Below are positions 1 to 59,877 of a stretch of DNA of 59,877 nt, in pieces. How positions within the stretch are numbered: the first letter of the stretch is position 1; each line of letters begins with the position of its first letter. The notes beneath the pieces were generated by a model. That model did not search any database, was not told the origin of the DNA, and was given only the letters and a program-made list of their open reading frames with translations. The stretch is from a virus: positions 1-59,877 of IMG/VR virus record IMGVR_UViG_3300037504_001591; one strand, 5' to 3'. A program made the translations under genes and the position numbers.

Positions 1-924
1 TTAATTTTTAGATAAATAATTAGGTATGTAAGCAAAATTAAAAAATTGCTCTTTGTTTTGACTAAGAACTTTTCTTAATTTTTCTAATGACTTTGTTCTT
101 AATCTTCTAACTCTAGCTACTTTTATTTTCAATTCTCTTGATATGGCTGTGAAATCTTTGTGATTAAAGAAATGCTGGTCTAATATAAAATAAGAGGTAG
201 GATCTAGATTATCTCTCATTAATTGCTGCAAATAATTATATAAATACTCACAATTTTTTTGTGTTGTGATTTTTTGAATCTCAGGTATATCATTGTTATA
301 ATTAGCACTTGATTGTTTTATTAAATCATTTAGATTATCAAAATTATTTTCAAATATACAACCCCTTAAATTAAGATTTTTAAACCTAAAAATAGCTTTG
401 ATAAGGAATAAAGTACTATCTTTAATCTTCAACTCATTTATTATTTCCTTATTGGTAGGCTCTTTTTTATATTTAGTATAATAATCAACAATAAACTTAT
501 CATATCTTTTTACAGTATCTACCATATATCTACTGTTACCACTATTTTTTCTTATATAATCAATAATACATCCATGTACTCTCCTAGATGCAAATGTAAC
601 AAATTTACAATTAAATGAAGGGTCAAATCTATAAATAGCCTCCATTAAACCTACATTGCCATAACTAATAAAATCATCTTTTTCTACCATGTAATAAAGA
701 CCTTTATAACTTACTTGATTAAATAACCTGTCCGCAAAAAACTTTACAAGAGATTGCATTACCTTAACAATCTCTTCTAATACAACTTCATCTTTATTCT
801 TATAATATACTAAAAACAACTCATCTATATCTTTATTATATTTTTTGCTATAATATCTACCTACTTTATTTTTATTTCCTTTATTCTTTTGTTTATTATA
901 ACTCACATTCAAACCTCTGCTCAT
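1..924 (-). CDS. Sigma-70 family RNA polymerase sigma factor (FliA/WhiG type)
   Basis: A 307-residue protein that should redirect host RNA polymerase to phage promoters. Around residues 80-130 it carries a clear sigma region 2: a DDFISYGNVGLMEAIYRFDP segment, then a FxTFASRRVxGxIIDYIR segment, the FliA/WhiG arrangement of core-binding and -10-recognition helices. A region-3-like helix follows (YKKEPTNKEIINEL), and a region 4 helix-turn-helix occupies about residues 235-295 (ISRELKIKVARVRRLRTKSL). The ATG at 924 has little Shine-Dalgarno support; a GTG six codons later (position 906) sits 7 bases after AGAGG and may be the true start. The gene overlaps the end of the upstream gene. Its stop codon is the first base triplet of the window. 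Confidence 0.85.
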   Translation of the reverse strand: MSRGLNVSYNKQKNKGNKNKVGRYYSKKYNKDIDELFLVYYKNKDEVVLEEIVKVMQSLVKFFADRLFNQVSYKGLYYMVEKDDFISYGNVGLMEAIYRFDPSFNCKFVTFASRRVHGCIIDYIRKNSGNSRYMVDTVKRYDKFIVDYYTKYKKEPTNKEIINELKIKDSTLFLIKAIFRFKNLNLRGCIFENNFDNLNDLIKQSSANYNNDIPEIQKITTQKNCEYLYNYLQQLMRDNLDPTSYFILDQHFFNHKDFTAISRELKIKVARVRRLRTKSLEKLRKVLSQNKEQFFNFAYIPNYLSKN

Positions 925-1300
925 ATAATTTGCATTCCAGTAGCTTTTTTCTTCTTCTATTAACCTCTTTTTTTAAAGAGATGTCATTTTCTAATTTACT
1001 TTTTAAACATCGAACTAGTAAATTTAAATCAGTATTATTAACATAATTAACAACAGTTTCATTGTTATCTTGATAAATCAAATCTACAATCCATGTATTA
1101 TTTCTAATATAAATATAAAAATGAAGATTAATTCCATCATAATTAACTGTAATAACATTTCCACTTATATATTTATCTTCATCAAGTAAATTAGAAACTT
1201 CTATTTGTGCAGCATAATAAGTATAATAAACATCTAATAAATATTCATTAAAAATATGTTTTAACATATTTTTAGTTACTTTTTTATTACTAATTTCCAT
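896..1300 (-). CDS. Hypothetical protein, 134 aa
   Basis: I do not recognise this protein. It is a mixed alpha/beta protein with an aromatic middle section and a lysine/arginine-rich C-terminal helix. The ATG is about 10 bases after AGAGAGG. It overlaps the start of the sigma-factor gene by about 29 bases, so the two are probably translated together, and a candidate promoter lies just upstream. Confidence 0.75.
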   Translation of the reverse strand: MEISNKKVTKNMLKHIFNEYLLDVYYTYYAAQIEVSNLLDEDKYISGNVITVNYDGINLHFYIYIRNNTWIVDLIYQDNNETVVNYVNNTDLNLLVRCLKSKLENDISLKKEVNRRRKKLLECKLYEQRFECEL

Positions 1301-1427
1301 AATTCTTATACCTCTCTTAGTATTGATTACCTTAAATATTTTATATTAATTTACTTTATGTTAAATACTTATCTATATTAAAAAAAAATTAGCATCGAAT
1401 TTTTTATATCAAATTTTTTATCCAATT

Positions 1428-1456
1428 TATTTACTTAAATGCAAATTATGTGTCAA
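1428..1456 (-). promoter_or_regulatory. Candidate sigma-70 promoter upstream of the sigma-factor pair
   Basis: On the minus strand TTGACA (1451-1456) is followed after 17 bases by TAAATA (1428-1433), a weak -10. A second TTGACA lies 13 bases further upstream (1464-1469), inside the end of the methyltransferase gene. The 152-base gap 1301-1452 otherwise holds only AT-rich DNA. Confidence 0.4.
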
Positions 1457-2229
1457 TGTATTGTGTCAAGATTTAATCCATCTTTCTCTTTCTGTGTGTC
1501 TTCAATTCTTTTATTAGCTATCTCAACATAAGGTTTATATAAATCAAATCCAATAAACCTCCTACCTAATCTCTTACATACAACACCAGTAGTTCCAGAA
1601 CCCGAAAACGGGTCAACAACTAAATCACCTTTTTTTGTAGTTAAATATAAACAAGTTTCCACCAACTTCTCGGGAAAACCTGAATGACCCCACTTTGACT
1701 TTGTTTCTTTCCTACCAAACTCTAAACCTTTCAACTTCTTTTTATTACTATTAAAAGGAATTTCCCAAACATTCCCCACATTCTTAGTTTTAAATACTTC
1801 AGGATTTTTTTCATAAACTGTTTTCTTATCAATACAAACACCATCAGAGGTATGTCTTAACCAAAATATATACTCTATTTGATTTGTTAATTGTCTATCT
1901 GTATTTGCAGGTTGACTATTATATCGATACCACACAACTGTATCATGCAACTTAAACATAACTTTATCGGTAGCCACCCTCATCAAATCAAAAGCTCTCA
2001 CGGTAGTTTCAGAATCATTCATACAATTCAACCAAAAATTCCCATCGTTTTTCAAAACTCGTTTAATTTCTATCAACCATTTCTCAACCCACTCTATATA
2101 TTGTAAGTACGAATTAAAATATGCTTCATAAGAAAACCCTTTCCAATAAGGCGGAGAAGTAACAACACAATCTACTGAACCAGTTTCTAATTGACTTAAA
2201 CCTTTTACTATATCTATATGCTTAACCAT
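1453..2229 (-). CDS. DNA methyltransferase, beta class (N6-adenine or N4-cytosine)
   Basis: A 258-residue S-adenosylmethionine-dependent DNA methyltransferase. The catalytic motif IV is TSPPY at residues 24-28, near the N-terminus, and the SAM-binding motif DPFSGSGTT lies in the C-terminal third followed by GRRFIGFDL. That order (catalytic motif before SAM motif) defines the beta class; SPPY occurs in both N4-cytosine and N6-adenine enzymes, so the modified base is open. No restriction partner is adjacent, which suggests an orphan enzyme protecting phage DNA or marking it for replication or packaging. The ATG follows AGAGGGG. Confidence 0.88.
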   Translation of the reverse strand: MVKHIDIVKGLSQLETGSVDCVVTSPPYWKGFSYEAYFNSYLQYIEWVEKWLIEIKRVLKNDGNFWLNCMNDSETTVRAFDLMRVATDKVMFKLHDTVVWYRYNSQPANTDRQLTNQIEYIFWLRHTSDGVCIDKKTVYEKNPEVFKTKNVGNVWEIPFNSNKKKLKGLEFGRKETKSKWGHSGFPEKLVETCLYLTTKKGDLVVDPFSGSGTTGVVCKRLGRRFIGFDLYKPYVEIANKRIEDTQKEKDGLNLDTIH

Positions 2230-2291
2230 TTTTCTACCCCTCTTTATTTTAATTAATTAAACCCACCCTACCATCTCTAACTCTATAAACT

Positions 2292-2969
2292 TTACTTCCT
2301 CCCCTTAGCTTGCCTATTAATCCATTTTTCTCTCTCTTTTTCTTTTAAATCTATCATAAAAGAACTTGTGTTTATCAAAAATTTATTATACCCATCTGGA
2401 TAAAAAATTATATCAAATAATTGTATTAATCGATTATAAAAAAACTCTCCTGCTATTGCTACAAGTAACCAAGCTGGAAACATAACAAAAGTAATAATTC
2501 CCATCACATTTAAAGGTAGATGAGAGTAATCCCACCAAACATAACCTAAACTTCTTGATAATAAACCAACAATAAACTCTAATAACATAAAACATAAAGC
2601 ATAAATAACCCATCTTAATATCTTAAAAAATAAATGCTTAATATCTTCATTCTTACTAAAGTTTAACTTTCCAATACTCTGCTTTGATGGTAATATTTTC
2701 ATCAATAAAGGATATAAAAACATATAAGGTAAAAAAGACCATCCATATAATAAAGGTGTAAAAATAGATGTAGATCCTTCACTATTACCTTTAGTAGCAA
2801 TAGTTTCAAAAGAAAATCCATTATCTATTATACTCTTTATTAAAGTACCATAACCAGTATAAAGAACTTCTACTACAATACCTGTTAAACCCATAATTAT
2901 AAATAAAAATATAGATAAGTAAATTTTATATTTTAATTCATTACTCACAGTATCCTCCTTATTAAACAT
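2292..2969 (-). CDS. Multi-pass membrane protein, CmpB-like putative ABC transporter permease family
   Basis: An integral membrane protein of 225 residues with about five hydrophobic segments. The stretch VWWDYSHLPLNVMG resembles the W-W-D-Y-S...P-L-N signature of the CmpB-type 'putative ABC transporter permease' family (PF06541), which is common in Firmicutes and other anaerobes. I chose the ATG at 2969, which lies 6 bases after AAAAGG, over a TTG two codons upstream. It stands between a methyltransferase and the pentapeptide genes. A transporter role in a phage is unproven; it could alter the host membrane or exclude other phages. Confidence 0.65.
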   Translation of the reverse strand: MFNKEDTVSNELKYKIYLSIFLFIIMGLTGIVVEVLYTGYGTLIKSIIDNGFSFETIATKGNSEGSTSIFTPLLYGWSFLPYMFLYPLLMKILPSKQSIGKLNFSKNEDIKHLFFKILRWVIYALCFMLLEFIVGLLSRSLGYVWWDYSHLPLNVMGIITFVMFPAWLLVAIAGEFFYNRLIQLFDIIFYPDGYNKFLINTSSFMIDLKEKEREKWINRQAKGRK

Positions 2970-3022
2970 ATACAACCTTTTTTTTAAGATTTATTCATAT
3001 AGTTTAAAATGGGTATATTAAA

Positions 3023-3742
3023 TTATACTTTTTGGTTTGGTTTCATATACATGAATTTCTCCAATTCATTTTTTAACCAATTTAATTGCTCATTAAACTG
3101 GTCTATGTTATCAAATTCTTTTCTCAATATTTCAAGCTCTCTTTCACTTTTAATAATATTTTCCCATTCTTCCCAAGTCTTGGTTAAACAACCAATTTGG
3201 CATATCTTTTTTGTATAATATATATCAAATCGATAAATATTTAAAATAGTTTTTATAGTTGTATTATAAACATTAGCACCTGTAAGGTTAACACCTGTAA
3301 GATTAACACATGCAAGATAAGCACCTGTAAGATTAGACCATTGAAGGTCAGCTTCTCGAAGGTCTGTTCCTTGAAGGTCAGCTTCTCGAAGGTCTGTTCC
3401 TCGAAGGTCAGCACCTGTAAGATTAGACCATTGAAGGTCGGCTTCTCTAAGGTTAGCATCTCTAAGGTTAGCATCTCTAAGGTTAACATGTATGAGGCTC
3501 GCATTAGCAAGATTCGCACGTGTAAGATTAACACATGCAAGGTTAGCATTAGCAAGATTCGCACGTGTAAGATTAACACATGGAAGATTCGCACCTCTAA
3601 GATCCGCTCCTCTAAGATCCGCACATGCAAGGTTAGCACTTATAAGGGTGGCTCCTCTAAGGTCAGCCCTTTTCCCGCCTTCCTGGTCGTATAACCATAA
3701 CAAATGCTTTTCTAATATGTCTTTTGACTTATCTTCATTCAT
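3023..3742 (-). CDS. Pentapeptide-repeat protein (copy 1)
   Basis: A 239-residue protein made of an N-terminal helix ([19 protein letters not shown]), roughly 25 A(D/N)LXX pentapeptides (about residues 27-165) expected to form a right-handed quadrilateral beta-helix, and a helical C-terminal domain with an [12 protein letters not shown] motif. That architecture is common in phage and bacterial pentapeptide proteins. Some family members imitate DNA and inhibit gyrase, but nothing here proves that role. It starts inside the end of the similar gene upstream (8-base overlap), with a strong AGGAGG. The two genes share a 74-bp identical segment, so they arose by duplication or gene conversion. Confidence 0.85.
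3654..3727 (-). repeat. 74-bp identical repeat shared by the two pentapeptide genes (copy A)
   Basis: Positions 3654-3727 are identical to 4402-4475 (offset 748). The segment encodes the conserved N-terminal helix and the first pentapeptides of both proteins. It indicates a recent tandem duplication or ongoing gene conversion. Confidence 0.85.
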
Positions 3743-4502
3743 TATTAGCCTCCTTTCTCTTTTCTATCATACTTTTTAACCATTCTAATTGCTCGTCAAA
3801 CTCTTCTTTACTACTAAATTGTTTTCTCAATATTTCCAATTCTCTTTCAGAATTGATAATTTTTTCCCATTCTTCCCAAGTCTTGTTTAAACATCCTATT
3901 TGGCATATTACATCTGTATAGTAAATATGAAACTTGTAAACATTTTGAATAGTTTTTATATTTGTATTGTAAACATTCGCATCTCTAAGGTCTGCATTAG
4001 TAAGGTAAGCATTAGTAAGGTAAGCATTGGTAAGGTCTGCACCGCTAAGCTTAGCACCGCTAAGGTTCACCCCTCTAAGGTCTGCATTATTAAGGTCTGC
4101 ATCTATAAGGTAAGCATTGGTAAGATTCGCACCTCTAAGGTTTGCACCCCTAAGGTAAGCACCGTTAAGGTTTGCACCCCTAAGGTCTGCATCTCTAAGG
4201 TAAGCACCGTTAAGGTTAGCACCGCTAAGGTTCACCCCTCTAAGGTCTGCATTATTAAGGTCTGCATCTATAAGGTAAGCATTGGTAAGATTCGCACCTC
4301 TAAGGTAAGCATTGGTAAGATTCGCATTGATAAGGCTAACACCGCTAAGATTCGCATCTCTAAGGTTCGCCCCTTCAAGGTCTGCACCTCTAAGGTAAGC
4401 ACCTCTAAGGTCAGCCCTTTTCCCGCCTTCCTGGTCGTATAACCATAACAAATGCTTTTCTAATATGTCTTTTGATTCTTTATATTTCATTATTTTTCCC
4501 AT
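3735..4502 (-). CDS. Pentapeptide-repeat protein (copy 2)
   Basis: A 255-residue paralogue of the next gene downstream with the same plan: N-terminal [19 protein letters not shown] helix, about 29 [10 protein letters not shown]-type pentapeptides (about residues 33-180), then a C-terminal domain with [14 protein letters not shown]. The coding DNA of the helix contains a perfect 91-bp internal duplication offset by 165 bp, exactly eleven pentapeptides, so repeat number is probably evolving by recombination. The protein should be a soluble rod in the cytoplasm; the target is unknown. The ATG lies very close to AGGAG (3 bases), an unusually short spacing. Confidence 0.85.
4051..4306 (-). repeat. 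Internal 91-bp direct repeat in pentapeptide gene copy 2
   Basis: Positions 4051-4141 and 4216-4306 are identical, offset 165 bp (11 x 15). It lies within a wider array of degenerate 15-bp units that encode the pentapeptides, so expansion or contraction keeps the reading frame. Confidence 0.85.
4402..4475 (-). repeat. 74-bp identical repeat shared by the two pentapeptide genes (copy B)
   Basis: Second copy of the segment at 3654-3727; it covers the start of pentapeptide gene copy 2. Confidence 0.85.
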
Positions 4503-4508
4503 TATCTC

Positions 4509-4745
4509 CTAATCACATTTATTATACTTTACTTTAAAAGTATTTATAGAAAAATTACTTAAATTAAAATAATCTAAATAACCCTCTTTATTTTTATAAA
4601 AAACATACTTATTAAATCCTTGTATTTCTATATCTAGAATACAATCTATATCTTCTAAAAATCCTGTTTGTTCTTTTATATACTCGCCACAATGACAAAA
4701 CATACAAGCTAAAATTAACACTATTATAAATAGTAATTTATTCAT
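4509..4745 (-). CDS. Small predicted lipoprotein, 78 aa
   Basis: The N-terminus is MNK followed by a hydrophobic stretch ending in LILAC, which fits a lipobox with the lipidated cysteine at residue 14. The mature part is short, acidic and aromatic and is not recognised. A small phage lipoprotein could act in superinfection exclusion or lysis, but that is only inference. The ATG follows AGGAG and overlaps the stop region of the upstream gene. Confidence 0.65.
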   Translation of the reverse strand: MNKLLFIIVLILACMFCHCGEYIKEQTGFLEDIDCILDIEIQGFNKYVFYKNKEGYLDYFNLSNFSINTFKVKYNKCD

Positions 4746-4992
4746 ATTTATCTAACTCCTCTGTCCTAATTTGCTCAAAATAAAAACAAATAACCTCATT
4801 TAGTTCTTCTAATACTTGTTTAAAAGTATAATTATCAAAATACTCTAATATCTTATCCTTAAATATTAAAAGCCTTCTTTTAAAATCAATCTTAAATCTT
4901 TCATAATGATATAAATAAGTTTCTATAAAATCATCTGTAATTTTGATTCCCTCATCCCCCATATACTCTATGTAATCATAGATTCTATTCAT
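4738..4992 (-). CDS. Hypothetical protein, 84 aa
   Basis: An unrecognised, mostly helical and acidic small protein with many aromatic residues. The ATG has a good AAGGAG site. It overlaps the lipoprotein gene by 8 bases, suggesting coupled translation. Confidence 0.75.
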   Translation of the reverse strand: MNRIYDYIEYMGDEGIKITDDFIETYLYHYERFKIDFKRRLLIFKDKILEYFDNYTFKQVLEELNEVICFYFEQIRTEELDKYE

Positions 4993-5009
4993 CTTTTCTC
5001 TCCTTTTTA

Positions 5010-5261
5010 TTATAATAATAAATGTTCCTCTATATCAAATCTAATATAAATTTCCTCTTCCTCATAGTCTTTTTGTCTTGTAGTTATATATTCTAATGCT
5101 TTTTCTCTTGTCGAGAAAACACAAGATACAAAAGCATACATTTCCTCATCATCATATTCTAATACTACAAATACTTTCATTTTTTTGTACTCCTTTTTTT
5201 TTAATTTGTTTAACTCGTGTAACTGGTTTTCGAATATCATTTGCTGTCTCCAATTACTCAT
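5010..5261 (-). CDS. Small protein with two candidate starts, DUF7336-like core
   Basis: The core, beginning MKVFVVLEYDDEEMYAFVSC and followed by a FSTREKALEYI helix, resembles a small phage family that starts MKV(Y/F)VV and has a 'FST.EKAEEYI' helix (DUF7336-like). Two starts are plausible: the ATG at 5261 after AAGGGGG (83 residues), and an in-frame ATG at 5180 after AAGGAG (56 residues) that matches the family start. The 27-residue extension is rich in lysine and glutamine. Confidence 0.65.
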   Translation of the reverse strand: MSNWRQQMIFENQLHELNKLKKKEYKKMKVFVVLEYDDEEMYAFVSCVFSTREKALEYITTRQKDYEEEEIYIRFDIEEHLLL

Positions 5262-5292
5262 ACAACCCCCTTAAAATAATTCTGTTTGCTCT

Positions 5293-5604
5293 TTAAATGA
5301 ACGGTTTATAAATATAAACTTCAATATAATAAAACTTAAATCTATCACAATACTCTATATTCAAATCATAAATAAAATCTTGATCAACATTATCCAAAAA
5401 TCTTCCTATTGCAAGTAAAGTTTCATAACAACTTATACTATAATCACTATCATTATAAACTAAATCTGTAATTTTTTTATTAAGATAATCTTCATCTTCA
5501 AGAAACTTAGTAACACTATAATGATCTACCCCAGGTAACTTTTTTAAATCATCAAAAGTTTCAATCTCATAAACATTATACTGAAGTTTATTAATATTAA
5601 TCAT
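5293..5604 (-). CDS. Hypothetical protein, 103 aa
   Basis: An unrecognised acidic, aromatic alpha/beta protein in the early small-gene cluster. The start has a strong AAGGAG 6-7 bases upstream. Confidence 0.75.
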   Translation of the reverse strand: MININKLQYNVYEIETFDDLKKLPGVDHYSVTKFLEDEDYLNKKITDLVYNDSDYSISCYETLLAIGRFLDNVDQDFIYDLNIEYCDRFKFYYIEVYIYKPFI

Positions 5605-5614
5605 AAAACTCTCC

Positions 5615-6064
5615 TTAATAATGAGGTGTTATCAATAACACCTTTTCATCTTTAACATGTATAGCTTTAAAGACTGGTATCCACTGTTCATTTAAAAATT
5701 CTTTATCTGTTTGATAATAAAAAGAATCCCAATTTAAAGTAGAAAAATAAAAATCCTCAATACGTTGAGTCAATACTAAAGTATCATCATCTAAATTCTT
5801 TATCTTATCTCTTAATTCTTTTACAGTAAGATGCCCTTTATACTCTCTAGCTTTAGCTATAGGCTGGTTAATATTTGGCTCTCTTTTCTTTTGTGCCTCT
5901 ATTCTTGATAGCATGTTTTCTAATTCATTATCATCGGCATTAATATTACCAACAATTATTTCTTTACCACCAATACTTATAACGACTTCATAAGTATCTT
6001 CTTTTTTCTCAATTATACCTTCTTTTTCATTATAAACATATTTATGAATATACTTATCTTCCAT
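5615..6064 (-). CDS. Hypothetical phage protein, 149 aa
   Basis: The C-terminal half begins HLTVKELRDKIKNLDDDTLV, a pattern seen in many small phage and plasmid proteins ('LTVgeLr..L..lpDd..Vl'), followed by RIEDFYFSTLNWDSF. No function is known for that family. The N-terminal half is variable and charged. Good AAGGAG site. Confidence 0.7.
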   Translation of the reverse strand: MEDKYIHKYVYNEKEGIIEKKEDTYEVVISIGGKEIIVGNINADDNELENMLSRIEAQKKREPNINQPIAKAREYKGHLTVKELRDKIKNLDDDTLVLTQRIEDFYFSTLNWDSFYYQTDKEFLNEQWIPVFKAIHVKDEKVLLITPHY

Positions 6065-6066
6065 AT

Positions 6067-6462
6067 TTACTCCTTTATTGATTCTATCGTGATTACTTGA
6101 TAATCAACAAAAATTACTCTTATATCATCATCAACAGGTATCTTACAATTGCCACCCAATTCTTTAACCTGTTCTTTTATATCATCTGTGATTAAATCAC
6201 TTATTTCTTTTTTCAAATCCCTATGTAATATTCTTTCACTATATCTTACACACGCATGATCTCTTATGATAACCCTATCATCTATAAAGTTTTTATTCAT
6301 CCAACTAATTTTTTGTTTGTATTTATTAATCTCCGAACTTTTTTTAGAGATTTGATCGATAAGTTCTTTTTTCTTATTATTAAGTTTTCTTACCTCATTT
6401 TCTGTAACTTTAATTTTATCAATATATTCTTTAATTAAAGACTTACTTCTTGTTTTTGTCAT
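6067..6462 (-). CDS. Coiled-coil hypothetical protein, 131 aa
   Basis: I place the start at 6462 because that ATG sits 5 bases after AGGAGGG; a longer reading to 6507 has no such site. Residues about 8-55 form a lysine/glutamate-rich coiled coil, and the second half contains a VIIRDHACVRYSERIL segment, a pattern found in small phage proteins of unknown function. It overlaps the upstream gene by 20 bases. Confidence 0.7.
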   Translation of the reverse strand: MTKTRSKSLIKEYIDKIKVTENEVRKLNNKKKELIDQISKKSSEINKYKQKISWMNKNFIDDRVIIRDHACVRYSERILHRDLKKEISDLITDDIKEQVKELGGNCKIPVDDDIRVIFVDYQVITIESIKE

Positions 6463-6838
6463 TATAACCCTCCTCACAAGAGATGTTATCATAACCCATA
6501 AAGTCATTTATATTATGCATAGTTTGTAAACGATTATAAAGTATTCTATTATTAATATAAGTACCCATATCAACTGTAACATCTTCATTTTTTCTATAGT
6601 CAGTTATACTAAAATTAACAAATTGTTTTGACAATTCATCTATGCACTTTTCATAAGTATCAAAAACCATGTATCTTTCATTACCTTCTGCTCCAATTTT
6701 TACATATTTTTTCGCATATTTAAGAGGGTTAGTACCTAAAATATTATAATAAACATATAAATTATCTTTAATTTTCTTTGCATCATATAAATCAAATGCA
6801 TGATCACAAACATCTTTTTCAAATACTATTATTTCCAT
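6443..6838 (-). CDS. Hypothetical protein, 131 aa
   Basis: Not recognised. Mixed alpha/beta composition with a lysine-rich C-terminal end. AGGAG precedes the ATG by 7 bases; the gene is 3 bases from the membrane-protein gene upstream. Confidence 0.72.
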   Translation of the reverse strand: MEIIVFEKDVCDHAFDLYDAKKIKDNLYVYYNILGTNPLKYAKKYVKIGAEGNERYMVFDTYEKCIDELSKQFVNFSITDYRKNEDVTVDMGTYINNRILYNRLQTMHNINDFMGYDNISCEEGYNDKNKK

Positions 6839-6841
6839 AAA

Positions 6842-7039
6842 CTATCTCCTATCCATAAATCTAAAAGATATATTTATTAATATAAAAGTAATAAATATAC
6901 CCCCAAAAAACCCAGAAAGTATTAAAATTAAAATACTTCCAGGTATTATGTTAAAAATAGTCAAAATAATTAACACAACTACAAGTAATGTTAAACCAAT
7001 TAACATAAACTCACCCTTAGTCAATTTTCTTATTCTCAT
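6842..7039 (-). CDS. Small membrane protein with two transmembrane helices
   Basis: A 65-residue protein with two hydrophobic helices (about residues 12-33 and 37-57) separated by a short IPGS turn, and basic ends, so both termini probably face the cytoplasm. A second ATG at 7006 follows GGTGAG and would give 54 residues. Two-helix proteins of this size include class II holins, but there is no lysis gene next to it, so holin is only a possibility. Confidence 0.65.
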   Translation of the reverse strand: MRIRKLTKGEFMLIGLTLLVVVLIILTIFNIIPGSILILILSGFFGGIFITFILINISFRFMDRR

Positions 7040-7484
7040 TTATCCATTCCTCTAATTTCCAATCTTCAGGAGTACCATATACCTGTGAATATACTTGATT
7101 TTCATACTCTTTACTTTCACTTTCTATTATGGATCTCCATTTGTCTAAACGACCTCTTTCAAAATTATACATAGCAGGATAAGTATTATAATACGGGGTC
7201 AGAGCAAAAGAGTAAGGCAATCCATTATAATCACAAAACTCACTAAAACATCTATAACATACAACTCCTGCATTCATTCTATTTACTGTATTTAAAGAAA
7301 AATAATTCCATACTCTATCTGGAACTATAAAATAATTATATTTATCCGATCTAGCACAAATACTACAAGTACTATACTTAAGCCATTTTAAATGTTTACC
7401 TATTATAGAAAAGGGAAACTTCTTTAGTAGTTCTCTAAACCATCTTCTAAATCTATAATAAGATCTATTGTATATATTTTTCAT
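7017..7484 (-). CDS. Zinc-ribbon protein, 155 aa
   Basis: Two CxxC knuckles, CSIC near residue 41 and CYRC near residue 95, are spaced as in a treble-clef or zinc-ribbon fold. The text between and after them (FIVPDRVWNYF ... VCYRCFSEF) resembles a small phage family in which 'VPDelW' precedes the second knuckle. The N-terminus is very basic, which would suit nucleic-acid binding. No known catalytic function. Confidence 0.72.
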   Translation of the reverse strand: MKNIYNRSYYRFRRWFRELLKKFPFSIIGKHLKWLKYSTCSICARSDKYNYFIVPDRVWNYFSLNTVNRMNAGVVCYRCFSEFCDYNGLPYSFALTPYYNTYPAMYNFERGRLDKWRSIIESESKEYENQVYSQVYGTPEDWKLEEWINENKKID

Positions 7485-7496
7485 ATTAAAAACTCC

Positions 7497-7739
7497 TTAA
7501 TGAATTTCACTTTCGATATTATTAATTGAAAGTTGATTTGCAATCTTTTTAGCTAGTTTATAAGCATCCTCCTCATACATATTCCAATTCTCTGCACAAT
7601 TATTTACCCAAACCGACCAATATTCATTTAAAGCTGTGGGTATGTAATATCTACCATTAACAGCTCCTTTTTTTACCTCAATAAAAATAGGAAACTTATC
7701 ATTATCTAAATAATGTTTTTTAATAATATTTAAATTCAT
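7497..7739 (-). CDS. Hypothetical protein, 80 aa
   Basis: I place the start at the ATG at 7739, because the AAGGAG just upstream is its ribosome binding site; a TTG-initiated version would place that site inside the coding sequence. The protein is not recognised; it has a tryptophan-rich middle section and a helical C-terminus. Confidence 0.7.
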   Translation of the reverse strand: MNLNIIKKHYLDNDKFPIFIEVKKGAVNGRYYIPTALNEYWSVWVNNCAENWNMYEEDAYKLAKKIANQLSINNIESEIH

Positions 7740-7818
7740 AGATAACTCCTTTATCAAAAAAATAGATATTATATTTATATATACTAATTACTTTATTTTT
7801 ATCTTCAATTAATTTTTT

Positions 7819-8154
7819 CTAACCATCTATTCCTATTTCTTCTACTTCTTTTAGTATAGAATTATTTTTTTCTTTCTGTTCACACAACCAATCTAAAAAA
7901 CATTTATACTTAGACATAAATAAACTAGAATTCATCTCATATTCATCATGAGAATCCTTACTAAAAGCACTTAAAAAATAGGAACAATGATAAACTTCAT
8001 TGATTCCACTTGAGGAAAAGCAAAATTTTGAGTCATTAACTTTATTTCTCACAAACTCTGAAGAAGTCCAACACTTAAAAGAGTCTGTAGCCCATTCAAA
8101 ATCTTTTTCTTTCTCTAAAATTTTATTAATTTTTTGTTCTCTTGTAATACCCAT
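7819..8154 (-). CDS. Hypothetical protein, 111 aa
   Basis: Not recognised. It contains four cysteines and several tryptophans but no CxxC knuckle. A strong AGGAGG lies 6 bases before the ATG. A 61-base AT-rich gap separates it from the next gene downstream. Confidence 0.72.
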   Translation of the reverse strand: MGITREQKINKILEKEKDFEWATDSFKCWTSSEFVRNKVNDSKFCFSSSGINEVYHCSYFLSAFSKDSHDEYEMNSSLFMSKYKCFLDWLCEQKEKNNSILKEVEEIGIDG

Positions 8155-8200
8155 AAGGTACCTCCTTTAATTTAATTAAAAAATAGCTTTAAAAATAATT

Positions 8201-8539
8201 TTAAGTCCTTGTACTATCCTTATTATGATATAATTTTTGAAATTTTTTATATGCTTTTTTAAATTCCTTATTATCAATTTCATTAATATTATCAATAAAA
8301 TCATCCTTATTATCATTTAAAGTGTTAACCCATATTAAATTATACCCCTCAGGATATAACCTGTAATATTTTTGCCGTGATCTACTTCCCATTAATACCT
8401 CTTTTACTATATTTTCTTCGCCTACTGCATATTTTACAACCACACCTAAATCATTCATAGCATAACCTCTATATATTTTATAACCATTTAATCTAGGATA
8501 ACCTTCTCTAATATAAATAAAACAAAATATATTCATCAT
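8201..8539 (-). CDS. Hypothetical protein related to the gene at 9320-9625
   Basis: The C-terminal half shares a pattern with the protein at 9320-9625: an aromatic run, a (W)V..L acidic turn, then DNKEFKKAYKKF against DNKGFKEALEKH. The two look like diverged paralogues. The start codon forms an ATGA overlap with the stop of the upstream gene, so translation is probably coupled. Function unknown. Confidence 0.72.
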   Translation of the reverse strand: MMNIFCFIYIREGYPRLNGYKIYRGYAMNDLGVVVKYAVGEENIVKEVLMGSRSRQKYYRLYPEGYNLIWVNTLNDNKDDFIDNINEIDNKEFKKAYKKFQKLYHNKDSTRT

Positions 8540-8865
8540 TGTTTAACCTCGCTTGTTATATCAACTTTTATATTAAACTTTCTTACTGCATATAACAAGG
8601 TAATGTAACCTTGTAAATCCATTAAGTCATTTTCATCTTCAAAAGAAGATCCTCTAATTATCCTGTTGATTTTATCTTCTATTCTTATAAGAATTCTAAT
8701 TTCGTTTTGGGATATATTAGCCCTACTATCAATATCAACCAATTTAAAATCGATAGTAAACGCACTACCTCCATAAGAACTATTTTTAACTAATAATCTT
8801 TTAAATAAATCCTCAACAGCATCTCTAATACAATCTTTCATTAATAAATTTATTTTATCATCCAT
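8536..8865 (-). CDS. DUF1599/Nmad1-like nucleotide-modification-associated protein
   Basis: A 109-residue protein with KNSSYGGSAF, then RILIRIEDKINRI and DLMDLQGYITLL. That series (KN.DYG, R..DK..R, DL.GY) is the signature of the DUF1599 / 'nucleotide modification associated domain 1' family, which occurs in phages alongside DNA-modification and nucleotide-pool genes. Its biochemical role is not settled. It fits with the DNA methyltransferases and MazG-like protein elsewhere in the window. Confidence 0.65.
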   Translation of the reverse strand: MDDKINLLMKDCIRDAVEDLFKRLLVKNSSYGGSAFTIDFKLVDIDSRANISQNEIRILIRIEDKINRIIRGSSFEDENDLMDLQGYITLLYAVRKFNIKVDITSEVKQ

Positions 8866-8866
8866 C

Positions 8867-9235
8867 TTATTTAACTCCCTTTGTTAAAATACCAATTAAA
8901 GTATCAAAGTAATTATTGTATTTATCTAATTCTTTTTTATAAGTAGATCTAACCTCAATACTAATTAAGTTCTTTTCTATTGCATAGCTTAATTTATCAT
9001 CTAAACCTCTTAACAGTTCAATCAACCTTTCAACTTTCTCAAACATAATTTTAGTATTAATCACATTTCCCTCAAAGTTATCTCTTAGTTGCTCCTGGGC
9101 ATCATATAAGAAATTATAATTATGATTAACCCTACCTATACTTACCAAAGCTCCATAACTAAAAATAAAACTACAAATTATTAGTATAAAAGAAATATAA
9201 ACAAAAAATAAAAACTTAATTCTAATTGTTTTCAT
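8867..9235 (-). CDS. Membrane-anchored hypothetical protein, 122 aa
   Basis: One strong hydrophobic segment at about residues 7-31 preceded by basic residues, then an extracytoplasmic helical domain of about 90 residues. It looks like a type II membrane protein or an uncleaved signal anchor. Its AAAGGAG site directly follows the T-tract of a terminator-like hairpin, so expression may be attenuated. Confidence 0.68.
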   Translation of the reverse strand: MKTIRIKFLFFVYISFILIICSFIFSYGALVSIGRVNHNYNFLYDAQEQLRDNFEGNVINTKIMFEKVERLIELLRGLDDKLSYAIEKNLISIEVRSTYKKELDKYNNYFDTLIGILTKGVK

Positions 9236-9248
9236 TAATCACTCCTTT

Positions 9249-9288
9249 AAAAAAGAGAGGATAGAAAATTAATAAAAACTACCCTCTC
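9249..9288 (-). terminator. Rho-independent terminator or attenuator
   Basis: A 10-bp stem (9255-9264 with 9279-9288, one G-T wobble) is followed on the minus strand by TTTTTT. The T-tract runs straight into the AAAGGAG of the next gene, so the hairpin ends the upstream unit or attenuates the downstream one. Confidence 0.7.
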
Positions 9289-9319
9289 ATAAATACTATT
9301 CGGAAAGGATAAAAAAATG

Positions 9320-9625
9320 TTACTTATCTATCATTTCATTATGTTTTTCAAGAGCCTCTTTAAATCCCTTGTTATCGACTTCAATAAAGTTTCCATTTTC
9401 ATCTAATAGCTCTACCCATTCGTAATCATAGTCATCGTAAATAGCTTTATATTTTTTATACTTATGCTCTGTTGTAAAAAATTTCTTTAACTCGTTATAA
9501 TCGGAATGCTCATAAAAAGCTATTTCTTGCCCATCTTCTGTAATTACAACAGCAGTATATTTTTCTATCATCGTTTTTGCATCATTTTTCATAACTCCAT
9601 AACAAAAACCATATATTTTATGCAT
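9320..9625 (-). CDS. Hypothetical protein related to the gene at 8201-8539
   Basis: A 101-residue acidic protein, not recognised by family, but its second half aligns in pattern with the protein at 8201-8539 (DYEWVELL, then DNKGFKEALEKH). It is followed by a terminator-like hairpin. Good AAAGGAG site. Confidence 0.72.
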   Translation of the reverse strand: MHKIYGFCYGVMKNDAKTMIEKYTAVVITEDGQEIAFYEHSDYNELKKFFTTEHKYKKYKAIYDDYDYEWVELLDENGNFIEVDNKGFKEALEKHNEMIDK

Positions 9626-9636
9626 TATTTTCTCCT

Positions 9637-10158
9637 TTATTTTATTCTCAAATAATAACTAAACTCCGCCACTACCCCATCAGGTAACTCACCCGTTGCT
9701 TTGTAATCGTCTTGAATTGCTACCAAATTAGGTTTTAAAAGAACATATTTTTCATTACTTTCTTTAAGATCTTCTATATCTTCTACTATAATTTTAGGTC
9801 TACCTGATCTCATAATTTTTAATGTATGAGGTTTTAAATCAATATCCTGTAACTCGTGATTTTGCATTTCTGTAAAAATAATATCTCTAACAGCATCTTT
9901 CATTTTATCTAGTTTTGATTTTGCATCTCTATAAACTCTTAACTTTTTTTCGTAAAAAGATATATCCGCCTCAATCTCATCAATATAATTAACAAGATTT
10001 TTCAACATATCCTCGAAATTTTCCTGTGCCTCTAAAATACGACTTTTAGCATCCTCAGGCATTTCTCCTGTTTCATCGACTTCTTTATAAATTTCTAATA
10101 AAACATTAGAATATTTATCGGAAACACCCTCTAATTGACGGTTTTTATCCATATTCAT
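9637..10158 (-). CDS. Siphovirus Gp157-like protein
   Basis: A 173-residue protein: an N-terminal acidic helical region (residues 10-110) that should be coiled coil, then a beta-rich tail with LKPHTLKIMRSGRPKI, ED...LP.. and a DGVVAEFSYYLRIK end. This is the layout of the Siphovirus Gp157 family (PF05565), found next to phage recombination and SSB genes and linked in streptococcal phages to resistance phenotypes, without a known mechanism. It is first after a terminator, so it may have its own promoter in the AT-rich gap 10159-10219. Strong AGGAGG. Confidence 0.65.
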   Translation of the reverse strand: MNMDKNRQLEGVSDKYSNVLLEIYKEVDETGEMPEDAKSRILEAQENFEDMLKNLVNYIDEIEADISFYEKKLRVYRDAKSKLDKMKDAVRDIIFTEMQNHELQDIDLKPHTLKIMRSGRPKIIVEDIEDLKESNEKYVLLKPNLVAIQDDYKATGELPDGVVAEFSYYLRIK

Positions 10159-10212
10159 AATCTTACCTCCTTTAAAATTAAAATATATATAAAATATATA
10201 TATATATTTTTA

Positions 10213-10254
10213 CTAAAAAAAATAAAATAGTTAAGTTAGTTAACTATTTTATTT
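10213..10254 (-). terminator. Rho-independent terminator
   Basis: A perfect 15-bp inverted repeat (10220-10234 with 10240-10254, 5-base loop) is followed on the minus strand by a run of T. The stem is AT-rich but long. It overlaps the stop codon of the gene at 10244-10753 and separates it from the Gp157-like gene. Confidence 0.75.
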
Positions 10255-10753
10255 CTAACTTTACTAAAATTTTTCTTAAACTAAAATAAGATTTTTCTAG
10301 TTTAATATTCATATTAAAAGATACTTTTTTATCCTTAATCTCATCTTCAAATATATTTCTAATAGCTCTATCTATTTCCTCGAGTATAGGGTATCTTTTT
10401 GAACTTTCAAAATAGAGTATCCTCTTTTCTCTATCAACAGCTATAATAAAAGACGCCGTTTTATAAAATCCTGTGTGTTTTAGATTGAACCCATAATCAA
10501 CTAAATTAACTTCAACTTTAGGTTGTTTTCTTAAAGGCTCTACCATCATTTCCCTATAATGATTTAAACCTATAGCTGTAGTCCTGCCTTGAAGATACTG
10601 CCTTATAAGGCTTTCAATTAAAAACGATGGTAAAAGCCTATACTTTATACATATTTTTTCTATTTCTCTATACAACTCTGCATCAATCGAAAAATGACTT
10701 TTTTTTCTAAAAAGTCTTTTAATAAAAGATAATATTTTTAGTAAAGAATACAT
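10244..10753 (-). CDS. Hypothetical protein with possible ribbon-helix-helix N-terminus
   Basis: A 169-residue basic protein. Residues about 20-55 (HFSIDAELYREIEKICIKYR then a second helix) resemble a ribbon-helix-helix DNA-binding unit as in the small gene just upstream. The rest is beta-rich and unrecognised. It may regulate the early genes. Its stop codon lies inside a terminator stem. Confidence 0.65.
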   Translation of the reverse strand: MYSLLKILSFIKRLFRKKSHFSIDAELYREIEKICIKYRLLPSFLIESLIRQYLQGRTTAIGLNHYREMMVEPLRKQPKVEVNLVDYGFNLKHTGFYKTASFIIAVDREKRILYFESSKRYPILEEIDRAIRNIFEDEIKDKKVSFNMNIKLEKSYFSLRKILVKLEIK

Positions 10754-10776
10754 TTTAACTCCTTAAAATATAATTA

Positions 10777-10986
10777 TTAATTTGTTACTTTCTCTTTCTC
10801 ATCAAGTACTTCCTTAACTGCTCTTATATATCGGTCTAAATTAGCCTCGATAATATCGCTTAATATTAAAGATACTTTAATGCCAGAATAGTCGGAAAAA
10901 TCTTTAATCCTTTCATAAACATCATAACTAAAAGTAGCAGATAAAGTTTCTCTCCTTTTCTTTATAGATCTTCTTAAATCATCCAT
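10777..10986 (-). CDS. Ribbon-helix-helix (CopG/Arc-type) DNA-binding protein
   Basis: A 69-residue protein with a beta strand (ETLSATFSYDVYERIKDF) leading into two helices (YSGIKVSLILSDIIEANL), which is the CopG/Arc pattern. Such dimers bind operator DNA as repressors. I prefer the second of two adjacent ATGs (10986), 6 bases after AGGAGG. It is transcribed away from the repeat-rich control region and could be one of its binding proteins. Confidence 0.65.
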   Translation of the reverse strand: MDDLRRSIKKRRETLSATFSYDVYERIKDFSDYSGIKVSLILSDIIEANLDRYIRAVKEVLDEKEKVTN

Positions 10987-11053
10987 CATTTGCCTCCTTG
11001 TTTATCAATAAAAGATAAACAAAAAATTTTTATATATTATATATATATATAAA

Positions 11054-11082
11054 AATTTATACAAATTTCTTAAAAAAGTCAA
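11054..11082 (-). promoter_or_regulatory. Candidate promoter for the ribbon-helix-helix genes
   Basis: On the minus strand TTGACT (11077-11082) is followed by TTTT and then TATAAA after 15 bases or TAAATT after 17 bases. The same TTGACTTTT box begins the other candidate early promoters. Confidence 0.4.
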
Positions 11083-11101
11083 TTAAAATTTATAATTATT
11101 T

Positions 11102-11407
11102 TTAATTAATTTCTTTATTCAATAACCCAATAATTTTTCTTTTATATTTTAAAACAGGTTTAACTTCATTTTTTGAATTTTTAAAAGTATAATGTGTACC
11201 TTCAAGAGTTATTATAGAGTATCCTTTTAGAAGATGATCCATAAAAACTTCATGATAGGTAACAAGTACTTCCCTAACATCCGCTTTTCTTATTCTTGTT
11301 TTCTTACATATCTTTAACACAATATCTTCCATATCAATAAATCTATCTCTCTTGTGTTTTCTTATTTTCTTTTTTTCCTTCTTAAAAGGAATATCAAATT
11401 TTGACAA
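11102..11407 (-). CDS. HU/IHF-like DNA-binding protein
   Basis: A 101-residue basic protein. Residues about 28-75 fit the HU/IHF core: helices (EDIVLKICKKTRIRKADVRE, then VTYHEVFMDHLLKGY) followed by a beta strand IITLEGTHYTFK, where HU proteins have 'G..v.l.GfG.F'. The start is TTG with AAGGAG 5 bases upstream. It would bend or compact DNA, and lies directly beside the iteron-containing control region, so a role in origin architecture is plausible. It has its own near-consensus promoter. Confidence 0.6.
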   Translation of the reverse strand: MSKFDIPFKKEKKKIRKHKRDRFIDMEDIVLKICKKTRIRKADVREVLVTYHEVFMDHLLKGYSIITLEGTHYTFKNSKNEVKPVLKYKRKIIGLLNKEIN

Positions 11408-11547
11408 AATAACTCCTTAATAAAAGCATTTAAATAATAAGTTATATTCAATAATACTTTTATATTAAATATCTTAAAAGTATCAAATTTTAACCCATTT
11501 TATGCAAATAAAAATAAATCTGTATTAATTCACATATATATAATATA

Positions 11548-11576
11548 AATATAATAAATATTTACAAAAAAGTCAA
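11548..11576 (-). promoter_or_regulatory. Sigma-70-like promoter for the HU-like gene
   Basis: On the minus strand TTGACT (11571-11576), a 17-base spacer and TATATT (11548-11553): five of six matches in each box. It lies about 140 bases upstream of the HU-like gene. Confidence 0.65.
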
Positions 11577-11716
11577 GTATTCTTATTAATTTTTATGTGT
11601 TAATTTTATAAATTTGGGTTATTAACTTCGGAATGTTAACAATTCAAATTTTTTTTAAAAAAAATTTAAAAAATTTTTTAGATAATATAGAAAAGGGAAA
11701 GATATAAATTTTGGAA

Positions 11717-11756
11717 GTATACTAAATTTTTTTTGTGCATATTTTTGCTAGTATAC
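11717..11756. repeat. Inverted repeat GTATACTA / TAGTATAC
   Basis: Two 8-base arms (11717-11724 and 11749-11756) separated by 24 T-rich bases. Each arm contains the palindrome GTATAC, so they could also be two operator half-sites about 32 bp (three helical turns) apart. Confidence 0.55.
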
Positions 11757-11806
11757 GATGTATAAAGACGTGTCTTTTATTTTTTTTTCTTTTTTTTTAA
11801 TTTGTT

Positions 11807-11848
11807 TTTACTTTACTTTAAGTTTATCTTTACTTTACTTTAAGTTTA
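11807..11848. repeat. Two 20-bp direct repeats at 22-bp spacing
   Basis: The sequence TTTACTTTACTTTAAGTTTA occurs at 11807-11826 and 11829-11848. Two helical turns apart, they would present the same face to a binding protein. A degenerate third unit follows near 11862. Confidence 0.7.
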
Positions 11849-11880
11849 ATGATTAATTATGCTTTAACTTTACTTATAAC

Positions 11881-11908
11881 CGTTTCGTTTCTCATACAAA
11901 ACGAAACG
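11881..11908. repeat. Inverted repeat CGTTTCGTTT / AAACGAAACG
   Basis: Perfect 10-bp arms (11881-11890 and 11899-11908) with an 8-base loop. There is no T-tract on either side, so an operator or cruciform is more likely than a terminator. Confidence 0.65.
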
Positions 11909-12031
11909 AGTTAATCGACAAGTCTTTATTTCTTTGCCATACCTCTCTCTAAATTTTTTAATTTAGAGATTATATATTGAATATAATATATATATCAATA
12001 TTAAAAAAGAATTATATTAAATTTCTATTAA

Positions 12032-12103
12032 GTACATGTACGTAGTACTTAATAAGTACATGTACGTAAAATTTATCATGTACATGTACGTAGAATTTTT
12101 GAT
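12032..12103. repeat. Three 24-bp iterons containing GTACATGTAC
   Basis: Three tandem units start at 12032, 12056 and 12080, exactly 24 bp apart. Each begins GTACATGTACGTA, whose first 10 bases are a perfect palindrome, followed by a less conserved AT-rich half. AT-rich DNA with an ATATTGA/TCAATAT inverted repeat lies immediately to the left. The pattern is that of origin iterons or of a repressor operator array. Confidence 0.8.
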
Positions 12104-12211
12104 ATATTTAAATTTTTTATATAATTAAAATATATAATAGATTTTTATATCAAATTTTATTCAAATTTCCCTTTATAGCTTAAAGATTTATCCATAAATT
12201 TATGAAAATAT

Positions 12212-12240
12212 TTGACTTTTTTCCCTTTTTTGATTAAATT
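12212..12240 (+). promoter_or_regulatory. Candidate promoter of the rightward two-gene unit
   Basis: TTGACT (12212-12217), a 17-base spacer and TAAATT (12235-12240). The -10 is weak, but the -35 matches the other early promoters. Transcription would begin about 30 bases before the structured leader. Confidence 0.45.
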
Positions 12241-12277
12241 TAAAGTAGAGTTACTTATTATATCTTTAAATTTAGTT

Positions 12278-12446
12278 TACTCTCCGCTTCTTCTCTTGAT
12301 GAGAAGAGCGGGAGTAGCTTTATTTTAAGTAAAGATATTACCGATAGAGTTAATTCTCAATTAATACAGAATTATCAAAAACCAAACGCAAGTGAGCACG
12401 GGGGAGCCCGAAAACTCTCGGGTTTGCTCTCTTTAAATTAAACTCT
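12278..12446 (+). ncRNA. Structured 5' leader RNA (unknown class)
   Basis: Within about 230 bases upstream of the rightward genes there are three helices. The first is a 16-bp stem (TACTC 12278-12282, CCGC 12284-12287 and TCTTCTC 12289-12295 with GAGAAGA, GCGG and GAGTA at 12301-12316), interrupted by two single T bulges. The second is a long-range helix 12346-12355 with 12436-12446. The third, enclosed by it, is GAGCA/TGCTC (12394-12398, 12425-12429) around CCCGA/TCGGG (12407-12411, 12418-12422). Alternatively GGGAG/CTCTC plus CCC/GGG would form an H-type pseudoknot. Positions 12391-12429 are about 60% GC in a very AT-rich genome, a known sign of structured RNA. Confidence 0.55.
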
Positions 12447-12475
12447 GTAAACCCCTTACATTATAGGAGGATATG

Positions 12476-12799
12476 ATGTATAATTTAGAAGATGAGGATT
12501 TTGAAAAAGTATATCAAGAAGTTTCTTTTGAATTGAAAAATTATTCTTATAAAGAATATATAAAAAAAATTATAAAAGAAGAGTCATTTATAATTAAAAT
12601 AAAAAAAATTGCAATATTTATTATGATATGTTATGGAGATGAAAATAAAATTGAAATAGGAAGAAATTCTTTTAGAATAATGTTATCAATTATATCTATC
12701 CACACAAATATAGGAGAGCAAGTTTATGCTATAACATGGGTAGGTACTCTCTTTATGAAAATTGTAAAAATATTATATGAGGATTTGGAGGTTATGTAA
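12476..12799 (+). CDS. Hypothetical protein, 107 aa, rightward unit gene 1
   Basis: I place the start at the second of two adjacent ATGs (12476), 5 bases after AGGAGG. The N-terminal half is acidic and lysine-rich; the second half is hydrophobic (IMLSIISIHTNIGEQ, then a helix with W and F), more like a packed helical domain than a membrane segment. I do not recognise it. It is one of only three genes on the plus strand and sits behind a structured leader, so it may be a regulator of early events. Confidence 0.72.
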   Translation: MYNLEDEDFEKVYQEVSFELKNYSYKEYIKKIIKEESFIIKIKKIAIFIMICYGDENKIEIGRNSFRIMLSIISIHTNIGEQVYAITWVGTLFMKIVKILYEDLEVM

Positions 12800-13195
12800 T
12801 TGAATAAAAAATATTACGAAGAAAATAAAGATAAATTAATAGAAAGAAGTAAAGAATATTATAAAAAAAATAAAGATAAAATATTAGCATCAAAAGATCC
12901 AGAAAAGCAAAAAAAGTATAGCAAAAGGTATTACCGTAGACATAAAGATAAAGTTAGTAATTATAATAAAGAATACTACCAAAAAAATAAAGATAAAATT
13001 CAAAAAAGAAGAAAACAAAGAGAAAATAAAAACAAAGAATACCAAAAAAAATATAGAAGAGAACATAAGAAGAAGAATAAATTATATCAAAGAGAATATA
13101 GAAAGAAAAAGAAAAGAGAAAAAGAATTATTACTAAATTCTACTCATACCCTCCTGGAGATCAAGAAGCATATAGATTATGAATCTTCTTCTTGA
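12800..13195 (+). CDS. Highly basic repeat protein, rightward unit gene 2
   Basis: A TTG start 8 bases after GGAGG directly follows the stop of gene 1. The 131-residue protein is built of tandem units around YYKKNKDK (YYEENKDKL, YYKKNKDKI, YYRRHKDKV, YYQKNKDKI) and is extremely rich in lysine and arginine. Similar (K/E)YYxxNKxK arrays precede HNH nuclease domains in some phage proteins, but there is no HNH domain here. It probably binds nucleic acid. Its 3' end overlaps the convergent primase gene by 35 bases within a hairpin. Confidence 0.7.
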   Translation: MNKKYYEENKDKLIERSKEYYKKNKDKILASKDPEKQKKYSKRYYRRHKDKVSNYNKEYYQKNKDKIQKRRKQRENKNKEYQKKYRREHKKKNKLYQREYRKKKKREKELLLNSTHTLLEIKKHIDYESSS

Positions 13196-13203
13196 TCTCT
13201 TTT
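13157..13203 (+). terminator. Terminator hairpin shared by convergent genes
   Basis: A perfect 12-bp stem GAGATCAAGAAG / CTTCTTGATCTC (13157-13168 with 13188-13199, 19-base loop) is followed on the plus strand by TTTT. The plus gene's stop lies in the right arm and the primase stop in the left arm. On the minus strand there is no T-tract. Confidence 0.6.
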
Positions 13204-14804
13204 ACTTGTATTGTCATAGAGTTTATAGAGGAAAGAATTTCTTTTACTTTTCTTTCCTCTTTTTCTTTAGATAGCTCATCTCTTAATTTATTAATATAAC
13301 TTATTAAATAATCTAATTTTAATATTAATATTTGAATTAATAACTCATCAAAATTTTTATATTTATCTATGTTATCCTTTAACATATTATCTAATTTTCT
13401 TTGCTCTATTTTAGATAAAGCCTTTTTAAGCTCATTTTCATTTGTAAATTTATTACTTTTTAGAAGTGTCAATAATTTTCTTACAAATAAATTTTTAAAG
13501 ATGTCTTTTGTAAGTTCATTAAGCTGCTCTCTTATAAAATCCGTATGTAAAAATAAAATAAAAACTGTAATTATAGATTCTTCTATTCTCCCTACATATT
13601 GACTTTTAGCATATTTTATAGTTTTTTCTATATTAGAATTCAATTTAAAATTCTTTAAAGCCTCTACATCTATATGTAATATTTTAGCAAGTTTATTTAT
13701 AACTAAGTCTTTTAGAATAGTATTATTAAAAGTTTCAAAAAAAGATATACACTTTTTTACATAAATTTCTTTTGATTTAATAGATTCGAAGTTAACACCT
13801 TTTTTAAACTTTTGTAATACAAAATCAATAGCATTTATGCTTTTTAAAATATTCTGTTGTAATTCCTCTAATGATAACTCTGCTGGATCTTTACCCTGTA
13901 AAACAACTATTTTTGTATCAATACTATATTTTAATAAAGTTTTTAAACTTTTAAAAGTAGCCTCAAGACCAGCTTTATCACCATCAAACATAAGTGTAAT
14001 TTCCTCAACACCTAATTTCTCTAATAAATCAATATGATTAGTAGTTAAGGATGTACCTAATACTGCAACAACATTATTATAACCTAATTTATAAAGATGA
14101 ATTACATCAAAATAACCTTCAACTATAATTACCGATTTTTTCAATGTAATATTTTTCTTATTTACATGTAATCCATATAAAAGCTCTCTTTTTTTAAAAA
14201 CATTATCTTCTTGTGAATTTAAATATTTAGGTTCTATTCTTTTTTCTAAAATAGTTCGACCTCCAAAACCAGCTATTTTACCATTTTTATTATAAATTGG
14301 AAATGTTATCCTATTATTAAATAGACCCTCATAACAAAATCCTATCTCAAAAAGATTTATAAGAGTATCATTTATATTTCTTTTATTCAAATAGTTTAAA
14401 ATATTATTATTTTTTGTATTTTTCAAATTGTTCTTAAATTTTTTATTTAGATTTTCATTTTCATTATATTTTTTCAATGCCTCTTTTATAGCTTTATCTA
14501 TGTTTTGATTGCCCGTAACTAATGTATACCCGTAAAAAGAAGCTACAGATTCTGCAGCTTCTCTAAAATTACAATTTCTTAGTAATTCAATGAAAGTAAA
14601 AACATCCCCACTTTTTTTACAACCAAAACAATAAAAACTATTTGTTTTTTCATAAATTACTAAAGATGGCTCAGTTTCATCATGAAAAGGGCATTTACAT
14701 TTGTAAAGATGCCCTATTTTCTTGACATCTATATATTGCATCAAAACTTCTAAAATTTTCACTTCCCCACGTAATTCTTCCACGGTTATTGTGTCTTTTT
14801 TCAT
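13161..14804 (-). CDS. dnaG: DNA primase (DnaG family)
   Basis: A 547-residue primase that makes RNA primers for replication. The N-terminal CHC2 zinc finger is complete (C38, H41, C59, C62). A catalytic core follows with NRITFPIYNKNGKIAGFGGR, and a TOPRIM domain at about residues 218-300 (IIVEGYFDVIHL, then LMFDGDKAGLEA with the metal-binding acidic residues). The helical C-terminal part could bind the phage DnaB helicase. The start at 14804 is supported by AAAGGA and by alignment of the N-terminus with DnaG. It overlaps the preceding sigma-like gene by 110 bases, which is unusually long. Confidence 0.93.
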   Translation of the reverse strand: MKKDTITVEELRGEVKILEVLMQYIDVKKIGHLYKCKCPFHDETEPSLVIYEKTNSFYCFGCKKSGDVFTFIELLRNCNFREAAESVASFYGYTLVTGNQNIDKAIKEALKKYNENENLNKKFKNNLKNTKNNNILNYLNKRNINDTLINLFEIGFCYEGLFNNRITFPIYNKNGKIAGFGGRTILEKRIEPKYLNSQEDNVFKKRELLYGLHVNKKNITLKKSVIIVEGYFDVIHLYKLGYNNVVAVLGTSLTTNHIDLLEKLGVEEITLMFDGDKAGLEATFKSLKTLLKYSIDTKIVVLQGKDPAELSLEELQQNILKSINAIDFVLQKFKKGVNFESIKSKEIYVKKCISFFETFNNTILKDLVINKLAKILHIDVEALKNFKLNSNIEKTIKYAKSQYVGRIEESIITVFILFLHTDFIREQLNELTKDIFKNLFVRKLLTLLKSNKFTNENELKKALSKIEQRKLDNMLKDNIDKYKNFDELLIQILILKLDYLISYINKLRDELSKEKEERKVKEILSSINSMTIQVKEIKKKIHNLYAS

Positions 14805-15699
14805 GGTATTTTCCTTTGTAATGATTAAAAAGTTTTAAAATACTGTAATTTACAATGACTTTACTATTACCGTACTTATTTTCTAATTCATTAATAGTAT
14901 ATTTCTTGAAAAAAAAATCTCTTAACAAATTTTTATATTCGGGTAATATTTTATTTATTGTTTCATTTATATCTTTTAACTGAAGATATTTTATCATATT
15001 ATCAATATTATATTTTTTTATATAAAGATAATTAGTTCGTATAGTTATTATACCCCTTCTTACACACATATTAAGTCTACCTGGCTTAAAATTACCTATA
15101 ATAGGTTCTAAATATTTGGATAAATTTATTTGACTATCATTAATATTAAGATAAAAAAAGATAAAAAGAGCTATAGCATATTTATCTGTTAATAAACTTG
15201 AAGTACAAATAATTTTTAAAAATTTCTCATTAAACTTATCTATAATAATATTATCAAGAACTTCATTTGATACATCATTATCTTTATCATAATTAGTTTT
15301 AATATAATTATTTAAAAAATATTCTACATCACCATCATCTATTCTCTCGGAATTAATAATAGCTAAATTCTTTTTGTTCTTATTATATTTATTTATTGCT
15401 CTTCGATGTAAAATGTAATAAACATATTTAAAATAATTATTATATTTTTCTATATCAAAAGTTCTAATAGATTTGATAAAATAATTATTTTCTTTATTTT
15501 TACCTGTTCCTATAAAATAATCTTGTAATATATCTTCTATATCTTCTCGACTCAATCTAAAATGATTATTAAGCATCGAAAAACAAACTTCATTTAAATC
15601 TTTATATAATAAATTATAATAATATTCTGGTTCTTTGTTTTTATCTATCATAGCAACAGTATTATTAATATTTTTAATTTTATATGAAATATTTTTCAT
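14695..15699 (-). CDS. Divergent sigma-70-like factor
   Basis: A 334-residue protein. Residues about 45-115 contain a sigma region 2 pattern (DIEDILQDYFI, then FDIEKYNNYFKYVYYILHRR and AINKYNKNKK), close to the ECF and phage sigma layout 'AEDl.Q..f...wLy.IarN.aiD..R'. Near residues 255-300, LPEYKNLLRDFFFKKYTINE and the following helix could be region 4. The middle, which is longer than in ECF factors, is unrecognised. The last 36 residues are encoded by DNA that also encodes the start of primase in another frame. The call rests on motif pattern only. Confidence 0.5.
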   Translation of the reverse strand: MKNISYKIKNINNTVAMIDKNKEPEYYYNLLYKDLNEVCFSMLNNHFRLSREDIEDILQDYFIGTGKNKENNYFIKSIRTFDIEKYNNYFKYVYYILHRRAINKYNKNKKNLAIINSERIDDGDVEYFLNNYIKTNYDKDNDVSNEVLDNIIIDKFNEKFLKIICTSSLLTDKYAIALFIFFYLNINDSQINLSKYLEPIIGNFKPGRLNMCVRRGIITIRTNYLYIKKYNIDNMIKYLQLKDINETINKILPEYKNLLRDFFFKKYTINELENKYGNSKVIVNYSILKLFNHYKGKYHEKRHNNRGRITWGSENFRSFDAIYRCQENRASLQM

Positions 15700-15711
15700 C
15701 TAATTACCCTC

Positions 15712-16455
15712 TTATATTAAATTTAGAAATAAAGGACATTCATCATAAAAAGGACATTGCCCTGTCTTATATTTACAAAAGGGATTTCTTCTAGGTTTAA
15801 AATATTCATCTCGTAATATCATATCTTTCAAATTCGTAATTTTTAAATGAACACTATTTAAATGTTTTCTCTTTATTTTCTTTTCATAAAAAGAATTATA
15901 TCTAAGAAAATATATTATACAATTAAAAGTATCTGGAATAATTTTCCCATCATTTAATAGTTTTAAAGCTATTAAATAAGCATAAAACTCAAATTGTAAC
16001 CAATCTACATACTCATACTTAGTATTTTTTGAGGTTTTGAAATCAACAATAGTTAGTTCTTTTTTACTATTTTTGTTATATTTTACTTGTACATCTATTA
16101 TACCTTTATAATTTACACCATCATTTTCAATGTTAATTTCTTCTTCACTTACAACCTTATATGCCTCATCCAACTTTAAATCTTTAATAAAAGTATTTGA
16201 CCGATTACCTCCGATTATTTTTAAAGCCTCTTTTCTTTCTTCATCATCTTCTAAAAGCTCTAAAATAACCGAAGGTATTTTTTTACTAGTTATCTCTTTT
16301 TTTATTATTTTTTCACAAATAGTATGAACTGCTCTACCAATCCTAAGTTGAGGTGCATCTATTTTTATTTTATGTATATACTGCCTTTTAAATCTATACG
16401 GACATTTCTCATAAGTAGATATAGCCGAGTAACTAATATTAAAATTCGGTCTCAA
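15712..16455 (-). CDS. PD-(D/E)XK nuclease, RecB/Cas4-like, with possible iron-sulfur cluster
   Basis: A 247-residue protein with the RecB-family nuclease signature: SYSAISTYEKCPYRF at the N-terminus, GRAVHTICEKII, GIIDV followed by TIVDFKTSK (the D...D-x-K catalytic core), and QFEFYAYLIAL. One N-terminal cysteine (C18) and three near the C-terminus (FCKYKTGQCPFYDEC) match the four cysteines that hold an iron-sulfur cluster in AddB- and Cas4-type nucleases. It probably acts as a DNA exonuclease in recombination or end processing, together with the annealing protein at 23415-24380. The start is TTG after AGGAGGG. Confidence 0.82.
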   Translation of the reverse strand: MRPNFNISYSAISTYEKCPYRFKRQYIHKIKIDAPQLRIGRAVHTICEKIIKKEITSKKIPSVILELLEDDEERKEALKIIGGNRSNTFIKDLKLDEAYKVVSEEEINIENDGVNYKGIIDVQVKYNKNSKKELTIVDFKTSKNTKYEYVDWLQFEFYAYLIALKLLNDGKIIPDTFNCIIYFLRYNSFYEKKIKRKHLNSVHLKITNLKDMILRDEYFKPRRNPFCKYKTGQCPFYDECPLFLNLI

Positions 16456-16466
16456 TTTTATCCCTC

Positions 16467-17612
16467 CTATATCTCTTCATCATCAAAACGCATAGGCATT
16501 ACAATAAAAAGAGTATTATCTTTATTTAAAGATTCACTGCTTATTTGTATTGGTTTTGCTTTTTCACTCGACATTTTAAATATAACTTCATCATCTTTCA
16601 CCTTACCTACAAAGTCATTAAGAAACTTAATATCTATTTTTGTTCTATAACCTTCTAAATCACCTTTTAAAACTTTGAAAGGTATCTCTGAAGTACTTTG
16701 ACCTATATTTTCTTCTAAAGTGTAAATTTTTGCTTGATTATCTTTTAGAAATTCTATAATTATTCCACAGTGTTTTATATATATTAAACTTGAGATTTCT
16801 CTTAATGTATTATGAAAAGTAACTGTATCAAAAGATACAGTTAAATCATTATCATTTGGTATAACCATTTTATAATCGGGATATTCACCAGCTCCTATAT
16901 TTCCTGCATAATAAAAATTATCTTTTAACTCGAAAATAAGTTGATTTTCAAAGATAGTTACTGTAATATCATGTGGAGATATTTTACAAAAAGATAAAAA
17001 AGCATTTAATAACCTCGATGGTATTATGAAAAATTTATCCTTTATCTCCTTATCAATATCAATATCAATACTTCTTGTAACTAACCTTTTTGCATCTGTC
17101 GCTGCTATTGCTAATACCTTGTCTTTTATATTAAAACAAATACTATCTAAGGGATATCTATGTGCCTCATTATCAACAGCAATTTTAGCAATATCAAGTG
17201 CATCAAATAAAATAAGAGGATCTACTGTAAAAGAACAAATCGGCTCGTTTTCAATTTGACGAGGTTCAATAGTTTCCATAATCTGCACTAAAGAATGCCT
17301 CGCTTTAGTTTTATCATTTGTAATTATTACTTTATTTTTATTGTCTTTTATAGTAATAACAGCTTCTTTATCAATAGTATTAATAATATTATTAAAACCA
17401 TCAAAAGGAACTGTAAATTTTGAAATATCATTCGACTCACAGTGTAAATGATATTTCATCACATTTTCATCACTTACATATGTAAGCGTACACTTATTAT
17501 GCTCTACTTCTATAGATAAAGCATTTTCTGGCTTTATGCCTTGTGCAATTGTAACTCCCTTACGAAACGCAGGTAAAACTGTGTTAAGTAATGAGCTTTG
17601 TATTTTTACCAT
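16467..17612 (-). CDS. dnaN: DNA polymerase III beta subunit (sliding clamp)
   Basis: A 381-residue protein of full bacterial clamp length. Diagnostic segments include RYPLDSICFNI, LAIAATDAKRLVTRSIDI, IIPSRLLNAFL, GEYPDYKMVIP, the third-domain IDIKFLNDFVG and the C-terminal FIVMPMRF. It should form a ring that tethers a polymerase to DNA. Phages rarely carry a bacterial-type clamp; with no polymerase gene in the window it may recruit the host Pol III. I place the start at 17612, where GGAGG lies 5 bases upstream, rather than 12 codons earlier. Confidence 0.92.
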   Translation of the reverse strand: MVKIQSSLLNTVLPAFRKGVTIAQGIKPENALSIEVEHNKCTLTYVSDENVMKYHLHCESNDISKFTVPFDGFNNIINTIDKEAVITIKDNKNKVIITNDKTKARHSLVQIMETIEPRQIENEPICSFTVDPLILFDALDIAKIAVDNEAHRYPLDSICFNIKDKVLAIAATDAKRLVTRSIDIDIDKEIKDKFFIIPSRLLNAFLSFCKISPHDITVTIFENQLIFELKDNFYYAGNIGAGEYPDYKMVIPNDNDLTVSFDTVTFHNTLREISSLIYIKHCGIIIEFLKDNQAKIYTLEENIGQSTSEIPFKVLKGDLEGYRTKIDIKFLNDFVGKVKDDEVIFKMSSEKAKPIQISSESLNKDNTLFIVMPMRFDDEEI

Positions 17613-17952
17613 TACTAACCTCCAATAGTTTATATGTTTTATAAACAACTGTTAAAAAATATTTACTATCTTGATTCTGTTTAGGTAGATAATAAATATA
17701 ACCTTTTTTACCCATATATTTTATAAAGTTATTAAAATATTCTGGGTTTGTTAAATGCTCTGCCATTCCTTGAGATTTTGACAGATTCCTTAAATTTCTA
17801 TATCTTTCTTCATATTTATCTATATCCTTAGAAAACTGTTTATATGTTCTCTTATCATTTTTATGGAAAAATATATGAAGCATTGTATTATCTGGGAAAT
17901 TTATTTTTTCCCCTTGATGTGATAATACATTAGCAAATAAAAACAATTTCAT
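17584..17952 (-). CDS. Hypothetical protein, 122 aa
   Basis: Not recognised. A lysine- and tyrosine-rich protein with a helical middle section. It is linked by short overlaps to the MazG-like gene upstream (4 bases) and the clamp gene downstream (29 bases), so it belongs to the replication operon. Confidence 0.72.
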   Translation of the reverse strand: MKLFLFANVLSHQGEKINFPDNTMLHIFFHKNDKRTYKQFSKDIDKYEERYRNLRNLSKSQGMAEHLTNPEYFNNFIKYMGKKGYIYYLPKQNQDSKYFLTVVYKTYKLLEVSNGKNTKLIT

Positions 17953-18599
17953 TTTTTATCTCTCCTTTTTATTGAATCCTCAATTTTAAATTCTGCATCA
18001 GGATACCGTAATCTTAGCTTTTCTATATTCTCTTCTTGTATAGTCTTAAATTTAAAATTAAAAATATTACATAATTCGGATAAATACCAAAATAGATCCC
18101 CTATCTCTTCCTTAAGTTTTTTTATATCTAAAGAATGTGATTGAAATAAATGTTTTTTTAATAAATCTATTATTTCTCCCGATTCTCCTACTATCCCAAA
18201 GACACAATTAATTAAGTTTTTATTATAATTATCTTTATTACAATTTGTTATACCTGTTTCTATTTGATAATCAAAATTATATTGTCTTTCATCTTCGATT
18301 TTATCGTAAATCTTTTTAAATAAATATCTCCAAAAAGTAATCTCCGATATAGCTTCAAAAGAATCATCATCTTGAAATATTAAATAGTTACTATTTCCCG
18401 TTTTATTAAAATTTTTTATAAAAATATTTATTGGATAATTTATTAAATATGAATCAACAACTAAATGTATAGTTACTTTTGTTTTATCATAATTGTATTG
18501 TATATTGTTTACATGAATTGTAAAATCACTTGTTTTATCAACAAATGTTTGTAATTCCTGCAAGGTTAGTTTTACACTTTCCTCTAAATTCATCTGCAT
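17949..18599 (-). CDS. MazG-like nucleotide pyrophosphohydrolase with extra N-terminal domain
   Basis: The C-terminal half (about residues 125-205) has GIVGESGEIIDLLKKHLF, KLKEEIGDLFWYLSEL and a NIEKLRLRYP end, which is the phage MazG-like pattern with acidic metal ligands in the two E..E/D helices. Such enzymes hydrolyse (d)NTPs to monophosphates and may protect the nucleotide pool or counter stress alarmones. The first ~120 residues are unrecognised and make the protein about twice the usual length. It overlaps the next gene by 4 bases. Confidence 0.78.
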   Translation of the reverse strand: MQMNLEESVKLTLQELQTFVDKTSDFTIHVNNIQYNYDKTKVTIHLVVDSYLINYPINIFIKNFNKTGNSNYLIFQDDDSFEAISEITFWRYLFKKIYDKIEDERQYNFDYQIETGITNCNKDNYNKNLINCVFGIVGESGEIIDLLKKHLFQSHSLDIKKLKEEIGDLFWYLSELCNIFNFKFKTIQEENIEKLRLRYPDAEFKIEDSIKRRDKK

Positions 18600-18614
18600 A
18601 CACCCTCTTTATAA

Positions 18615-19487
18615 TTAAAATAATAAGTTTTGATTTATATTTTCAAAATTACTAATTAAGTAATAATCAAACGCCTTTTTTGATTCACCTCTTGATGTTG
18701 TAGAAGTTTCTTTAATGACTTTTATATTACAAAAATTTTCTATCTTTTTATTATAATTATCATATGTAAGTATAAACTTACCTTTAACTTTTTCCAAACA
18801 AGAAAATAACACCATTTCATCTATCTCATCCCAATCTTTTATAGTACCGCCTATATTCAATTTATAAGGTTTATTAGTAACACTCTTTGAATAAGGAGGA
18901 TCAATAAAAAATAATGCATTTTTATTATCCTCAAATAATTCAAATACTTTGCTAAAATTTTTATTTAGTAATGTAATTCCGTTTAAACTTGTTCTAAAAG
19001 AATCTAATGACCTAATTTTATTTTCAAATTCCAAAGCAAAGTTATGTTCTCCGCTTCTATCTATTGCAAACCCACTTTTTGTATGTGTTTGAAAAATACC
19101 TGCAAAACTCATTCTATTATAAACAAAAGTTGCCCATGCCAAAGTAACATCGTTGATTTTAATACCATTAATCAACGCATCTTTGATTAACCTAAAAGCC
19201 TTATCGTGTTCTTCTTCGGAATAAGTAGTATAAGATAGTTTATGTTTTAATTTCTCATAGCTTTCTTTATTTTGACAAACTCTAAAAAGAGTAACTAATC
19301 CTGCATTTAAATCATTATAAAAATAAGTTTTATGAGGGAATAACTCTTTTACAGATAAAGTTACTATACAAGACCCTCCAAACACATCAATAAATAGTTT
19401 AAAATTTGGATATTCATTAACTTTATCTATAATGGTAGTTATCATCTTTGATTTACCACCAAACCATTTAATTATACTATGAGCCAT
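18615..19487 (-). CDS. DNA adenine methyltransferase, D12/Dam class
   Basis: A 290-residue N6-adenine methyltransferase. It has the N-terminal KWFGGKSKM motif (residues 7-15), the SAM motif FIDVFGGSC (about 32-40) and the catalytic DPPY at 196-199, in the alpha-class order of Dam. The length fits the family. The target site cannot be read from sequence; GATC is the usual one. It overlaps the sigma-like gene upstream by 11 bases and lies in the replication operon without a restriction partner. Confidence 0.92.
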   Translation of the reverse strand: MAHSIIKWFGGKSKMITTIIDKVNEYPNFKLFIDVFGGSCIVTLSVKELFPHKTYFYNDLNAGLVTLFRVCQNKESYEKLKHKLSYTTYSEEEHDKAFRLIKDALINGIKINDVTLAWATFVYNRMSFAGIFQTHTKSGFAIDRSGEHNFALEFENKIRSLDSFRTSLNGITLLNKNFSKVFELFEDNKNALFFIDPPYSKSVTNKPYKLNIGGTIKDWDEIDEMVLFSCLEKVKGKFILTYDNYNKKIENFCNIKVIKETSTTSRGESKKAFDYYLISNFENINQNLLF

Positions 19488-20118
19488 TACTATAACCTTT
19501 ATTTTCTAGTTTTATTTTTATAATTTCAAGAGCTTTATTTATAATATCTTTTATTTTTCCATTAGTCATTTCATATTTCTTAGCTAAAGCATAATAAGTT
19601 TTATTATCATATAAATAATCTCTTAATATATTAGCTACTTTTGGAAAAAAAGTTTTAATGATTTCATCAACTTCTTTTTTTATTATCTTTTCTTTATCTG
19701 TAATACAAACATCTTTTTTATGTTTTTTTGGATTATCTGTAATAAAGTTTTTAGCATAAAATTTACATTCTTTTCTAATTAAATCAATTGCTTTTCCTCT
19801 TATTCTCACATAAGCATAAGTAATAAACTTATTCCCTTTATTAATGTTAAACTTTTGTAAAGAATCTAACAAACCTGTAAAACAATAAGCATATATTTCA
19901 TCTTTTTCAAGAAAACTATAATTTTTGAATGACTTGAGAATAGAAAAAGCAATTTTATGCAACAAATTTTTGTATTGAATAATAAAATATTCAATGATTA
20001 TCGTATCATAGATTTGGTGCAAAAAATGTATCAATCTATTCTCAAGTATATCTCTGTTTGGTGCTTGTATTTGATATTTATATTCTAATCGAAACCGTAT
20101 AAAATCTATTGTCATCAT
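19477..20118 (-). CDS. Sigma-70-like transcription factor, 213 aa
   Basis: Residues about 70-120 hold a good sigma region 2: LEKDEIYAYCFTGLLDSLQK, then FNINKGNKFITYAYVRIRGK and AIDLIRKE, the pattern of FliA/SigB-type factors. A possible region 4 helix-turn-helix lies near residues 165-205 (YYALAKKYEMTNGKIKDIIN). It is shorter than housekeeping factors and lacks an obvious region 3. It sits between ssb and the Dam gene and may switch on middle or late genes. The start shows little Shine-Dalgarno sequence and may be translated by coupling to ssb. Confidence 0.68.
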   Translation of the reverse strand: MMTIDFIRFRLEYKYQIQAPNRDILENRLIHFLHQIYDTIIIEYFIIQYKNLLHKIAFSILKSFKNYSFLEKDEIYAYCFTGLLDSLQKFNINKGNKFITYAYVRIRGKAIDLIRKECKFYAKNFITDNPKKHKKDVCITDKEKIIKKEVDEIIKTFFPKVANILRDYLYDNKTYYALAKKYEMTNGKIKDIINKALEIIKIKLENKGYSNGS

Positions 20119-20124
20119 ATCATT

Positions 20125-20499
20125 CTAGAAGATTTCTTCTTCATTGTCATTACTACTATCATCGCTTTTTTCCGCCATACTACTTAAGAAAACAACATCA
20201 CTTGAATTCACCATAAAAACATATTTGTTTCTATCTTCTCCATCTTTAGTTTTCCAACGCTCTTGTACCATTTCACCCTTTAAAGCAACTCTATTTCCTT
20301 TATTTAGATAATCAAAAAGTTTAGGTACCTTCTTGCTTATGATTTTTACAACGAAAAAAGATGCTGGTTTGTTATATTTGTTTACTGCTAAAGAAAACTG
20401 ACCTATAACAAACTTTTTATCCCCGCTTTCAATTTCCTCTACTTTAATATCATTTGCAAGTCTACCTGTCATAATTGTTGAATTTAAATCTTGTGCCAT
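20125..20499 (-). CDS. ssb: Single-stranded DNA-binding protein
   Basis: A 124-residue OB-fold protein: N-terminal STIMTGRLANDIKVEE, a middle FVVKIISKKVPKLFDYLNKG and GNRVALKGEMVQERWKTKDG, the standard SSB strand order. It ends in an acidic tail with a terminal hydrophobic residue (DNEEEIF), as in bacterial SSBs whose tail docks replication and recombination proteins. Good AAGGAG site. Confidence 0.92.
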   Translation of the reverse strand: MAQDLNSTIMTGRLANDIKVEEIESGDKKFVIGQFSLAVNKYNKPASFFVVKIISKKVPKLFDYLNKGNRVALKGEMVQERWKTKDGEDRNKYVFMVNSSDVVFLSSMAEKSDDSSNDNEEEIF

Positions 20500-20538
20500 T
20501 TTTAAACTCCTTTAATTGTTATATCGTTTATTTTTAAA

Positions 20539-20799
20539 TCAACTCTTATTTTTATTTTTTTCTAATATTAATTCTTTTAAAAATTCAAGATCTATTATAC
20601 AATTCATTGCTATATATCTATCTATTATAGCTTTAAACCCATCAAAACCTTCATCTATTTCCATCTTAAATTCTTTAAAAAATAATTTGTTATCATTAGT
20701 TTTATCTATTACAAATATTTGTAATAGATAATTATTAACAATAACTTTTTCAACCCTATAATAGATATTTCCATCTTGAGTTCTTTTTATTAAATACAT
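20539..20799 (-). CDS. Hypothetical protein, 86 aa
   Basis: Not recognised. The first half is beta-rich, the second helical. It is in the replication operon between ssb and a methyltransferase gene; AAGGAG lies about 10 bases before the ATG. Confidence 0.7.
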   Translation of the reverse strand: MYLIKRTQDGNIYYRVEKVIVNNYLLQIFVIDKTNDNKLFFKEFKMEIDEGFDGFKAIIDRYIAMNCIIDLEFLKELILEKNKNKS

Positions 20800-20823
20800 C
20801 AGACAATTGCTCCTTATAATCTC

Positions 20824-21567
20824 CTAAAATAATTGATATTGAGATAACTCAACTTCTATTCTTTTATTAGCCATCTCTACAAATTCTGGATTACTTTCCA
20901 TCAATATGTAATTTCTTTTGTTTCTAATACAATCAATTGCAGTAGTTCCAGAACCACCAAACATGTCTAATACTGTATCACCCTCTTTACTATGTCTTTT
21001 TATTAAAGGGTCAATCATCCAATGATATTTTTCATTTGGATGCTTCGTTTCTTTTGGACTTCCTATATTTCCAGTGAAAACATTTACCATCTCTTTTTGA
21101 CTAATAAAATCGATATAATACTTACCTTTACTAAACCAAGCTGCCAACTCAAACCCACTTCTATAATTATTCTTCCTAATATGTGGTAAAGGATTGTTTT
21201 TAACAAAACTTAACATATTCCTAAACTTAAAAGAGGTATAAAAAGGTGTTAAATAATAAGGTCTTCCTCTATCAAAAAATAGTATTATACTTCCATCATC
21301 TTTTAACACCCTTTTACACTCTACAGAAAGTAAGTAAATAAATTGTATATAATCATCTTCTTCCATATTATCATTATATTTATCACCCCATAGCTCTTTA
21401 TTAGTAAAGAAGTTATTACTGTTTTTTCTACATCCTCTAATAGTTATCTTATTATCCTGAGCGATGTTATATGGTAAGTCGTTTATTATTAAATTAATAC
21501 TATTATCTTCTATATCTTTTACTTTTTCAAGGCAATCACCTAAATATACTTTATTTAATTCTAACAT
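20824..21567 (-). CDS. DNA methyltransferase, beta class, with NDLPY catalytic motif
   Basis: A 247-residue SAM-dependent DNA methyltransferase, probably N6-adenine. Motif IV is NDLPY at residues 29-33, a variant of (N/D)PPY in which the first proline is leucine; the tyrosine and second proline are kept. The SAM motif DMFGGSGTT lies near residue 200 and is followed by NRKNYILMESN. The order makes it beta class, like the enzyme at 1453-2229 but not closely similar. It lies directly downstream of dnaB. Confidence 0.87.
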   Translation of the reverse strand: MLELNKVYLGDCLEKVKDIEDNSINLIINDLPYNIAQDNKITIRGCRKNSNNFFTNKELWGDKYNDNMEEDDYIQFIYLLSVECKRVLKDDGSIILFFDRGRPYYLTPFYTSFKFRNMLSFVKNNPLPHIRKNNYRSGFELAAWFSKGKYYIDFISQKEMVNVFTGNIGSPKETKHPNEKYHWMIDPLIKRHSKEGDTVLDMFGGSGTTAIDCIRNKRNYILMESNPEFVEMANKRIEVELSQYQLF

Positions 21568-21577
21568 AAGTCGACAA

Positions 21578-22942
21578 TTAACTCCATTTCTCTAATGAAT
21601 CTATTTTTCCTGTTCTTGCATTATATTTCACATATTCACTACCAGCCCCCGAATATCTTCCTTTTGTACTATATAAATATAAAAGGTTGTTAGGATCTAA
21701 TCCATTCTCATTAGCTCTTCTATCTAAACTATCTTTTTGCAAGTGATCATATTGTAAATCATTTCCAGGATAATAAACTCCGATACTAATTGTAGCCTTC
21801 TCACCTGTACCCGATGCATATTTTAAATTATCATGTGATTTTGGTCTATATAAAGAATTATTTGCTTGTTGTATTAATAAAATTAGCATATTTTGAGATA
21901 TAGCAAAAGCATTTAATTCTGTACTTATTCTTGTATATTCATGTTCCCTATATCGAGGATTCACAGCTATATTATTCATATTATCTATTACTACTATATC
22001 CGCATGAAACTTTTTAGCCTCAAGTTGCATATCATTAACACTAATATATGGGTCATCGACTATTTTTATATTAGTTAATGCCTTTAAACTGTTTAAAGTC
22101 TTTTTAAACTTTTCATTCATAGTTTCATCTCTTATGTAATCAATACATTCTTTTCTAAACCATGAACTTCTATTGAAATTACCAACTATACTCACAATTT
22201 GTGAGTATAAATGCTTAGCCGATTGCTCCAAAGCAAAAAAAATTATATTCAATCCCTTAAGAGCCCATTTATAAACCATATTTAAAACAACTGTGCTTTT
22301 ACCCATCCCAGTTCTTCCCCATATTAACGCTAATGTCCCTTTTGTGAATAGGGCAATTCTATCTATCTCTGGTATTCCTGTTTTTAATAAATCTAATTTG
22401 GCTGGATTTTTTTCAAATTCCTCCATATCTTTATATAAACTTTGTGATAAATCCTCAAAGGATTTACCCCTATCTTTTATTACTGTTAGTAATTCACCAT
22501 GTAAATTACTAAGTTCATTAACTTGTTTTAATATATTTCCTGTATCTTCATTTTTACTTGTCATAATACTACGATGTAAATGCTCTACTTTTTTTGATAG
22601 AATTTCTCTAAACTTCCTATGTTTTATTTGATCTAAATAATAATAAAAATTACTCGTTTGAGTTCCTATTGTAGCTATGTAAGCTATATAAGCAGTAATA
22701 TTATGTTTTTCCATCTCTTGTTTATATTTATCTTTCATATAATCAAAAATAGTAGTAATATCAATACTGCTTATATTATTTTGTTTTTGTAATTCTACAA
22801 TACTTTTATATACTAACATAGATTCTATTTTATTAAAATAATTCTCATTAATTTTGTGTAACAATGCTTTATCAATGAAACTATTATCATTAATTAATAA
22901 TCCGATAAAAATATCATCAACATCATTATTTTGTTGTTTCAT
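21578..22942 (-). CDS. dnaB: Replicative DNA helicase (DnaB family)
   Basis: A 454-residue hexameric helicase that should unwind DNA at the fork. The N-terminal ~115 residues fit the DnaB N-terminal domain that contacts primase. The RecA-like motor carries Walker A GRTGMGKST at 209-217 and Walker B IVVID with D320. The C-terminal GTGEKATISIGVYYP region fits the later motifs. Its ribosome binding site shares the short gap with that of a divergent plus-strand gene, only 29 bases between the two start codons. Confidence 0.92.
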   Translation of the reverse strand: MKQQNNDVDDIFIGLLINDNSFIDKALLHKINENYFNKIESMLVYKSIVELQKQNNISSIDITTIFDYMKDKYKQEMEKHNITAYIAYIATIGTQTSNFYYYLDQIKHRKFREILSKKVEHLHRSIMTSKNEDTGNILKQVNELSNLHGELLTVIKDRGKSFEDLSQSLYKDMEEFEKNPAKLDLLKTGIPEIDRIALFTKGTLALIWGRTGMGKSTVVLNMVYKWALKGLNIIFFALEQSAKHLYSQIVSIVGNFNRSSWFRKECIDYIRDETMNEKFKKTLNSLKALTNIKIVDDPYISVNDMQLEAKKFHADIVVIDNMNNIAVNPRYREHEYTRISTELNAFAISQNMLILLIQQANNSLYRPKSHDNLKYASGTGEKATISIGVYYPGNDLQYDHLQKDSLDRRANENGLDPNNLLYLYSTKGRYSGAGSEYVKYNARTGKIDSLEKWS

Positions 22943-22971
22943 ACTAATATTAACTCCTTGAGGTGAATTTT

Positions 22972-23418
22972 ATGATGGTAGATTTCAATCTCCTTTGTAG
23001 TAAAGATATATACGCAGAACATAAAGGAATCGAAAGATCCTTACTTAGAAAAGCCTGTAAAACACATCGTATTACTTGTTTGTATATAGATGGTATCTCT
23101 TTTGCATATCTCGATGAGAAAACAAGATACTGTAGTTTTAGAAAATATAAAACAAGTAAAAAAGATAAAGGGGATTTTCTAGAACTCCCCCCCTTTTTTA
23201 TTGATATTGACACTTTAGTACTCCCAGCTACATTAGCTAAAATGAAAAATACAAACTCAATGACTGTATTATATTGGATAAAAAGAAACGTTATTAATTC
23301 CATAACATCGCCTTTAGTTAAATATACTTTTGTTATACTCGATGATAAAGCTATCAATATAGAGATTAATTATAAAAAATCTCGTAAACTAAAAAGAACT
23401 TTTAGATCAGGTGCCTAA
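22972..23418 (+). CDS. Hypothetical protein, 148 aa, opposite-strand gene in the replication operon
   Basis: The ATG at 22972 lies 6 bases after GAGGTG. Codon use and composition (rich in K, D, E, I) match the other genes, whereas the opposing reading frame is serine/leucine-rich and lacks acidic residues. I do not recognise the protein; HKGIERSLLRKACKTHRI could be a helix-turn-helix, but weakly. Its stop overlaps the stop of the annealing protein gene (convergent) and its start faces dnaB. A run of seven C followed by six T lies inside it. Confidence 0.7.
   Translation: MMVDFNLLCSKDIYAEHKGIERSLLRKACKTHRITCLYIDGISFAYLDEKTRYCSFRKYKTSKKDKGDFLELPPFFIDIDTLVLPATLAKMKNTNSMTVLYWIKRNVINSITSPLVKYTFVILDDKAINIEINYKKSRKLKRTFRSGA
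23167..23199. terminator. Terminator-like hairpin inside the opposite-strand gene
   Basis: AAAGGGG (23167-23173) pairs with CCCCTTT (23190-23196) and is flanked by T-tracts on both strands (TTTTTT on plus; ATCTTTTTT on minus). It could act in either direction, for example reducing readthrough from the annealing protein gene into dnaB. Confidence 0.45.
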
Positions 23419-24380
23419 AAAGTTGCTTCTTCCTCACCTTTATTTTCTAATTTGTCCATAAGTTCAGCAACTTTATCTAGATGTGTTATATGATCCACTT
23501 CATAAATATTATGAAAACCCTTAGCTTTTAACAAGTCCATAACAGGTTTTTGCATCTCTGCGTTTTTTTGTAATTTTTCTATAATTGATACTTGTGCCTC
23601 TACTATTGGGGATCTTTCATCAACATTAATTTTAGCTAAATTTTCTAACCATTTTTTTAACTTAGATTTAGATTTTGAATCTAACTCATCAACCTTTTCT
23701 TTATTGAAAATGTTTATTAGTATATATTGTGTAATATCGACTAAACTCTCATCAATCTCAATTTTGTTTTTATCATTATCATTAGTTATATCATCTCCAG
23801 ACCCATTCCAATCTGTAGTACCATCAATAATAGGTGAATAAGAAAAAGCATTCATAATAGCTCTCTTTTTAGCCATTCCTTCCACAGATACTTTCATATA
23901 AGAATTATTATTGTTTTCTACAAAACCAACACCCCAGCTCGAAGGCATTATACTATTAATTATAGTATCACCAGGAACTCCCTTTTCTAACCATTTGCTT
24001 ATAAATTCATTATAATTATCCCATGCATTTACACCTGGAGTAGGATATAAATAATTAACTTTTATTTTACAAGTTACTCCATTATTACTATACGTGTAAT
24101 CTTCTTCAGCAGTTTCCCAATAAACATTATTAATTTTTAAAATATGTTTCATCCCATCCCATGTTATATAAGGATTACCTCCTATTAAAACTAGATGGTT
24201 TTCCTCTGGGATAAGATTGTTTTTTAGACAAGTAATTGTAGAAACGGTTGCTTGATATTTATTTAAGTCTAAATAATCATACCCTTTTCCTGTCTTTTTT
24301 CGTACGGGTATTTTGATATTATTAACAACTCGTTTGTACATTGATTTAAACTCATCAGATTGATATAAAGATTTATCCAT
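23415..24380 (-). CDS. Putative single-strand annealing recombination protein (Rad52/ERF-like)
   Basis: A 321-residue protein at the head of the replication operon. The segments LVLIGGNPYITWDGMKHIL, a beta-rich stretch, and SVEGMAKKRAIMNAF resemble phage annealing-type proteins in which 'G..Y.T..G' precedes an 'E.A.TRAI.RA' helix. The acidic C-terminal third is helical. It would anneal single strands during recombination, with SSB and the RecB/Cas4-like nuclease as partners. The assignment is by motif pattern only. Confidence 0.5.
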   Translation of the reverse strand: MDKSLYQSDEFKSMYKRVVNNIKIPVRKKTGKGYDYLDLNKYQATVSTITCLKNNLIPEENHLVLIGGNPYITWDGMKHILKINNVYWETAEEDYTYSNNGVTCKIKVNYLYPTPGVNAWDNYNEFISKWLEKGVPGDTIINSIMPSSWGVGFVENNNNSYMKVSVEGMAKKRAIMNAFSYSPIIDGTTDWNGSGDDITNDNDKNKIEIDESLVDITQYILINIFNKEKVDELDSKSKSKLKKWLENLAKINVDERSPIVEAQVSIIEKLQKNAEMQKPVMDLLKAKGFHNIYEVDHITHLDKVAELMDKLENKGEEEATF

Positions 24381-24407
24381 GATTTTAACCTCAGAAAAGA
24401 ATTTTAG

Positions 24408-24430
24408 CTATATATAATGTTTATATATAG
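24408..24430. repeat. Inverted repeat in the promoter region of the replication operon
   Basis: CTATATATAA (24408-24417) and TTATATATAG (24421-24430) form a 10-bp AT-rich stem with a 3-base loop, between the promoter at 24442-24470 and the start codon at 24380. It may be an operator. Confidence 0.5.
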
Positions 24431-24441
24431 ACAATATATAT

Positions 24442-24470
24442 ATAATATATAAAAAAATTCTAAAAGTCAA
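24442..24470 (-). promoter_or_regulatory. Sigma-70-like promoter of the replication operon
   Basis: On the minus strand TTGACT (24465-24470), 17 bases, TATTAT (24442-24447): five of six matches in each box. It lies in the gap between the last virion/lysis-type gene and the annealing protein gene. Confidence 0.7.
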
Positions 24471-24477
24471 GAGGTTT

Positions 24478-25173
24478 TTAAAATTTTATACCAATGCTAA
24501 TTCCAATTCCTAATCCTAAACTATTTCCTAACAAATTTTGGATTTCAACAATTGCCCCTAGTTCTAACCAGCCGATATTAAATAAATATTGAAAACCTAA
24601 ATCAAATTCATTAGTAAATGCTAAAGTAGGTGTTAAAGTAACTATATGATAAGTTTTATTTTTTAGCTTTTCTATAATGTTTGTTAAATAAGCAATTTGT
24701 TTATCATATTCAACTTTTATATCTTCTATATTTTTTAATAAATCATCTCTTTCCTTACTTATTTTCTCAAGTTCTTTGATTTTAGATTCTAACTTTTTAG
24801 TTAATGTTTCAATAACATTCATTAGTTTTTCTATACTTTCCGTTTTTTCAATATTTTCTTGTTGAAGTGTTAAAAGCAATAAAATAACATTATCATCTTC
24901 TACAATATCATTATATTGTAGTAATAATATTATTCTAATTATTTCTTTCCATTGTTCTACTGTTCTTTCATCTTCAGGTATTTCACATAATTTTACAAAC
25001 TTTTCCCACAAATATTGTGCTTCAGTTGATGTTATTTCAAACCCAGACCACGATCCAACTTCACTTTCAAGTATACCTACTTCAATAGCAATATCTTCAG
25101 TAGTTTGTGCTTGTGATATTGAGGATATAAAAATTAATATTATAATTATAATTAATTTTAATAATTTACTCAT
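24478..25173 (-). CDS. Secreted coiled-coil protein with outer-membrane-like C-terminus
   Basis: A 231-residue protein. Residues 1-22 form a classical signal peptide ending SQA. A helical region follows, with a long coiled coil at about 110-175, then a C-terminal ~50 residues of alternating hydrophobic strands that end GIGISIGIKF. A terminal Phe is the usual recognition signal of outer-membrane beta-barrels. It overlaps the membrane-anchored coiled-coil gene upstream by 8 bases. The pair could be a spanin-like system that fuses the two membranes at lysis; this is inference. Confidence 0.65.
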   Translation of the reverse strand: MSKLLKLIIIIILIFISSISQAQTTEDIAIEVGILESEVGSWSGFEITSTEAQYLWEKFVKLCEIPEDERTVEQWKEIIRIILLLQYNDIVEDDNVILLLLTLQQENIEKTESIEKLMNVIETLTKKLESKIKELEKISKERDDLLKNIEDIKVEYDKQIAYLTNIIEKLKNKTYHIVTLTPTLAFTNEFDLGFQYLFNIGWLELGAIVEIQNLLGNSLGLGIGISIGIKF

Positions 25174-25588
25174 TTAATTCTCCTTTAAATAAATCTATTC
25201 CTAACATTTCTGCTATCTTTTTTAAAAGTTCTTTTCTTTTCTCTAATTCTTTATCAAAATTTTCAAGAGCCTTAGCTATTGTATCATTATTTTCTTTTAT
25301 TACTGTTAATTCTTTATTCATATTTTCCTTTAATTCCTTTAATTCCCTAATATCATTATTTAGTTTTCCTAAAGTTTCATTAGCTCTTTTTTCCAAATTT
25401 TTTATTTTATCCATATTTTGATTAAATTTCTCATCAATTAACTCTTTGTTTTCTTTTACTAATTCTTTTAATAAATTAATATCTTGATTTTTATTATTCC
25501 AAAATAAAAATAAAGCAACTCCAATTATTATAATTATTAATATTAATAAATAAGTAATTATCCTAATTGTTTTTATTTGTTCATTCAT
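25166..25588 (-). CDS. Membrane-anchored coiled-coil protein (possible inner-membrane spanin)
   Basis: A 140-residue protein with one transmembrane helix at about residues 9-31 (N-terminus inside) and an almost continuous coiled coil from residue 35 to 125. This is the layout of an i-spanin, and the next, overlapping gene encodes a secreted protein with a coiled coil. It lies directly after the tail genes, where lysis cassettes often are. It could instead be a tail-associated or unknown membrane protein. Confidence 0.65.
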   Translation of the reverse strand: MNEQIKTIRIITYLLILIIIIIGVALFLFWNNKNQDINLLKELVKENKELIDEKFNQNMDKIKNLEKRANETLGKLNNDIRELKELKENMNKELTVIKENNDTIAKALENFDKELEKRKELLKKIAEMLGIDLFKGELNE

Positions 25589-25608
25589 TGTATACTCCTT
25601 TAATTAAT

Positions 25609-27045
25609 TTAATTACTACTATCATTATCAATTTTTGTGTTAGTTCCTGCCCATTGTGATGAAGTGTTGTTGTTTGTATGAATACAAGACCCATAATCGA
25701 TATTACCCATTCCATTAGTATTAAAATTTGATAATATCCCTGCCAATCGTTCACAATCATAAAAACCATAATTTGTATTTTTATTCGCCCAACAACCACT
25801 AACCTCGTGCGTAGTCCTAAACCCGTGTCTTCCATTATTATTAGAATAACAACCTGTAACCACTCGGCAACTTTGAAATCCATCGTTTGAATTATCATAA
25901 CTCCAACAACCCGTTATCATTCGGCACTCATAAAACCCATTATTATTACCATAACTGAGAGAACTGCTAATAACCCAACTAGTGTGAAAACCAGCGTTTG
26001 TGTTACTCCTTGCCTCACAGGAAGCAAGTCTATAACAGGTAAAAAACCCACACGCACTATTTCCCGAGGCATAACAATTATTCACTTGGATACAACCAGC
26101 AAACCCATCTCCTGCATTTGATACCGCCATGCAGTTTACTAATCGGTTACAATGATCGAAACCTATCGTCGTCCCTGCTATAGCTTCGCAGTTAACACAT
26201 TTATATAGATTATAGAAAGCGTTTCCATAGTTATTAGCGACGACTATGTTTTCTGCTGTTATTGTATCATTTTCCGTAAAATTTAACGCCACTGCAGGTA
26301 CTGTTTGATTATCTTTATTACCATCTATATAAAAATCTTTTATAATAGCATTATCAACAAGTAAATTTCCCCATTGAAGAATACTTGTATTTGTATTAGC
26401 TTTTCTTTTTAAATGAGTGCTATAACCCTGACCTTCTATTGTTATTTTATTATAAACAAGTATAGGGCTTGAGATATTATAAGTACCCTCCATTAATACA
26501 ATTTTACCTTGTATTGAAGTAGTATTATAATTTTTTAAAATATCTATAGCTGCGTTTATCTCAACTTGATCATCTACTCCGTCGCAAACATAATCTGCGG
26601 TTACTTTACTTTTAGTTGTTGAATCACTTGCTGCAACTACTAATGAGGAAGTTCTTATACCTCTAGTTGAGCTTGTTGCTATATTTCCCGTTATTGTCGT
26701 ATCCTCAAAAAAATTAATATTATCACTTGATATTGTAATTAAATAGTTTATTTTAACAAAATTGGGTGTTGTTAAATTATCTATTTCTGTAGATTTCACA
26801 AACATATAATCTACTACAAGTGCATTTTCAAATATTATACATAAATAATAATCACCATCACTCATATTAGAAGGTTTATTTATGTATAATATATTCTCAG
26901 TTCTCCACTTCCACTCTATATCATATTTTGATGAATTATTTTTATAAATACCTAAACAAAATTCTTGATAGTTATAATTACTATGTTTTACTGGATGTAA
27001 TTCTATTTTTCTACCATTCACATAAACTAATTTAGTTACTACCAT
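25609..27045 (-). CDS. Right-handed beta-helix tail spike or fibre
   Basis: A 478-residue protein. After a variable N-terminal ~140 residues that probably attach it to the tail, the segment VTADYVCDGVDDQVEINAAI, then GKIVLMEGTYNIS and ITIEGQG, is the entry to a pectate-lyase-like parallel beta-helix. From about residue 230 the rungs repeat every ~22 residues with a cysteine near each turn (VNC, GCIQVNNC, SCEA, TGCW, SGCW). It is the best candidate for receptor or glycan binding; no catalytic residues can be identified by eye. Confidence 0.78.
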   Translation of the reverse strand: MVVTKLVYVNGRKIELHPVKHSNYNYQEFCLGIYKNNSSKYDIEWKWRTENILYINKPSNMSDGDYYLCIIFENALVVDYMFVKSTEIDNLTTPNFVKINYLITISSDNINFFEDTTITGNIATSSTRGIRTSSLVVAASDSTTKSKVTADYVCDGVDDQVEINAAIDILKNYNTTSIQGKIVLMEGTYNISSPILVYNKITIEGQGYSTHLKRKANTNTSILQWGNLLVDNAIIKDFYIDGNKDNQTVPAVALNFTENDTITAENIVVANNYGNAFYNLYKCVNCEAIAGTTIGFDHCNRLVNCMAVSNAGDGFAGCIQVNNCYASGNSACGFFTCYRLASCEARSNTNAGFHTSWVISSSLSYGNNNGFYECRMITGCWSYDNSNDGFQSCRVVTGCYSNNNGRHGFRTTHEVSGCWANKNTNYGFYDCERLAGILSNFNTNGMGNIDYGSCIHTNNNTSSQWAGTNTKIDNDSSN

Positions 27046-27054
27046 TTTAACTCC

Positions 27055-28053
27055 TTATAAAAAAGACCAGGAATACTCAACACTAATACAATCAATTAAT
27101 AATTTACATTTTGAAGTTCTTTTTATATTTTGAATAGCATAATTAATACCATCCCATTGAATAAAACTCCCTTTAAATATATTATACCCTATATTCATTT
27201 TTACCGATCCTGTTAAATAATACCTTTTTTGTGAAAGTAATTGATCATATCTATCTGCTATATACTGTGCAGTAGGTAAATGATCGGTATAAAAACCGTT
27301 TACTGTATTTAAACTTATATCAACAGTTTTCTCTGGAATTCTTTCATTTGAATACGTGAAAGCAACACTTTCTCCAAATTTAACCTCAGTTCCTTTATAT
27401 TCTGCTTCATATCGATCCCATCTTTGAATTTTTGGATAATCAACCCAATCTTTATCTCTTAATATTATTAAAGGAGAAGGAAATGAATTCCTATAATCAT
27501 AAGTTTCTAAATACATTTCATTATTATATATAAACATTCTCGCACAAAGAATTTCACATAACTTCATTAAATATTCCGATGTTACCCAGTTCTCATTTGT
27601 AGTTCCTAATAATATATTTTGTTCATCAAAAAGATCCCACATCCTTTGATAACTTATTTGATTAACATTTAATCCTATTAGTTCTAAACTTTCTTTAAAA
27701 ATATCTGCAGGATTAGAATTATCTTTTACATAAGGAGATTTTATTTCATTTTCTCTTATATGCCTATTAAACAGTACCGTAGTATTCGATTGTGCTCTTA
27801 CTATTACCCATTTTAACTCTGTTGTAATATAAGCTACATAACCTGCAAATAATAATACTCCAAAGTCATCATAATAAAGAACAGGTATATCTTGTGCAGA
27901 ATCAAAACTTGTATAAAACTTCAAAGGAAGTTTTATATCCATAGTATCATTTAAAAATGATTCCATCTCTCCCCAATCTGGAACATTATCATCCAAAATA
28001 GGTGAATCAATAGCCTGTGTTGTATAATCAACCCCACCTATTAATAACATCAT
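27055..28053 (-). CDS. Tail tip/baseplate protein
   Basis: A 332-residue beta-rich protein between the chimeric tail protein and the spike. The order tape measure, distal tail proteins, spike suggests a tail hub or Tal-like role. The pattern (a strand-rich N-terminus that begins LLIGGVDYTT, then EILCARMFIYNNEMYLETYD and RYYLTGSVKMNIGY) resembles siphophage hub proteins but not closely enough to name. It overlaps the gene upstream by 4 bases. Confidence 0.6.
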   Translation of the reverse strand: MMLLIGGVDYTTQAIDSPILDDNVPDWGEMESFLNDTMDIKLPLKFYTSFDSAQDIPVLYYDDFGVLLFAGYVAYITTELKWVIVRAQSNTTVLFNRHIRENEIKSPYVKDNSNPADIFKESLELIGLNVNQISYQRMWDLFDEQNILLGTTNENWVTSEYLMKLCEILCARMFIYNNEMYLETYDYRNSFPSPLIILRDKDWVDYPKIQRWDRYEAEYKGTEVKFGESVAFTYSNERIPEKTVDISLNTVNGFYTDHLPTAQYIADRYDQLLSQKRYYLTGSVKMNIGYNIFKGSFIQWDGINYAIQNIKRTSKCKLLIDCISVEYSWSFL

Positions 28054-30857
28054 ATCTGTACCTCAAACTTATCCTCTAATTCATGTAATTCTAATTTTTT
28101 TAAATCCCCCGTTTGATTCTTGTTATTCCATAAGTTAGCTACTATATTTGGCTCATCCCCAAAAGTAACATAAATATAATAAACTTTACAAGTATATGTA
28201 GTAGAAGTTGTAGGTAAGGTTCCTAATAACTCACTATTTTTTAAATATAAAGTTGTTTCATTATTCTCGTCTATTCTCATATTTCTTAAAGTTCCTGTAT
28301 CATCTATAGAAACATAAAAACCTCGTAAAAAACCATCTAAAAAGTAATAACTTTGTAAAGTTAAAGTTTCTCCTGCAGAAGTACTCATTGCTTTATTAGA
28401 TACTTGGATCGAATTTGAATCTATTATTTTTCTAATTTGTGTGTCTTTTGGTAAGTAATCTTCAGCCTTAATAATTGTACCAATCTCTATACCTGCAGTA
28501 CTCGCAATATTATCTATAATATCACTACCACTTGTAATATCACCTGTTATTGTAGTTTCTGGAATAGTTAAAGTATAATCATATTCTTCTCCATTTATTT
28601 CTATCGGAGTTCCTAATATATTAAAAACTAAATCAACCTCATCAACAGGATAATGAAAATAATAATTTTCTAAAATAGTTCTTTTTTTATCTGTATCATT
28701 AGTAACTTCAGTTAATATTGCAAAATAAATACCATCATTCCCATTTGGAAAAAAACGTAAAGGAGTTTTCTCAATTAATAGTTTTTGTAATCTCATCAAT
28801 GTTCTTAACATCATTGTTCCTTTTTGTTCTTCCAATGTTAATACTCTTCTTCTATAACCCATATATTTTAAGATATTTCCTGTATAATCTTCTACAATTT
28901 CTTTTTGTGTAAATTTCCATTTAGGATCTATATCAACCTCAAAACCTAATATCTCCATTCCAACTGTATTTAATTCCCCATTATTAATATAAGTCATATT
29001 ATAGCATCCTGCATCATTACTATCATCACCTATACCTATAGCTGGGCTATCCACAGAATAATCTTCTGCTATGCTTTGTAAATGAAAATCCTCGCCTATA
29101 ATACTTTTAAAAAAAGGACTGACACTTTCTATACAATTAGTTAAAACTGGTTCATAAGTAGTTATAGAAGTAACTGTCCCATTAACTAAGCTATTACTTA
29201 TTGTAAAACTTGTTACTACATTATTTAAATATATTGCTGCATTTGTACATGCTAAAATATTATTTTTACATACAAAATTAGAATCTGTACCATAAATACT
29301 AATACCTTTAGTACTTTGTATTGTGTTATTTTTAAAAGTAAAATTAAAAGCCGATGTAGACCCCCCATCTATAAACTGTAAAGCCCACCCATTAACATGA
29401 AATATATTATATTGACAAGCATTTGTCATTGTTCCTGTAGGGTTCAAGCTATGAATACCACCTTTATCACTTTTGATGATTGAATTAGTAATACCTGTTA
29501 CTCCTGTGCCGCCAAAAGCATTTAAATTATTACCTTCAATATTGCAATATTTAATTGAAGTTGTATAATCACCTTCAATAGACCCTCTATCATCAAGGTC
29601 ATACTGCTCAAAAACTCTAACTGTATCTGTGGTTACATCACAAAAATAAAGTTTTCCATCTACATCTGTTGTTCCAAATTTTAATGCATATCCACCATAT
29701 TCTGGAGATAAATTAAACTCTCTTTGAAAATCTAATTTAGAGTCAAAAACCAAATATTTAACAATTGTGTTCGGGGATCCAAAAACAGTCCCTCTCACAT
29801 AAATTAAACCATCATTTTTATTAATATTAATATCTTTAAATGCTTGAAGTTCTCCATAAGATGTACCCTTGAAATCTACTGTATCAAGCAGCTCCATTGT
29901 TTCTTTTTTATATTTATATAAATTATGCCTCGCATCTTTAACTAAAAAATATATAAAATTTTCATTTATACAAAAAGAAGTAATTGCTGTAGATCCTGTT
30001 ACATCTTCAAAAAGATCCGAATGTGCCCATTTATCTACAAATAACCCACTATAATCAAACTGTTGAAGCCTATCTGCAATATGGTCATAAACATAAACAT
30101 CATCTGTAACTGGATCTAATCGTAATTGCCATATACCCCCAGTTTGAAATAGACCATCTCCTGAACCTAAACCCCCAAAAGATACAGTTCCCGTGCTTCC
30201 TGCTCCATCATAAGCTACTATCATACCCGTAGCTGCCATTCCTACATATATAGGATAATCCGATATATTTATTGAACAGTCTAAAGTATCGGGATAACTC
30301 GATGGGGAAAAGTTTGCAGAATATGTACCATCTTTATCAAATATTTCAACACGTGTATTACCCCTATTTGCAACTACTACTCCTAAAGTATTGAACTCAT
30401 CGACACAAACATCATAAGGATCATCTAACTGCCCGTTTCCCGATCCACTTGTACCTATATTTAAAGTGTTTCCAAAAAACCCTTCCTCATAATTACAAAT
30501 TATTTTTATTCCTATTATTTCACTACCATCTGCAATTAAATTATATTTTAATTTGACATCAACTGTATATCCATCATCTGCTTGTATGTCTATACCTTGT
30601 AAATCAACAATATTTTGTTCATTAAAAACATGATCCAATTGAAAAGTGATTAAATCATTACCATTAGACACAGCATAATTAATAAAATCTTGTAATGACT
30701 CTCTATCTTGACCGCCTAAATTAACTGGAATTGTTGTAATTACTAATTCATTAACCCCAGTTTTCGCAACAGTCCCTCTTTCATCTCTTCCAACATTATT
30801 ATTTTGTGTTACTGCCCATGAATTTTTTATATTACTTTCAAAAGATGGTATTCCCAT
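28050..30857 (-). CDS. Chimeric tail protein: NHL beta-propeller plus beta-helix
   Basis: A 935-residue protein just after the tape measure gene, where the distal tail protein is expected. Residues 1-120 are beta-rich and Dit-like by position. Residues about 128-420 contain NHL-type repeats (GTSGSGNGQLDDPYDVCVD, then RGNTRVEIFDKDG; FGGLGSGDGLFQ, then YVYDHIADRLQQFD), predicting a six-bladed propeller. Residues about 430-620 form a parallel beta-helix ending FHLQSIAEDYSVDSPAIGIG. Residues 635-935 return to a tail-type domain. The propeller and helix look like an adhesion module inserted into a tail-tip protein. Confidence 0.72.
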   Translation of the reverse strand: MGIPSFESNIKNSWAVTQNNNVGRDERGTVAKTGVNELVITTIPVNLGGQDRESLQDFINYAVSNGNDLITFQLDHVFNEQNIVDLQGIDIQADDGYTVDVKLKYNLIADGSEIIGIKIICNYEEGFFGNTLNIGTSGSGNGQLDDPYDVCVDEFNTLGVVVANRGNTRVEIFDKDGTYSANFSPSSYPDTLDCSINISDYPIYVGMAATGMIVAYDGAGSTGTVSFGGLGSGDGLFQTGGIWQLRLDPVTDDVYVYDHIADRLQQFDYSGLFVDKWAHSDLFEDVTGSTAITSFCINENFIYFLVKDARHNLYKYKKETMELLDTVDFKGTSYGELQAFKDININKNDGLIYVRGTVFGSPNTIVKYLVFDSKLDFQREFNLSPEYGGYALKFGTTDVDGKLYFCDVTTDTVRVFEQYDLDDRGSIEGDYTTSIKYCNIEGNNLNAFGGTGVTGITNSIIKSDKGGIHSLNPTGTMTNACQYNIFHVNGWALQFIDGGSTSAFNFTFKNNTIQSTKGISIYGTDSNFVCKNNILACTNAAIYLNNVVTSFTISNSLVNGTVTSITTYEPVLTNCIESVSPFFKSIIGEDFHLQSIAEDYSVDSPAIGIGDDSNDAGCYNMTYINNGELNTVGMEILGFEVDIDPKWKFTQKEIVEDYTGNILKYMGYRRRVLTLEEQKGTMMLRTLMRLQKLLIEKTPLRFFPNGNDGIYFAILTEVTNDTDKKRTILENYYFHYPVDEVDLVFNILGTPIEINGEEYDYTLTIPETTITGDITSGSDIIDNIASTAGIEIGTIIKAEDYLPKDTQIRKIIDSNSIQVSNKAMSTSAGETLTLQSYYFLDGFLRGFYVSIDDTGTLRNMRIDENNETTLYLKNSELLGTLPTTSTTYTCKVYYIYVTFGDEPNIVANLWNNKNQTGDLKKLELHELEDKFEVQI

Positions 30858-30861
30858 AAAA

Positions 30862-33800
30862 TTAACCTCTTAATAATTTATTTGTTTGTATATCTTGTCT
30901 AATAGTATCGGATTCTGTAGTAACTTTAGTTGTCTTTTTATCACTAACTTGAATACCAATATTATTTAAAACTTGACTTCCTTGTAAAGTATCTAATTTG
31001 TTTTGTAAACTTCTTAGACTTTCAATCAATAATTCATTACTACTTACTAAAGTCCCAATATCATTAGGTTTAATTATTTCACTTTCTGGTAAAGCACCTG
31101 GTTGAATACCACTAGATAGAGCTTTTAAACTACGATCTCCAGGAGGTATTATAGGTTTATCTATATCTGTATCTATATCTATATCTGTAGGTAATTCTTC
31201 AGTATCTTCTTCAGTATCTTCTTCAGTATTTTCCTCATCAGGATCGTTAACAACAGGATCTTCTGTATATATATTGGTCATCAATGGTATCAACACATCC
31301 TCAAGTAATGTTTCAATATTTGTTAAAATCTCTTCTAAAGCATCTGGGGAATTGTCTAAAATAGCGTCCTCAACATGGCTTAAAACTTCCTGTAAAGCAT
31401 CAAAGTTGAGTTGTTGATCATCTAATAAATCTTGTACATCTGGCAATTCTCCAAGATCACCAGTTGGCTCTGTAGTTTCTCCTGTTAATCCTAGGGCATC
31501 TACATCTATCCCTAATAACCTATATATTTCATCTGGAGTTACTCCTAATTCTAATAATCTTTGAGCCGATTTTACTAAATTTTCATACTCCATAGTTTCG
31601 TCATTGAGTTTTCTTGCTTCGATAACTAACCTTAGATAACTTCTTAATTCTTCATCATATAAAGCGTTTGTTCTACTTAATTCATCATTCATTGATTCCT
31701 GTAATTTTAGTTTTTGTAACTGTAAGTCTAATAATTCTTCTTCTAAATCAAGCATCATACCCGCATATTTTTCATCACTGCCATATAAATCTATCTCTTG
31801 CTCTTTAGCAGCTATTAAATCATCGAGTGCCTGTAATCTTAAATTATTTATAAAATCTTCACTATATCCCATTACTTGGGCTCTTTTAATAACTATTTGC
31901 TGTTCTTTACTAAATTGTGCATCCAGATTATCTAAGTTCTCTTGAATTAAATCGGCTTCTTGAAGTAATAAATCTAATCTTTCCTCTTGTGTTAATAGTC
32001 TTGTACCATCTACTTCATATAATTGTTTATCAAGTTCTAATAATTCATGTATTTTACTAAGTTGAGATGCTAAAACCATGTCTTGATCACCATAAATAGT
32101 ATATAATTGTTCTTGAAGATCCCATCTAGTATTAATTTCATCTTTCATCATTTCTAGTAAAGCATTGAACGCATCGGCATACTCATCTGAAGCATCTATT
32201 ATTTGTTGCTGGCTTTCAATATACCATTGCAGTGCATCTTGAACTTCCTCTTTATCATATTTACCTTGTTTAAACTTATCCCATGATAACCCTGCTTGTT
32301 CTAAAATTTCTCTATACTTTTCAAACCACTCATCATCTGCACTACCCCATCCTAAATTTAGAGGACCACCCCAGTTCACATCTTGTAAATCTTTTAAAGC
32401 CTGTTGTGCCTCAGCTATATTTTCTTGAGCCGCCTCAGTATTAGTAAGGGCGTCTTGCCCACTTGTAATATCAAAACCTTCCTGGTAACTTTCTACTAGT
32501 TCTCTTTGTGCATCTATTTGTGTCTCAATAGTGTTATATATCCCCATGTGCAATTTCTTTTGTAAATCTAATAAATCATTTTGATGTTGTAACTGTTGAA
32601 AAATAAGCTCATTAGCTTCTACTTGTTCTTTTAGAGATTGACTTGCTGAAGTATCAACCATTGCTTTTTGTACAACACCGATGATAGTTTTTGCTAATTT
32701 TAATGCACCTTGTACCCAAACACCTAAACCTGGAATAGCCCCTAAAGCTGTAGCAATTGTATCAAACATCACATTTCCGAAAGCATCCCAGTCTATACCT
32801 TCCCCACGTACAATTAAATCATTTATAATTCCCGCTATACCTTGTAACTGCCCAAAAACATTTTTTACAGATTCCTCATACTCTTGCATTGCTGTTAAAA
32901 CTTGTTCCCTGGTAGTTTTAGCAATATGATCAAGAGCGTCTATTTGTGCGTCATATTGATCTTGTGTAATCTCACCAGCTTCTAATTGCTCATCTAAAAT
33001 TTTTCTTTGCTTTTCTTTATATTTTTGCATTCCTTTATCGGTAGATAATTGCTTAGTAACTTGTACTTTTTTACCCGCACCAAACAAACTACCGATACTA
33101 CTAATAATAGCTAAATTTCCCTGGAAATTTCTTAATGCTAATTCTCCTAATTTATTCTGTGCATCTATTTCTTCTAATATACCATCTCTTAAAGCACGAG
33201 TTGCTTCTAATAAATCTAATTTAGCCTGCTCATAATCTCTTACTTTCTCAATAGAATCCTCAGTTGCCGCTATTTGTTCTTTTATAGCATTTGCTTCCTC
33301 ATTTAAGTTTTGAATAGTTTTTTTATCTAATGGCTGTCCCTCTTTATCTACACCTTCAGTTAGTTGGTTTTTTATAGCTATTAATCTTTGATATAAACCT
33401 TCTCTTTCCTTTAATAATTCATCTGGATCAACTTTTCCTATAAATTCCTCACCAGTAGCTAATCTAAGCTGTTCTGCCATATAGTCTCTTTTTTCTTTTA
33501 ATTGCTTTATTTCAAATGATCTTAGTTTTACTATTTCTTCCTCGTTCAATGTTTGTTCATATTGTAACCTTGCTATTTCCTGCATTATATCAAACATATC
33601 TCTAAGAGGATCAATATCTAAATCTCCAAAAGCACCGAAATCCAAATCTAATATTTCTTTCCACTGCTTATACAACCCATCAGATAATTCTTTTTGATTT
33701 TCTAAATTAGCGACAAACTCCTCACCAAACATGGCTCTTAAACGATCCTTTATAGCCTCAAGCCATTCTTGCTCGGAAATAGTTCCTTCCTCATACATTT

Positions 33801-36800
33801 GTCTAAGTGATTCGGAATCATAATAAATCTTTTCTGCACCGCCATACATAGCAGTAAACTCATCAAATTCTAAACTTTTTAATGCATCTCCTGTTTCAAC
33901 TGCCTTGTTAAATAAATCACCAAAAGAAGATATAAATTCTTCAGAAAATAAATCACCACCTTCTTTTAAATGTTTTAAAGCTCTTTGAGTTCCTTCATCT
34001 AAAGTGTTAATGATTTTAGCTAAATCACTATCACTCATTATATCTTCCCATGACCTCTTTTCATTTCTCATTGCTGTAGATAATTTATCAAATTCATCTT
34101 GATTTAAACTTTGAATTGTTGATAAATAACCTTCTAAAGTTCCGAAAGTTTGTTTTAAATTATATTCTATACCCTGCATTACTTGCTCTGCTAATTGCAA
34201 TGCAGGTGATTTCTTTTCGTATAATTCTTCTTCTCTTTTTTCTGCAGAAAATTGTGAGTATATATCTTGTTGTGCCTCTGTTAGTTGTGGTAAAGACTCA
34301 AAATATTCTATCATTAAATCTCTATATTGTTTTTGGAAATCACCGCTTGCTTGAATCACTTCTTGTTGGTATTGTATTTCTCTTTGTTTTTTATTAGCTA
34401 AATATTCCTCATCCATTACTTCTCTTAATGTATATATTTCACCAGCTATTTCTATTTCTCTATCTAAATATTCCTCACCGTATTCTATTCTCATATCTAA
34501 CTTTTTCTTTTCGTAATTATAATCCATACTTTCTATATCATTTATATACTCTGCATAAGGTCCCGATCTTTCTGTAGTTGAATCTAAATACATATCATAA
34601 AGACGTTGTTGTAAATTAGCCATCGAGGTTTCAACTTCTTTACCTTCCTCATCAAGAGTAGAACTAATATTAAAACCTTCGCCAGTAAAATCACTCATAT
34701 CCTCAAAGGTAGTATTAATGTTATCCATGATTTCTGTTATATTAATACCATAGTCTAACATTTGTTGTATGTATAATTCCATTGCTTGCTGGCGTCTTTC
34801 AAAGAATTCTGTATCTCCTTCAGTAAAATCTTGACCAGCAATATCTTTATAAATATCATAAAGGCTTTGTTGGAATTGTCTTAATTCCCCAGTACCAGTT
34901 TCAAAATCTCTACTAACAACACCATTTAATCTCTGTAAATTTTGATCTAATTTAGATACATAAGCATCTAAATCATATTCTCCTATTTGTTTGAAAGTAT
35001 CTAAAATACTAGTTATATTATCTCTTAATGATTTATCTAGTTTTGCATAAAAAATATTTTCTTTGAATTCCTCATCTCTTTTTAACATATCCTCTATTGA
35101 CATCTCAATTTCTTTACCGCTTTCATCTAATACTGTAGTTGTATAATCTGTCATTGTATAAATAGTATCTGTACTTGTTTTCATTACATTTGCTAAATCT
35201 TTTAATACATCATTTCTCTTAGTTTGACTAACAGCATTTTCATATCTATTTAAAAAATCCTCAACAGATATACCAAACTCACTACTTATTTCCTGTAGAA
35301 TACTTGCCCTTGCAGCTTTTAAAACTTCGGAAGGGTTAATCATTGATTCCTCAGCATTAGGATCTGGATTAGGTACAGCTTTTTTTCCGATACTATTTTG
35401 TATTTCCTCATCTATTTTTTCTAATTCTTTAAGGTATTTTTCTACATTAGTTTGTCTAGTATCTATTAACTTATCTTCCCATTCTTGACGACTCTTTTCC
35501 ATTTCTATATCTAATTTCTTTCTATCTGCTTCCCATTTAGATATAAACTCCTTTTCATTTGTCTCTGGATTTATAATTATTTGTAAATCTAATAATTGAG
35601 TATTATAATTAGCCCAACTATTCCTAACAAAAGCTCTCATCTCATCGTATAAATCTTTTAAAGTAATCCTGCTTTTATCCCAATGAGTCCAATAAGTCCA
35701 ATCAATCTCCCATGTTCCAGTTGATGATCCTGTAAAACCTCCACCAGTATCGCCTCCGCCATCATCGAAACCTTTTTCTAGAGATACAGTTTCTCTTTTT
35801 GTAACTTTTTGTGTTTCAAGTGTTTCTATTGCGTTATTGGTAGCATCTATAATAGCTTGATTCTCCTTATGTTTATTTGTTAATTCTTTTATCTTTGCAT
35901 CTATTCTTTTTTTACTAGTTTCTATTACTTCACCACTTGTAATATTTTCATCTGCTTCCCCACTTTCTCCTCTTAAACCTCCGCCACTAACTAAAGTAGA
36001 TGTTTTAGTACCCCCCTCAGCTGCTAAAAGCAGTTGAGTTAAACTTTCTGTTTCCGATGCTATTTGTGCACTTAAAATTGCTTGTTGCGACTCGTATTCT
36101 GCTATGGCCAATTTTTGTATTTGTACTAATAAAGCTATTTTATCATTTAAACTTAATTTCTGGTTTTCCATTATTTCTTGAATTGTGTTATTTATTGTAG
36201 CTTCTTCATAATTTGCATCTACAATAGTATCAATAATTTTTTTCTTTTCATCTCCTACTCTTAATGCTTGGGCTAAAACATCTCTAGCTACTTCTTTTTC
36301 TACTCTTAACCTTTCCCTTGCGTAGTGTTCATTTAAATCATCTATCATTCTTATTTTTTCACTATTTGACATTTTTTCACTTGCCATTATTTTCTCAATA
36401 GCTGCTTGTTGCTCTTGTTCCAATTCACTAATCATCTGTTCGCCAATTTGCCCAGTTTCATGCATTAATTGCCATAACCTATCAAAAGTTTCAAACTCCA
36501 TATCTTTACCATCAAATAAACCTCTTAATTCATCCGACATATTAGATGCATCTATTCCAGTTTCTTCCATGTAATTTGATATTTCTGCAAATTTACTTGC
36601 TACTGTATCTACCCACTTAAATTGTTTTGCGGCATCACTTAAACCAGACATTTCAACTTGACTTAAAAAGGCTTGAACATCCATATCTTGCCCGCCCTCT
36701 TTTTCAATACTCGATTTAAAACTTTCTGCATAAGTTTTTAAAGTTCTCTTTACATCCCTTTCCGCACCTTTTAAGTTTTCTAAATCTAACCCTGCACTAA

Positions 36801-39800
36801 TTTTAGCGGAAAAATCTATATTTGATATATTAGCTAACATTTCTTTTATAGCTTCTTCTTGATCACTTAAACCATCCTCTAATTCATCTTCAGTTTGAAG
36901 TTGACCTGTTCTAATATTTAATATTTCTTGAAAACCATCTATTTGTTCTTGAATATAATTATAAACTCTATCTCTTTGTTCTGGGGTAACTAATTCTGGA
37001 AGAGAAAAACCTAAATCCCCAAACATATTTTTTATATTTTGTATATCACCTACATTTTTTACCGAAAATGAAGTTTCTTGACCTGAAGATAATTTATTCA
37101 TATCAATAATTATTTTCTTTGCATCTAAAAGACTTTTAATTCTATCTTGTAAATAGTCATTAGCACCTTTTTCGGCTTCTTCTTTGTTTTTACCTTCTAT
37201 TGTTAATTCTTTTTCTATTTCTAATATTTTTTCTTTAGTATCCTCTATTTCTAATATGCTTTTAATTTGTAATTCATATTCTTTAGCAACTTTACCAGTT
37301 AAATGCAATTCTTCTTTTATATATTTTAAAGTATCTTGAGCTAATTTTACTTTTTCTTCACCTGAAGCTGAAGATATTTCTGCAATAGTTTTTTCTAATA
37401 ATACACTTGCTTTCATTTTATCTACAAATTCACTATAAGTAATATTTAATTTATCAAGTAATCTATTTAAATCTGGTATATTTTTACTAAGAGATGTTTC
37501 TAGTTCTTGTGTTGTAGATTCTAAAATAGTTTGATTACTAATTCCTAAAGATCCTAGCGAATCCGAAACGTAAGAAACTACATCTTCTACTATTAATGAT
37601 TTCTTAGCTTGTATTTGATCTAAAAAGTTATTTATAAATGCTAATCCTGACCCACTACCTGCATCTTCAAAAGATGAAATTCCTGCTATAATCATATCAT
37701 TTGTTTTTGATAAAGATTGGATAATGTTTGCATCTAAACTTTTAAAAATATTAAATAAGGTTTCTTGTTCTACCTCACCTATTTTTCCAAATATATCTTG
37801 GTAAGCATCGAGAATAAATTGGGCATTTGTTTCATCCATTGCTCCTGTAGTCATATATCCTGTGTCTGCAGTAATATTCATGTTTCTAAGCTGTTCTAAA
37901 AAATCTCTAAACTGCTCTCCGCTAGCATCTTTTGCATATTTAAATATAGTATTAAAAACTTTTTTAAGCCCCTTTATATTTGTTTCTTTATATAAATCTT
38001 TTGTACTATCTCTTAATACTTCTCCAACAGATTTTGATAGTTGCTTTAAAGCCTCTGGTAATTTATCTAATTTAAAAACATCAAAACCACCCTCATACCC
38101 AGAGAATAGGTTTTTCATATCTTCAAAACCTTTTTTACCTTGCCTAATATCTTCAGCCATCCGTGCGAAATTATCCGCTATCTCTGGTGATATTTTTGCT
38201 ATAATTCCAATAATATTATTAAATTTTTCCGTATTATTAATTAATTCTGGTGTGATTAACTCACCTTTTTCCCCAAAAACCTTAGTAAGAAGTTTAGATG
38301 ACGACCCTAATTTTTTCATCTCATCTGCCATTACATTAAACTTCTGTTCCGCCGATCCAAACATATCTAATAAGAATTTATTCCAACCAACAACAGCACC
38401 ACTCATACCCTCACCAATAGAAGCCATAAAGTTATTCCATGCCGCAGTTCCTCTTTTTTGCCATCTTTCCACAGCACCCGCAGATTTTTCATAAGCAGCC
38501 TCAGTTGTTAACCCTAATGTTTCGGCATTGAGGTTCATTTCTTCCATTATCATATTAAAATCGTCAGCAACATTCCCTGTTAAAGCAAAGGCACCTTGTA
38601 AACCCCTTACATTTTCTAATACATCTTGTAATCCATAACCATTTTCTTCTAATGTTTTCTTTAAAGTTGTTAATGTTCCTATAAAACCTTCAGCTTTAAA
38701 AGCATTTAAACCATAAGTTAAACCTAATTCATCAAATATCTTTTTAGCACCCTCTGCTGGATCTAATAAGTTTTTCATTAATGCTCTTAATTGAGTTGCG
38801 GCTTCTTCAGTATGTAAACCTGTTCTTGTTAATGCTGCTAAACCACTAGTAATTTCCTCGACGGATATTCCTAAAGTTGAAGCCTGGGTAGTGATTTGAC
38901 CTACACTATTAGATATTTCTTCTAAAGTCGCCTTAGCATATTTCATGGCTGTAAACATAGTATCGGATACTCTAGTTACATCTTCTTGAACATAATTTAA
39001 CTCATCATAAGCATTTACTAAAGATGTGATACCATCAACAACTGTATCAAACTCTGCCCTACCACCAATTGATAACTTTGCACCGATATCAAGGACTGGT
39101 TCTAAATTTGCAGCTTCAACGCCAGATGTTAAAGCCTTATACATAGCATTTGTAGCTGTTGGAATTTCTACTCCAAATTTATAAGATATATCTTTTGCTT
39201 GATTTGCTAATGCCTTAAATCCCCCAATTGAATGCAAAGTCATATCATCAATAAGAGTTCCAGATAACCTTACTCCAGAATCAAGTTCCGTAAATTTAGT
39301 TATAATACTATCTATTACTCTATTGATAGTTCTAAGTGTGCTAATTACAGTTAAACCTACACTTCTAAGATCGGTAAATGTTCTAAATAACCCTTTACCG
39401 AAAAGACCAGATTTCTTTTTTGCCTCTTGTTGTTTTCTTATTACATCATTAATTTCTTTTTCAACTATATCACTTTCTTTTTTTATTCTACTAGTATTAA
39501 AAATAGACTTAGTTGATTTCATCTTATTTAAGGTAACTAAAGTATCTTTTAATTCTTTTTCAACTATAGTACCTTCTTTTTTTGCTGCATTCATTCTTTC
39601 TGTTGATTGTTTCATTCTTAAATTATGAGCATCAGTTTGTTGTTTTTGCAATCTTTTATAAGCACTCATTAATTTCCCTATCTCTGCTATTTGTTTAATT
39701 TCAAGTGCTTTTCCTGTCAAAGGTTGTCTGTCTTTACCTAAATATGCTTTTTTTCTTATAGCATCCATTTTAGCCATTAGTTGTTGAAAACTTTTTAAAG

Positions 39801-40176
39801 ATTGCTGGTCATATTTTTCTTTTTCTTTTTGTACTTCTCTTTCGGCTTGAAGTTGCATTCTTTTAGCCTTAGTTAGTCTACTTCTTAAATCTTGTAATAT
39901 TTTTTGATTTGCATTTTTATGGTCTTTTATTATACTATCTAAAGTTTGTTTTATAACTTTGGAAGATTTTTTTACTTCTTTTTCTGACCTAGATCTTACT
40001 GCTTTATTAAAAAGGTTTATTGCATTTTTTAATCTATTTGTATATTCTGTAGAAATTTTACCACCAGAGCTGTTTACTAATTTATCTAAATTTCCAATTA
40101 GATCTCTAAAAGCTCTGCTTACTTTATTGGTATCTGCCTTAAGATCAATAACAATATCTATATTTTCTTCAGCCAT
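30862..40176 (-). CDS. Tape measure protein, 3104 aa
   Basis: The largest gene in the window. Residues about 325-545 match the phage tail minor protein (TP901-type, PhageMin_Tail) core: TNAMYKALTSGVEAANLEPV, GITSLVNAY, then ISVEEITSGLAALTRTGLHT and TQLRALMKNLLDP. Long coiled-coil regions flank it, and a hydrophobic segment lies near 2460-2510 (GAIPGLGVWVQGALKLAK), as expected of a protein ejected into the host membrane. At about 0.15 nm per residue it predicts a tail of roughly 450 nm. It is separated from the tail chaperone gene by five other genes. Confidence 0.93.
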   Translation of the reverse strand: MAEENIDIVIDLKADTNKVSRAFRDLIGNLDKLVNSSGGKISTEYTNRLKNAINLFNKAVRSRSEKEVKKSSKVIKQTLDSIIKDHKNANQKILQDLRSRLTKAKRMQLQAEREVQKEKEKYDQQSLKSFQQLMAKMDAIRKKAYLGKDRQPLTGKALEIKQIAEIGKLMSAYKRLQKQQTDAHNLRMKQSTERMNAAKKEGTIVEKELKDTLVTLNKMKSTKSIFNTSRIKKESDIVEKEINDVIRKQQEAKKKSGLFGKGLFRTFTDLRSVGLTVISTLRTINRVIDSIITKFTELDSGVRLSGTLIDDMTLHSIGGFKALANQAKDISYKFGVEIPTATNAMYKALTSGVEAANLEPVLDIGAKLSIGGRAEFDTVVDGITSLVNAYDELNYVQEDVTRVSDTMFTAMKYAKATLEEISNSVGQITTQASTLGISVEEITSGLAALTRTGLHTEEAATQLRALMKNLLDPAEGAKKIFDELGLTYGLNAFKAEGFIGTLTTLKKTLEENGYGLQDVLENVRGLQGAFALTGNVADDFNMIMEEMNLNAETLGLTTEAAYEKSAGAVERWQKRGTAAWNNFMASIGEGMSGAVVGWNKFLLDMFGSAEQKFNVMADEMKKLGSSSKLLTKVFGEKGELITPELINNTEKFNNIIGIIAKISPEIADNFARMAEDIRQGKKGFEDMKNLFSGYEGGFDVFKLDKLPEALKQLSKSVGEVLRDSTKDLYKETNIKGLKKVFNTIFKYAKDASGEQFRDFLEQLRNMNITADTGYMTTGAMDETNAQFILDAYQDIFGKIGEVEQETLFNIFKSLDANIIQSLSKTNDMIIAGISSFEDAGSGSGLAFINNFLDQIQAKKSLIVEDVVSYVSDSLGSLGISNQTILESTTQELETSLSKNIPDLNRLLDKLNITYSEFVDKMKASVLLEKTIAEISSASGEEKVKLAQDTLKYIKEELHLTGKVAKEYELQIKSILEIEDTKEKILEIEKELTIEGKNKEEAEKGANDYLQDRIKSLLDAKKIIIDMNKLSSGQETSFSVKNVGDIQNIKNMFGDLGFSLPELVTPEQRDRVYNYIQEQIDGFQEILNIRTGQLQTEDELEDGLSDQEEAIKEMLANISNIDFSAKISAGLDLENLKGAERDVKRTLKTYAESFKSSIEKEGGQDMDVQAFLSQVEMSGLSDAAKQFKWVDTVASKFAEISNYMEETGIDASNMSDELRGLFDGKDMEFETFDRLWQLMHETGQIGEQMISELEQEQQAAIEKIMASEKMSNSEKIRMIDDLNEHYARERLRVEKEVARDVLAQALRVGDEKKKIIDTIVDANYEEATINNTIQEIMENQKLSLNDKIALLVQIQKLAIAEYESQQAILSAQIASETESLTQLLLAAEGGTKTSTLVSGGGLRGESGEADENITSGEVIETSKKRIDAKIKELTNKHKENQAIIDATNNAIETLETQKVTKRETVSLEKGFDDGGGDTGGGFTGSSTGTWEIDWTYWTHWDKSRITLKDLYDEMRAFVRNSWANYNTQLLDLQIIINPETNEKEFISKWEADRKKLDIEMEKSRQEWEDKLIDTRQTNVEKYLKELEKIDEEIQNSIGKKAVPNPDPNAEESMINPSEVLKAARASILQEISSEFGISVEDFLNRYENAVSQTKRNDVLKDLANVMKTSTDTIYTMTDYTTTVLDESGKEIEMSIEDMLKRDEEFKENIFYAKLDKSLRDNITSILDTFKQIGEYDLDAYVSKLDQNLQRLNGVVSRDFETGTGELRQFQQSLYDIYKDIAGQDFTEGDTEFFERRQQAMELYIQQMLDYGINITEIMDNINTTFEDMSDFTGEGFNISSTLDEEGKEVETSMANLQQRLYDMYLDSTTERSGPYAEYINDIESMDYNYEKKKLDMRIEYGEEYLDREIEIAGEIYTLREVMDEEYLANKKQREIQYQQEVIQASGDFQKQYRDLMIEYFESLPQLTEAQQDIYSQFSAEKREEELYEKKSPALQLAEQVMQGIEYNLKQTFGTLEGYLSTIQSLNQDEFDKLSTAMRNEKRSWEDIMSDSDLAKIINTLDEGTQRALKHLKEGGDLFSEEFISSFGDLFNKAVETGDALKSLEFDEFTAMYGGAEKIYYDSESLRQMYEEGTISEQEWLEAIKDRLRAMFGEEFVANLENQKELSDGLYKQWKEILDLDFGAFGDLDIDPLRDMFDIMQEIARLQYEQTLNEEEIVKLRSFEIKQLKEKRDYMAEQLRLATGEEFIGKVDPDELLKEREGLYQRLIAIKNQLTEGVDKEGQPLDKKTIQNLNEEANAIKEQIAATEDSIEKVRDYEQAKLDLLEATRALRDGILEEIDAQNKLGELALRNFQGNLAIISSIGSLFGAGKKVQVTKQLSTDKGMQKYKEKQRKILDEQLEAGEITQDQYDAQIDALDHIAKTTREQVLTAMQEYEESVKNVFGQLQGIAGIINDLIVRGEGIDWDAFGNVMFDTIATALGAIPGLGVWVQGALKLAKTIIGVVQKAMVDTSASQSLKEQVEANELIFQQLQHQNDLLDLQKKLHMGIYNTIETQIDAQRELVESYQEGFDITSGQDALTNTEAAQENIAEAQQALKDLQDVNWGGPLNLGWGSADDEWFEKYREILEQAGLSWDKFKQGKYDKEEVQDALQWYIESQQQIIDASDEYADAFNALLEMMKDEINTRWDLQEQLYTIYGDQDMVLASQLSKIHELLELDKQLYEVDGTRLLTQEERLDLLLQEADLIQENLDNLDAQFSKEQQIVIKRAQVMGYSEDFINNLRLQALDDLIAAKEQEIDLYGSDEKYAGMMLDLEEELLDLQLQKLKLQESMNDELSRTNALYDEELRSYLRLVIEARKLNDETMEYENLVKSAQRLLELGVTPDEIYRLLGIDVDALGLTGETTEPTGDLGELPDVQDLLDDQQLNFDALQEVLSHVEDAILDNSPDALEEILTNIETLLEDVLIPLMTNIYTEDPVVNDPDEENTEEDTEEDTEELPTDIDIDTDIDKPIIPPGDRSLKALSSGIQPGALPESEIIKPNDIGTLVSSNELLIESLRSLQNKLDTLQGSQVLNNIGIQVSDKKTTKVTTESDTIRQDIQTNKLLRG

Positions 40177-40187
40177 TGTTAAGTCCT

Positions 40188-40715
40188 TTATTTAAACTTT
40201 CTAAGTAATTCTTTTATCTTTTTTTTTATATATTTTGAAAAACCAGGATCTTTTGAAATATCAATATCTTTGTAATTTTTCCCATGTTGCTCGCCCTTAA
40301 TTGAGGCTAAGGTATATTTTCTATATGGTGATATACCCCTATAATTAACATTTGAATCTGTTAATGTAACATTTAATCCTTTTGCATCTACTTTTATCAA
40401 ATAATTATTTCTTTTTTCACTCGTAAAATCTCCATCTTGTTCGACCATAGGTCTATTCTCACCGTATTTTCTTTTCTTTCTTAAAGTACTTCTTTCATTT
40501 ATATCTAATGGTGATTTACCGTTAATGCCTGTTCTTGAATTATCTACATTACTTGTTATTTGATCTACTATATTTTCACCTAATTCTTGTAAAATAACTT
40601 CTTTAGCTCTTTGATCTATTTTTCCAGAAGAACTAAGGAATTTTATAAGTCTAAATATTTTTGATTCGGCTTTAGATATTTGACTATGGTCTATATCTAT
40701 ATCTATTTTAATCAT
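40188..40715 (-). CDS. Possible tail completion/virion morphogenesis protein
   Basis: A 175-residue basic protein. A helical first half, NSRTGINGKSPLDI and a later conserved-looking RGISPYRKYTLASIKG suggest the virion morphogenesis (Mu gpG / HK97 gp10-like) type, but the match is weak. It lies directly before the tape measure gene, 11 bases away. Confidence 0.5.
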   Translation of the reverse strand: MIKIDIDIDHSQISKAESKIFRLIKFLSSSGKIDQRAKEVILQELGENIVDQITSNVDNSRTGINGKSPLDINERSTLRKKRKYGENRPMVEQDGDFTSEKRNNYLIKVDAKGLNVTLTDSNVNYRGISPYRKYTLASIKGEQHGKNYKDIDISKDPGFSKYIKKKIKELLRKFK

Positions 40716-40717
40716 AA

Positions 40718-41404
40718 TTAACCTTCGATATAATTAATATTCAATTCTTTTAAATAATAAGTTTCCATTAAAATATTAATTTCTTTATATACTGATGTAT
40801 TTTGAGGTTCTATTACATACATTTTATCTTCAATACCAATAATATTTAAAGCATGTCCACCTTTTTCTCCATCATGCCTTGTATATGAGTATCTCATTCC
40901 AAAAACTGCTATTCCCGCATCACCATCAAATTCTTGTAATAAAGCTACAATATAAACATATACTTGGAATAATCTTTGAAAATCATCACAATCAAATTTT
41001 CTCCATTGATAGAAAACTTTTGTTAATACATTTTCTCTAAACTCTTTTATAATAATATCAAAAGATTCTTTATCTAATATTAAATAAGCTCCATCTGCAA
41101 ATATCATATCATACACAGAAAAACGTTTATCGTAGTAATTTCTACATAATTTATGTATTTTTTTTCTAATATCTTTATAATTAAATATTTCTCCAGAAAC
41201 AGGTAAATCTGTTCTTACTAATATATCATCAATAGATAAAGTTAAACCATCGTCTCCTCCGCCATCATTTAATTCTATTAATACTTCTCTTTCTTTAAAA
41301 GAAAAGTTATATATTAATCTATTTTTTTCTATTTTTGAATCTCTTAATATAGAATGAAATTCTTTAACTATATTTTTATTTACTTGCTTTAATAATTTAT
41401 TCAT
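40718..41404 (-). CDS. Cysteine-peptidase/transglutaminase-like protein (copy 1)
   Basis: A 228-residue soluble protein. Around residues 140-205 it has WRKFDCDDFQRLFQVYVY, then KGGHALNIIGIEDKMYVIEP. A cysteine in DCDD, a later GGHA histidine and an acidic EPQ/N segment make the usual triad order of transglutaminase-like peptidases. It might trim virion proteins, cross-link or cut peptidoglycan peptides. The next gene upstream carries a similar DCDD...H core in a membrane-anchored protein. Activity is inferred from residue pattern only. Confidence 0.55.
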   Translation of the reverse strand: MNKLLKQVNKNIVKEFHSILRDSKIEKNRLIYNFSFKEREVLIELNDGGGDDGLTLSIDDILVRTDLPVSGEIFNYKDIRKKIHKLCRNYYDKRFSVYDMIFADGAYLILDKESFDIIIKEFRENVLTKVFYQWRKFDCDDFQRLFQVYVYIVALLQEFDGDAGIAVFGMRYSYTRHDGEKGGHALNIIGIEDKMYVIEPQNTSVYKEINILMETYYLKELNINYIEG

Positions 41405-41417
41405 TTTTTTATCTCCT

Positions 41418-42104
41418 TTATTGAATAAATAAAAAATTATAATAATTAATTAAATTAAAATATTCTTCCATTTTTTTTATAATCTCATCTTCAGTTTTTA
41501 CTGCTCCTAAATAATGATAAGGTGATAATACTTCATATTCTTTTGAAGTTTCAATTATAACAAAAGAATGACTCATTTTTAAAAAAGGGATCTTTGAAAC
41601 AATAGCTACTTTTTTTATTTTATCTTCTGGAGCAATTTTATAATAAATTAGTAACTCTTTTATATTTTCTGCTTGATCATCACAATCAAAAGAATCATCT
41701 ATCTCATTTAAAATATGCATTCTAAACCATTGCACGCCTATAGTAGATGTCCAATCTATAAATCCTCTAAAAGGATCGTTTTTATATAACCTCATTGGAA
41801 AATACATCTCTTTAATAGCTATTACATCTTCAATAGTTTTAACTTGAGGCTTATGAACTTTTAACATAGAGGATAACTCAAAAGTGCTTTTTACATATCC
41901 CTCTATCCTTGTATATGAATGATTGATTATAGTGGAATTTAAAAAATACCAAGTTTTTAAATAAAACTTTACAGGAACTTTAATCCATTTATCTTTACCT
42001 AAACATATAAGATAACTAAAAAAAGATATAAGCCCAATAACAATAAATATAGGCAAAGCCATTATAAAAATAAAAATCTTTTCAAATATAGTTAATCTTT
42101 TCAT
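41418..42104 (-). CDS. Membrane-anchored cysteine-peptidase/transglutaminase-like protein (copy 2)
   Basis: A 228-residue protein with an N-terminal transmembrane helix (about residues 9-34). The C-terminal half contains DDSFDCDDQAENIKELLIYY, KVAIVSKIPFLKMSHSFVII and YEVLSPYHY, again a DCDD cysteine followed by a histidine strand. The pattern is that of bacterial transglutaminase-like cysteine proteinases. Its start forms an ATGA overlap with the upstream gene. Substrate unknown; a cell-envelope role is plausible. Confidence 0.55.
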   Translation of the reverse strand: MKRLTIFEKIFIFIMALPIFIVIGLISFFSYLICLGKDKWIKVPVKFYLKTWYFLNSTIINHSYTRIEGYVKSTFELSSMLKVHKPQVKTIEDVIAIKEMYFPMRLYKNDPFRGFIDWTSTIGVQWFRMHILNEIDDSFDCDDQAENIKELLIYYKIAPEDKIKKVAIVSKIPFLKMSHSFVIIETSKEYEVLSPYHYLGAVKTEDEIIKKMEEYFNLINYYNFLFIQ

Positions 42105-42889
42105 TCATCTTCCTCTTCCTCATTATTGATATTATGCCCATTGGTTAATACATCTAAACCGTGTAAATGGGATAAAATATCTCCAGCAAACCCAATAATA
42201 AAAGAGTGTATTTGTTGTACATCTCTTTTTGTTAATACAATACCCTCTTTAGGATTTAAAGCTAAAAGCCTGCTTTCTATATAATCTACATAAACTGGTA
42301 TAAAGCGTTGATCAATAAACTTAGAAAACTTTTTAATTAAAATTTGATCATTTGATTTTGATAATTGTGTTGCCATTTGTTCTTTCATTGCTTCTATATA
42401 ATTCTTTAATTCCTCAACTATAATTTTAACACAATTAGAAAATTGCAATTGATTGTCATTTACAAAACTCTGGATATGATCTACAAATAATCTAAATGTT
42501 TTACAACTTACTCTTGTTAAAAACCATCCAACTATAGTTTTCATTACTTCTAACTTCAATGTTGATATTTGATTCATAGAATCAATCAAAGTATCCATTT
42601 TAATATCTATTCCTGCAATCTTATCTTCTATATTTATATCTTTTTCTTCCAATGAAACTATCTTATCTTTTAATTCTTTTATAACCTCTTGTAAATCTTC
42701 CATTGCTTTCTTCTTTCTATTTCCAAATATATTTTTTAAAGATTTTAAGCCTTTGATAAAACTTTTTTTTCTTATTACATTTATAATTAAAAAGAAAAAA
42801 ATAAAAAGTATTACAAAAACTAAGGGAATAAATAATTGATTATCTTTGAAAAAGTTTAATAAGTCTAAAAAAAAATTATATTCATCCAT
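42101..42889 (-). CDS. Membrane protein with coiled coil, 262 aa
   Basis: One transmembrane helix at about residues 17-42, a basic stretch, a coiled coil at about 60-110, a helical domain and an acidic tail (EEEEDE). I do not recognise the family. The domain order suggests a membrane-tethered helical scaffold; it is translationally coupled to the membrane-anchored DCDD protein and may work with it. Confidence 0.65.
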   Translation of the reverse strand: MDEYNFFLDLLNFFKDNQLFIPLVFVILFIFFFLIINVIRKKSFIKGLKSLKNIFGNRKKKAMEDLQEVIKELKDKIVSLEEKDINIEDKIAGIDIKMDTLIDSMNQISTLKLEVMKTIVGWFLTRVSCKTFRLFVDHIQSFVNDNQLQFSNCVKIIVEELKNYIEAMKEQMATQLSKSNDQILIKKFSKFIDQRFIPVYVDYIESRLLALNPKEGIVLTKRDVQQIHSFIIGFAGDILSHLHGLDVLTNGHNINNEEEEDE

Positions 42890-42891
42890 TT

Positions 42892-43512
42892 TTAGCCCTC
42901 ATCTTCAAATAAAGCATTTTCTCCTTCGTTGTTTTCATCTTCTGTTGTTTTTTTCTTTTTTTTCTTCTTCTTTTTAGGAAATTCCTCAAAAAGATTATCT
43001 ATTTTGTCTTCATCTATAACTTGTAAATAAACTGGCTTTCCTTCATCAAATGCATCAATCATTTTATTATAAACAATTTTAAAGCCATCAAAAGAATTTT
43101 GTAAATTACTATAATCATCTTTATAAATTAATTGAGTTCCTACTAAAAGACATCCATCCGTATCTCTGTGATCTACTCCATTATGAAATAAAACATATTC
43201 CCATTTATCACCATCAGATTCATGTATTTCCCAATTTCCTTCTGGTGCACCTACATCAACTACATTAATCATACCCTTAGAAAAAATACCGCTTTTAGCT
43301 TTATATTTATTATATAAACCACCTTCTTGTCTTAATCTTAATTCGTAAGTACCAGCCTCAATTCGAGTTTTACCTGGAACTTTAGCTTTTCTTTTTTCAT
43401 CTTCTATAATAAGTCCTATTAATTCTTTTGTTTTATTTTTTACTTTATAAAGTAAACCTATTGTATCAAATTTAGCTTGATTTACTCTTAGTAAAATAAA
43501 ATTAGTTGCCAT
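42892..43512 (-). CDS. DUF5675 family protein
   Basis: A 206-residue protein. ELIGLIIEDEKR, KVPGKTRIEAGTYELRL, WEIHESDGD and DHRDTDGCLLVG follow the DUF5675 pattern ('tlEd..R..Ki.g.TaIP.G.Y...IH.GN...dT.GCiLvG'), including the histidine and the GC cysteine reminiscent of an L,D-transpeptidase-like active site. Such proteins occur near lysis or tail genes and may act on peptidoglycan. The C-terminus has a run of nine lysines and then a strongly acidic tail. It is the closest thing to a cell-wall enzyme in the window. Confidence 0.7.
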   Translation of the reverse strand: MATNFILLRVNQAKFDTIGLLYKVKNKTKELIGLIIEDEKRKAKVPGKTRIEAGTYELRLRQEGGLYNKYKAKSGIFSKGMINVVDVGAPEGNWEIHESDGDKWEYVLFHNGVDHRDTDGCLLVGTQLIYKDDYSNLQNSFDGFKIVYNKMIDAFDEGKPVYLQVIDEDKIDNLFEEFPKKKKKKKKKTTEDENNEGENALFEDEG

Positions 43513-43566
43513 TATATTCTCCTTAATAATAGTAATTTCATTATCTATTATAATTATCGAAAAGTA

Positions 43567-44708
43567 TTAAACTGGATAACTTAACTTATTATCAACTGGC
43601 GAATTATTTGTTTTTTTTGATTTAGGCTGGTGTTTTTTCATATTTTTATTTATTTGATAATTGTGCCATGATCTTTCTGCTACTGCTCGCTGGATTGCAA
43701 TTCTGGGGACTGTGTATCTCCATTTTTGACCGTAACCAAGTTCTTGCCTAACATAAAGTTCATAGTTTGCTGTTGAGTCGAACGACTCATATTCAATATC
43801 GCTTGATGAGCTGTTTGGAGCTTTTTTTTTACATGGTAGGTATTATATTTAACCAATTTTTTAAAAACTGGTATAAACTTATAAATAGGACTTTGTGAAA
43901 GTAATTTAGTAATATAAATATTTAAAAGATCATTAACTAATCTCTTTAAAAAGTCTAATTCAAAAGATTCAAATAAAGGTAAAACCTTTTCTTTAAAAAA
44001 CATTTCAAAACCTTTTGTTTGAGAAATCCTATATTCCGTATTTTCAACTTCAGTTCTATATTCATTAATAGTTAAATAACCTTTTAAAAACTTTTTACTT
44101 GCTTTAATTATTTTGTTAAATAATTTTTTTAAAATTGAATCTTTATTCTTTTCTATATAATCTTTTTTATATTTTAGTAAATCACTTATAATATAATGAT
44201 TAACATTATACAATTCCCTAAAAAGAGTATAATAACTTGTATATTTTATCTCATCCCTATACTCTGCCTCTAATATGAAATAAAGAGAAGAATCTAAAAT
44301 AGCCTCTGGGTTTCTACATTTAGCATACTTAGCAAAAAGACCAAAAAAAGTACTTCTAAAGTTTTTTATTCTATCAATAGACCCCCATAAAACCTCTTTG
44401 TCTTTTTCTTTTAATTTGTTTTCTTCCTTATCCGTTTCAATAGTTTTTTCAATTTCATCAATTTTAGAAAGTATATTTGTTTTTATATAAGCAAAATTAT
44501 CTATAAAATCTATAAATAAAGCCTCTGGAAGCTGGTCTATTGTAAATATTAATCTATCTTTAATACCATCAATTAAAACTTCAATTTGCATCGGTTTCTC
44601 AAAATCAATATCTTCATCTGTAGGTGATACATCTTTTACATTTGTTAGAAACTCTTTTACAGGAGATCCTTGTATAATAGTTTTAAATTTTAATTTGTTT
44701 TTTGCCAT
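43567..44708 (-). CDS. Tail assembly chaperone, -1 frameshift product (380 aa)
   Basis: If ribosomes slip back one base on the A9G run at codons 294-296, translation continues in the -1 frame for 84 codons to a TAA at 43569-43567. The extension reads as ordinary coding sequence (it includes YELYVRQELGYGQKWRYTV and RAVAERSWHNYQINK), fills the otherwise empty gap 43567-43679, and has the codon use of a real gene. The arrangement is that of gpG/gpG-T in lambda: a short chaperone and a longer minor form, made upstream of the tape measure gene and used to coat it. A 6-bp hairpin (43774-43789) lies about 30 bases after the slip site. Confidence 0.72.
43680..44708 (-). CDS. Tail assembly chaperone, zero-frame product (342 aa)
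   Basis: A helical, lysine-rich protein encoded between the tail tube gene and the tape measure, where tail chaperones are found. The N-terminus (LKFKTIIQGSPVKEFLTNVK, then MQIEVLIDGIKDRLIFTI) is beta-rich; most of the rest is helical. It is the major product if no frameshift occurs, ending 46 codons after the slippery run. It is longer than lambda gpG (140 aa), in keeping with the very long tape measure. Ribosome binding site weak (AGGA). Confidence 0.72.
   Translation of the reverse strand: MAKNKLKFKTIIQGSPVKEFLTNVKDVSPTDEDIDFEKPMQIEVLIDGIKDRLIFTIDQLPEALFIDFIDNFAYIKTNILSKIDEIEKTIETDKEENKLKEKDKEVLWGSIDRIKNFRSTFFGLFAKYAKCRNPEAILDSSLYFILEAEYRDEIKYTSYYTLFRELYNVNHYIISDLLKYKKDYIEKNKDSILKKLFNKIIKASKKFLKGYLTINEYRTEVENTEYRISQTKGFEMFFKEKVLPLFESFELDFLKRLVNDLLNIYITKLLSQSPIYKFIPVFKKLVKYNTYHVKKKLQTAHQAILNMSRSTQQQTMNFMLGKNLVTVKNGDTQSPELQSSEQ
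43821..43830 (-). other. Slippery sequence for -1 ribosomal frameshifting
   Basis: The minus strand reads A9G. In the zero frame this is AAA AAA AAG (codons 294-296), so A AAA AAG, the dnaX-type slippery heptamer, is in the correct phase. A -1 slip opens an 84-codon frame. Confidence 0.75.
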
Positions 44709-44746
44709 TATTTTATTATCCTAATATATTAATATAAAATATATCG

Positions 44747-44779
44747 AAAAAAAAGAGTTATGAATTTATTCATAACTCT
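44747..44779 (-). terminator. Strong Rho-independent terminator after the tail tube gene
   Basis: A perfect 11-bp stem AGAGTTATGAA / TTCATAACTCT (44754-44764 with 44769-44779, 4-base loop) followed on the minus strand by eight T. It closes the head/tail-tube unit before the chaperone gene, which must then use readthrough or a promoter in 44709-44746. Confidence 0.88.
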
Positions 44780-44808
44780 ATAAAAAGGTAAGTAATGGTT
44801 ATTTTTAA

Positions 44809-46011
44809 CTAAACAGTTTTTATACCTATACCAATAGGTTTTTTAACTAATAGACCTTTGTTACCACCAACAAACATGGTTCCATCTGCTACTGGAATAA
44901 TCATAAATGGAACTCTTGTTGCTACATTGTGAACATCGACATTACCATCAGTGTAGAGTTTACAAGCTGGAAATCTAACTTCTATCATAATTTCACTTTG
45001 ATACCACCCTCTTAGAACAATACCAAATGAAGGTAATTCTGTAGATGTAGTACTCATATCTGTAAGAGTACCTATAACTGCACCTGTGCTATCTTCTGCA
45101 GATCCTTTTTGATAATTGTTTAATATTCTAAACATAGCAGGATCCAAATCACTTAAAGTTCCAGATATTTCACTGTTTCTTTCGGATACAATAATGGATT
45201 GATACAGTTTAGGATAACCAGATTTGTTTTCTGCTGTAGTAACACTGAAGTTCATACTTATAGTATCTTCTAATTTACCTAAAGATCTTTCGACACAATC
45301 AATATTACTTACTAAATTAACTTCCCATGAAGGTAATAAAGCAAATAGTGATGCAAAACCCTGTGGTAAATCAAATCTTCTAATATAAGATTCTAACTCT
45401 GCATAAAAACAAAGATGTCCCAAAGGAACTGTATATCCATCAGCATCAACTTCACTTGCAGGATCAAAAGGTAAATAAGGTGTATATAAACTCTTATTTA
45501 CTCCAAATTCTAGTACTAATCTGTCGCTTAATTGAGTACCGCCATTATCATGAGCAATTTCTAATGGGTAACCATCTGTTGCAGGTGTTCCTAATGGATC
45601 CTGTGCTTTTTCCAATGATCCTGGCATTTCAACAAAACCTGCGGAAAAATCATCGTTTGGTGTAGTGGTTACCAAAGCTGTAGTTAATCCCGTTGCATGA
45701 TCCACTTGTTCATATTTTATCATTGCGGCACCGTCAAAAGTATTCATATTGACCCATGCTCTACATCTATAAAGATTTCTTGAAGATGAAACAACTACTG
45801 CTGCTTGTTTTGACACATATATACCACTAGTAATACCTGGATCTGTCAAATCTAATTCATCTGTGTCTAATCCAAAATCTATAAAAGATATATCGAAAGG
45901 TGGGTTTTCTCCGCCCGCACCGTCATCTTCAATTCCTCTAATATAAGTACCGACATTGTTGTATTGTAGGTCTTTAACTTTAAAACCCTTGTATTTTGTT
46001 ACACAAGACAT
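44809..46011 (-). CDS. Probable major tail (tube) protein
   Basis: A 400-residue, beta-rich, non-basic protein with glycine- and threonine-rich loops. It is followed at once by a strong terminator and then by the tail chaperone, the usual position of the tube protein. Segments such as ERSLGKLEDTISMNFSVTTA and FGIVLRGWYQSEIMIEVRFP fit a tube protein, but I see no family signature. At 400 residues it is long for a tube protein and may carry an extra surface domain. A contractile sheath is less likely because no separate small tube gene follows. Confidence 0.6.
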   Translation of the reverse strand: MSCVTKYKGFKVKDLQYNNVGTYIRGIEDDGAGGENPPFDISFIDFGLDTDELDLTDPGITSGIYVSKQAAVVVSSSRNLYRCRAWVNMNTFDGAAMIKYEQVDHATGLTTALVTTTPNDDFSAGFVEMPGSLEKAQDPLGTPATDGYPLEIAHDNGGTQLSDRLVLEFGVNKSLYTPYLPFDPASEVDADGYTVPLGHLCFYAELESYIRRFDLPQGFASLFALLPSWEVNLVSNIDCVERSLGKLEDTISMNFSVTTAENKSGYPKLYQSIIVSERNSEISGTLSDLDPAMFRILNNYQKGSAEDSTGAVIGTLTDMSTTSTELPSFGIVLRGWYQSEIMIEVRFPACKLYTDGNVDVHNVATRVPFMIIPVADGTMFVGGNKGLLVKKPIGIGIKTV

Positions 46012-46034
46012 ACTCTATATTCTCCTTTTATTTA

Positions 46035-46463
46035 TTATCCTTTACTCGTTATACCATAAAGGATTTTGAAACCCTCAAGGTTTTTAACTTTCATATCAAT
46101 AAACATAGTACCTACAAAAGAAATCTTTTGTACTGCATAAATGTTATTTCTATTAAAATACAAAGTATCTTTGAATTCTTGATAAAAACCTCGAGCCCTA
46201 GCCTCTCTTTGGCTATCTGTTAATTTTCTATCTATATAAAACACTATTACATAGTATCCTCTATATTCGTGAAGCCCCTCATCGGAGTCTCTTTCAAAAT
46301 ATATTCTTACTTTGTTAGCCCCAACATTCGGCGATGCCTGTTCGTCAATCACCTCATAACCCATAATATCTTCTACTAAATGTTTTAATCTATTTCTTAT
46401 ACTTTTAGTATAAATATACTCATCTTTAGGTATTCTTATTGTTGCCTCATTGCTAACATTCAT
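46035..46463 (-). CDS. Possible tail terminator/head-tail joining protein
   Basis: A 142-residue alpha/beta protein with YIYTKSIRNRLKHLVEDI, then RGYYVIVFYIDR and SFVGTMFIDMKVKNLEGF. Size and place between the head decoration genes and the tube gene fit a tail terminator or neck protein. No family signature was recognised. Confidence 0.55.
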   Translation of the reverse strand: MNVSNEATIRIPKDEYIYTKSIRNRLKHLVEDIMGYEVIDEQASPNVGANKVRIYFERDSDEGLHEYRGYYVIVFYIDRKLTDSQREARARGFYQEFKDTLYFNRNNIYAVQKISFVGTMFIDMKVKNLEGFKILYGITSKG

Positions 46464-46475
46464 ATATACACCTCA

Positions 46476-46868
46476 TTATACTGGTAGTGGTATTTCCGAT
46501 ACTATCATATTAATTTTACATAATTGACCAGCATCTGTACATTCTTCTAAAAGATATGCAATTGTATCATCAATACCTACTGCAACATCAAAACCACCTG
46601 TCGCAGTCTGTGTTAGAGCCTCACCTTTAGCTAAGGCACTTTCTACTATGCCGTAAGCTTCGCCTTGTCTAATAACAGGCACAGGATCTCCAGCTCTTAC
46701 ATCTTTTGTTACTACACCTTTCGTAGGGGGAGGTGTTGCTGCATCACATACTTTTACATATCCTTCTGTAGCGTCATCTAATACATTGTAGCCCTGGTTA
46801 ATATCCGTTGAGGCTATTCCTGCTGTTATGATTTCTACAGGTTGATATTTACTATTGTATTCGCTCAT
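46476..46868 (-). CDS. Capsid decoration-type protein 1 (DUF2190-like)
   Basis: A 130-residue beta-rich protein. The sequence GVVTKDVRAGDPVPVIRQGE followed by ALAKGEALTQTATGG is the DUF2190 / lambda gpD-like pattern of small proteins that sit on and stabilise capsids. It is the third of three tandem genes of this type in transcription order. The other two share 'GI(V/T)...V.(V/I)I..GE(A/S)' cores but little overall identity. Confidence 0.7.
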   Translation of the reverse strand: MSEYNSKYQPVEIITAGIASTDINQGYNVLDDATEGYVKVCDAATPPPTKGVVTKDVRAGDPVPVIRQGEAYGIVESALAKGEALTQTATGGFDVAVGIDDTIAYLLEECTDAGQLCKINMIVSEIPLPV

Positions 46869-46878
46869 TAATAACTCC

Positions 46879-47235
46879 TTATGCTCCTCTTTTAAAAACT
46901 AGCACTTTTAGTTTTTCCCCATCGGCAACAGTTTCTAAAGCTCTCGCAAAAGCTATCTCTGCCGCCGCTACTGTACTAACTTTTCCATCAGTTGTAGCAA
47001 ATAAAAGATCACCCTCTGTTATGGCACCATCGGCTATAGCTATAGCTTCTCCATAACTAATAACACTAATAGCATGATTTTTATAAATACCACCTAATGG
47101 TGTAATACCTATAACAGGTAAACCTGGTGCTGTGGGCAAATCAAAATCGTAATTTAATGCTAAACATTCTCCAATGTTTTCTGTTGCTACTTTTCCAGTT
47201 TTCATTTGAATTACTGGGTTTTTTGAGTATTTCAT
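46879..47235 (-). CDS. Capsid decoration-type protein 2 (DUF2190-like)
   Basis: A 118-residue protein with GITPLGGIYKNHAISVISYG, then ADGAITEGDLLFATTDGK and FARALETVADGEKLKVLVFK, the same beta-tulip-like layout as its neighbours. It is expected to decorate the capsid surface. The gene is 11 bases from each neighbour's coding sequence, in a tight three-gene run. Confidence 0.7.
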   Translation of the reverse strand: MKYSKNPVIQMKTGKVATENIGECLALNYDFDLPTAPGLPVIGITPLGGIYKNHAISVISYGEAIAIADGAITEGDLLFATTDGKVSTVAAAEIAFARALETVADGEKLKVLVFKRGA

Positions 47236-47246
47236 TTATTCACTCC

Positions 47247-47633
47247 TTATATACTAGGTATTACATCAACTTTTATATAATATTCACCTGCAACGGCTAC
47301 ATCCTCTAAAGCAACGGCGACAGCAGGTTGTCCTGCCGAAGGGGCTTTACCTTTACCTGTGGCATTAACAGTAACATTACCACCCTTTGTAAAAACATCT
47401 CCTGGCCCTGTTGCCATGAAAGATTCTCCTCTTGTAATAATAGAAACCTCATCATTTAGAACAGCATCTTGTTGTACAATACCTATAGATTTATTACCAG
47501 TAACTGCCACCACTATTTTACCATTTGCATCATATTTTACAAAAGTAAATTTTTCTAAAGTTCCTCCTGCTACTTCAGTTTTCACTTCTACCGCAGGACT
47601 TTTTGTTATAACACTTTTATATGTATAAGCCAT
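47247..47633 (-). CDS. Capsid decoration-type protein 3 (DUF2190-like)
   Basis: A 128-residue protein with GIVQQDAVLNDEVSIITRGE, then VFTKGGNVTVNATGKG and VALEDVAVAGEYYIKVDVI. It follows the DUF2190/gpD-like pattern best of the three. It should bind the capsid lattice after expansion. First of the tandem trio in transcription order. Confidence 0.7.
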   Translation of the reverse strand: MAYTYKSVITKSPAVEVKTEVAGGTLEKFTFVKYDANGKIVVAVTGNKSIGIVQQDAVLNDEVSIITRGESFMATGPGDVFTKGGNVTVNATGKGKAPSAGQPAVAVALEDVAVAGEYYIKVDVIPSI

Positions 47634-47639
47634 TTTCTT

Positions 47640-48002
47640 CTATTCCTCCGTATCTTTATTAATATTATCGAATTCATCTATATTATCATTTTCTTTTTTC
47701 TTTTTCTTTTTCTTTTTAGGTTTATCTTTTTTAATTTCATTTTTTTCTTCTTCTTTTATTACTTTTTTATGTTCCCTTACTTTATCTATGTTAGTTTTTT
47801 TACAAGTTGATGCCAATTGAGTTATAAAGGTATATTCTTTATATGTAATTTCAAAAGGTATACTATTTTTATTTTCCAATGCCTCGATAATATCTTTTAT
47901 TCTTTTATCATCTTTTAATCTACTTTGAGCAATCTTAGTTTTTAATATAGCAAAATCAATTTTACTATCTAATTTGATTGCCATTTCATTTTTCTCTGCC
48001 AT
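47640..48002 (-). CDS. Small charged protein with polylysine and acidic tail
   Basis: A 120-residue helical protein between the portal and decoration genes. Residues about 85-100 include a run of eight lysines, followed by an acidic asparagine-rich tail. The DUF5675 protein at 42892-43512 ends in the same lysine-then-acid way. Not recognised; a head-completion or DNA-contacting role is possible from its place. Confidence 0.65.
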   Translation of the reverse strand: MAEKNEMAIKLDSKIDFAILKTKIAQSRLKDDKRIKDIIEALENKNSIPFEITYKEYTFITQLASTCKKTNIDKVREHKKVIKEEEKNEIKKDKPKKKKKKKKENDNIDEFDNINKDTEE

Positions 48003-48012
48003 TCAATTCTCC

Positions 48013-49767
48013 TTATTTTTTCCCGTTTTTAGGATTATTTTGCTCTGAAGTTTTACTTCCTTTTATATTTTTGGCTTCCCCAGGTGCTTTAGTTATTTGT
48101 TGAGCTCTTTCTTTTTGTTTCTCTTTTTCTTTTTGTCTAATATAATCTGGATCATCCTCATCCTCTATTTCACTATCATATTTAGGTGTTTCTTTAGTAG
48201 CTCCTATATCTTCTAATCTAGGATCATTTAAAGTACTATCTCTAATTTGATGTCTTAATTCTGGCGGTAATCCACCTAATATATTTCTATCTTTATCATA
48301 ATAAGCTCCTGTTGTTAAATTAATATCCATATCTTTAGGAATAGGTATTTTTAACTTTCTAAATAAATAAGCAACAGGATAAGGTAAATTTTGTCTAATA
48401 ATTGATAAATCTCTCTCTGTTTCCTTAATTTTTAATACATCATCATTTTTATCAAATTCGATAGTAGGAAAACTTTTTTCCTGTGGGAAATTCATTTTAA
48501 CCATAGGTTTTATCAAATAGTTGTTTATAGTAGCTTCCATACTCTTTAATAAAGAACTTGATTTATTATAGAATTGATCTTGCCTAATATAATCACTAGC
48601 GTAACTACCACCATTCTCTCTTGACATAGTTGCAGTTTGCCCTACAATTGCTATTTCTATTTCCCTATTTAAGTCATCAATAGCATGTTTAAAATCTTCA
48701 GTATCTCTAATAACTTCGGCAGCGGTTATTTCACTTCCTTCTGGTACTTGAATAGCTCCCTTAGATGCCATATATTTTAAAGCCTCAAACATTTGTATTC
48801 TTTCATCTTCTGTTTGAAACTTATGTATCATAATCGGATTTCCAAATCTTTCTAAAAACCTAAATCTAAATCTCCATACCATTCTTTTAAAATAATACAT
48901 CCAAAAGATTTTTTCACCTAATATGCTTTCGCCGTAAGGTTTTAACCTATTACCTCTATAAGCGTGAACTAAAAACTTTCCTCTAGGTAAAGGTTTTTTT
49001 TCTCCACCTATACCCGATTCATAATACATATTACCTTTCAAATCAAATCCAAAATGAACGGGATTACAATTCAAGAGGTTAATTGGAATAATATCACCTT
49101 TTACATTACTCCAAACAATCTCTTGAACGGAAAACCCTGGAACAATAGAAAAAGCCATTGTTTCAATAGCTTCAGCAAAATCTGGTAACTTTTCTCTTAA
49201 AACATTATCAACAAAATCTGCTACTTTATAACCTTTTTTTGAGGATATTGACGGAATGACTTCCCAACTTCTTGATATAATACTATCAACTAATGAGTAA
49301 ACTGCTGCGGATATATGTGTATCTTTTCTAACTAACTTTTCCCAAAAATTAACATCATTAATGTTAAATCCTGTATCACCTGTATTAATATTAACATTAA
49401 TATTATCTAAAACTTGGTTATTACCATAAAATAACTCATCTTTGATTATTTCATCATAAAAAACTCTATCAATCCATTTTTTTATTTCTTTTAATCTTTG
49501 TGTTTCATCCATATATAAACTTTTTTTTAATTCAAAAACATTATTAGGCATCTTAAACTCACCACGCCTAAATAAATCAAGGTTTTCTTTATATGGTATA
49601 ACTTCAGTTTCATAAAGAGTATCAACATATTCTCTTGCTTTTCTTTTTAATTCTTTAACATTTCGTCTTTTTTTAGTATAAACAGAAGGTACTTTAAAAT
49701 TGCTGGTAGATTTATTAGTTGTATGAGATTGTAAATTATTAAAGTCAATTATATAGTCTTTTTTCAT
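48013..49767 (-). CDS. Portal protein (Mu gp29-like, DUF935)
   Basis: A 584-residue portal that forms the ring through which DNA is packaged. From residue ~140 it has KDTHISAAVYSLVDSIISRS, SIVPGFSVQEIVW, KFLVHAYRGNRLKPYGESIL and MYYFKRMVWRFRFRFLERFG, then GSEITAAEVI and IVGQTATMSRENGGSYASDY, all features of DUF935 portals. The N-terminal ~100 residues and the charged C-terminus are extra. It overlaps the Mu gp36-like gene by 1 base, and together they indicate a Mu-type head. Confidence 0.9.
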   Translation of the reverse strand: MKKDYIIDFNNLQSHTTNKSTSNFKVPSVYTKKRRNVKELKRKAREYVDTLYETEVIPYKENLDLFRRGEFKMPNNVFELKKSLYMDETQRLKEIKKWIDRVFYDEIIKDELFYGNNQVLDNINVNINTGDTGFNINDVNFWEKLVRKDTHISAAVYSLVDSIISRSWEVIPSISSKKGYKVADFVDNVLREKLPDFAEAIETMAFSIVPGFSVQEIVWSNVKGDIIPINLLNCNPVHFGFDLKGNMYYESGIGGEKKPLPRGKFLVHAYRGNRLKPYGESILGEKIFWMYYFKRMVWRFRFRFLERFGNPIMIHKFQTEDERIQMFEALKYMASKGAIQVPEGSEITAAEVIRDTEDFKHAIDDLNREIEIAIVGQTATMSRENGGSYASDYIRQDQFYNKSSSLLKSMEATINNYLIKPMVKMNFPQEKSFPTIEFDKNDDVLKIKETERDLSIIRQNLPYPVAYLFRKLKIPIPKDMDINLTTGAYYDKDRNILGGLPPELRHQIRDSTLNDPRLEDIGATKETPKYDSEIEDEDDPDYIRQKEKEKQKERAQQITKAPGEAKNIKGSKTSEQNNPKNGKK

Positions 49768-50234
49768 TAATAGCTATTCTCCTCTGTAATATTTTCCCAG
49801 CTTTGTAAAGTACCTTCTGTAAATTTCTCTCTATCGAAAATATAGGAAACGTTGTTACTTTTGTAATTGTATCTTCGAGGAATACCTCTTAGTTTCTTTT
49901 TATTAGAAGCAAGATCCGATAGATCTAGTTTGCTACTGTCATAATAATATTCTTTTTCTTCCCTAGTAGCCCCTTGCTTCCTTAATAATAAAAAATAATA
50001 TGTTAAATTACAACATATTCTTATTAGTTGTTTATGCCTTATCTTTTTTAAATAATCCACATCATAAAGCATATCTAAATCCATATCCATCTCATCGGTA
50101 GCATCCGAGATACATTTTCTTATAACTTGTTCATCATCTTCAGTAAGAGAATCGGCAGAAGTTAAGTTAAGTAACTCATCATTAAACCTATATAACATAT
50201 CGTTATAAGTACAATAACCTCTAGTTTCCTCCAT
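49767..50234 (-). CDS. Mu gp36-like head-tail connector protein (DUF1320)
   Basis: A 155-residue helical protein that begins GYCTYNDMLYRFNDELLNLT, followed by DDEQVIRKCISDATDEMDMD. This matches DUF1320 ('Y.t..dl..r.....l..Lt...D...i..ai.dA..eiD'). Such proteins form the connector below the portal. It is usually found downstream of the capsid gene, as here. Confidence 0.75.
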   Translation of the reverse strand: MEETRGYCTYNDMLYRFNDELLNLTSADSLTEDDEQVIRKCISDATDEMDMDLDMLYDVDYLKKIRHKQLIRICCNLTYYFLLLRKQGATREEKEYYYDSSKLDLSDLASNKKKLRGIPRRYNYKSNNVSYIFDREKFTEGTLQSWENITEENSY

Positions 50235-50274
50235 TTACTTCTGCCTCCAATTTAAAAATTAAAATTAATTTTTT

Positions 50275-51309
50275 TTATGTATGTAAGTTGTCTATTCTTG
50301 CTAAGCCCCATTTGTTAGCAACGTCTAAACTCCAATCACATGTAGCATAAACATTTTTAGCAAATCCGTGTTCATTCCATTTTTCCCAGAATTTTAAGAT
50401 TAATCTATTGTTATAGATAGCTTCAGCTGGAGTAGGTTTTGTTCTTGAATTAGGATCTATTTGTATCTTTGTAGAATTTTGATCTAAGAAATAAAATCTA
50501 AAGGCACTTCTGTTTCCAATTATATCACCTAAATAAATTCCATTTCCTACAGGTTCAATTGTAGCAAACATACAAACATCTGTATAGAAATCTGTATAAT
50601 TACCATCTATACCTGCTAATGTACTTAAGTTTATAACTTCAGGAACTTTTAAATATTTAGCTATTGCAACTTCAGTTATCTCTGGCTCTACCTTATCTGA
50701 CCAATAAGCCATATAATGATGATTTGCTTGTAACAAATCAATAACATCTTGACTCATAACAAGGTATCTAGGATTTGTACCCTGTCTAGTTCTATAAATT
50801 GTTTTTAATGTTTTGATGTCATCGGGAGGATTTGTACCCGCTGCTTGATCCCATTCTCTACCACCTGCTAGGGCATGAATACCATAATAAGTAGCTGTTC
50901 CATCATCATAATTATCATCATTAAATATTTCCGCACTCAAAGCCGCATGCATATTATACATTAAACCATCTGTTAAGTTATTAACAATATAACTTTCGGA
51001 TGACCTTTGTATCTTATTTAATCTAATTAGTCTATTTCTATCAATAGGTTCAAAAAGAGCATGGTTCTTTAACTCAATATCCCCAAATTTAAAATCTGAT
51101 CTTATTTCTTGGGGAGGTGCCCCATCAGCTCTTAAAGTATCAACTTTTGATAAATCAAGTCCTCTTGTAAACTTAGGTACTTGAACTCCTACATCATCAA
51201 GAACACTAGGCACAGCTATTGTAAATATTTCACCCATTTCTCTAAAGAGAGTAGCTATGGCTCTATTTGTAAGTGGAATGAGGACTTCGTTTAAATCTCT
51301 AGTTTCCAT
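50275..51309 (-). CDS. Major capsid protein
   Basis: A 344-residue protein directly downstream of the protease/scaffold gene. It has an N-terminal helix, VPKFTRGLDLSKVDTLRADG, PIDRNRLIRLNKIQRSS in the position of the HK97-fold spine and P-domain region, a G/D-rich loop, then VMSQDVIDLLQANHHYMAYW and a C-terminal domain with VEPEITEVAIAKYLKVPEVI. Length and order fit an HK97-fold capsid protein without a cleaved delta domain (the scaffold is separate). Confidence 0.85.
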   Translation of the reverse strand: METRDLNEVLIPLTNRAIATLFREMGEIFTIAVPSVLDDVGVQVPKFTRGLDLSKVDTLRADGAPPQEIRSDFKFGDIELKNHALFEPIDRNRLIRLNKIQRSSESYIVNNLTDGLMYNMHAALSAEIFNDDNYDDGTATYYGIHALAGGREWDQAAGTNPPDDIKTLKTIYRTRQGTNPRYLVMSQDVIDLLQANHHYMAYWSDKVEPEITEVAIAKYLKVPEVINLSTLAGIDGNYTDFYTDVCMFATIEPVGNGIYLGDIIGNRSAFRFYFLDQNSTKIQIDPNSRTKPTPAEAIYNNRLILKFWEKWNEHGFAKNVYATCDWSLDVANKWGLARIDNLHT

Positions 51310-51331
51310 TAATTAAACTCCTTGTTTTCTT

Positions 51332-51883
51332 TTATGAATTACTTTCTTCCCAAGCATTCTCTGCTTGATCTAAATATTGATTATAAAGATCTGTAGAATA
51401 TACTTTTTGTAGATCTACATTATTCTTTTTAGCCAAATCTCTTATATAATTAGCTAACCATTCTTGCTTATTTAAATCTGTTTTCTCTTTTATATCATTT
51501 TCTTGTACTGAAGATTTGTTATTTAACTCATCTATCATTGTAGGTAAGGCGGATCTAAAAACAAATTGTCTAAATAAAGATGATTGTGTTTCATCAAAAG
51601 ATTTATAAAGTGTTTCCAGATTTTCTGTACCATCTTCTTCCATTAATAACTGTGCTTTTGTTATATACCCGTCTCTTAATGCTTTTTCTTTGAATGTACT
51701 GTAACTTGTTAGTTTTAGGCTGCTTTCTAAATTATTTTTTTCTTTTTCTATCTCTGTAACTTTTGTTTGCAAATTAACATTTTTTTTCTTCAATTCGTCA
51801 TTAGCTTCTTTTTGAGCTTGTACTTGTTTGCTCAATTCCTGTATCTGTCTTTCAAGCACATCAAAATTATTTTTCTTTTCCAT
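51332..51883 (-). CDS. Candidate shortest scaffold product from second internal start
   Basis: In frame with the protease/scaffold gene, ATG 51883 (beginning MEKKNNFDVLERQIQELSKQ) lies 9 bases after AAAGGAG. It would yield 183 residues, a coiled coil plus the C-terminal capsid-binding end. Weaker than the first internal start because of its spacing. Confidence 0.4.
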   Translation of the reverse strand: MEKKNNFDVLERQIQELSKQVQAQKEANDELKKKNVNLQTKVTEIEKEKNNLESSLKLTSYSTFKEKALRDGYITKAQLLMEEDGTENLETLYKSFDETQSSLFRQFVFRSALPTMIDELNNKSSVQENDIKEKTDLNKQEWLANYIRDLAKKNNVDLQKVYSTDLYNQYLDQAENAWEESNS

Positions 51884-52105
51884 GTGGAAATTCTCCTTTA
51901 TCTCATTATTATTATCGAATTTATCGTCCGATAAATTTTCAATTTTTTCTTTAATTTCCTCTGTAGAAGATGCATCATTATCATTAGATAGCTTTACTTC
52001 ATTTTTAGTTTCTTTGTTTTCTATTTTAGTTTCTATCTCATCATTTAAGTTTGCTTCTTTTTTCGCATCGTTTTCTACAGCAGGGTCTTTTGTATCGGCA
52101 TTCAT
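51332..52105 (-). CDS. Internal-start scaffold protein (Nu3-like)
   Basis: An in-frame ATG at 52105 is preceded by AAAGGAGG with 7 bases of spacing, one of the best ribosome binding sites in the window, although it lies inside a coding sequence. The product (257 residues, beginning MNADTKDPAVEN) is just the acidic, coiled-coil scaffold half, as with lambda Nu3 inside gene C. It would supply scaffold in excess of protease. Confidence 0.6.
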   Translation of the reverse strand: MNADTKDPAVENDAKKEANLNDEIETKIENKETKNEVKLSNDNDASSTEEIKEKIENLSDDKFDNNNEIKENFHMEKKNNFDVLERQIQELSKQVQAQKEANDELKKKNVNLQTKVTEIEKEKNNLESSLKLTSYSTFKEKALRDGYITKAQLLMEEDGTENLETLYKSFDETQSSLFRQFVFRSALPTMIDELNNKSSVQENDIKEKTDLNKQEWLANYIRDLAKKNNVDLQKVYSTDLYNQYLDQAENAWEESNS

Positions 52106-52858
52106 TTGATTGCCTCCTTTGTTAGTATTGAAAAAGAGTTGTACTTTTTTGTTGCTTAAAGCAAACTCTTTCATATAATTATTTATTTCAGTTGCATTGT
52201 TTAATTCTACAGTTTCACTGTTTCCAAAAACATGCTCTCCTAGAGTTAATCTATTATTAACTTTCGCATTTGCATCATAACCCTCGTAAACAACACTAAG
52301 CTCATTATAATCATATATATCATTTACAACTAATCTTACTACTTCATTATCGATTTCTTTACCTTGATTCATAAAAAACTCTGTTAATGATAAGTCGGGA
52401 TGCGAGGGTTTTATATTCCATTCCACACCAACAGAAAAAGAATTGATTATACCTGCTTCTAATCCTTTTATAATATCCCTATTAAAATCTGTTGAGAAAT
52501 CCGATTGGGGTTTAGGTACCTTAATTATTGCATTTATACCTTGAGGTGTTCCTTGATCATCCCATAATGTAGTTACTACATTACCTACCCAATGCTCTAC
52601 TATCTTCTCGTGATTCGCTAAAACTAATTTTCCTATTAATTTTTCTTTACTATTTTTTAATACATCTTCTTTTGTAACATCTATCCATATTGCTCTTTTT
52701 AATATATCTTTAGATAATGCCCTTGCATTATAATATAACCAATTCGGATCATTAGTATTAATAACAGCACTATTTGTAGTAATTAACTCCAGTTTTGAGG
52801 TTGTTCTACCTTTTACCTCAAATGCATTATCTTTTCTATCTATTCTAATATTTGTCAT
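51332..52858 (-). CDS. Prohead protease fused to scaffold
   Basis: A 508-residue protein. Residues about 60-215 are a protease of the prohead serine protease type: LVLANHEKIVEHWVGNVVTT with the candidate histidine, KGLEAGIINSFSVGVEW with the nucleophile-type serine, and YNELSVVYEGYDANA. The rest is acidic, glutamine/lysine-rich and coiled-coil, typical of scaffolds, and its C-terminus ends before the capsid gene. I start at 52858, where AAGGAG is 6 bases upstream. Two strong internal starts could make scaffold alone. Confidence 0.8.
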   Translation of the reverse strand: MTNIRIDRKDNAFEVKGRTTSKLELITTNSAVINTNDPNWLYYNARALSKDILKRAIWIDVTKEDVLKNSKEKLIGKLVLANHEKIVEHWVGNVVTTLWDDQGTPQGINAIIKVPKPQSDFSTDFNRDIIKGLEAGIINSFSVGVEWNIKPSHPDLSLTEFFMNQGKEIDNEVVRLVVNDIYDYNELSVVYEGYDANAKVNNRLTLGEHVFGNSETVELNNATEINNYMKEFALSNKKVQLFFNTNKGGNQMNADTKDPAVENDAKKEANLNDEIETKIENKETKNEVKLSNDNDASSTEEIKEKIENLSDDKFDNNNEIKENFHMEKKNNFDVLERQIQELSKQVQAQKEANDELKKKNVNLQTKVTEIEKEKNNLESSLKLTSYSTFKEKALRDGYITKAQLLMEEDGTENLETLYKSFDETQSSLFRQFVFRSALPTMIDELNNKSSVQENDIKEKTDLNKQEWLANYIRDLAKKNNVDLQKVYSTDLYNQYLDQAENAWEESNS

Positions 52859-52868
52859 TAATAACTCC

Positions 52869-53696
52869 TTAAGTCCATAGTTGGACTTCGTCATTTAAGT
52901 CCAGGAACAGCTCTTCAGGTAAATAAAAAGTAAACACACTTCTTCTTAGTTTATCGGGTATTTCCTCACCAACTACTTGAATAAATGTAAGGTTTCCAGA
53001 TGAAGTATGACCTACACTTACTGTATTTATAGCATCTGCCTCAATAGTTTGTGAAATTACATTTCTTGATGATACGGATACGGAAGTTTGAACGGTTAGA
53101 GGATCATTTAAGAAATCTGCTTCATCCTGGCATTCCGTTTTAAAAGTTGCTAAGGATCCTGCGGGTATTTCAAGATTTATAAACTCCCCAGAGTTTAATG
53201 TAAAAACAATGTTAGGCTGTACACTTGCGTTTTCTGTAACAAAAAGACTTGAAGCATATACAAAAGGAATATCTCTAATAGTAATTTCATCTAATTTATC
53301 TATCTGATCTTCTGTTAAATAAATTTGTATAATTCTACTATAATTTCTTATCGGACTTGTGCGGATAAGAATATAAGGAGCATTTGTAGTAGGTTCTTTT
53401 GATACCTCAATTTTTCCTTCTTTATTACTGCTATCAATTATAAATGATTCTTCATCATTTAAATAACTTACCGAAGAAGATGAAACTGTAACCTCTGGTA
53501 ACATAAAGTATTGATTCATATCGGCTACTTCTTGTTTAAATGTAGCAAACTCTGTATCGTCAAATTGTATTATTGTACTTCCACTATCGTACATTATACT
53601 TAATTGATTTGTACCTAATCTATCTACAGTATAATCAACATTGAGCACTTGTGAACTAGGAATTCTATGATAAATTATTTTTTCTAATGCTCTCAT
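52869..53696 (-). CDS. Hypothetical structural protein, 275 aa
   Basis: Beta- and serine/threonine-rich with no lysine excess, typical of virion proteins. It appears to have two similar halves (a segment with YDSGSTIIQFDDTEFATFKQ and one with LNSGEFINLEIPAGSLATFK), so an internal duplication is likely. Situated between the terminase region and the protease gene; it may be a head fibre or neck protein. Not recognised. Confidence 0.6.
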   Translation of the reverse strand: MRALEKIIYHRIPSSQVLNVDYTVDRLGTNQLSIMYDSGSTIIQFDDTEFATFKQEVADMNQYFMLPEVTVSSSSVSYLNDEESFIIDSSNKEGKIEVSKEPTTNAPYILIRTSPIRNYSRIIQIYLTEDQIDKLDEITIRDIPFVYASSLFVTENASVQPNIVFTLNSGEFINLEIPAGSLATFKTECQDEADFLNDPLTVQTSVSVSSRNVISQTIEADAINTVSVGHTSSGNLTFIQVVGEEIPDKLRRSVFTFYLPEELFLDLNDEVQLWT

Positions 53697-53717
53697 ATTA
53701 ACTCCATTAAATTATTT

Positions 53718-54104
53718 TTAAATATTTTGAATTTTATCTAAAGCATTCAACATATCTTCTCTTATCATTGATCTTAAGTTAACTTTCAAGAAATCTTGTG
53801 TTCCTTTTTTTACTACCATCACTGTATTGTACATGTCATTCGAGTTATCAAAACCAATGTAACTTGCAGTAAACCTTGTTGAAGGATCCGCAGTTTTTTG
53901 TGCCCCTTGATCATCAACAGGATCTTCCTCATTTATAGCATTTAAAGTGTTTAAGTCTGTATATGCAGAAGTTGCTAAAGTTTTAGTAACAACCATAGTT
54001 ACACTTTTATCTTTACCTAGTATTACTATTTCCCCTCTTTCACTTCCAACTAAAGTTGAGGTAATGAAAGATACAATATTGACAGGCTGGTTAATTTCTA
54101 TCAT
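53718..54104 (-). CDS. Hypothetical protein, 128 aa
   Basis: An unrecognised protein with a beta-rich first half (VNIVSFITSTLVGSERGEIV) and helical end. It overlaps the ParB-methyltransferase gene by 14 bases and belongs to the head operon. Virion composition-like, probably structural. Confidence 0.62.
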   Translation of the reverse strand: MIEINQPVNIVSFITSTLVGSERGEIVILGKDKSVTMVVTKTLATSAYTDLNTLNAINEEDPVDDQGAQKTADPSTRFTASYIGFDNSNDMYNTVMVVKKGTQDFLKVNLRSMIREDMLNALDKIQNI

Positions 54105-55413
54105 TTATTTCTCCTTTACCATAATATTCGGCTTGGTTTTTGGTATAATCTTCCCAAAAACCAATCATCTTTTTTAAATCCTTTTGAGATTTTACAATTC
54201 CTATATATTTTCTTTTAGTGTTTTCACAGGCTAAAAGATTATTACAATTTTTAGCATAAAACTCTAATACTATATCGTTTTCAATCGTGAATGTATTTAT
54301 TAAAGCCTTGTTATGACTTCTATTTACTTCATTTGTACTTTTCAACACATTAAATAAAGGTTTAAAGCCTTTATTGTCTCTCATATTTTTATGTTTTTCT
54401 TGTAGTAATATATTCATATCATTATCGTTGTATATCGTTTGTATTGTATAAATAGGTGAATCTCTATATTGAAAAACATCTATTGTGAAAAATCCATTAC
54501 TTAACTCTCCAAATTGTTTGCCATTATCTTCTATTATTATTATCGAATTTTTGTATTTGTAAAATTTTTTCAAGTATTCAATTAAATAGTAACTATAAGT
54601 AGACTTATGACCTGAAGATTTATTTATAATATTATGTGAGGTTAATAATAAAAAATTATTTTTCTTTTTTACTAATCTTGTTAAATAATCTAAAATACCT
54701 TTTATATAAACAGTAATTTGATTTTCTTTTATATTTTCAATTAAATCTACGGGTATATCAATTAAAATTAGATTAGCTTTTGGTATTATATTACTTATTT
54801 CCTCAATGTGTGTTTCATTAGCAGAATTATAACATAATAAGTAATTTTTACCTAATTTCCATATATCTCCTTCATTATATTTTCTATTATCTTTATCAAT
54901 TTCAATTTGAATTAAATCTGTATTATAAAATTGTTTTTCTAATTCAAAATTAAGACTTATTTCTTCTCTAGGCTCTGTTAAATACAATCTTAATTCTAAA
55001 GGAGAATAGCCAGTAACTTCTACTATCTCATCTTCAGTAATATCATAGTTATTTCTAATATCTCTAAGCAATTTTTTTGTTTTTTCTGGATTATCCGATC
55101 CTCGTAACTTGTTATAAGAAAGAGTAAGTAACTTTCTTTGAAGTTCATTTAACTGCTTTATTTTGGCTGGTATGTATTTATAACCTAGTTTCTTTACTGC
55201 TTTGTATCTATGTTCTCCATCTACAATTTCATAATTCCCATGAGATAAATAAGTAAGAATTATAGGCTCATCAAATCCATAAGTTTTGATATTTTCAACT
55301 AAAATATCAAATTTTTCTTTACTCATTACATTATTGTTATATTTATTAGGTTTTATTTTATTTAATGGAATTAATTTATAATTCTCATCTACTTCAAAAG
55401 TAACATCACTCAT
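54091..55413 (-). CDS. ParB-domain protein fused to a degenerate DNA methyltransferase
   Basis: A 440-residue protein. Residues 10-100 form a ParB/sulfiredoxin-type domain: IPLNKIKPNKYN, the DGEHRYKAVKKLGY motif (from residue 65). After a linker, GDIWKLGKNYLLCYNSAN and ILIDIP occupy the place of the methyltransferase 'GDi..Lg.h.L.cGDS' and DPPY motifs, and VLEFYAKNCNNLLACENTKR replaces DPF.GSGTtl.A.e.tgR. Both catalytic and SAM motifs are lost, so the methyltransferase half is probably inactive and keeps only DNA binding. ParB-methyltransferase fusions beside terminases are known in phages. Its ATG overlaps the stop of terL by 1 base. Confidence 0.75.
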   Translation of the reverse strand: MSDVTFEVDENYKLIPLNKIKPNKYNNNVMSKEKFDILVENIKTYGFDEPIILTYLSHGNYEIVDGEHRYKAVKKLGYKYIPAKIKQLNELQRKLLTLSYNKLRGSDNPEKTKKLLRDIRNNYDITEDEIVEVTGYSPLELRLYLTEPREEISLNFELEKQFYNTDLIQIEIDKDNRKYNEGDIWKLGKNYLLCYNSANETHIEEISNIIPKANLILIDIPVDLIENIKENQITVYIKGILDYLTRLVKKKNNFLLLTSHNIINKSSGHKSTYSYYLIEYLKKFYKYKNSIIIIEDNGKQFGELSNGFFTIDVFQYRDSPIYTIQTIYNDNDMNILLQEKHKNMRDNKGFKPLFNVLKSTNEVNRSHNKALINTFTIENDIVLEFYAKNCNNLLACENTKRKYIGIVKSQKDLKKMIGFWEDYTKNQAEYYGKGEINDRN

Positions 55414-56930
55414 TACCACATTTCTCCATGATAATCTCTAGTTTCAATTATAGAAACTGTAGAATTTAAAACTTTTCTAACTTTTTTAGCTTCATTACAG
55501 GCTGTTTCAAGGGCGTCTAATGAATCGTCTTTGTTCTTGGAGTTTCTTGCAAAAAACTCCATCTCAACATCAATCAACTTTCTCATATATTTATTTGCTA
55601 CATAGATAGATTTTGCAGGTAACCTTAATATACCACTATCTAGTAACCATTCTAAATTTTCTATTCTTGATTCTTTATGAGAATCATGATGTACTCCTAT
55701 AAAAGGTATGTAATCTTTATTATCAAAAGATTTCATTTTATAGTCATTAAAAATAGGCTCTGCATTATTAGTTTCAACTAATACTTTACTGGGTTTCCAT
55801 CTTTTATACATTGTTTTTATTTTAAAATATAATGTTGTAGTACTAATTTTATTATCATTATAAACATCAACTAAGTAAATGTAACCCTCAGCATCAATAC
55901 CAATAACAACAATAGCTCTATCATCACCCTTGCCTGTTGTGGAATATGCTAAATCAACTGCCATAATAGTTTTCTTCAACGGAGGCAACTCCGTATAAGC
56001 ATACTCACTTAAATATTTTTCTACATTAAAAGTAGCTGACCCTCTATTTTTTGGATGATTTAAATATTGAGATGAATAATAGGCATTTGATGCAACTGTT
56101 TCTCTAATAACATTTAATTGTTTATTAGAAATAATATGCGGGAAGGCACTCTCCCCTTTTGAGTTTTCGATAGATTTTGAGATTACTTCCCATTTCTTTT
56201 TTAATCTACTAGATCTTATGATTTGACCTGGTATATCATCATAATCCCATCTGGTACCTATGTATATTCTTTGCCCTTGTTTTTTCAATAAAGGAACTGT
56301 TGCATTAAAAAAGATATTATCTATATCTCTTTTAACTGCGTCAGAATTAGGATATGTATCTCCAATAATATCTTCAAAAATCATTAAATCGGCTCTATAA
56401 CCTTGTAACGAAGTTTCAATACCAAAAGCTAAAACATTAGGCTCTTTATCGGTAGTTGTTCTTGCTTTTAAGCATAGCTCTGATTTTGTATTTCTTCTTT
56501 TTGCTAAAATATCTTCTCCAAAAACTGCTTTAAAATCATTATGAGTATTCATAATTAATTTAGCCGCAGTTAAAATTTCTTTTGCTTTTGTAGACGTTTG
56601 AGAAAAAAGTAGGATTGTTTTATTAGGGCATTTAATACTATACCATATAATAAAAAGTTCGGCTAAGAATGTTTTTCCAAATTCTCTAGGTAATAAAATC
56701 ATTACATTTTTATCAAGAATTGTTAATAAATCACAAACCTCTTTATGAGGATTTTCCCATATAATTTTTTTCCCTGTTTCAAAACTTTTAATATTCATAA
56801 AATCATGGGCAAAATAAAAGAAGTCGTCTAAACACTTCTCTCGTAACATAGTATATATAGCTTTTGTTTTTGTTGGTGATATTTTAATCTTATTAACTAT
56901 TTTATCTAATATTTCTTTACTATCACTCAT
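55413..56930 (-). CDS. terL: Terminase large subunit
   Basis: A 505-residue packaging motor. ATPase: Walker A-like LPREFGKT at 80-87, Walker B LMIFED with E186/D187, and a coupling-type segment (GTRWDYDD). Nuclease: an RNase H-like AVDLAYSTTGKGDD (D326) and a late DSLDAL near residue 480. The LPREFGKT motif and the associated portal point to the Mu gp28-type group. I start at the ATG at 56930 (beginning MSDSKEIL), which overlaps the small terminase stop by 8 bases. Confidence 0.92.
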   Translation of the reverse strand: MSDSKEILDKIVNKIKISPTKTKAIYTMLREKCLDDFFYFAHDFMNIKSFETGKKIIWENPHKEVCDLLTILDKNVMILLPREFGKTFLAELFIIWYSIKCPNKTILLFSQTSTKAKEILTAAKLIMNTHNDFKAVFGEDILAKRRNTKSELCLKARTTTDKEPNVLAFGIETSLQGYRADLMIFEDIIGDTYPNSDAVKRDIDNIFFNATVPLLKKQGQRIYIGTRWDYDDIPGQIIRSSRLKKKWEVISKSIENSKGESAFPHIISNKQLNVIRETVASNAYYSSQYLNHPKNRGSATFNVEKYLSEYAYTELPPLKKTIMAVDLAYSTTGKGDDRAIVVIGIDAEGYIYLVDVYNDNKISTTTLYFKIKTMYKRWKPSKVLVETNNAEPIFNDYKMKSFDNKDYIPFIGVHHDSHKESRIENLEWLLDSGILRLPAKSIYVANKYMRKLIDVEMEFFARNSKNKDDSLDALETACNEAKKVRKVLNSTVSIIETRDYHGEMW

Positions 56931-57552
56931 TATTACCCTTTTCATCCTCATCTATTTTATAATCGGATATATTGGCATCTATAATTTTAGATAGAGGAAT
57001 ACCTTGTTTTTCTAACTCTGTTTTTAAAAACTTTGCTAAAGTTTTTTCATCTATCTGTGTATTTGTATCTATTATTTCATCTTGAATATTTAATTTATCT
57101 TTAATAAAAATACTTTCATTCATTGCTTTTGTAATTATATCGTATTGTCTTGCTAAACATTTAGACCAATTATCTGCACCTCTACTATCATCATTTAAAA
57201 TAGATCCTCTTATTTTATTTAATAATAGTTTGATTAAATCTGTAGATGAATCAATTAAACTTATATTTACCTCATCTACAAAATAAAGCAGGTTATCATC
57301 TTTTTTAAGGGTTTCTATTTGTTCTGTCTTTTTTATTACATAAGTTTTTTCTTGTAACCAATTATTTAAATTAATTTTTTCTTGTAAATCTTTAATTTTT
57401 ATTTTATATTTTTTTGCTAATTCTTCAACAGTTGGATGGTATTTAAACATTGTGCCATCTTCTCTTTCTTTATCAATACCAAAAACAAAATCATTTTTAA
57501 TGAATTTCCAGGTATCCTCAGTAGTTATATTTGTTTCTTCTTTATTCGACAA
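56923..57552 (-). CDS. Terminase small subunit
   Basis: A 209-residue protein directly upstream of terL. Residues about 38-75 (YHPTVEELAKKYKIKIKDLQ, then EKINLNNWLQEKTY) form the helix-turn-helix typical of phage small terminases, which recognises packaging sites. A helical oligomerisation region and an acidic C-terminus that would contact the large subunit follow. First gene behind the strongest promoter in the window. Confidence 0.78.
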   Translation of the reverse strand: MSNKEETNITTEDTWKFIKNDFVFGIDKEREDGTMFKYHPTVEELAKKYKIKIKDLQEKINLNNWLQEKTYVIKKTEQIETLKKDDNLLYFVDEVNISLIDSSTDLIKLLLNKIRGSILNDDSRGADNWSKCLARQYDIITKAMNESIFIKDKLNIQDEIIDTNTQIDEKTLAKFLKTELEKQGIPLSKIIDANISDYKIDEDEKGNNE

Positions 57553-57581
57553 ATTAAACTCCTTAAACTCTTTCTATATGT

Positions 57582-57610
57582 ATTATCGAATTCTATAAAG
57601 AAACTGTCAA
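57582..57610 (-). promoter_or_regulatory. Strong promoter of the packaging/head operon
   Basis: On the minus strand a perfect TTGACA (57605-57610), a 17-base spacer and GATAAT (57582-57587). It lies just after a terminator and about 30 bases before the small terminase gene, and probably starts the late transcript. The -10 lies within TTCGATAAT, which also resembles the FliA-type CGATA element. Confidence 0.75.
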
Positions 57611-57631
57611 ATTTTAAAAAAAGAAGAGCAT

Positions 57632-57663
57632 AAAAAAACCCCTGCTCTTACGATACAGGGGTT
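57632..57663 (-). terminator. Rho-independent terminator
   Basis: An 8-bp GC-rich stem AACCCCTG / CAGGGGTT (57637-57644 with 57656-57663) followed on the minus strand by seven T. It separates the gene at 57690-58148 from the packaging operon. Confidence 0.88.
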
Positions 57664-57689
57664 ATATAATCTTAAGGGGGTATTAATTT

Positions 57690-58148
57690 TTAATTTCCGA
57701 TTAATCCGTCAACAAATTTTTCAAAATTTTTTATTCCTTCAACAAAACCTCTATCTCTTTCCGCTAAAAACCTTTTTCCCCCATTTGGGCTAGGTTCAAT
57801 TTCACCTTCAGTTTCTACCCATTCGGCAGAATAAGCATTAACAATATGTTCTATTAGTTCATCTTCATCTTTGATATTTTCATCTGTTATATAAATTTCC
57901 ATACTAAAAAAGTTTATTTTTACTAAAGTAATCAAATTACATTGCATTCTACCTAGTATATCATACCCTAAACAAAAATTTTCATTACTATCTTTATTAA
58001 TTACACAAGTTACATCTTCTTCATCAATAATAATTTGTAAAAAAATATCATTTTTTAATATAATATCAACACTAATAAAATTATCATTTTCTTTATAAGA
58101 AGATAAAACACCTTTTTTTTCTAAAAAAGCTAAACTTTCTTTTTTCAT
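57690..58148 (-). CDS. Hypothetical protein, 152 aa
   Basis: I place the start at 58148 (beginning MKKESLAFLEKKG), 7 bases after GGAGG; a longer reading would run through a promoter. The protein has a beta-rich middle and an acidic stretch, then NGGKRFLAERDRGFVEGIKN. Not recognised. It forms a single-gene unit with its own promoter and terminator, which suggests independent, perhaps early, expression. Confidence 0.72.
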   Translation of the reverse strand: MKKESLAFLEKKGVLSSYKENDNFISVDIILKNDIFLQIIIDEEDVTCVINKDSNENFCLGYDILGRMQCNLITLVKINFFSMEIYITDENIKDEDELIEHIVNAYSAEWVETEGEIEPSPNGGKRFLAERDRGFVEGIKNFEKFVDGLIGN

Positions 58149-58182
58149 TTCATTACCTCCAATGTTTTTAACATATATTACA

Positions 58183-58211
58183 AACATAATAAAAGTTTTA
58201 TAAAAAGTCAA
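58183..58211 (-). promoter_or_regulatory. Candidate promoter of the gene at 57690-58148
   Basis: On the minus strand TTGACT (58206-58211), 17 bases, TATGTT (58183-58188). The -35 and following TTTT match the other early promoters; the -10 is weaker. Confidence 0.55.
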
Positions 58212-58219
58212 GTATTTTT

Positions 58220-58615
58220 TTAATTATCTTGAATAATTATTTTATGTAATTTTTCTATTATGTTCCAGTCGTTGATTTTAATAAATTCATCACCATTAAA
58301 AAAACTTACTTGTTGTGTTGGGGAGGTAAGTGAGGAAATACCATAAGTAATAAAAAGAAAATACTTTTGATAAGGTATATCACCCCAAGGTGGCAGAGGA
58401 GTTTCAAAATGTTTTAATAAAACATTATTTAATTTTTTATAAACAATTTGATAAGAGAGCACTTCTTCATAATTCTTTCTACCTGAAGGTAGATATATTG
58501 AATAATGATAAACTCTTTTTATAAAAGCAATACCATCTGTATCAACAATATATCTATAAACAATTGGAAATTCTCCAATTGCTGGTTCTATATGACCTAT
58601 TATATTTGTACCCAT
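58220..58615 (-). CDS. Hypothetical protein, 131 aa
   Basis: Not recognised. Aromatic and beta-rich, with a proline-rich loop (ETPLPPWGDIPYQKY). It follows the RecU-like gene by 2 bases and lies just before the promoter of the next unit. Confidence 0.68.
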   Translation of the reverse strand: MGTNIIGHIEPAIGEFPIVYRYIVDTDGIAFIKRVYHYSIYLPSGRKNYEEVLSYQIVYKKLNNVLLKHFETPLPPWGDIPYQKYFLFITYGISSLTSPTQQVSFFNGDEFIKINDWNIIEKLHKIIIQDN

Positions 58616-58617
58616 TA

Positions 58618-59178
58618 TTAAATCCTTAATAAATTTAATTTATAAAAATCTTGATAAATAGTATTTCCAACTTCAAGAAAATCAACTGGTAAGATGTTTG
58701 CTTCAAATATTTTTTTGTTTATAAATTTATTTTTAATATCTTCATACATAATACTTGTCATATTTTGATTAACATAACCTAACAAACAGTTTAATTCTTT
58801 TGTCTCATTTTTTACTTCTTCTTTTGTTATATCTAATCTAACTATTTTGTTAAACTTTCTAAATTCAACTAAATAGAAAGCTATACCGCCAGCTATTACT
58901 GTTCTTTTTAAATGATTTAATTGATTTTCTTTAATATTTTGTTTAATATTTAAAAAATGTGCTCCTGTAGTTTTTAATTCAATAGCAATATAAGTATAGT
59001 TTTTTAGTGCATTATTTTTAAAAATACGAGTACCTCCAGAAAGATCAGCCCCTAATTTTTTCCTGTAGTTTCTACTATCATTTTCTTTTTTTATTTCTGC
59101 AATTCCTGTTACTAAATAATCTCTAAGTTGAAGTTCTATAAATTGCTCAAACTTATTTCCTACATGTTTAGGATTCAT
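58618..59178 (-). CDS. RecU-like Holliday junction resolvase/nuclease
   Basis: A 186-residue protein of RecU size. GNKFEQFIELQL at the N-terminus, KKLGADLSGGTRIF, then YTYIAIELKTTGAHFLNIKQ (the E-x-K catalytic core), NQLNHLKRTVIAGGIAFYLV fit the RecU family pattern 'G..fE...aDf.G......E.K.T...f....i..hQ...L......Gg.af'. It would cut branched DNA before packaging or during recombination. It overlaps the small gene upstream by 11 bases. Confidence 0.72.
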   Translation of the reverse strand: MNPKHVGNKFEQFIELQLRDYLVTGIAEIKKENDSRNYRKKLGADLSGGTRIFKNNALKNYTYIAIELKTTGAHFLNIKQNIKENQLNHLKRTVIAGGIAFYLVEFRKFNKIVRLDITKEEVKNETKELNCLLGYVNQNMTSIMYEDIKNKFINKKIFEANILPVDFLEVGNTIYQDFYKLNLLRI

Positions 59179-59386
59179 TATTAAACTCCCTTAATAAATT
59201 TTGTACTTTTTTTATGTCTAAATGTATTTTATATTCTTTTTCAATATAAAACCAAACACTTGATATTAATACCTCCGATGCCTCTTTTATATTATTGAAA
59301 GTGCCCTCTAAACTCTTATCGGCAGTAACTGTAATTTTGTAATAATCCTCGTTATCACTTTTGAATTCTAATACTAAATCTATCAA
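59168..59386 (-). CDS. Hypothetical protein, 72 aa
   Basis: A small acidic alpha/beta protein, not recognised. It overlaps both neighbours (RecU-like gene by 11 bases, nuclease-like gene by 4 bases), so it is probably co-translated with them and could assist one of them. Confidence 0.68.
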   Translation of the reverse strand: MIDLVLEFKSDNEDYYKITVTADKSLEGTFNNIKEASEVLISSVWFYIEKEYKIHLDIKKVQNLLREFNNES

Positions 59387-59877
59387 TCTTCTACCTCTTT
59401 TAATATTCTTTTTATTTTTTCTTCTAAATCTTCACCCTCATAGACGAAGAAATTTTTTACATTATAAACTCGTCTTTTCTTTTTACCTTGAGTATCATAA
59501 TATATAGTACCTTCACAATTTGGTAAGCATATTCTTTCAATTGCTACTAAGCTATTATAAAATAAAGTTTTATGTGCATATTTTTTGTTACTTTTTTCTA
59601 CAATAAAAAGAAAAGGATGTATCCCTGTATCTTCGTAAAGGCTTAATCTCGCATCAACCTGCCATTTTGGTAAACCATGCCCATAATGACTAAAATTATT
59701 TCCTGGTTCAAATATCTCTTGATATTTTATTTCCCCCAAACACCATGTATCTTCTATTTTAAAAATAGTATCGGCTTGAAAAAAAGGAATCCTATCTTTT
59801 ATAAATAAAGATCTTACATATTCCTCACCAAACATACCTTCTTTAATCTTATTTTTGTTTTTTTCATAAAAGCTCAT
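59383..59877 (-). CDS. Putative PD-(D/E)XK-type nuclease, 164 aa
   Basis: GMFGEEYVRSLF, then FFQADTIFKIEDTWCLGEIK and WQVDARLSLYEDTGIHPFLF give a helix, D...E-x-K strands and a Q-x-D helix, the order of a restriction-endonuclease-like fold. The role may be DNA repair or resolution like its neighbour. Its ATG is the last codon of the window, so the ribosome binding site is not visible and a longer N-terminus cannot be excluded. Confidence 0.6.
   Translation of the reverse strand: MSFYEKNKNKIKEGMFGEEYVRSLFIKDRIPFFQADTIFKIEDTWCLGEIKYQEIFEPGNNFSHYGHGLPKWQVDARLSLYEDTGIHPFLFIVEKSNKKYAHKTLFYNSLVAIERICLPNCEGTIYYDTQGKKKRRVYNVKNFFVYEGEDLEEKIKRILKEVED

Follow-up and report, generated by a model that had tools for sequence, protein, structure and literature searches.

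The tail chaperone gene of phage lambda carries the slippery heptamer G_GGA_AAG, and its product gpG is about 140 amino acids long. Tail chaperones are typically recognised by a −1 extension close to the 3′ end of a gene located after the tail tube and upstream of the tape measure, and a conserved −1 frameshift of tail assembly chaperones was reportedly described by Xu, Hendrix and Duda in 2004. Lambda makes gpG and gpGT in a ratio of about 30:1, the tape measure being bound by G and the tail tube by T, and low-level G-T frameshifting is conserved widely among long-tailed phages although sequence similarity is low (PMC5009743). Frameshift rates of 6-7% were measured for two cloned tail-chaperone genes of phage origin (PMC3711429), and phage phiCbK slips on AAAAAAC (PMC3556154). 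The heptamer A_AAA_AAG is the natural site of E. coli dnaX and is among the most efficient in E. coli (PMC5009743; PMC4066793).

We consider here a candidate of this kind in a single virus window, the whole 59,877-nucleotide stretch of IMG/VR record IMGVR_UViG_3300037504_001591 (positions 1 to 59,877). The window has a G+C content of 27%, and its minus strand carries nearly all genes. The head genes run in the order terminase, protease, capsid and portal (phrog_38, 8158, 1005 and 113, respectively). After the portal come three cement-like proteins, a 142-aa protein, a 400-aa protein and then a 342-aa gene; the next five genes are small, and a tape measure of 3104 residues follows them. The features that matter to the argument are these:

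44809..46011, minus strand: 400-aa protein just upstream of the 342-aa gene, where the major tail protein would be expected; presumed tail tube, from position
43680..44708, minus strand: zero-frame gene of 342 amino acids, candidate gpG-like tail-assembly chaperone (ORF call)
43822..43830, minus strand: run of exactly nine A on the coding strand, possible frame-change site (sequence)
43821..43827, minus strand: slippery heptamer A_AAA_AAG in zero-frame phase (sequence)
43567..43821, minus strand: −1 frame extension of 84 codons plus stop, giving a 380-aa fusion (sequence, open-frame statistics, codon usage)
43680..43821, minus strand: overlap of about 46 codons read in both frames (open-frame and codon-usage tests)
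43774..43789, minus strand: small hairpin UGAGUC-GUUC-GACUCA, 31 nt past the site (RNA folding)
30862..40176, minus strand: tape measure protein, 3104 amino acids (PF10145, E 3.9e-21; phrog_23013, E 1.1e-29)

Both family matches confirm the tape measure, and the extension lies upstream of it, as the first-pass annotation had proposed, with five genes in between. Tail length follows a rule of about 0.15 nm per tape measure residue, by which this protein would correspond to a very long tail of roughly 450 nm. Elsewhere in the window, three small adjacent proteins at 46476-47633 all match phrog_673 or cement families and appear as tandem capsid cement-like copies, while a ParB-like/DNA methyltransferase-like protein (54091-55419) sits amid the packaging and head genes. 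About 1 kb at 11407-12473 is without clear genes and holds several A8, T8 and T9 runs, including an adjacent T8A8 and two T9; it may be an origin or serve in regulation.

Codons 293-297 of the 342-aa ORF read GTA AAA AAA AAG CTC, and a G at 43821 directly follows the nine A (A9G = 43830..43821, minus strand). Sequence and ORF calls thus agree with the earlier placement of AAA AAA AAG at codons 294-296, with A AAA AAG in phase for a −1 slip. A second in-phase heptamer, A_AAA_AAA, starts one codon earlier at 43830; slipping back by one base on either heptamer yields an identical protein of 296 + 84 residues, or 380 amino acids. The heptamer A_AAA_AAG by itself is weak evidence: it is common in this genome, with 20 in-phase occurrences in 18779 codons, no more than chance. 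Another of these lies in the downstream gene for a DUF5675 protein (42892-43512), within a nine-lysine run that precedes an acidic tail near the end of that protein.

The state of the −1 frame is more informative. Stops recur in it up to codon 287 and are followed by 91 open codons, 84 of them beyond the site, before the stop at 43567-43569; the coordinates and codon numbers originally given for this opening were right. The 84 codons past the site translate as APNSSSSDIEYESFDSTANYELYVRQELGYGQKWRYTVPRIAIQRAVAERSWHNYQINKNMKKHQPKSKKTNNSPVDNKLSYPV, and the junction of the 380-aa fusion product reads HVKKK-APNSSSSDIEYESF. No ATG, GTG or TTG start is present in the −1 ORF except an ATG 24 codons from its end, and because it has no usable start of its own we take it to be reached through a frame change. 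In 37 other genes of the window, none of 9731 test positions was followed by 84 open −1 codons and none of 11137 by 46; the longest out-of-frame −1 open run within the window's genes is 45 codons. A scan of 66 genes returned this as the sole −1 or +1 extension that is not explained by a self-starting neighbour gene. The extension does fill 113 bases, but these are not the whole of an intergenic gap, as had been suggested, since the distance from the zero-frame stop to the next start (43512) is 167 bases.

Two other candidates for recoding in the window were rejected. A second frame change at the A9 run (40219-40227) of the 175-aa gene before the tape measure fails because a stop between that run and the start closes the tape-measure frame. 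An alternative-frame ORF of 105 amino acids (25581-25898) shares its sequence with the last part of a tail protein of 478 residues, which is repetitive (25609-27045); recoding suggests that this ORF is mostly an effect of that protein's composition.

A codon-usage score trained on the genes of the window itself changes frame at the same place. The −1 frame scores about −0.5 ahead of the site, turns to +0.17 at the site and remains near or above zero until its stop; the exception is a dip to about −0.3 in the middle, where GC is high. The zero-frame score falls near the site and is about −0.8 after its own stop. Together with the rarity of such openings elsewhere, this switch bears out the original impression that the extension resembles real protein, and its translation as part of the 342-aa gene is well supported. 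Across the 46-codon overlap both frames score between typical coding and typical non-coding sequence. The overlap has a G+C content of 43% (median 29% for gene stretches of equal length, placing it in the top 1.2%), and its −1 codons deviate from genome usage (p 0.0002); GC-richness and deviant codons are as expected of doubly coding DNA. When the −1 protein was recoded with genome codon usage the zero frame stayed open 2.7% of the time, and when the zero-frame protein was recoded the −1 frame stayed open 0.8% of the time. When only the region's own synonyms were shuffled, the zero frame remained open in 75% of cases (20% in the reverse test), and because this weakens the test, support for double coding is moderate. 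Taken together, the recoding, GC and codon-usage results speak more for DNA that codes twice than for a gene with one frame and an indel, and each of the two frames looks coding across the overlap.

Stimulatory elements for a ribosomal shift were also sought. RNA folding of the first 100 bases past the site gave no structure better than shuffles, and no region's z-score stands out; the small hairpin at 43774..43789 is probably too distant from the site to stimulate. No Shine-Dalgarno-like stretch is seen upstream of the slip site. Neither kind of element is obligatory for −1 programmed frameshifting, but since no structure beyond shuffles follows the site, the shift, if ribosomal, is probably low-level.

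The phage appears very isolated: a single distant relative turned up among the viral contigs and none among the genome contigs. Viral and genome contigs were scanned with the 342-aa gene, the extension, the 400-aa protein, the tape measure, the portal and the capsid as queries. The sole relative in the viral contigs, L002, is distant (portal 52% and capsid 37% identical) and ends just after its portal gene, before the tail genes; it carries a similar-looking ParB-like/methyltransferase-like protein in the matching place (605-1927). Matches in the genome contigs were due to chance only, with no relative among them, and tblastn against phages and plasmids returned only distant portal, primase and terminase matches. 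Neither the 342-aa gene nor the extension has a homologue in any collection searched (viral contigs, genome contigs, phages/plasmids). In a survey of frame transitions, unclustered (orphan) cases were often errors or recent indels (PMC3711429), and for this reason our confidence in a programmed event is kept only a little above even.

The 342-aa protein is predicted to be helical, with low confidence, and has no PHROGs, Pfam or NCBIfam match, chaperone families included. Structure predictions without an alignment were poor (mean pLDDT 41 and 30 for the 342-aa and 400-aa proteins, respectively), and a PDB sequence search gave no matches. The 400-aa protein likewise has no family match and its fold prediction failed. 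Tail chaperone families diverge strongly, and a missing family match does not exclude a chaperone. The first-pass designation as a tail chaperone has a positional basis, between the presumed tail protein and the tape measure, and no family match; given a real frame change, this position makes it fairly probable that the 342-aa gene is a tail-assembly chaperone. The locus is unusual in that a lysis-like module (40718-43512, minus strand) separates the candidate chaperone from the tape measure. Of the five genes in between, one encodes the DUF5675 protein (PF18925), one a protein whose N-terminal segment is hydrophobic, and two encode candidate cysteine peptidases, judged by their Cys-Asp-Asp...His patterns.

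Several other explanations of the opening deserve consideration. That the −1 ORF is open by chance or forms a small gene by itself is very improbable: 76 codons could be read from a non-standard ATT start at 43797, but no ribosome-binding site is seen, the standard starts are missing from all but the last 24 codons, and openings of this length were absent from every position sampled. A one-base indel, in which A10 is the real or original run, a plain reading of the gene gives 380 amino acids and the present A9 reflects an assembly error or recent mutation, is a more serious proposition, though an unlikely one. Homopolymers are where such changes occur, the gene belongs to the orphan class in which errors are frequent, and the 75% obtained by own-synonym shuffling would fit. 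Against this, the zero frame would have to stay open for 46 codons past the site by luck, which happens at 6 of 11137 places (4 of 542 in GC-rich stretches) and seldom in synonymous recoding, and the window holds no other broken gene despite 14 other runs of eight or nine A or T in genes. RNA polymerase could also add an A on the A9 run, and ordinary translation of an A10 message would then yield the same 380-aa fusion. Runs of nine A or T do slip in bacteria (PMC5009743), Citrobacter tssM1 uses A11 to make about 20-25% product (PMC4256274), and a run of nine A exceeds the need of the heptamer. We nevertheless regard this as rather unlikely: the in-phase A_AAA_AAG already provides ribosomes with an efficient slip site, the shift is ribosomal in known tail chaperones, and such runs are evidently tolerated, because this phage has intact genes that contain several A8 runs and another A9. 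Both kinds of slippage may be active on the A9 run. It is doubtful, however, that a large tail chaperone would owe its extension to polymerase slippage there, alone or with ribosomal slippage, in which case the ratio of products would be set at transcription. Slippage by the ribosome, rather than by the polymerase or an indel between A9 and A10, is thus the likely cause. The initial call of a programmed −1 frameshift is well supported as regards an extension translated with the gene; as regards the ribosome as its cause it is likely, with no close stimulator standing out.

A different objection accepts the frame change and concerns the gene, which might encode some other protein, tail-related or linked to lysis, of which a rare longer form is made. 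The protein matches no chaperone family, it is long for a gpG (342 amino acids, indeed more than twice the length of the lambda protein, as had been pointed out), and directly downstream lies the lysis-like module, not the tape measure. We hold this to be unlikely, if worth keeping in view, given that position and a −1 extension near the 3′ end are together the usual tail-chaperone mark and that no other gene in the window has them.

With slightly better than even confidence, then, we propose a −1 ribosomal frameshift on A9G that gives a tail-assembly chaperone 342-aa and 380-aa products. Most ribosomes would read the zero frame through 342 codons and make the short product. A minority would move one base back on A_AAA_AAG inside the A9 run, the two lysyl-tRNAs re-pairing on AAA AAA during the slip, and would read 84 more codons to complete the fusion. 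By analogy with gpG/gpGT, the short form may coat the tape measure while the extension of the rare long form may recruit tail-tube subunits. The two-product arrangement is of a familiar kind. If correct, this would extend tail-chaperone frameshifting to an isolated, very AT-rich phage lineage with a large chaperone, and one that has a lysis-like module between chaperone and tape measure; the general picture of such frameshifting would be unchanged. The single A-run would also make this a handy case for telling ribosomal from transcriptional slippage.

Among known systems, the poly-A slippage of Citrobacter tssM1 differs in its run (A11, as opposed to A9 here), in its unrelated protein and in having been demonstrated by mass spectrometry of the message (PMC4256274). 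The phiCbK tape measure chaperones gp93/gp94 share an A-rich slippery site and an extended form with this locus (PMC3556154), but there is no detectable sequence match and the neighbourhood is different. E. coli dnaX has the same heptamer, A_AAA_AAG; a Shine-Dalgarno-like element lies upstream of the dnaX site and a stem-loop close to it, neither of which is seen here, and the dnaX shift gives the shorter product where that of the phage would give the longer one. In lambda gpG/gpGT the heptamer is G_GGA_AAG, as against A_AAA_AAG in an A9 run here, no sequence similarity to the 342-aa protein was found, and here five genes come before the tape measure. What the candidate would share with lambda is the arrangement: a slippery heptamer for a −1 shift close to the 3′ end, a place between a presumed tail tube and the tape measure, and two predicted products with a common N-terminus.
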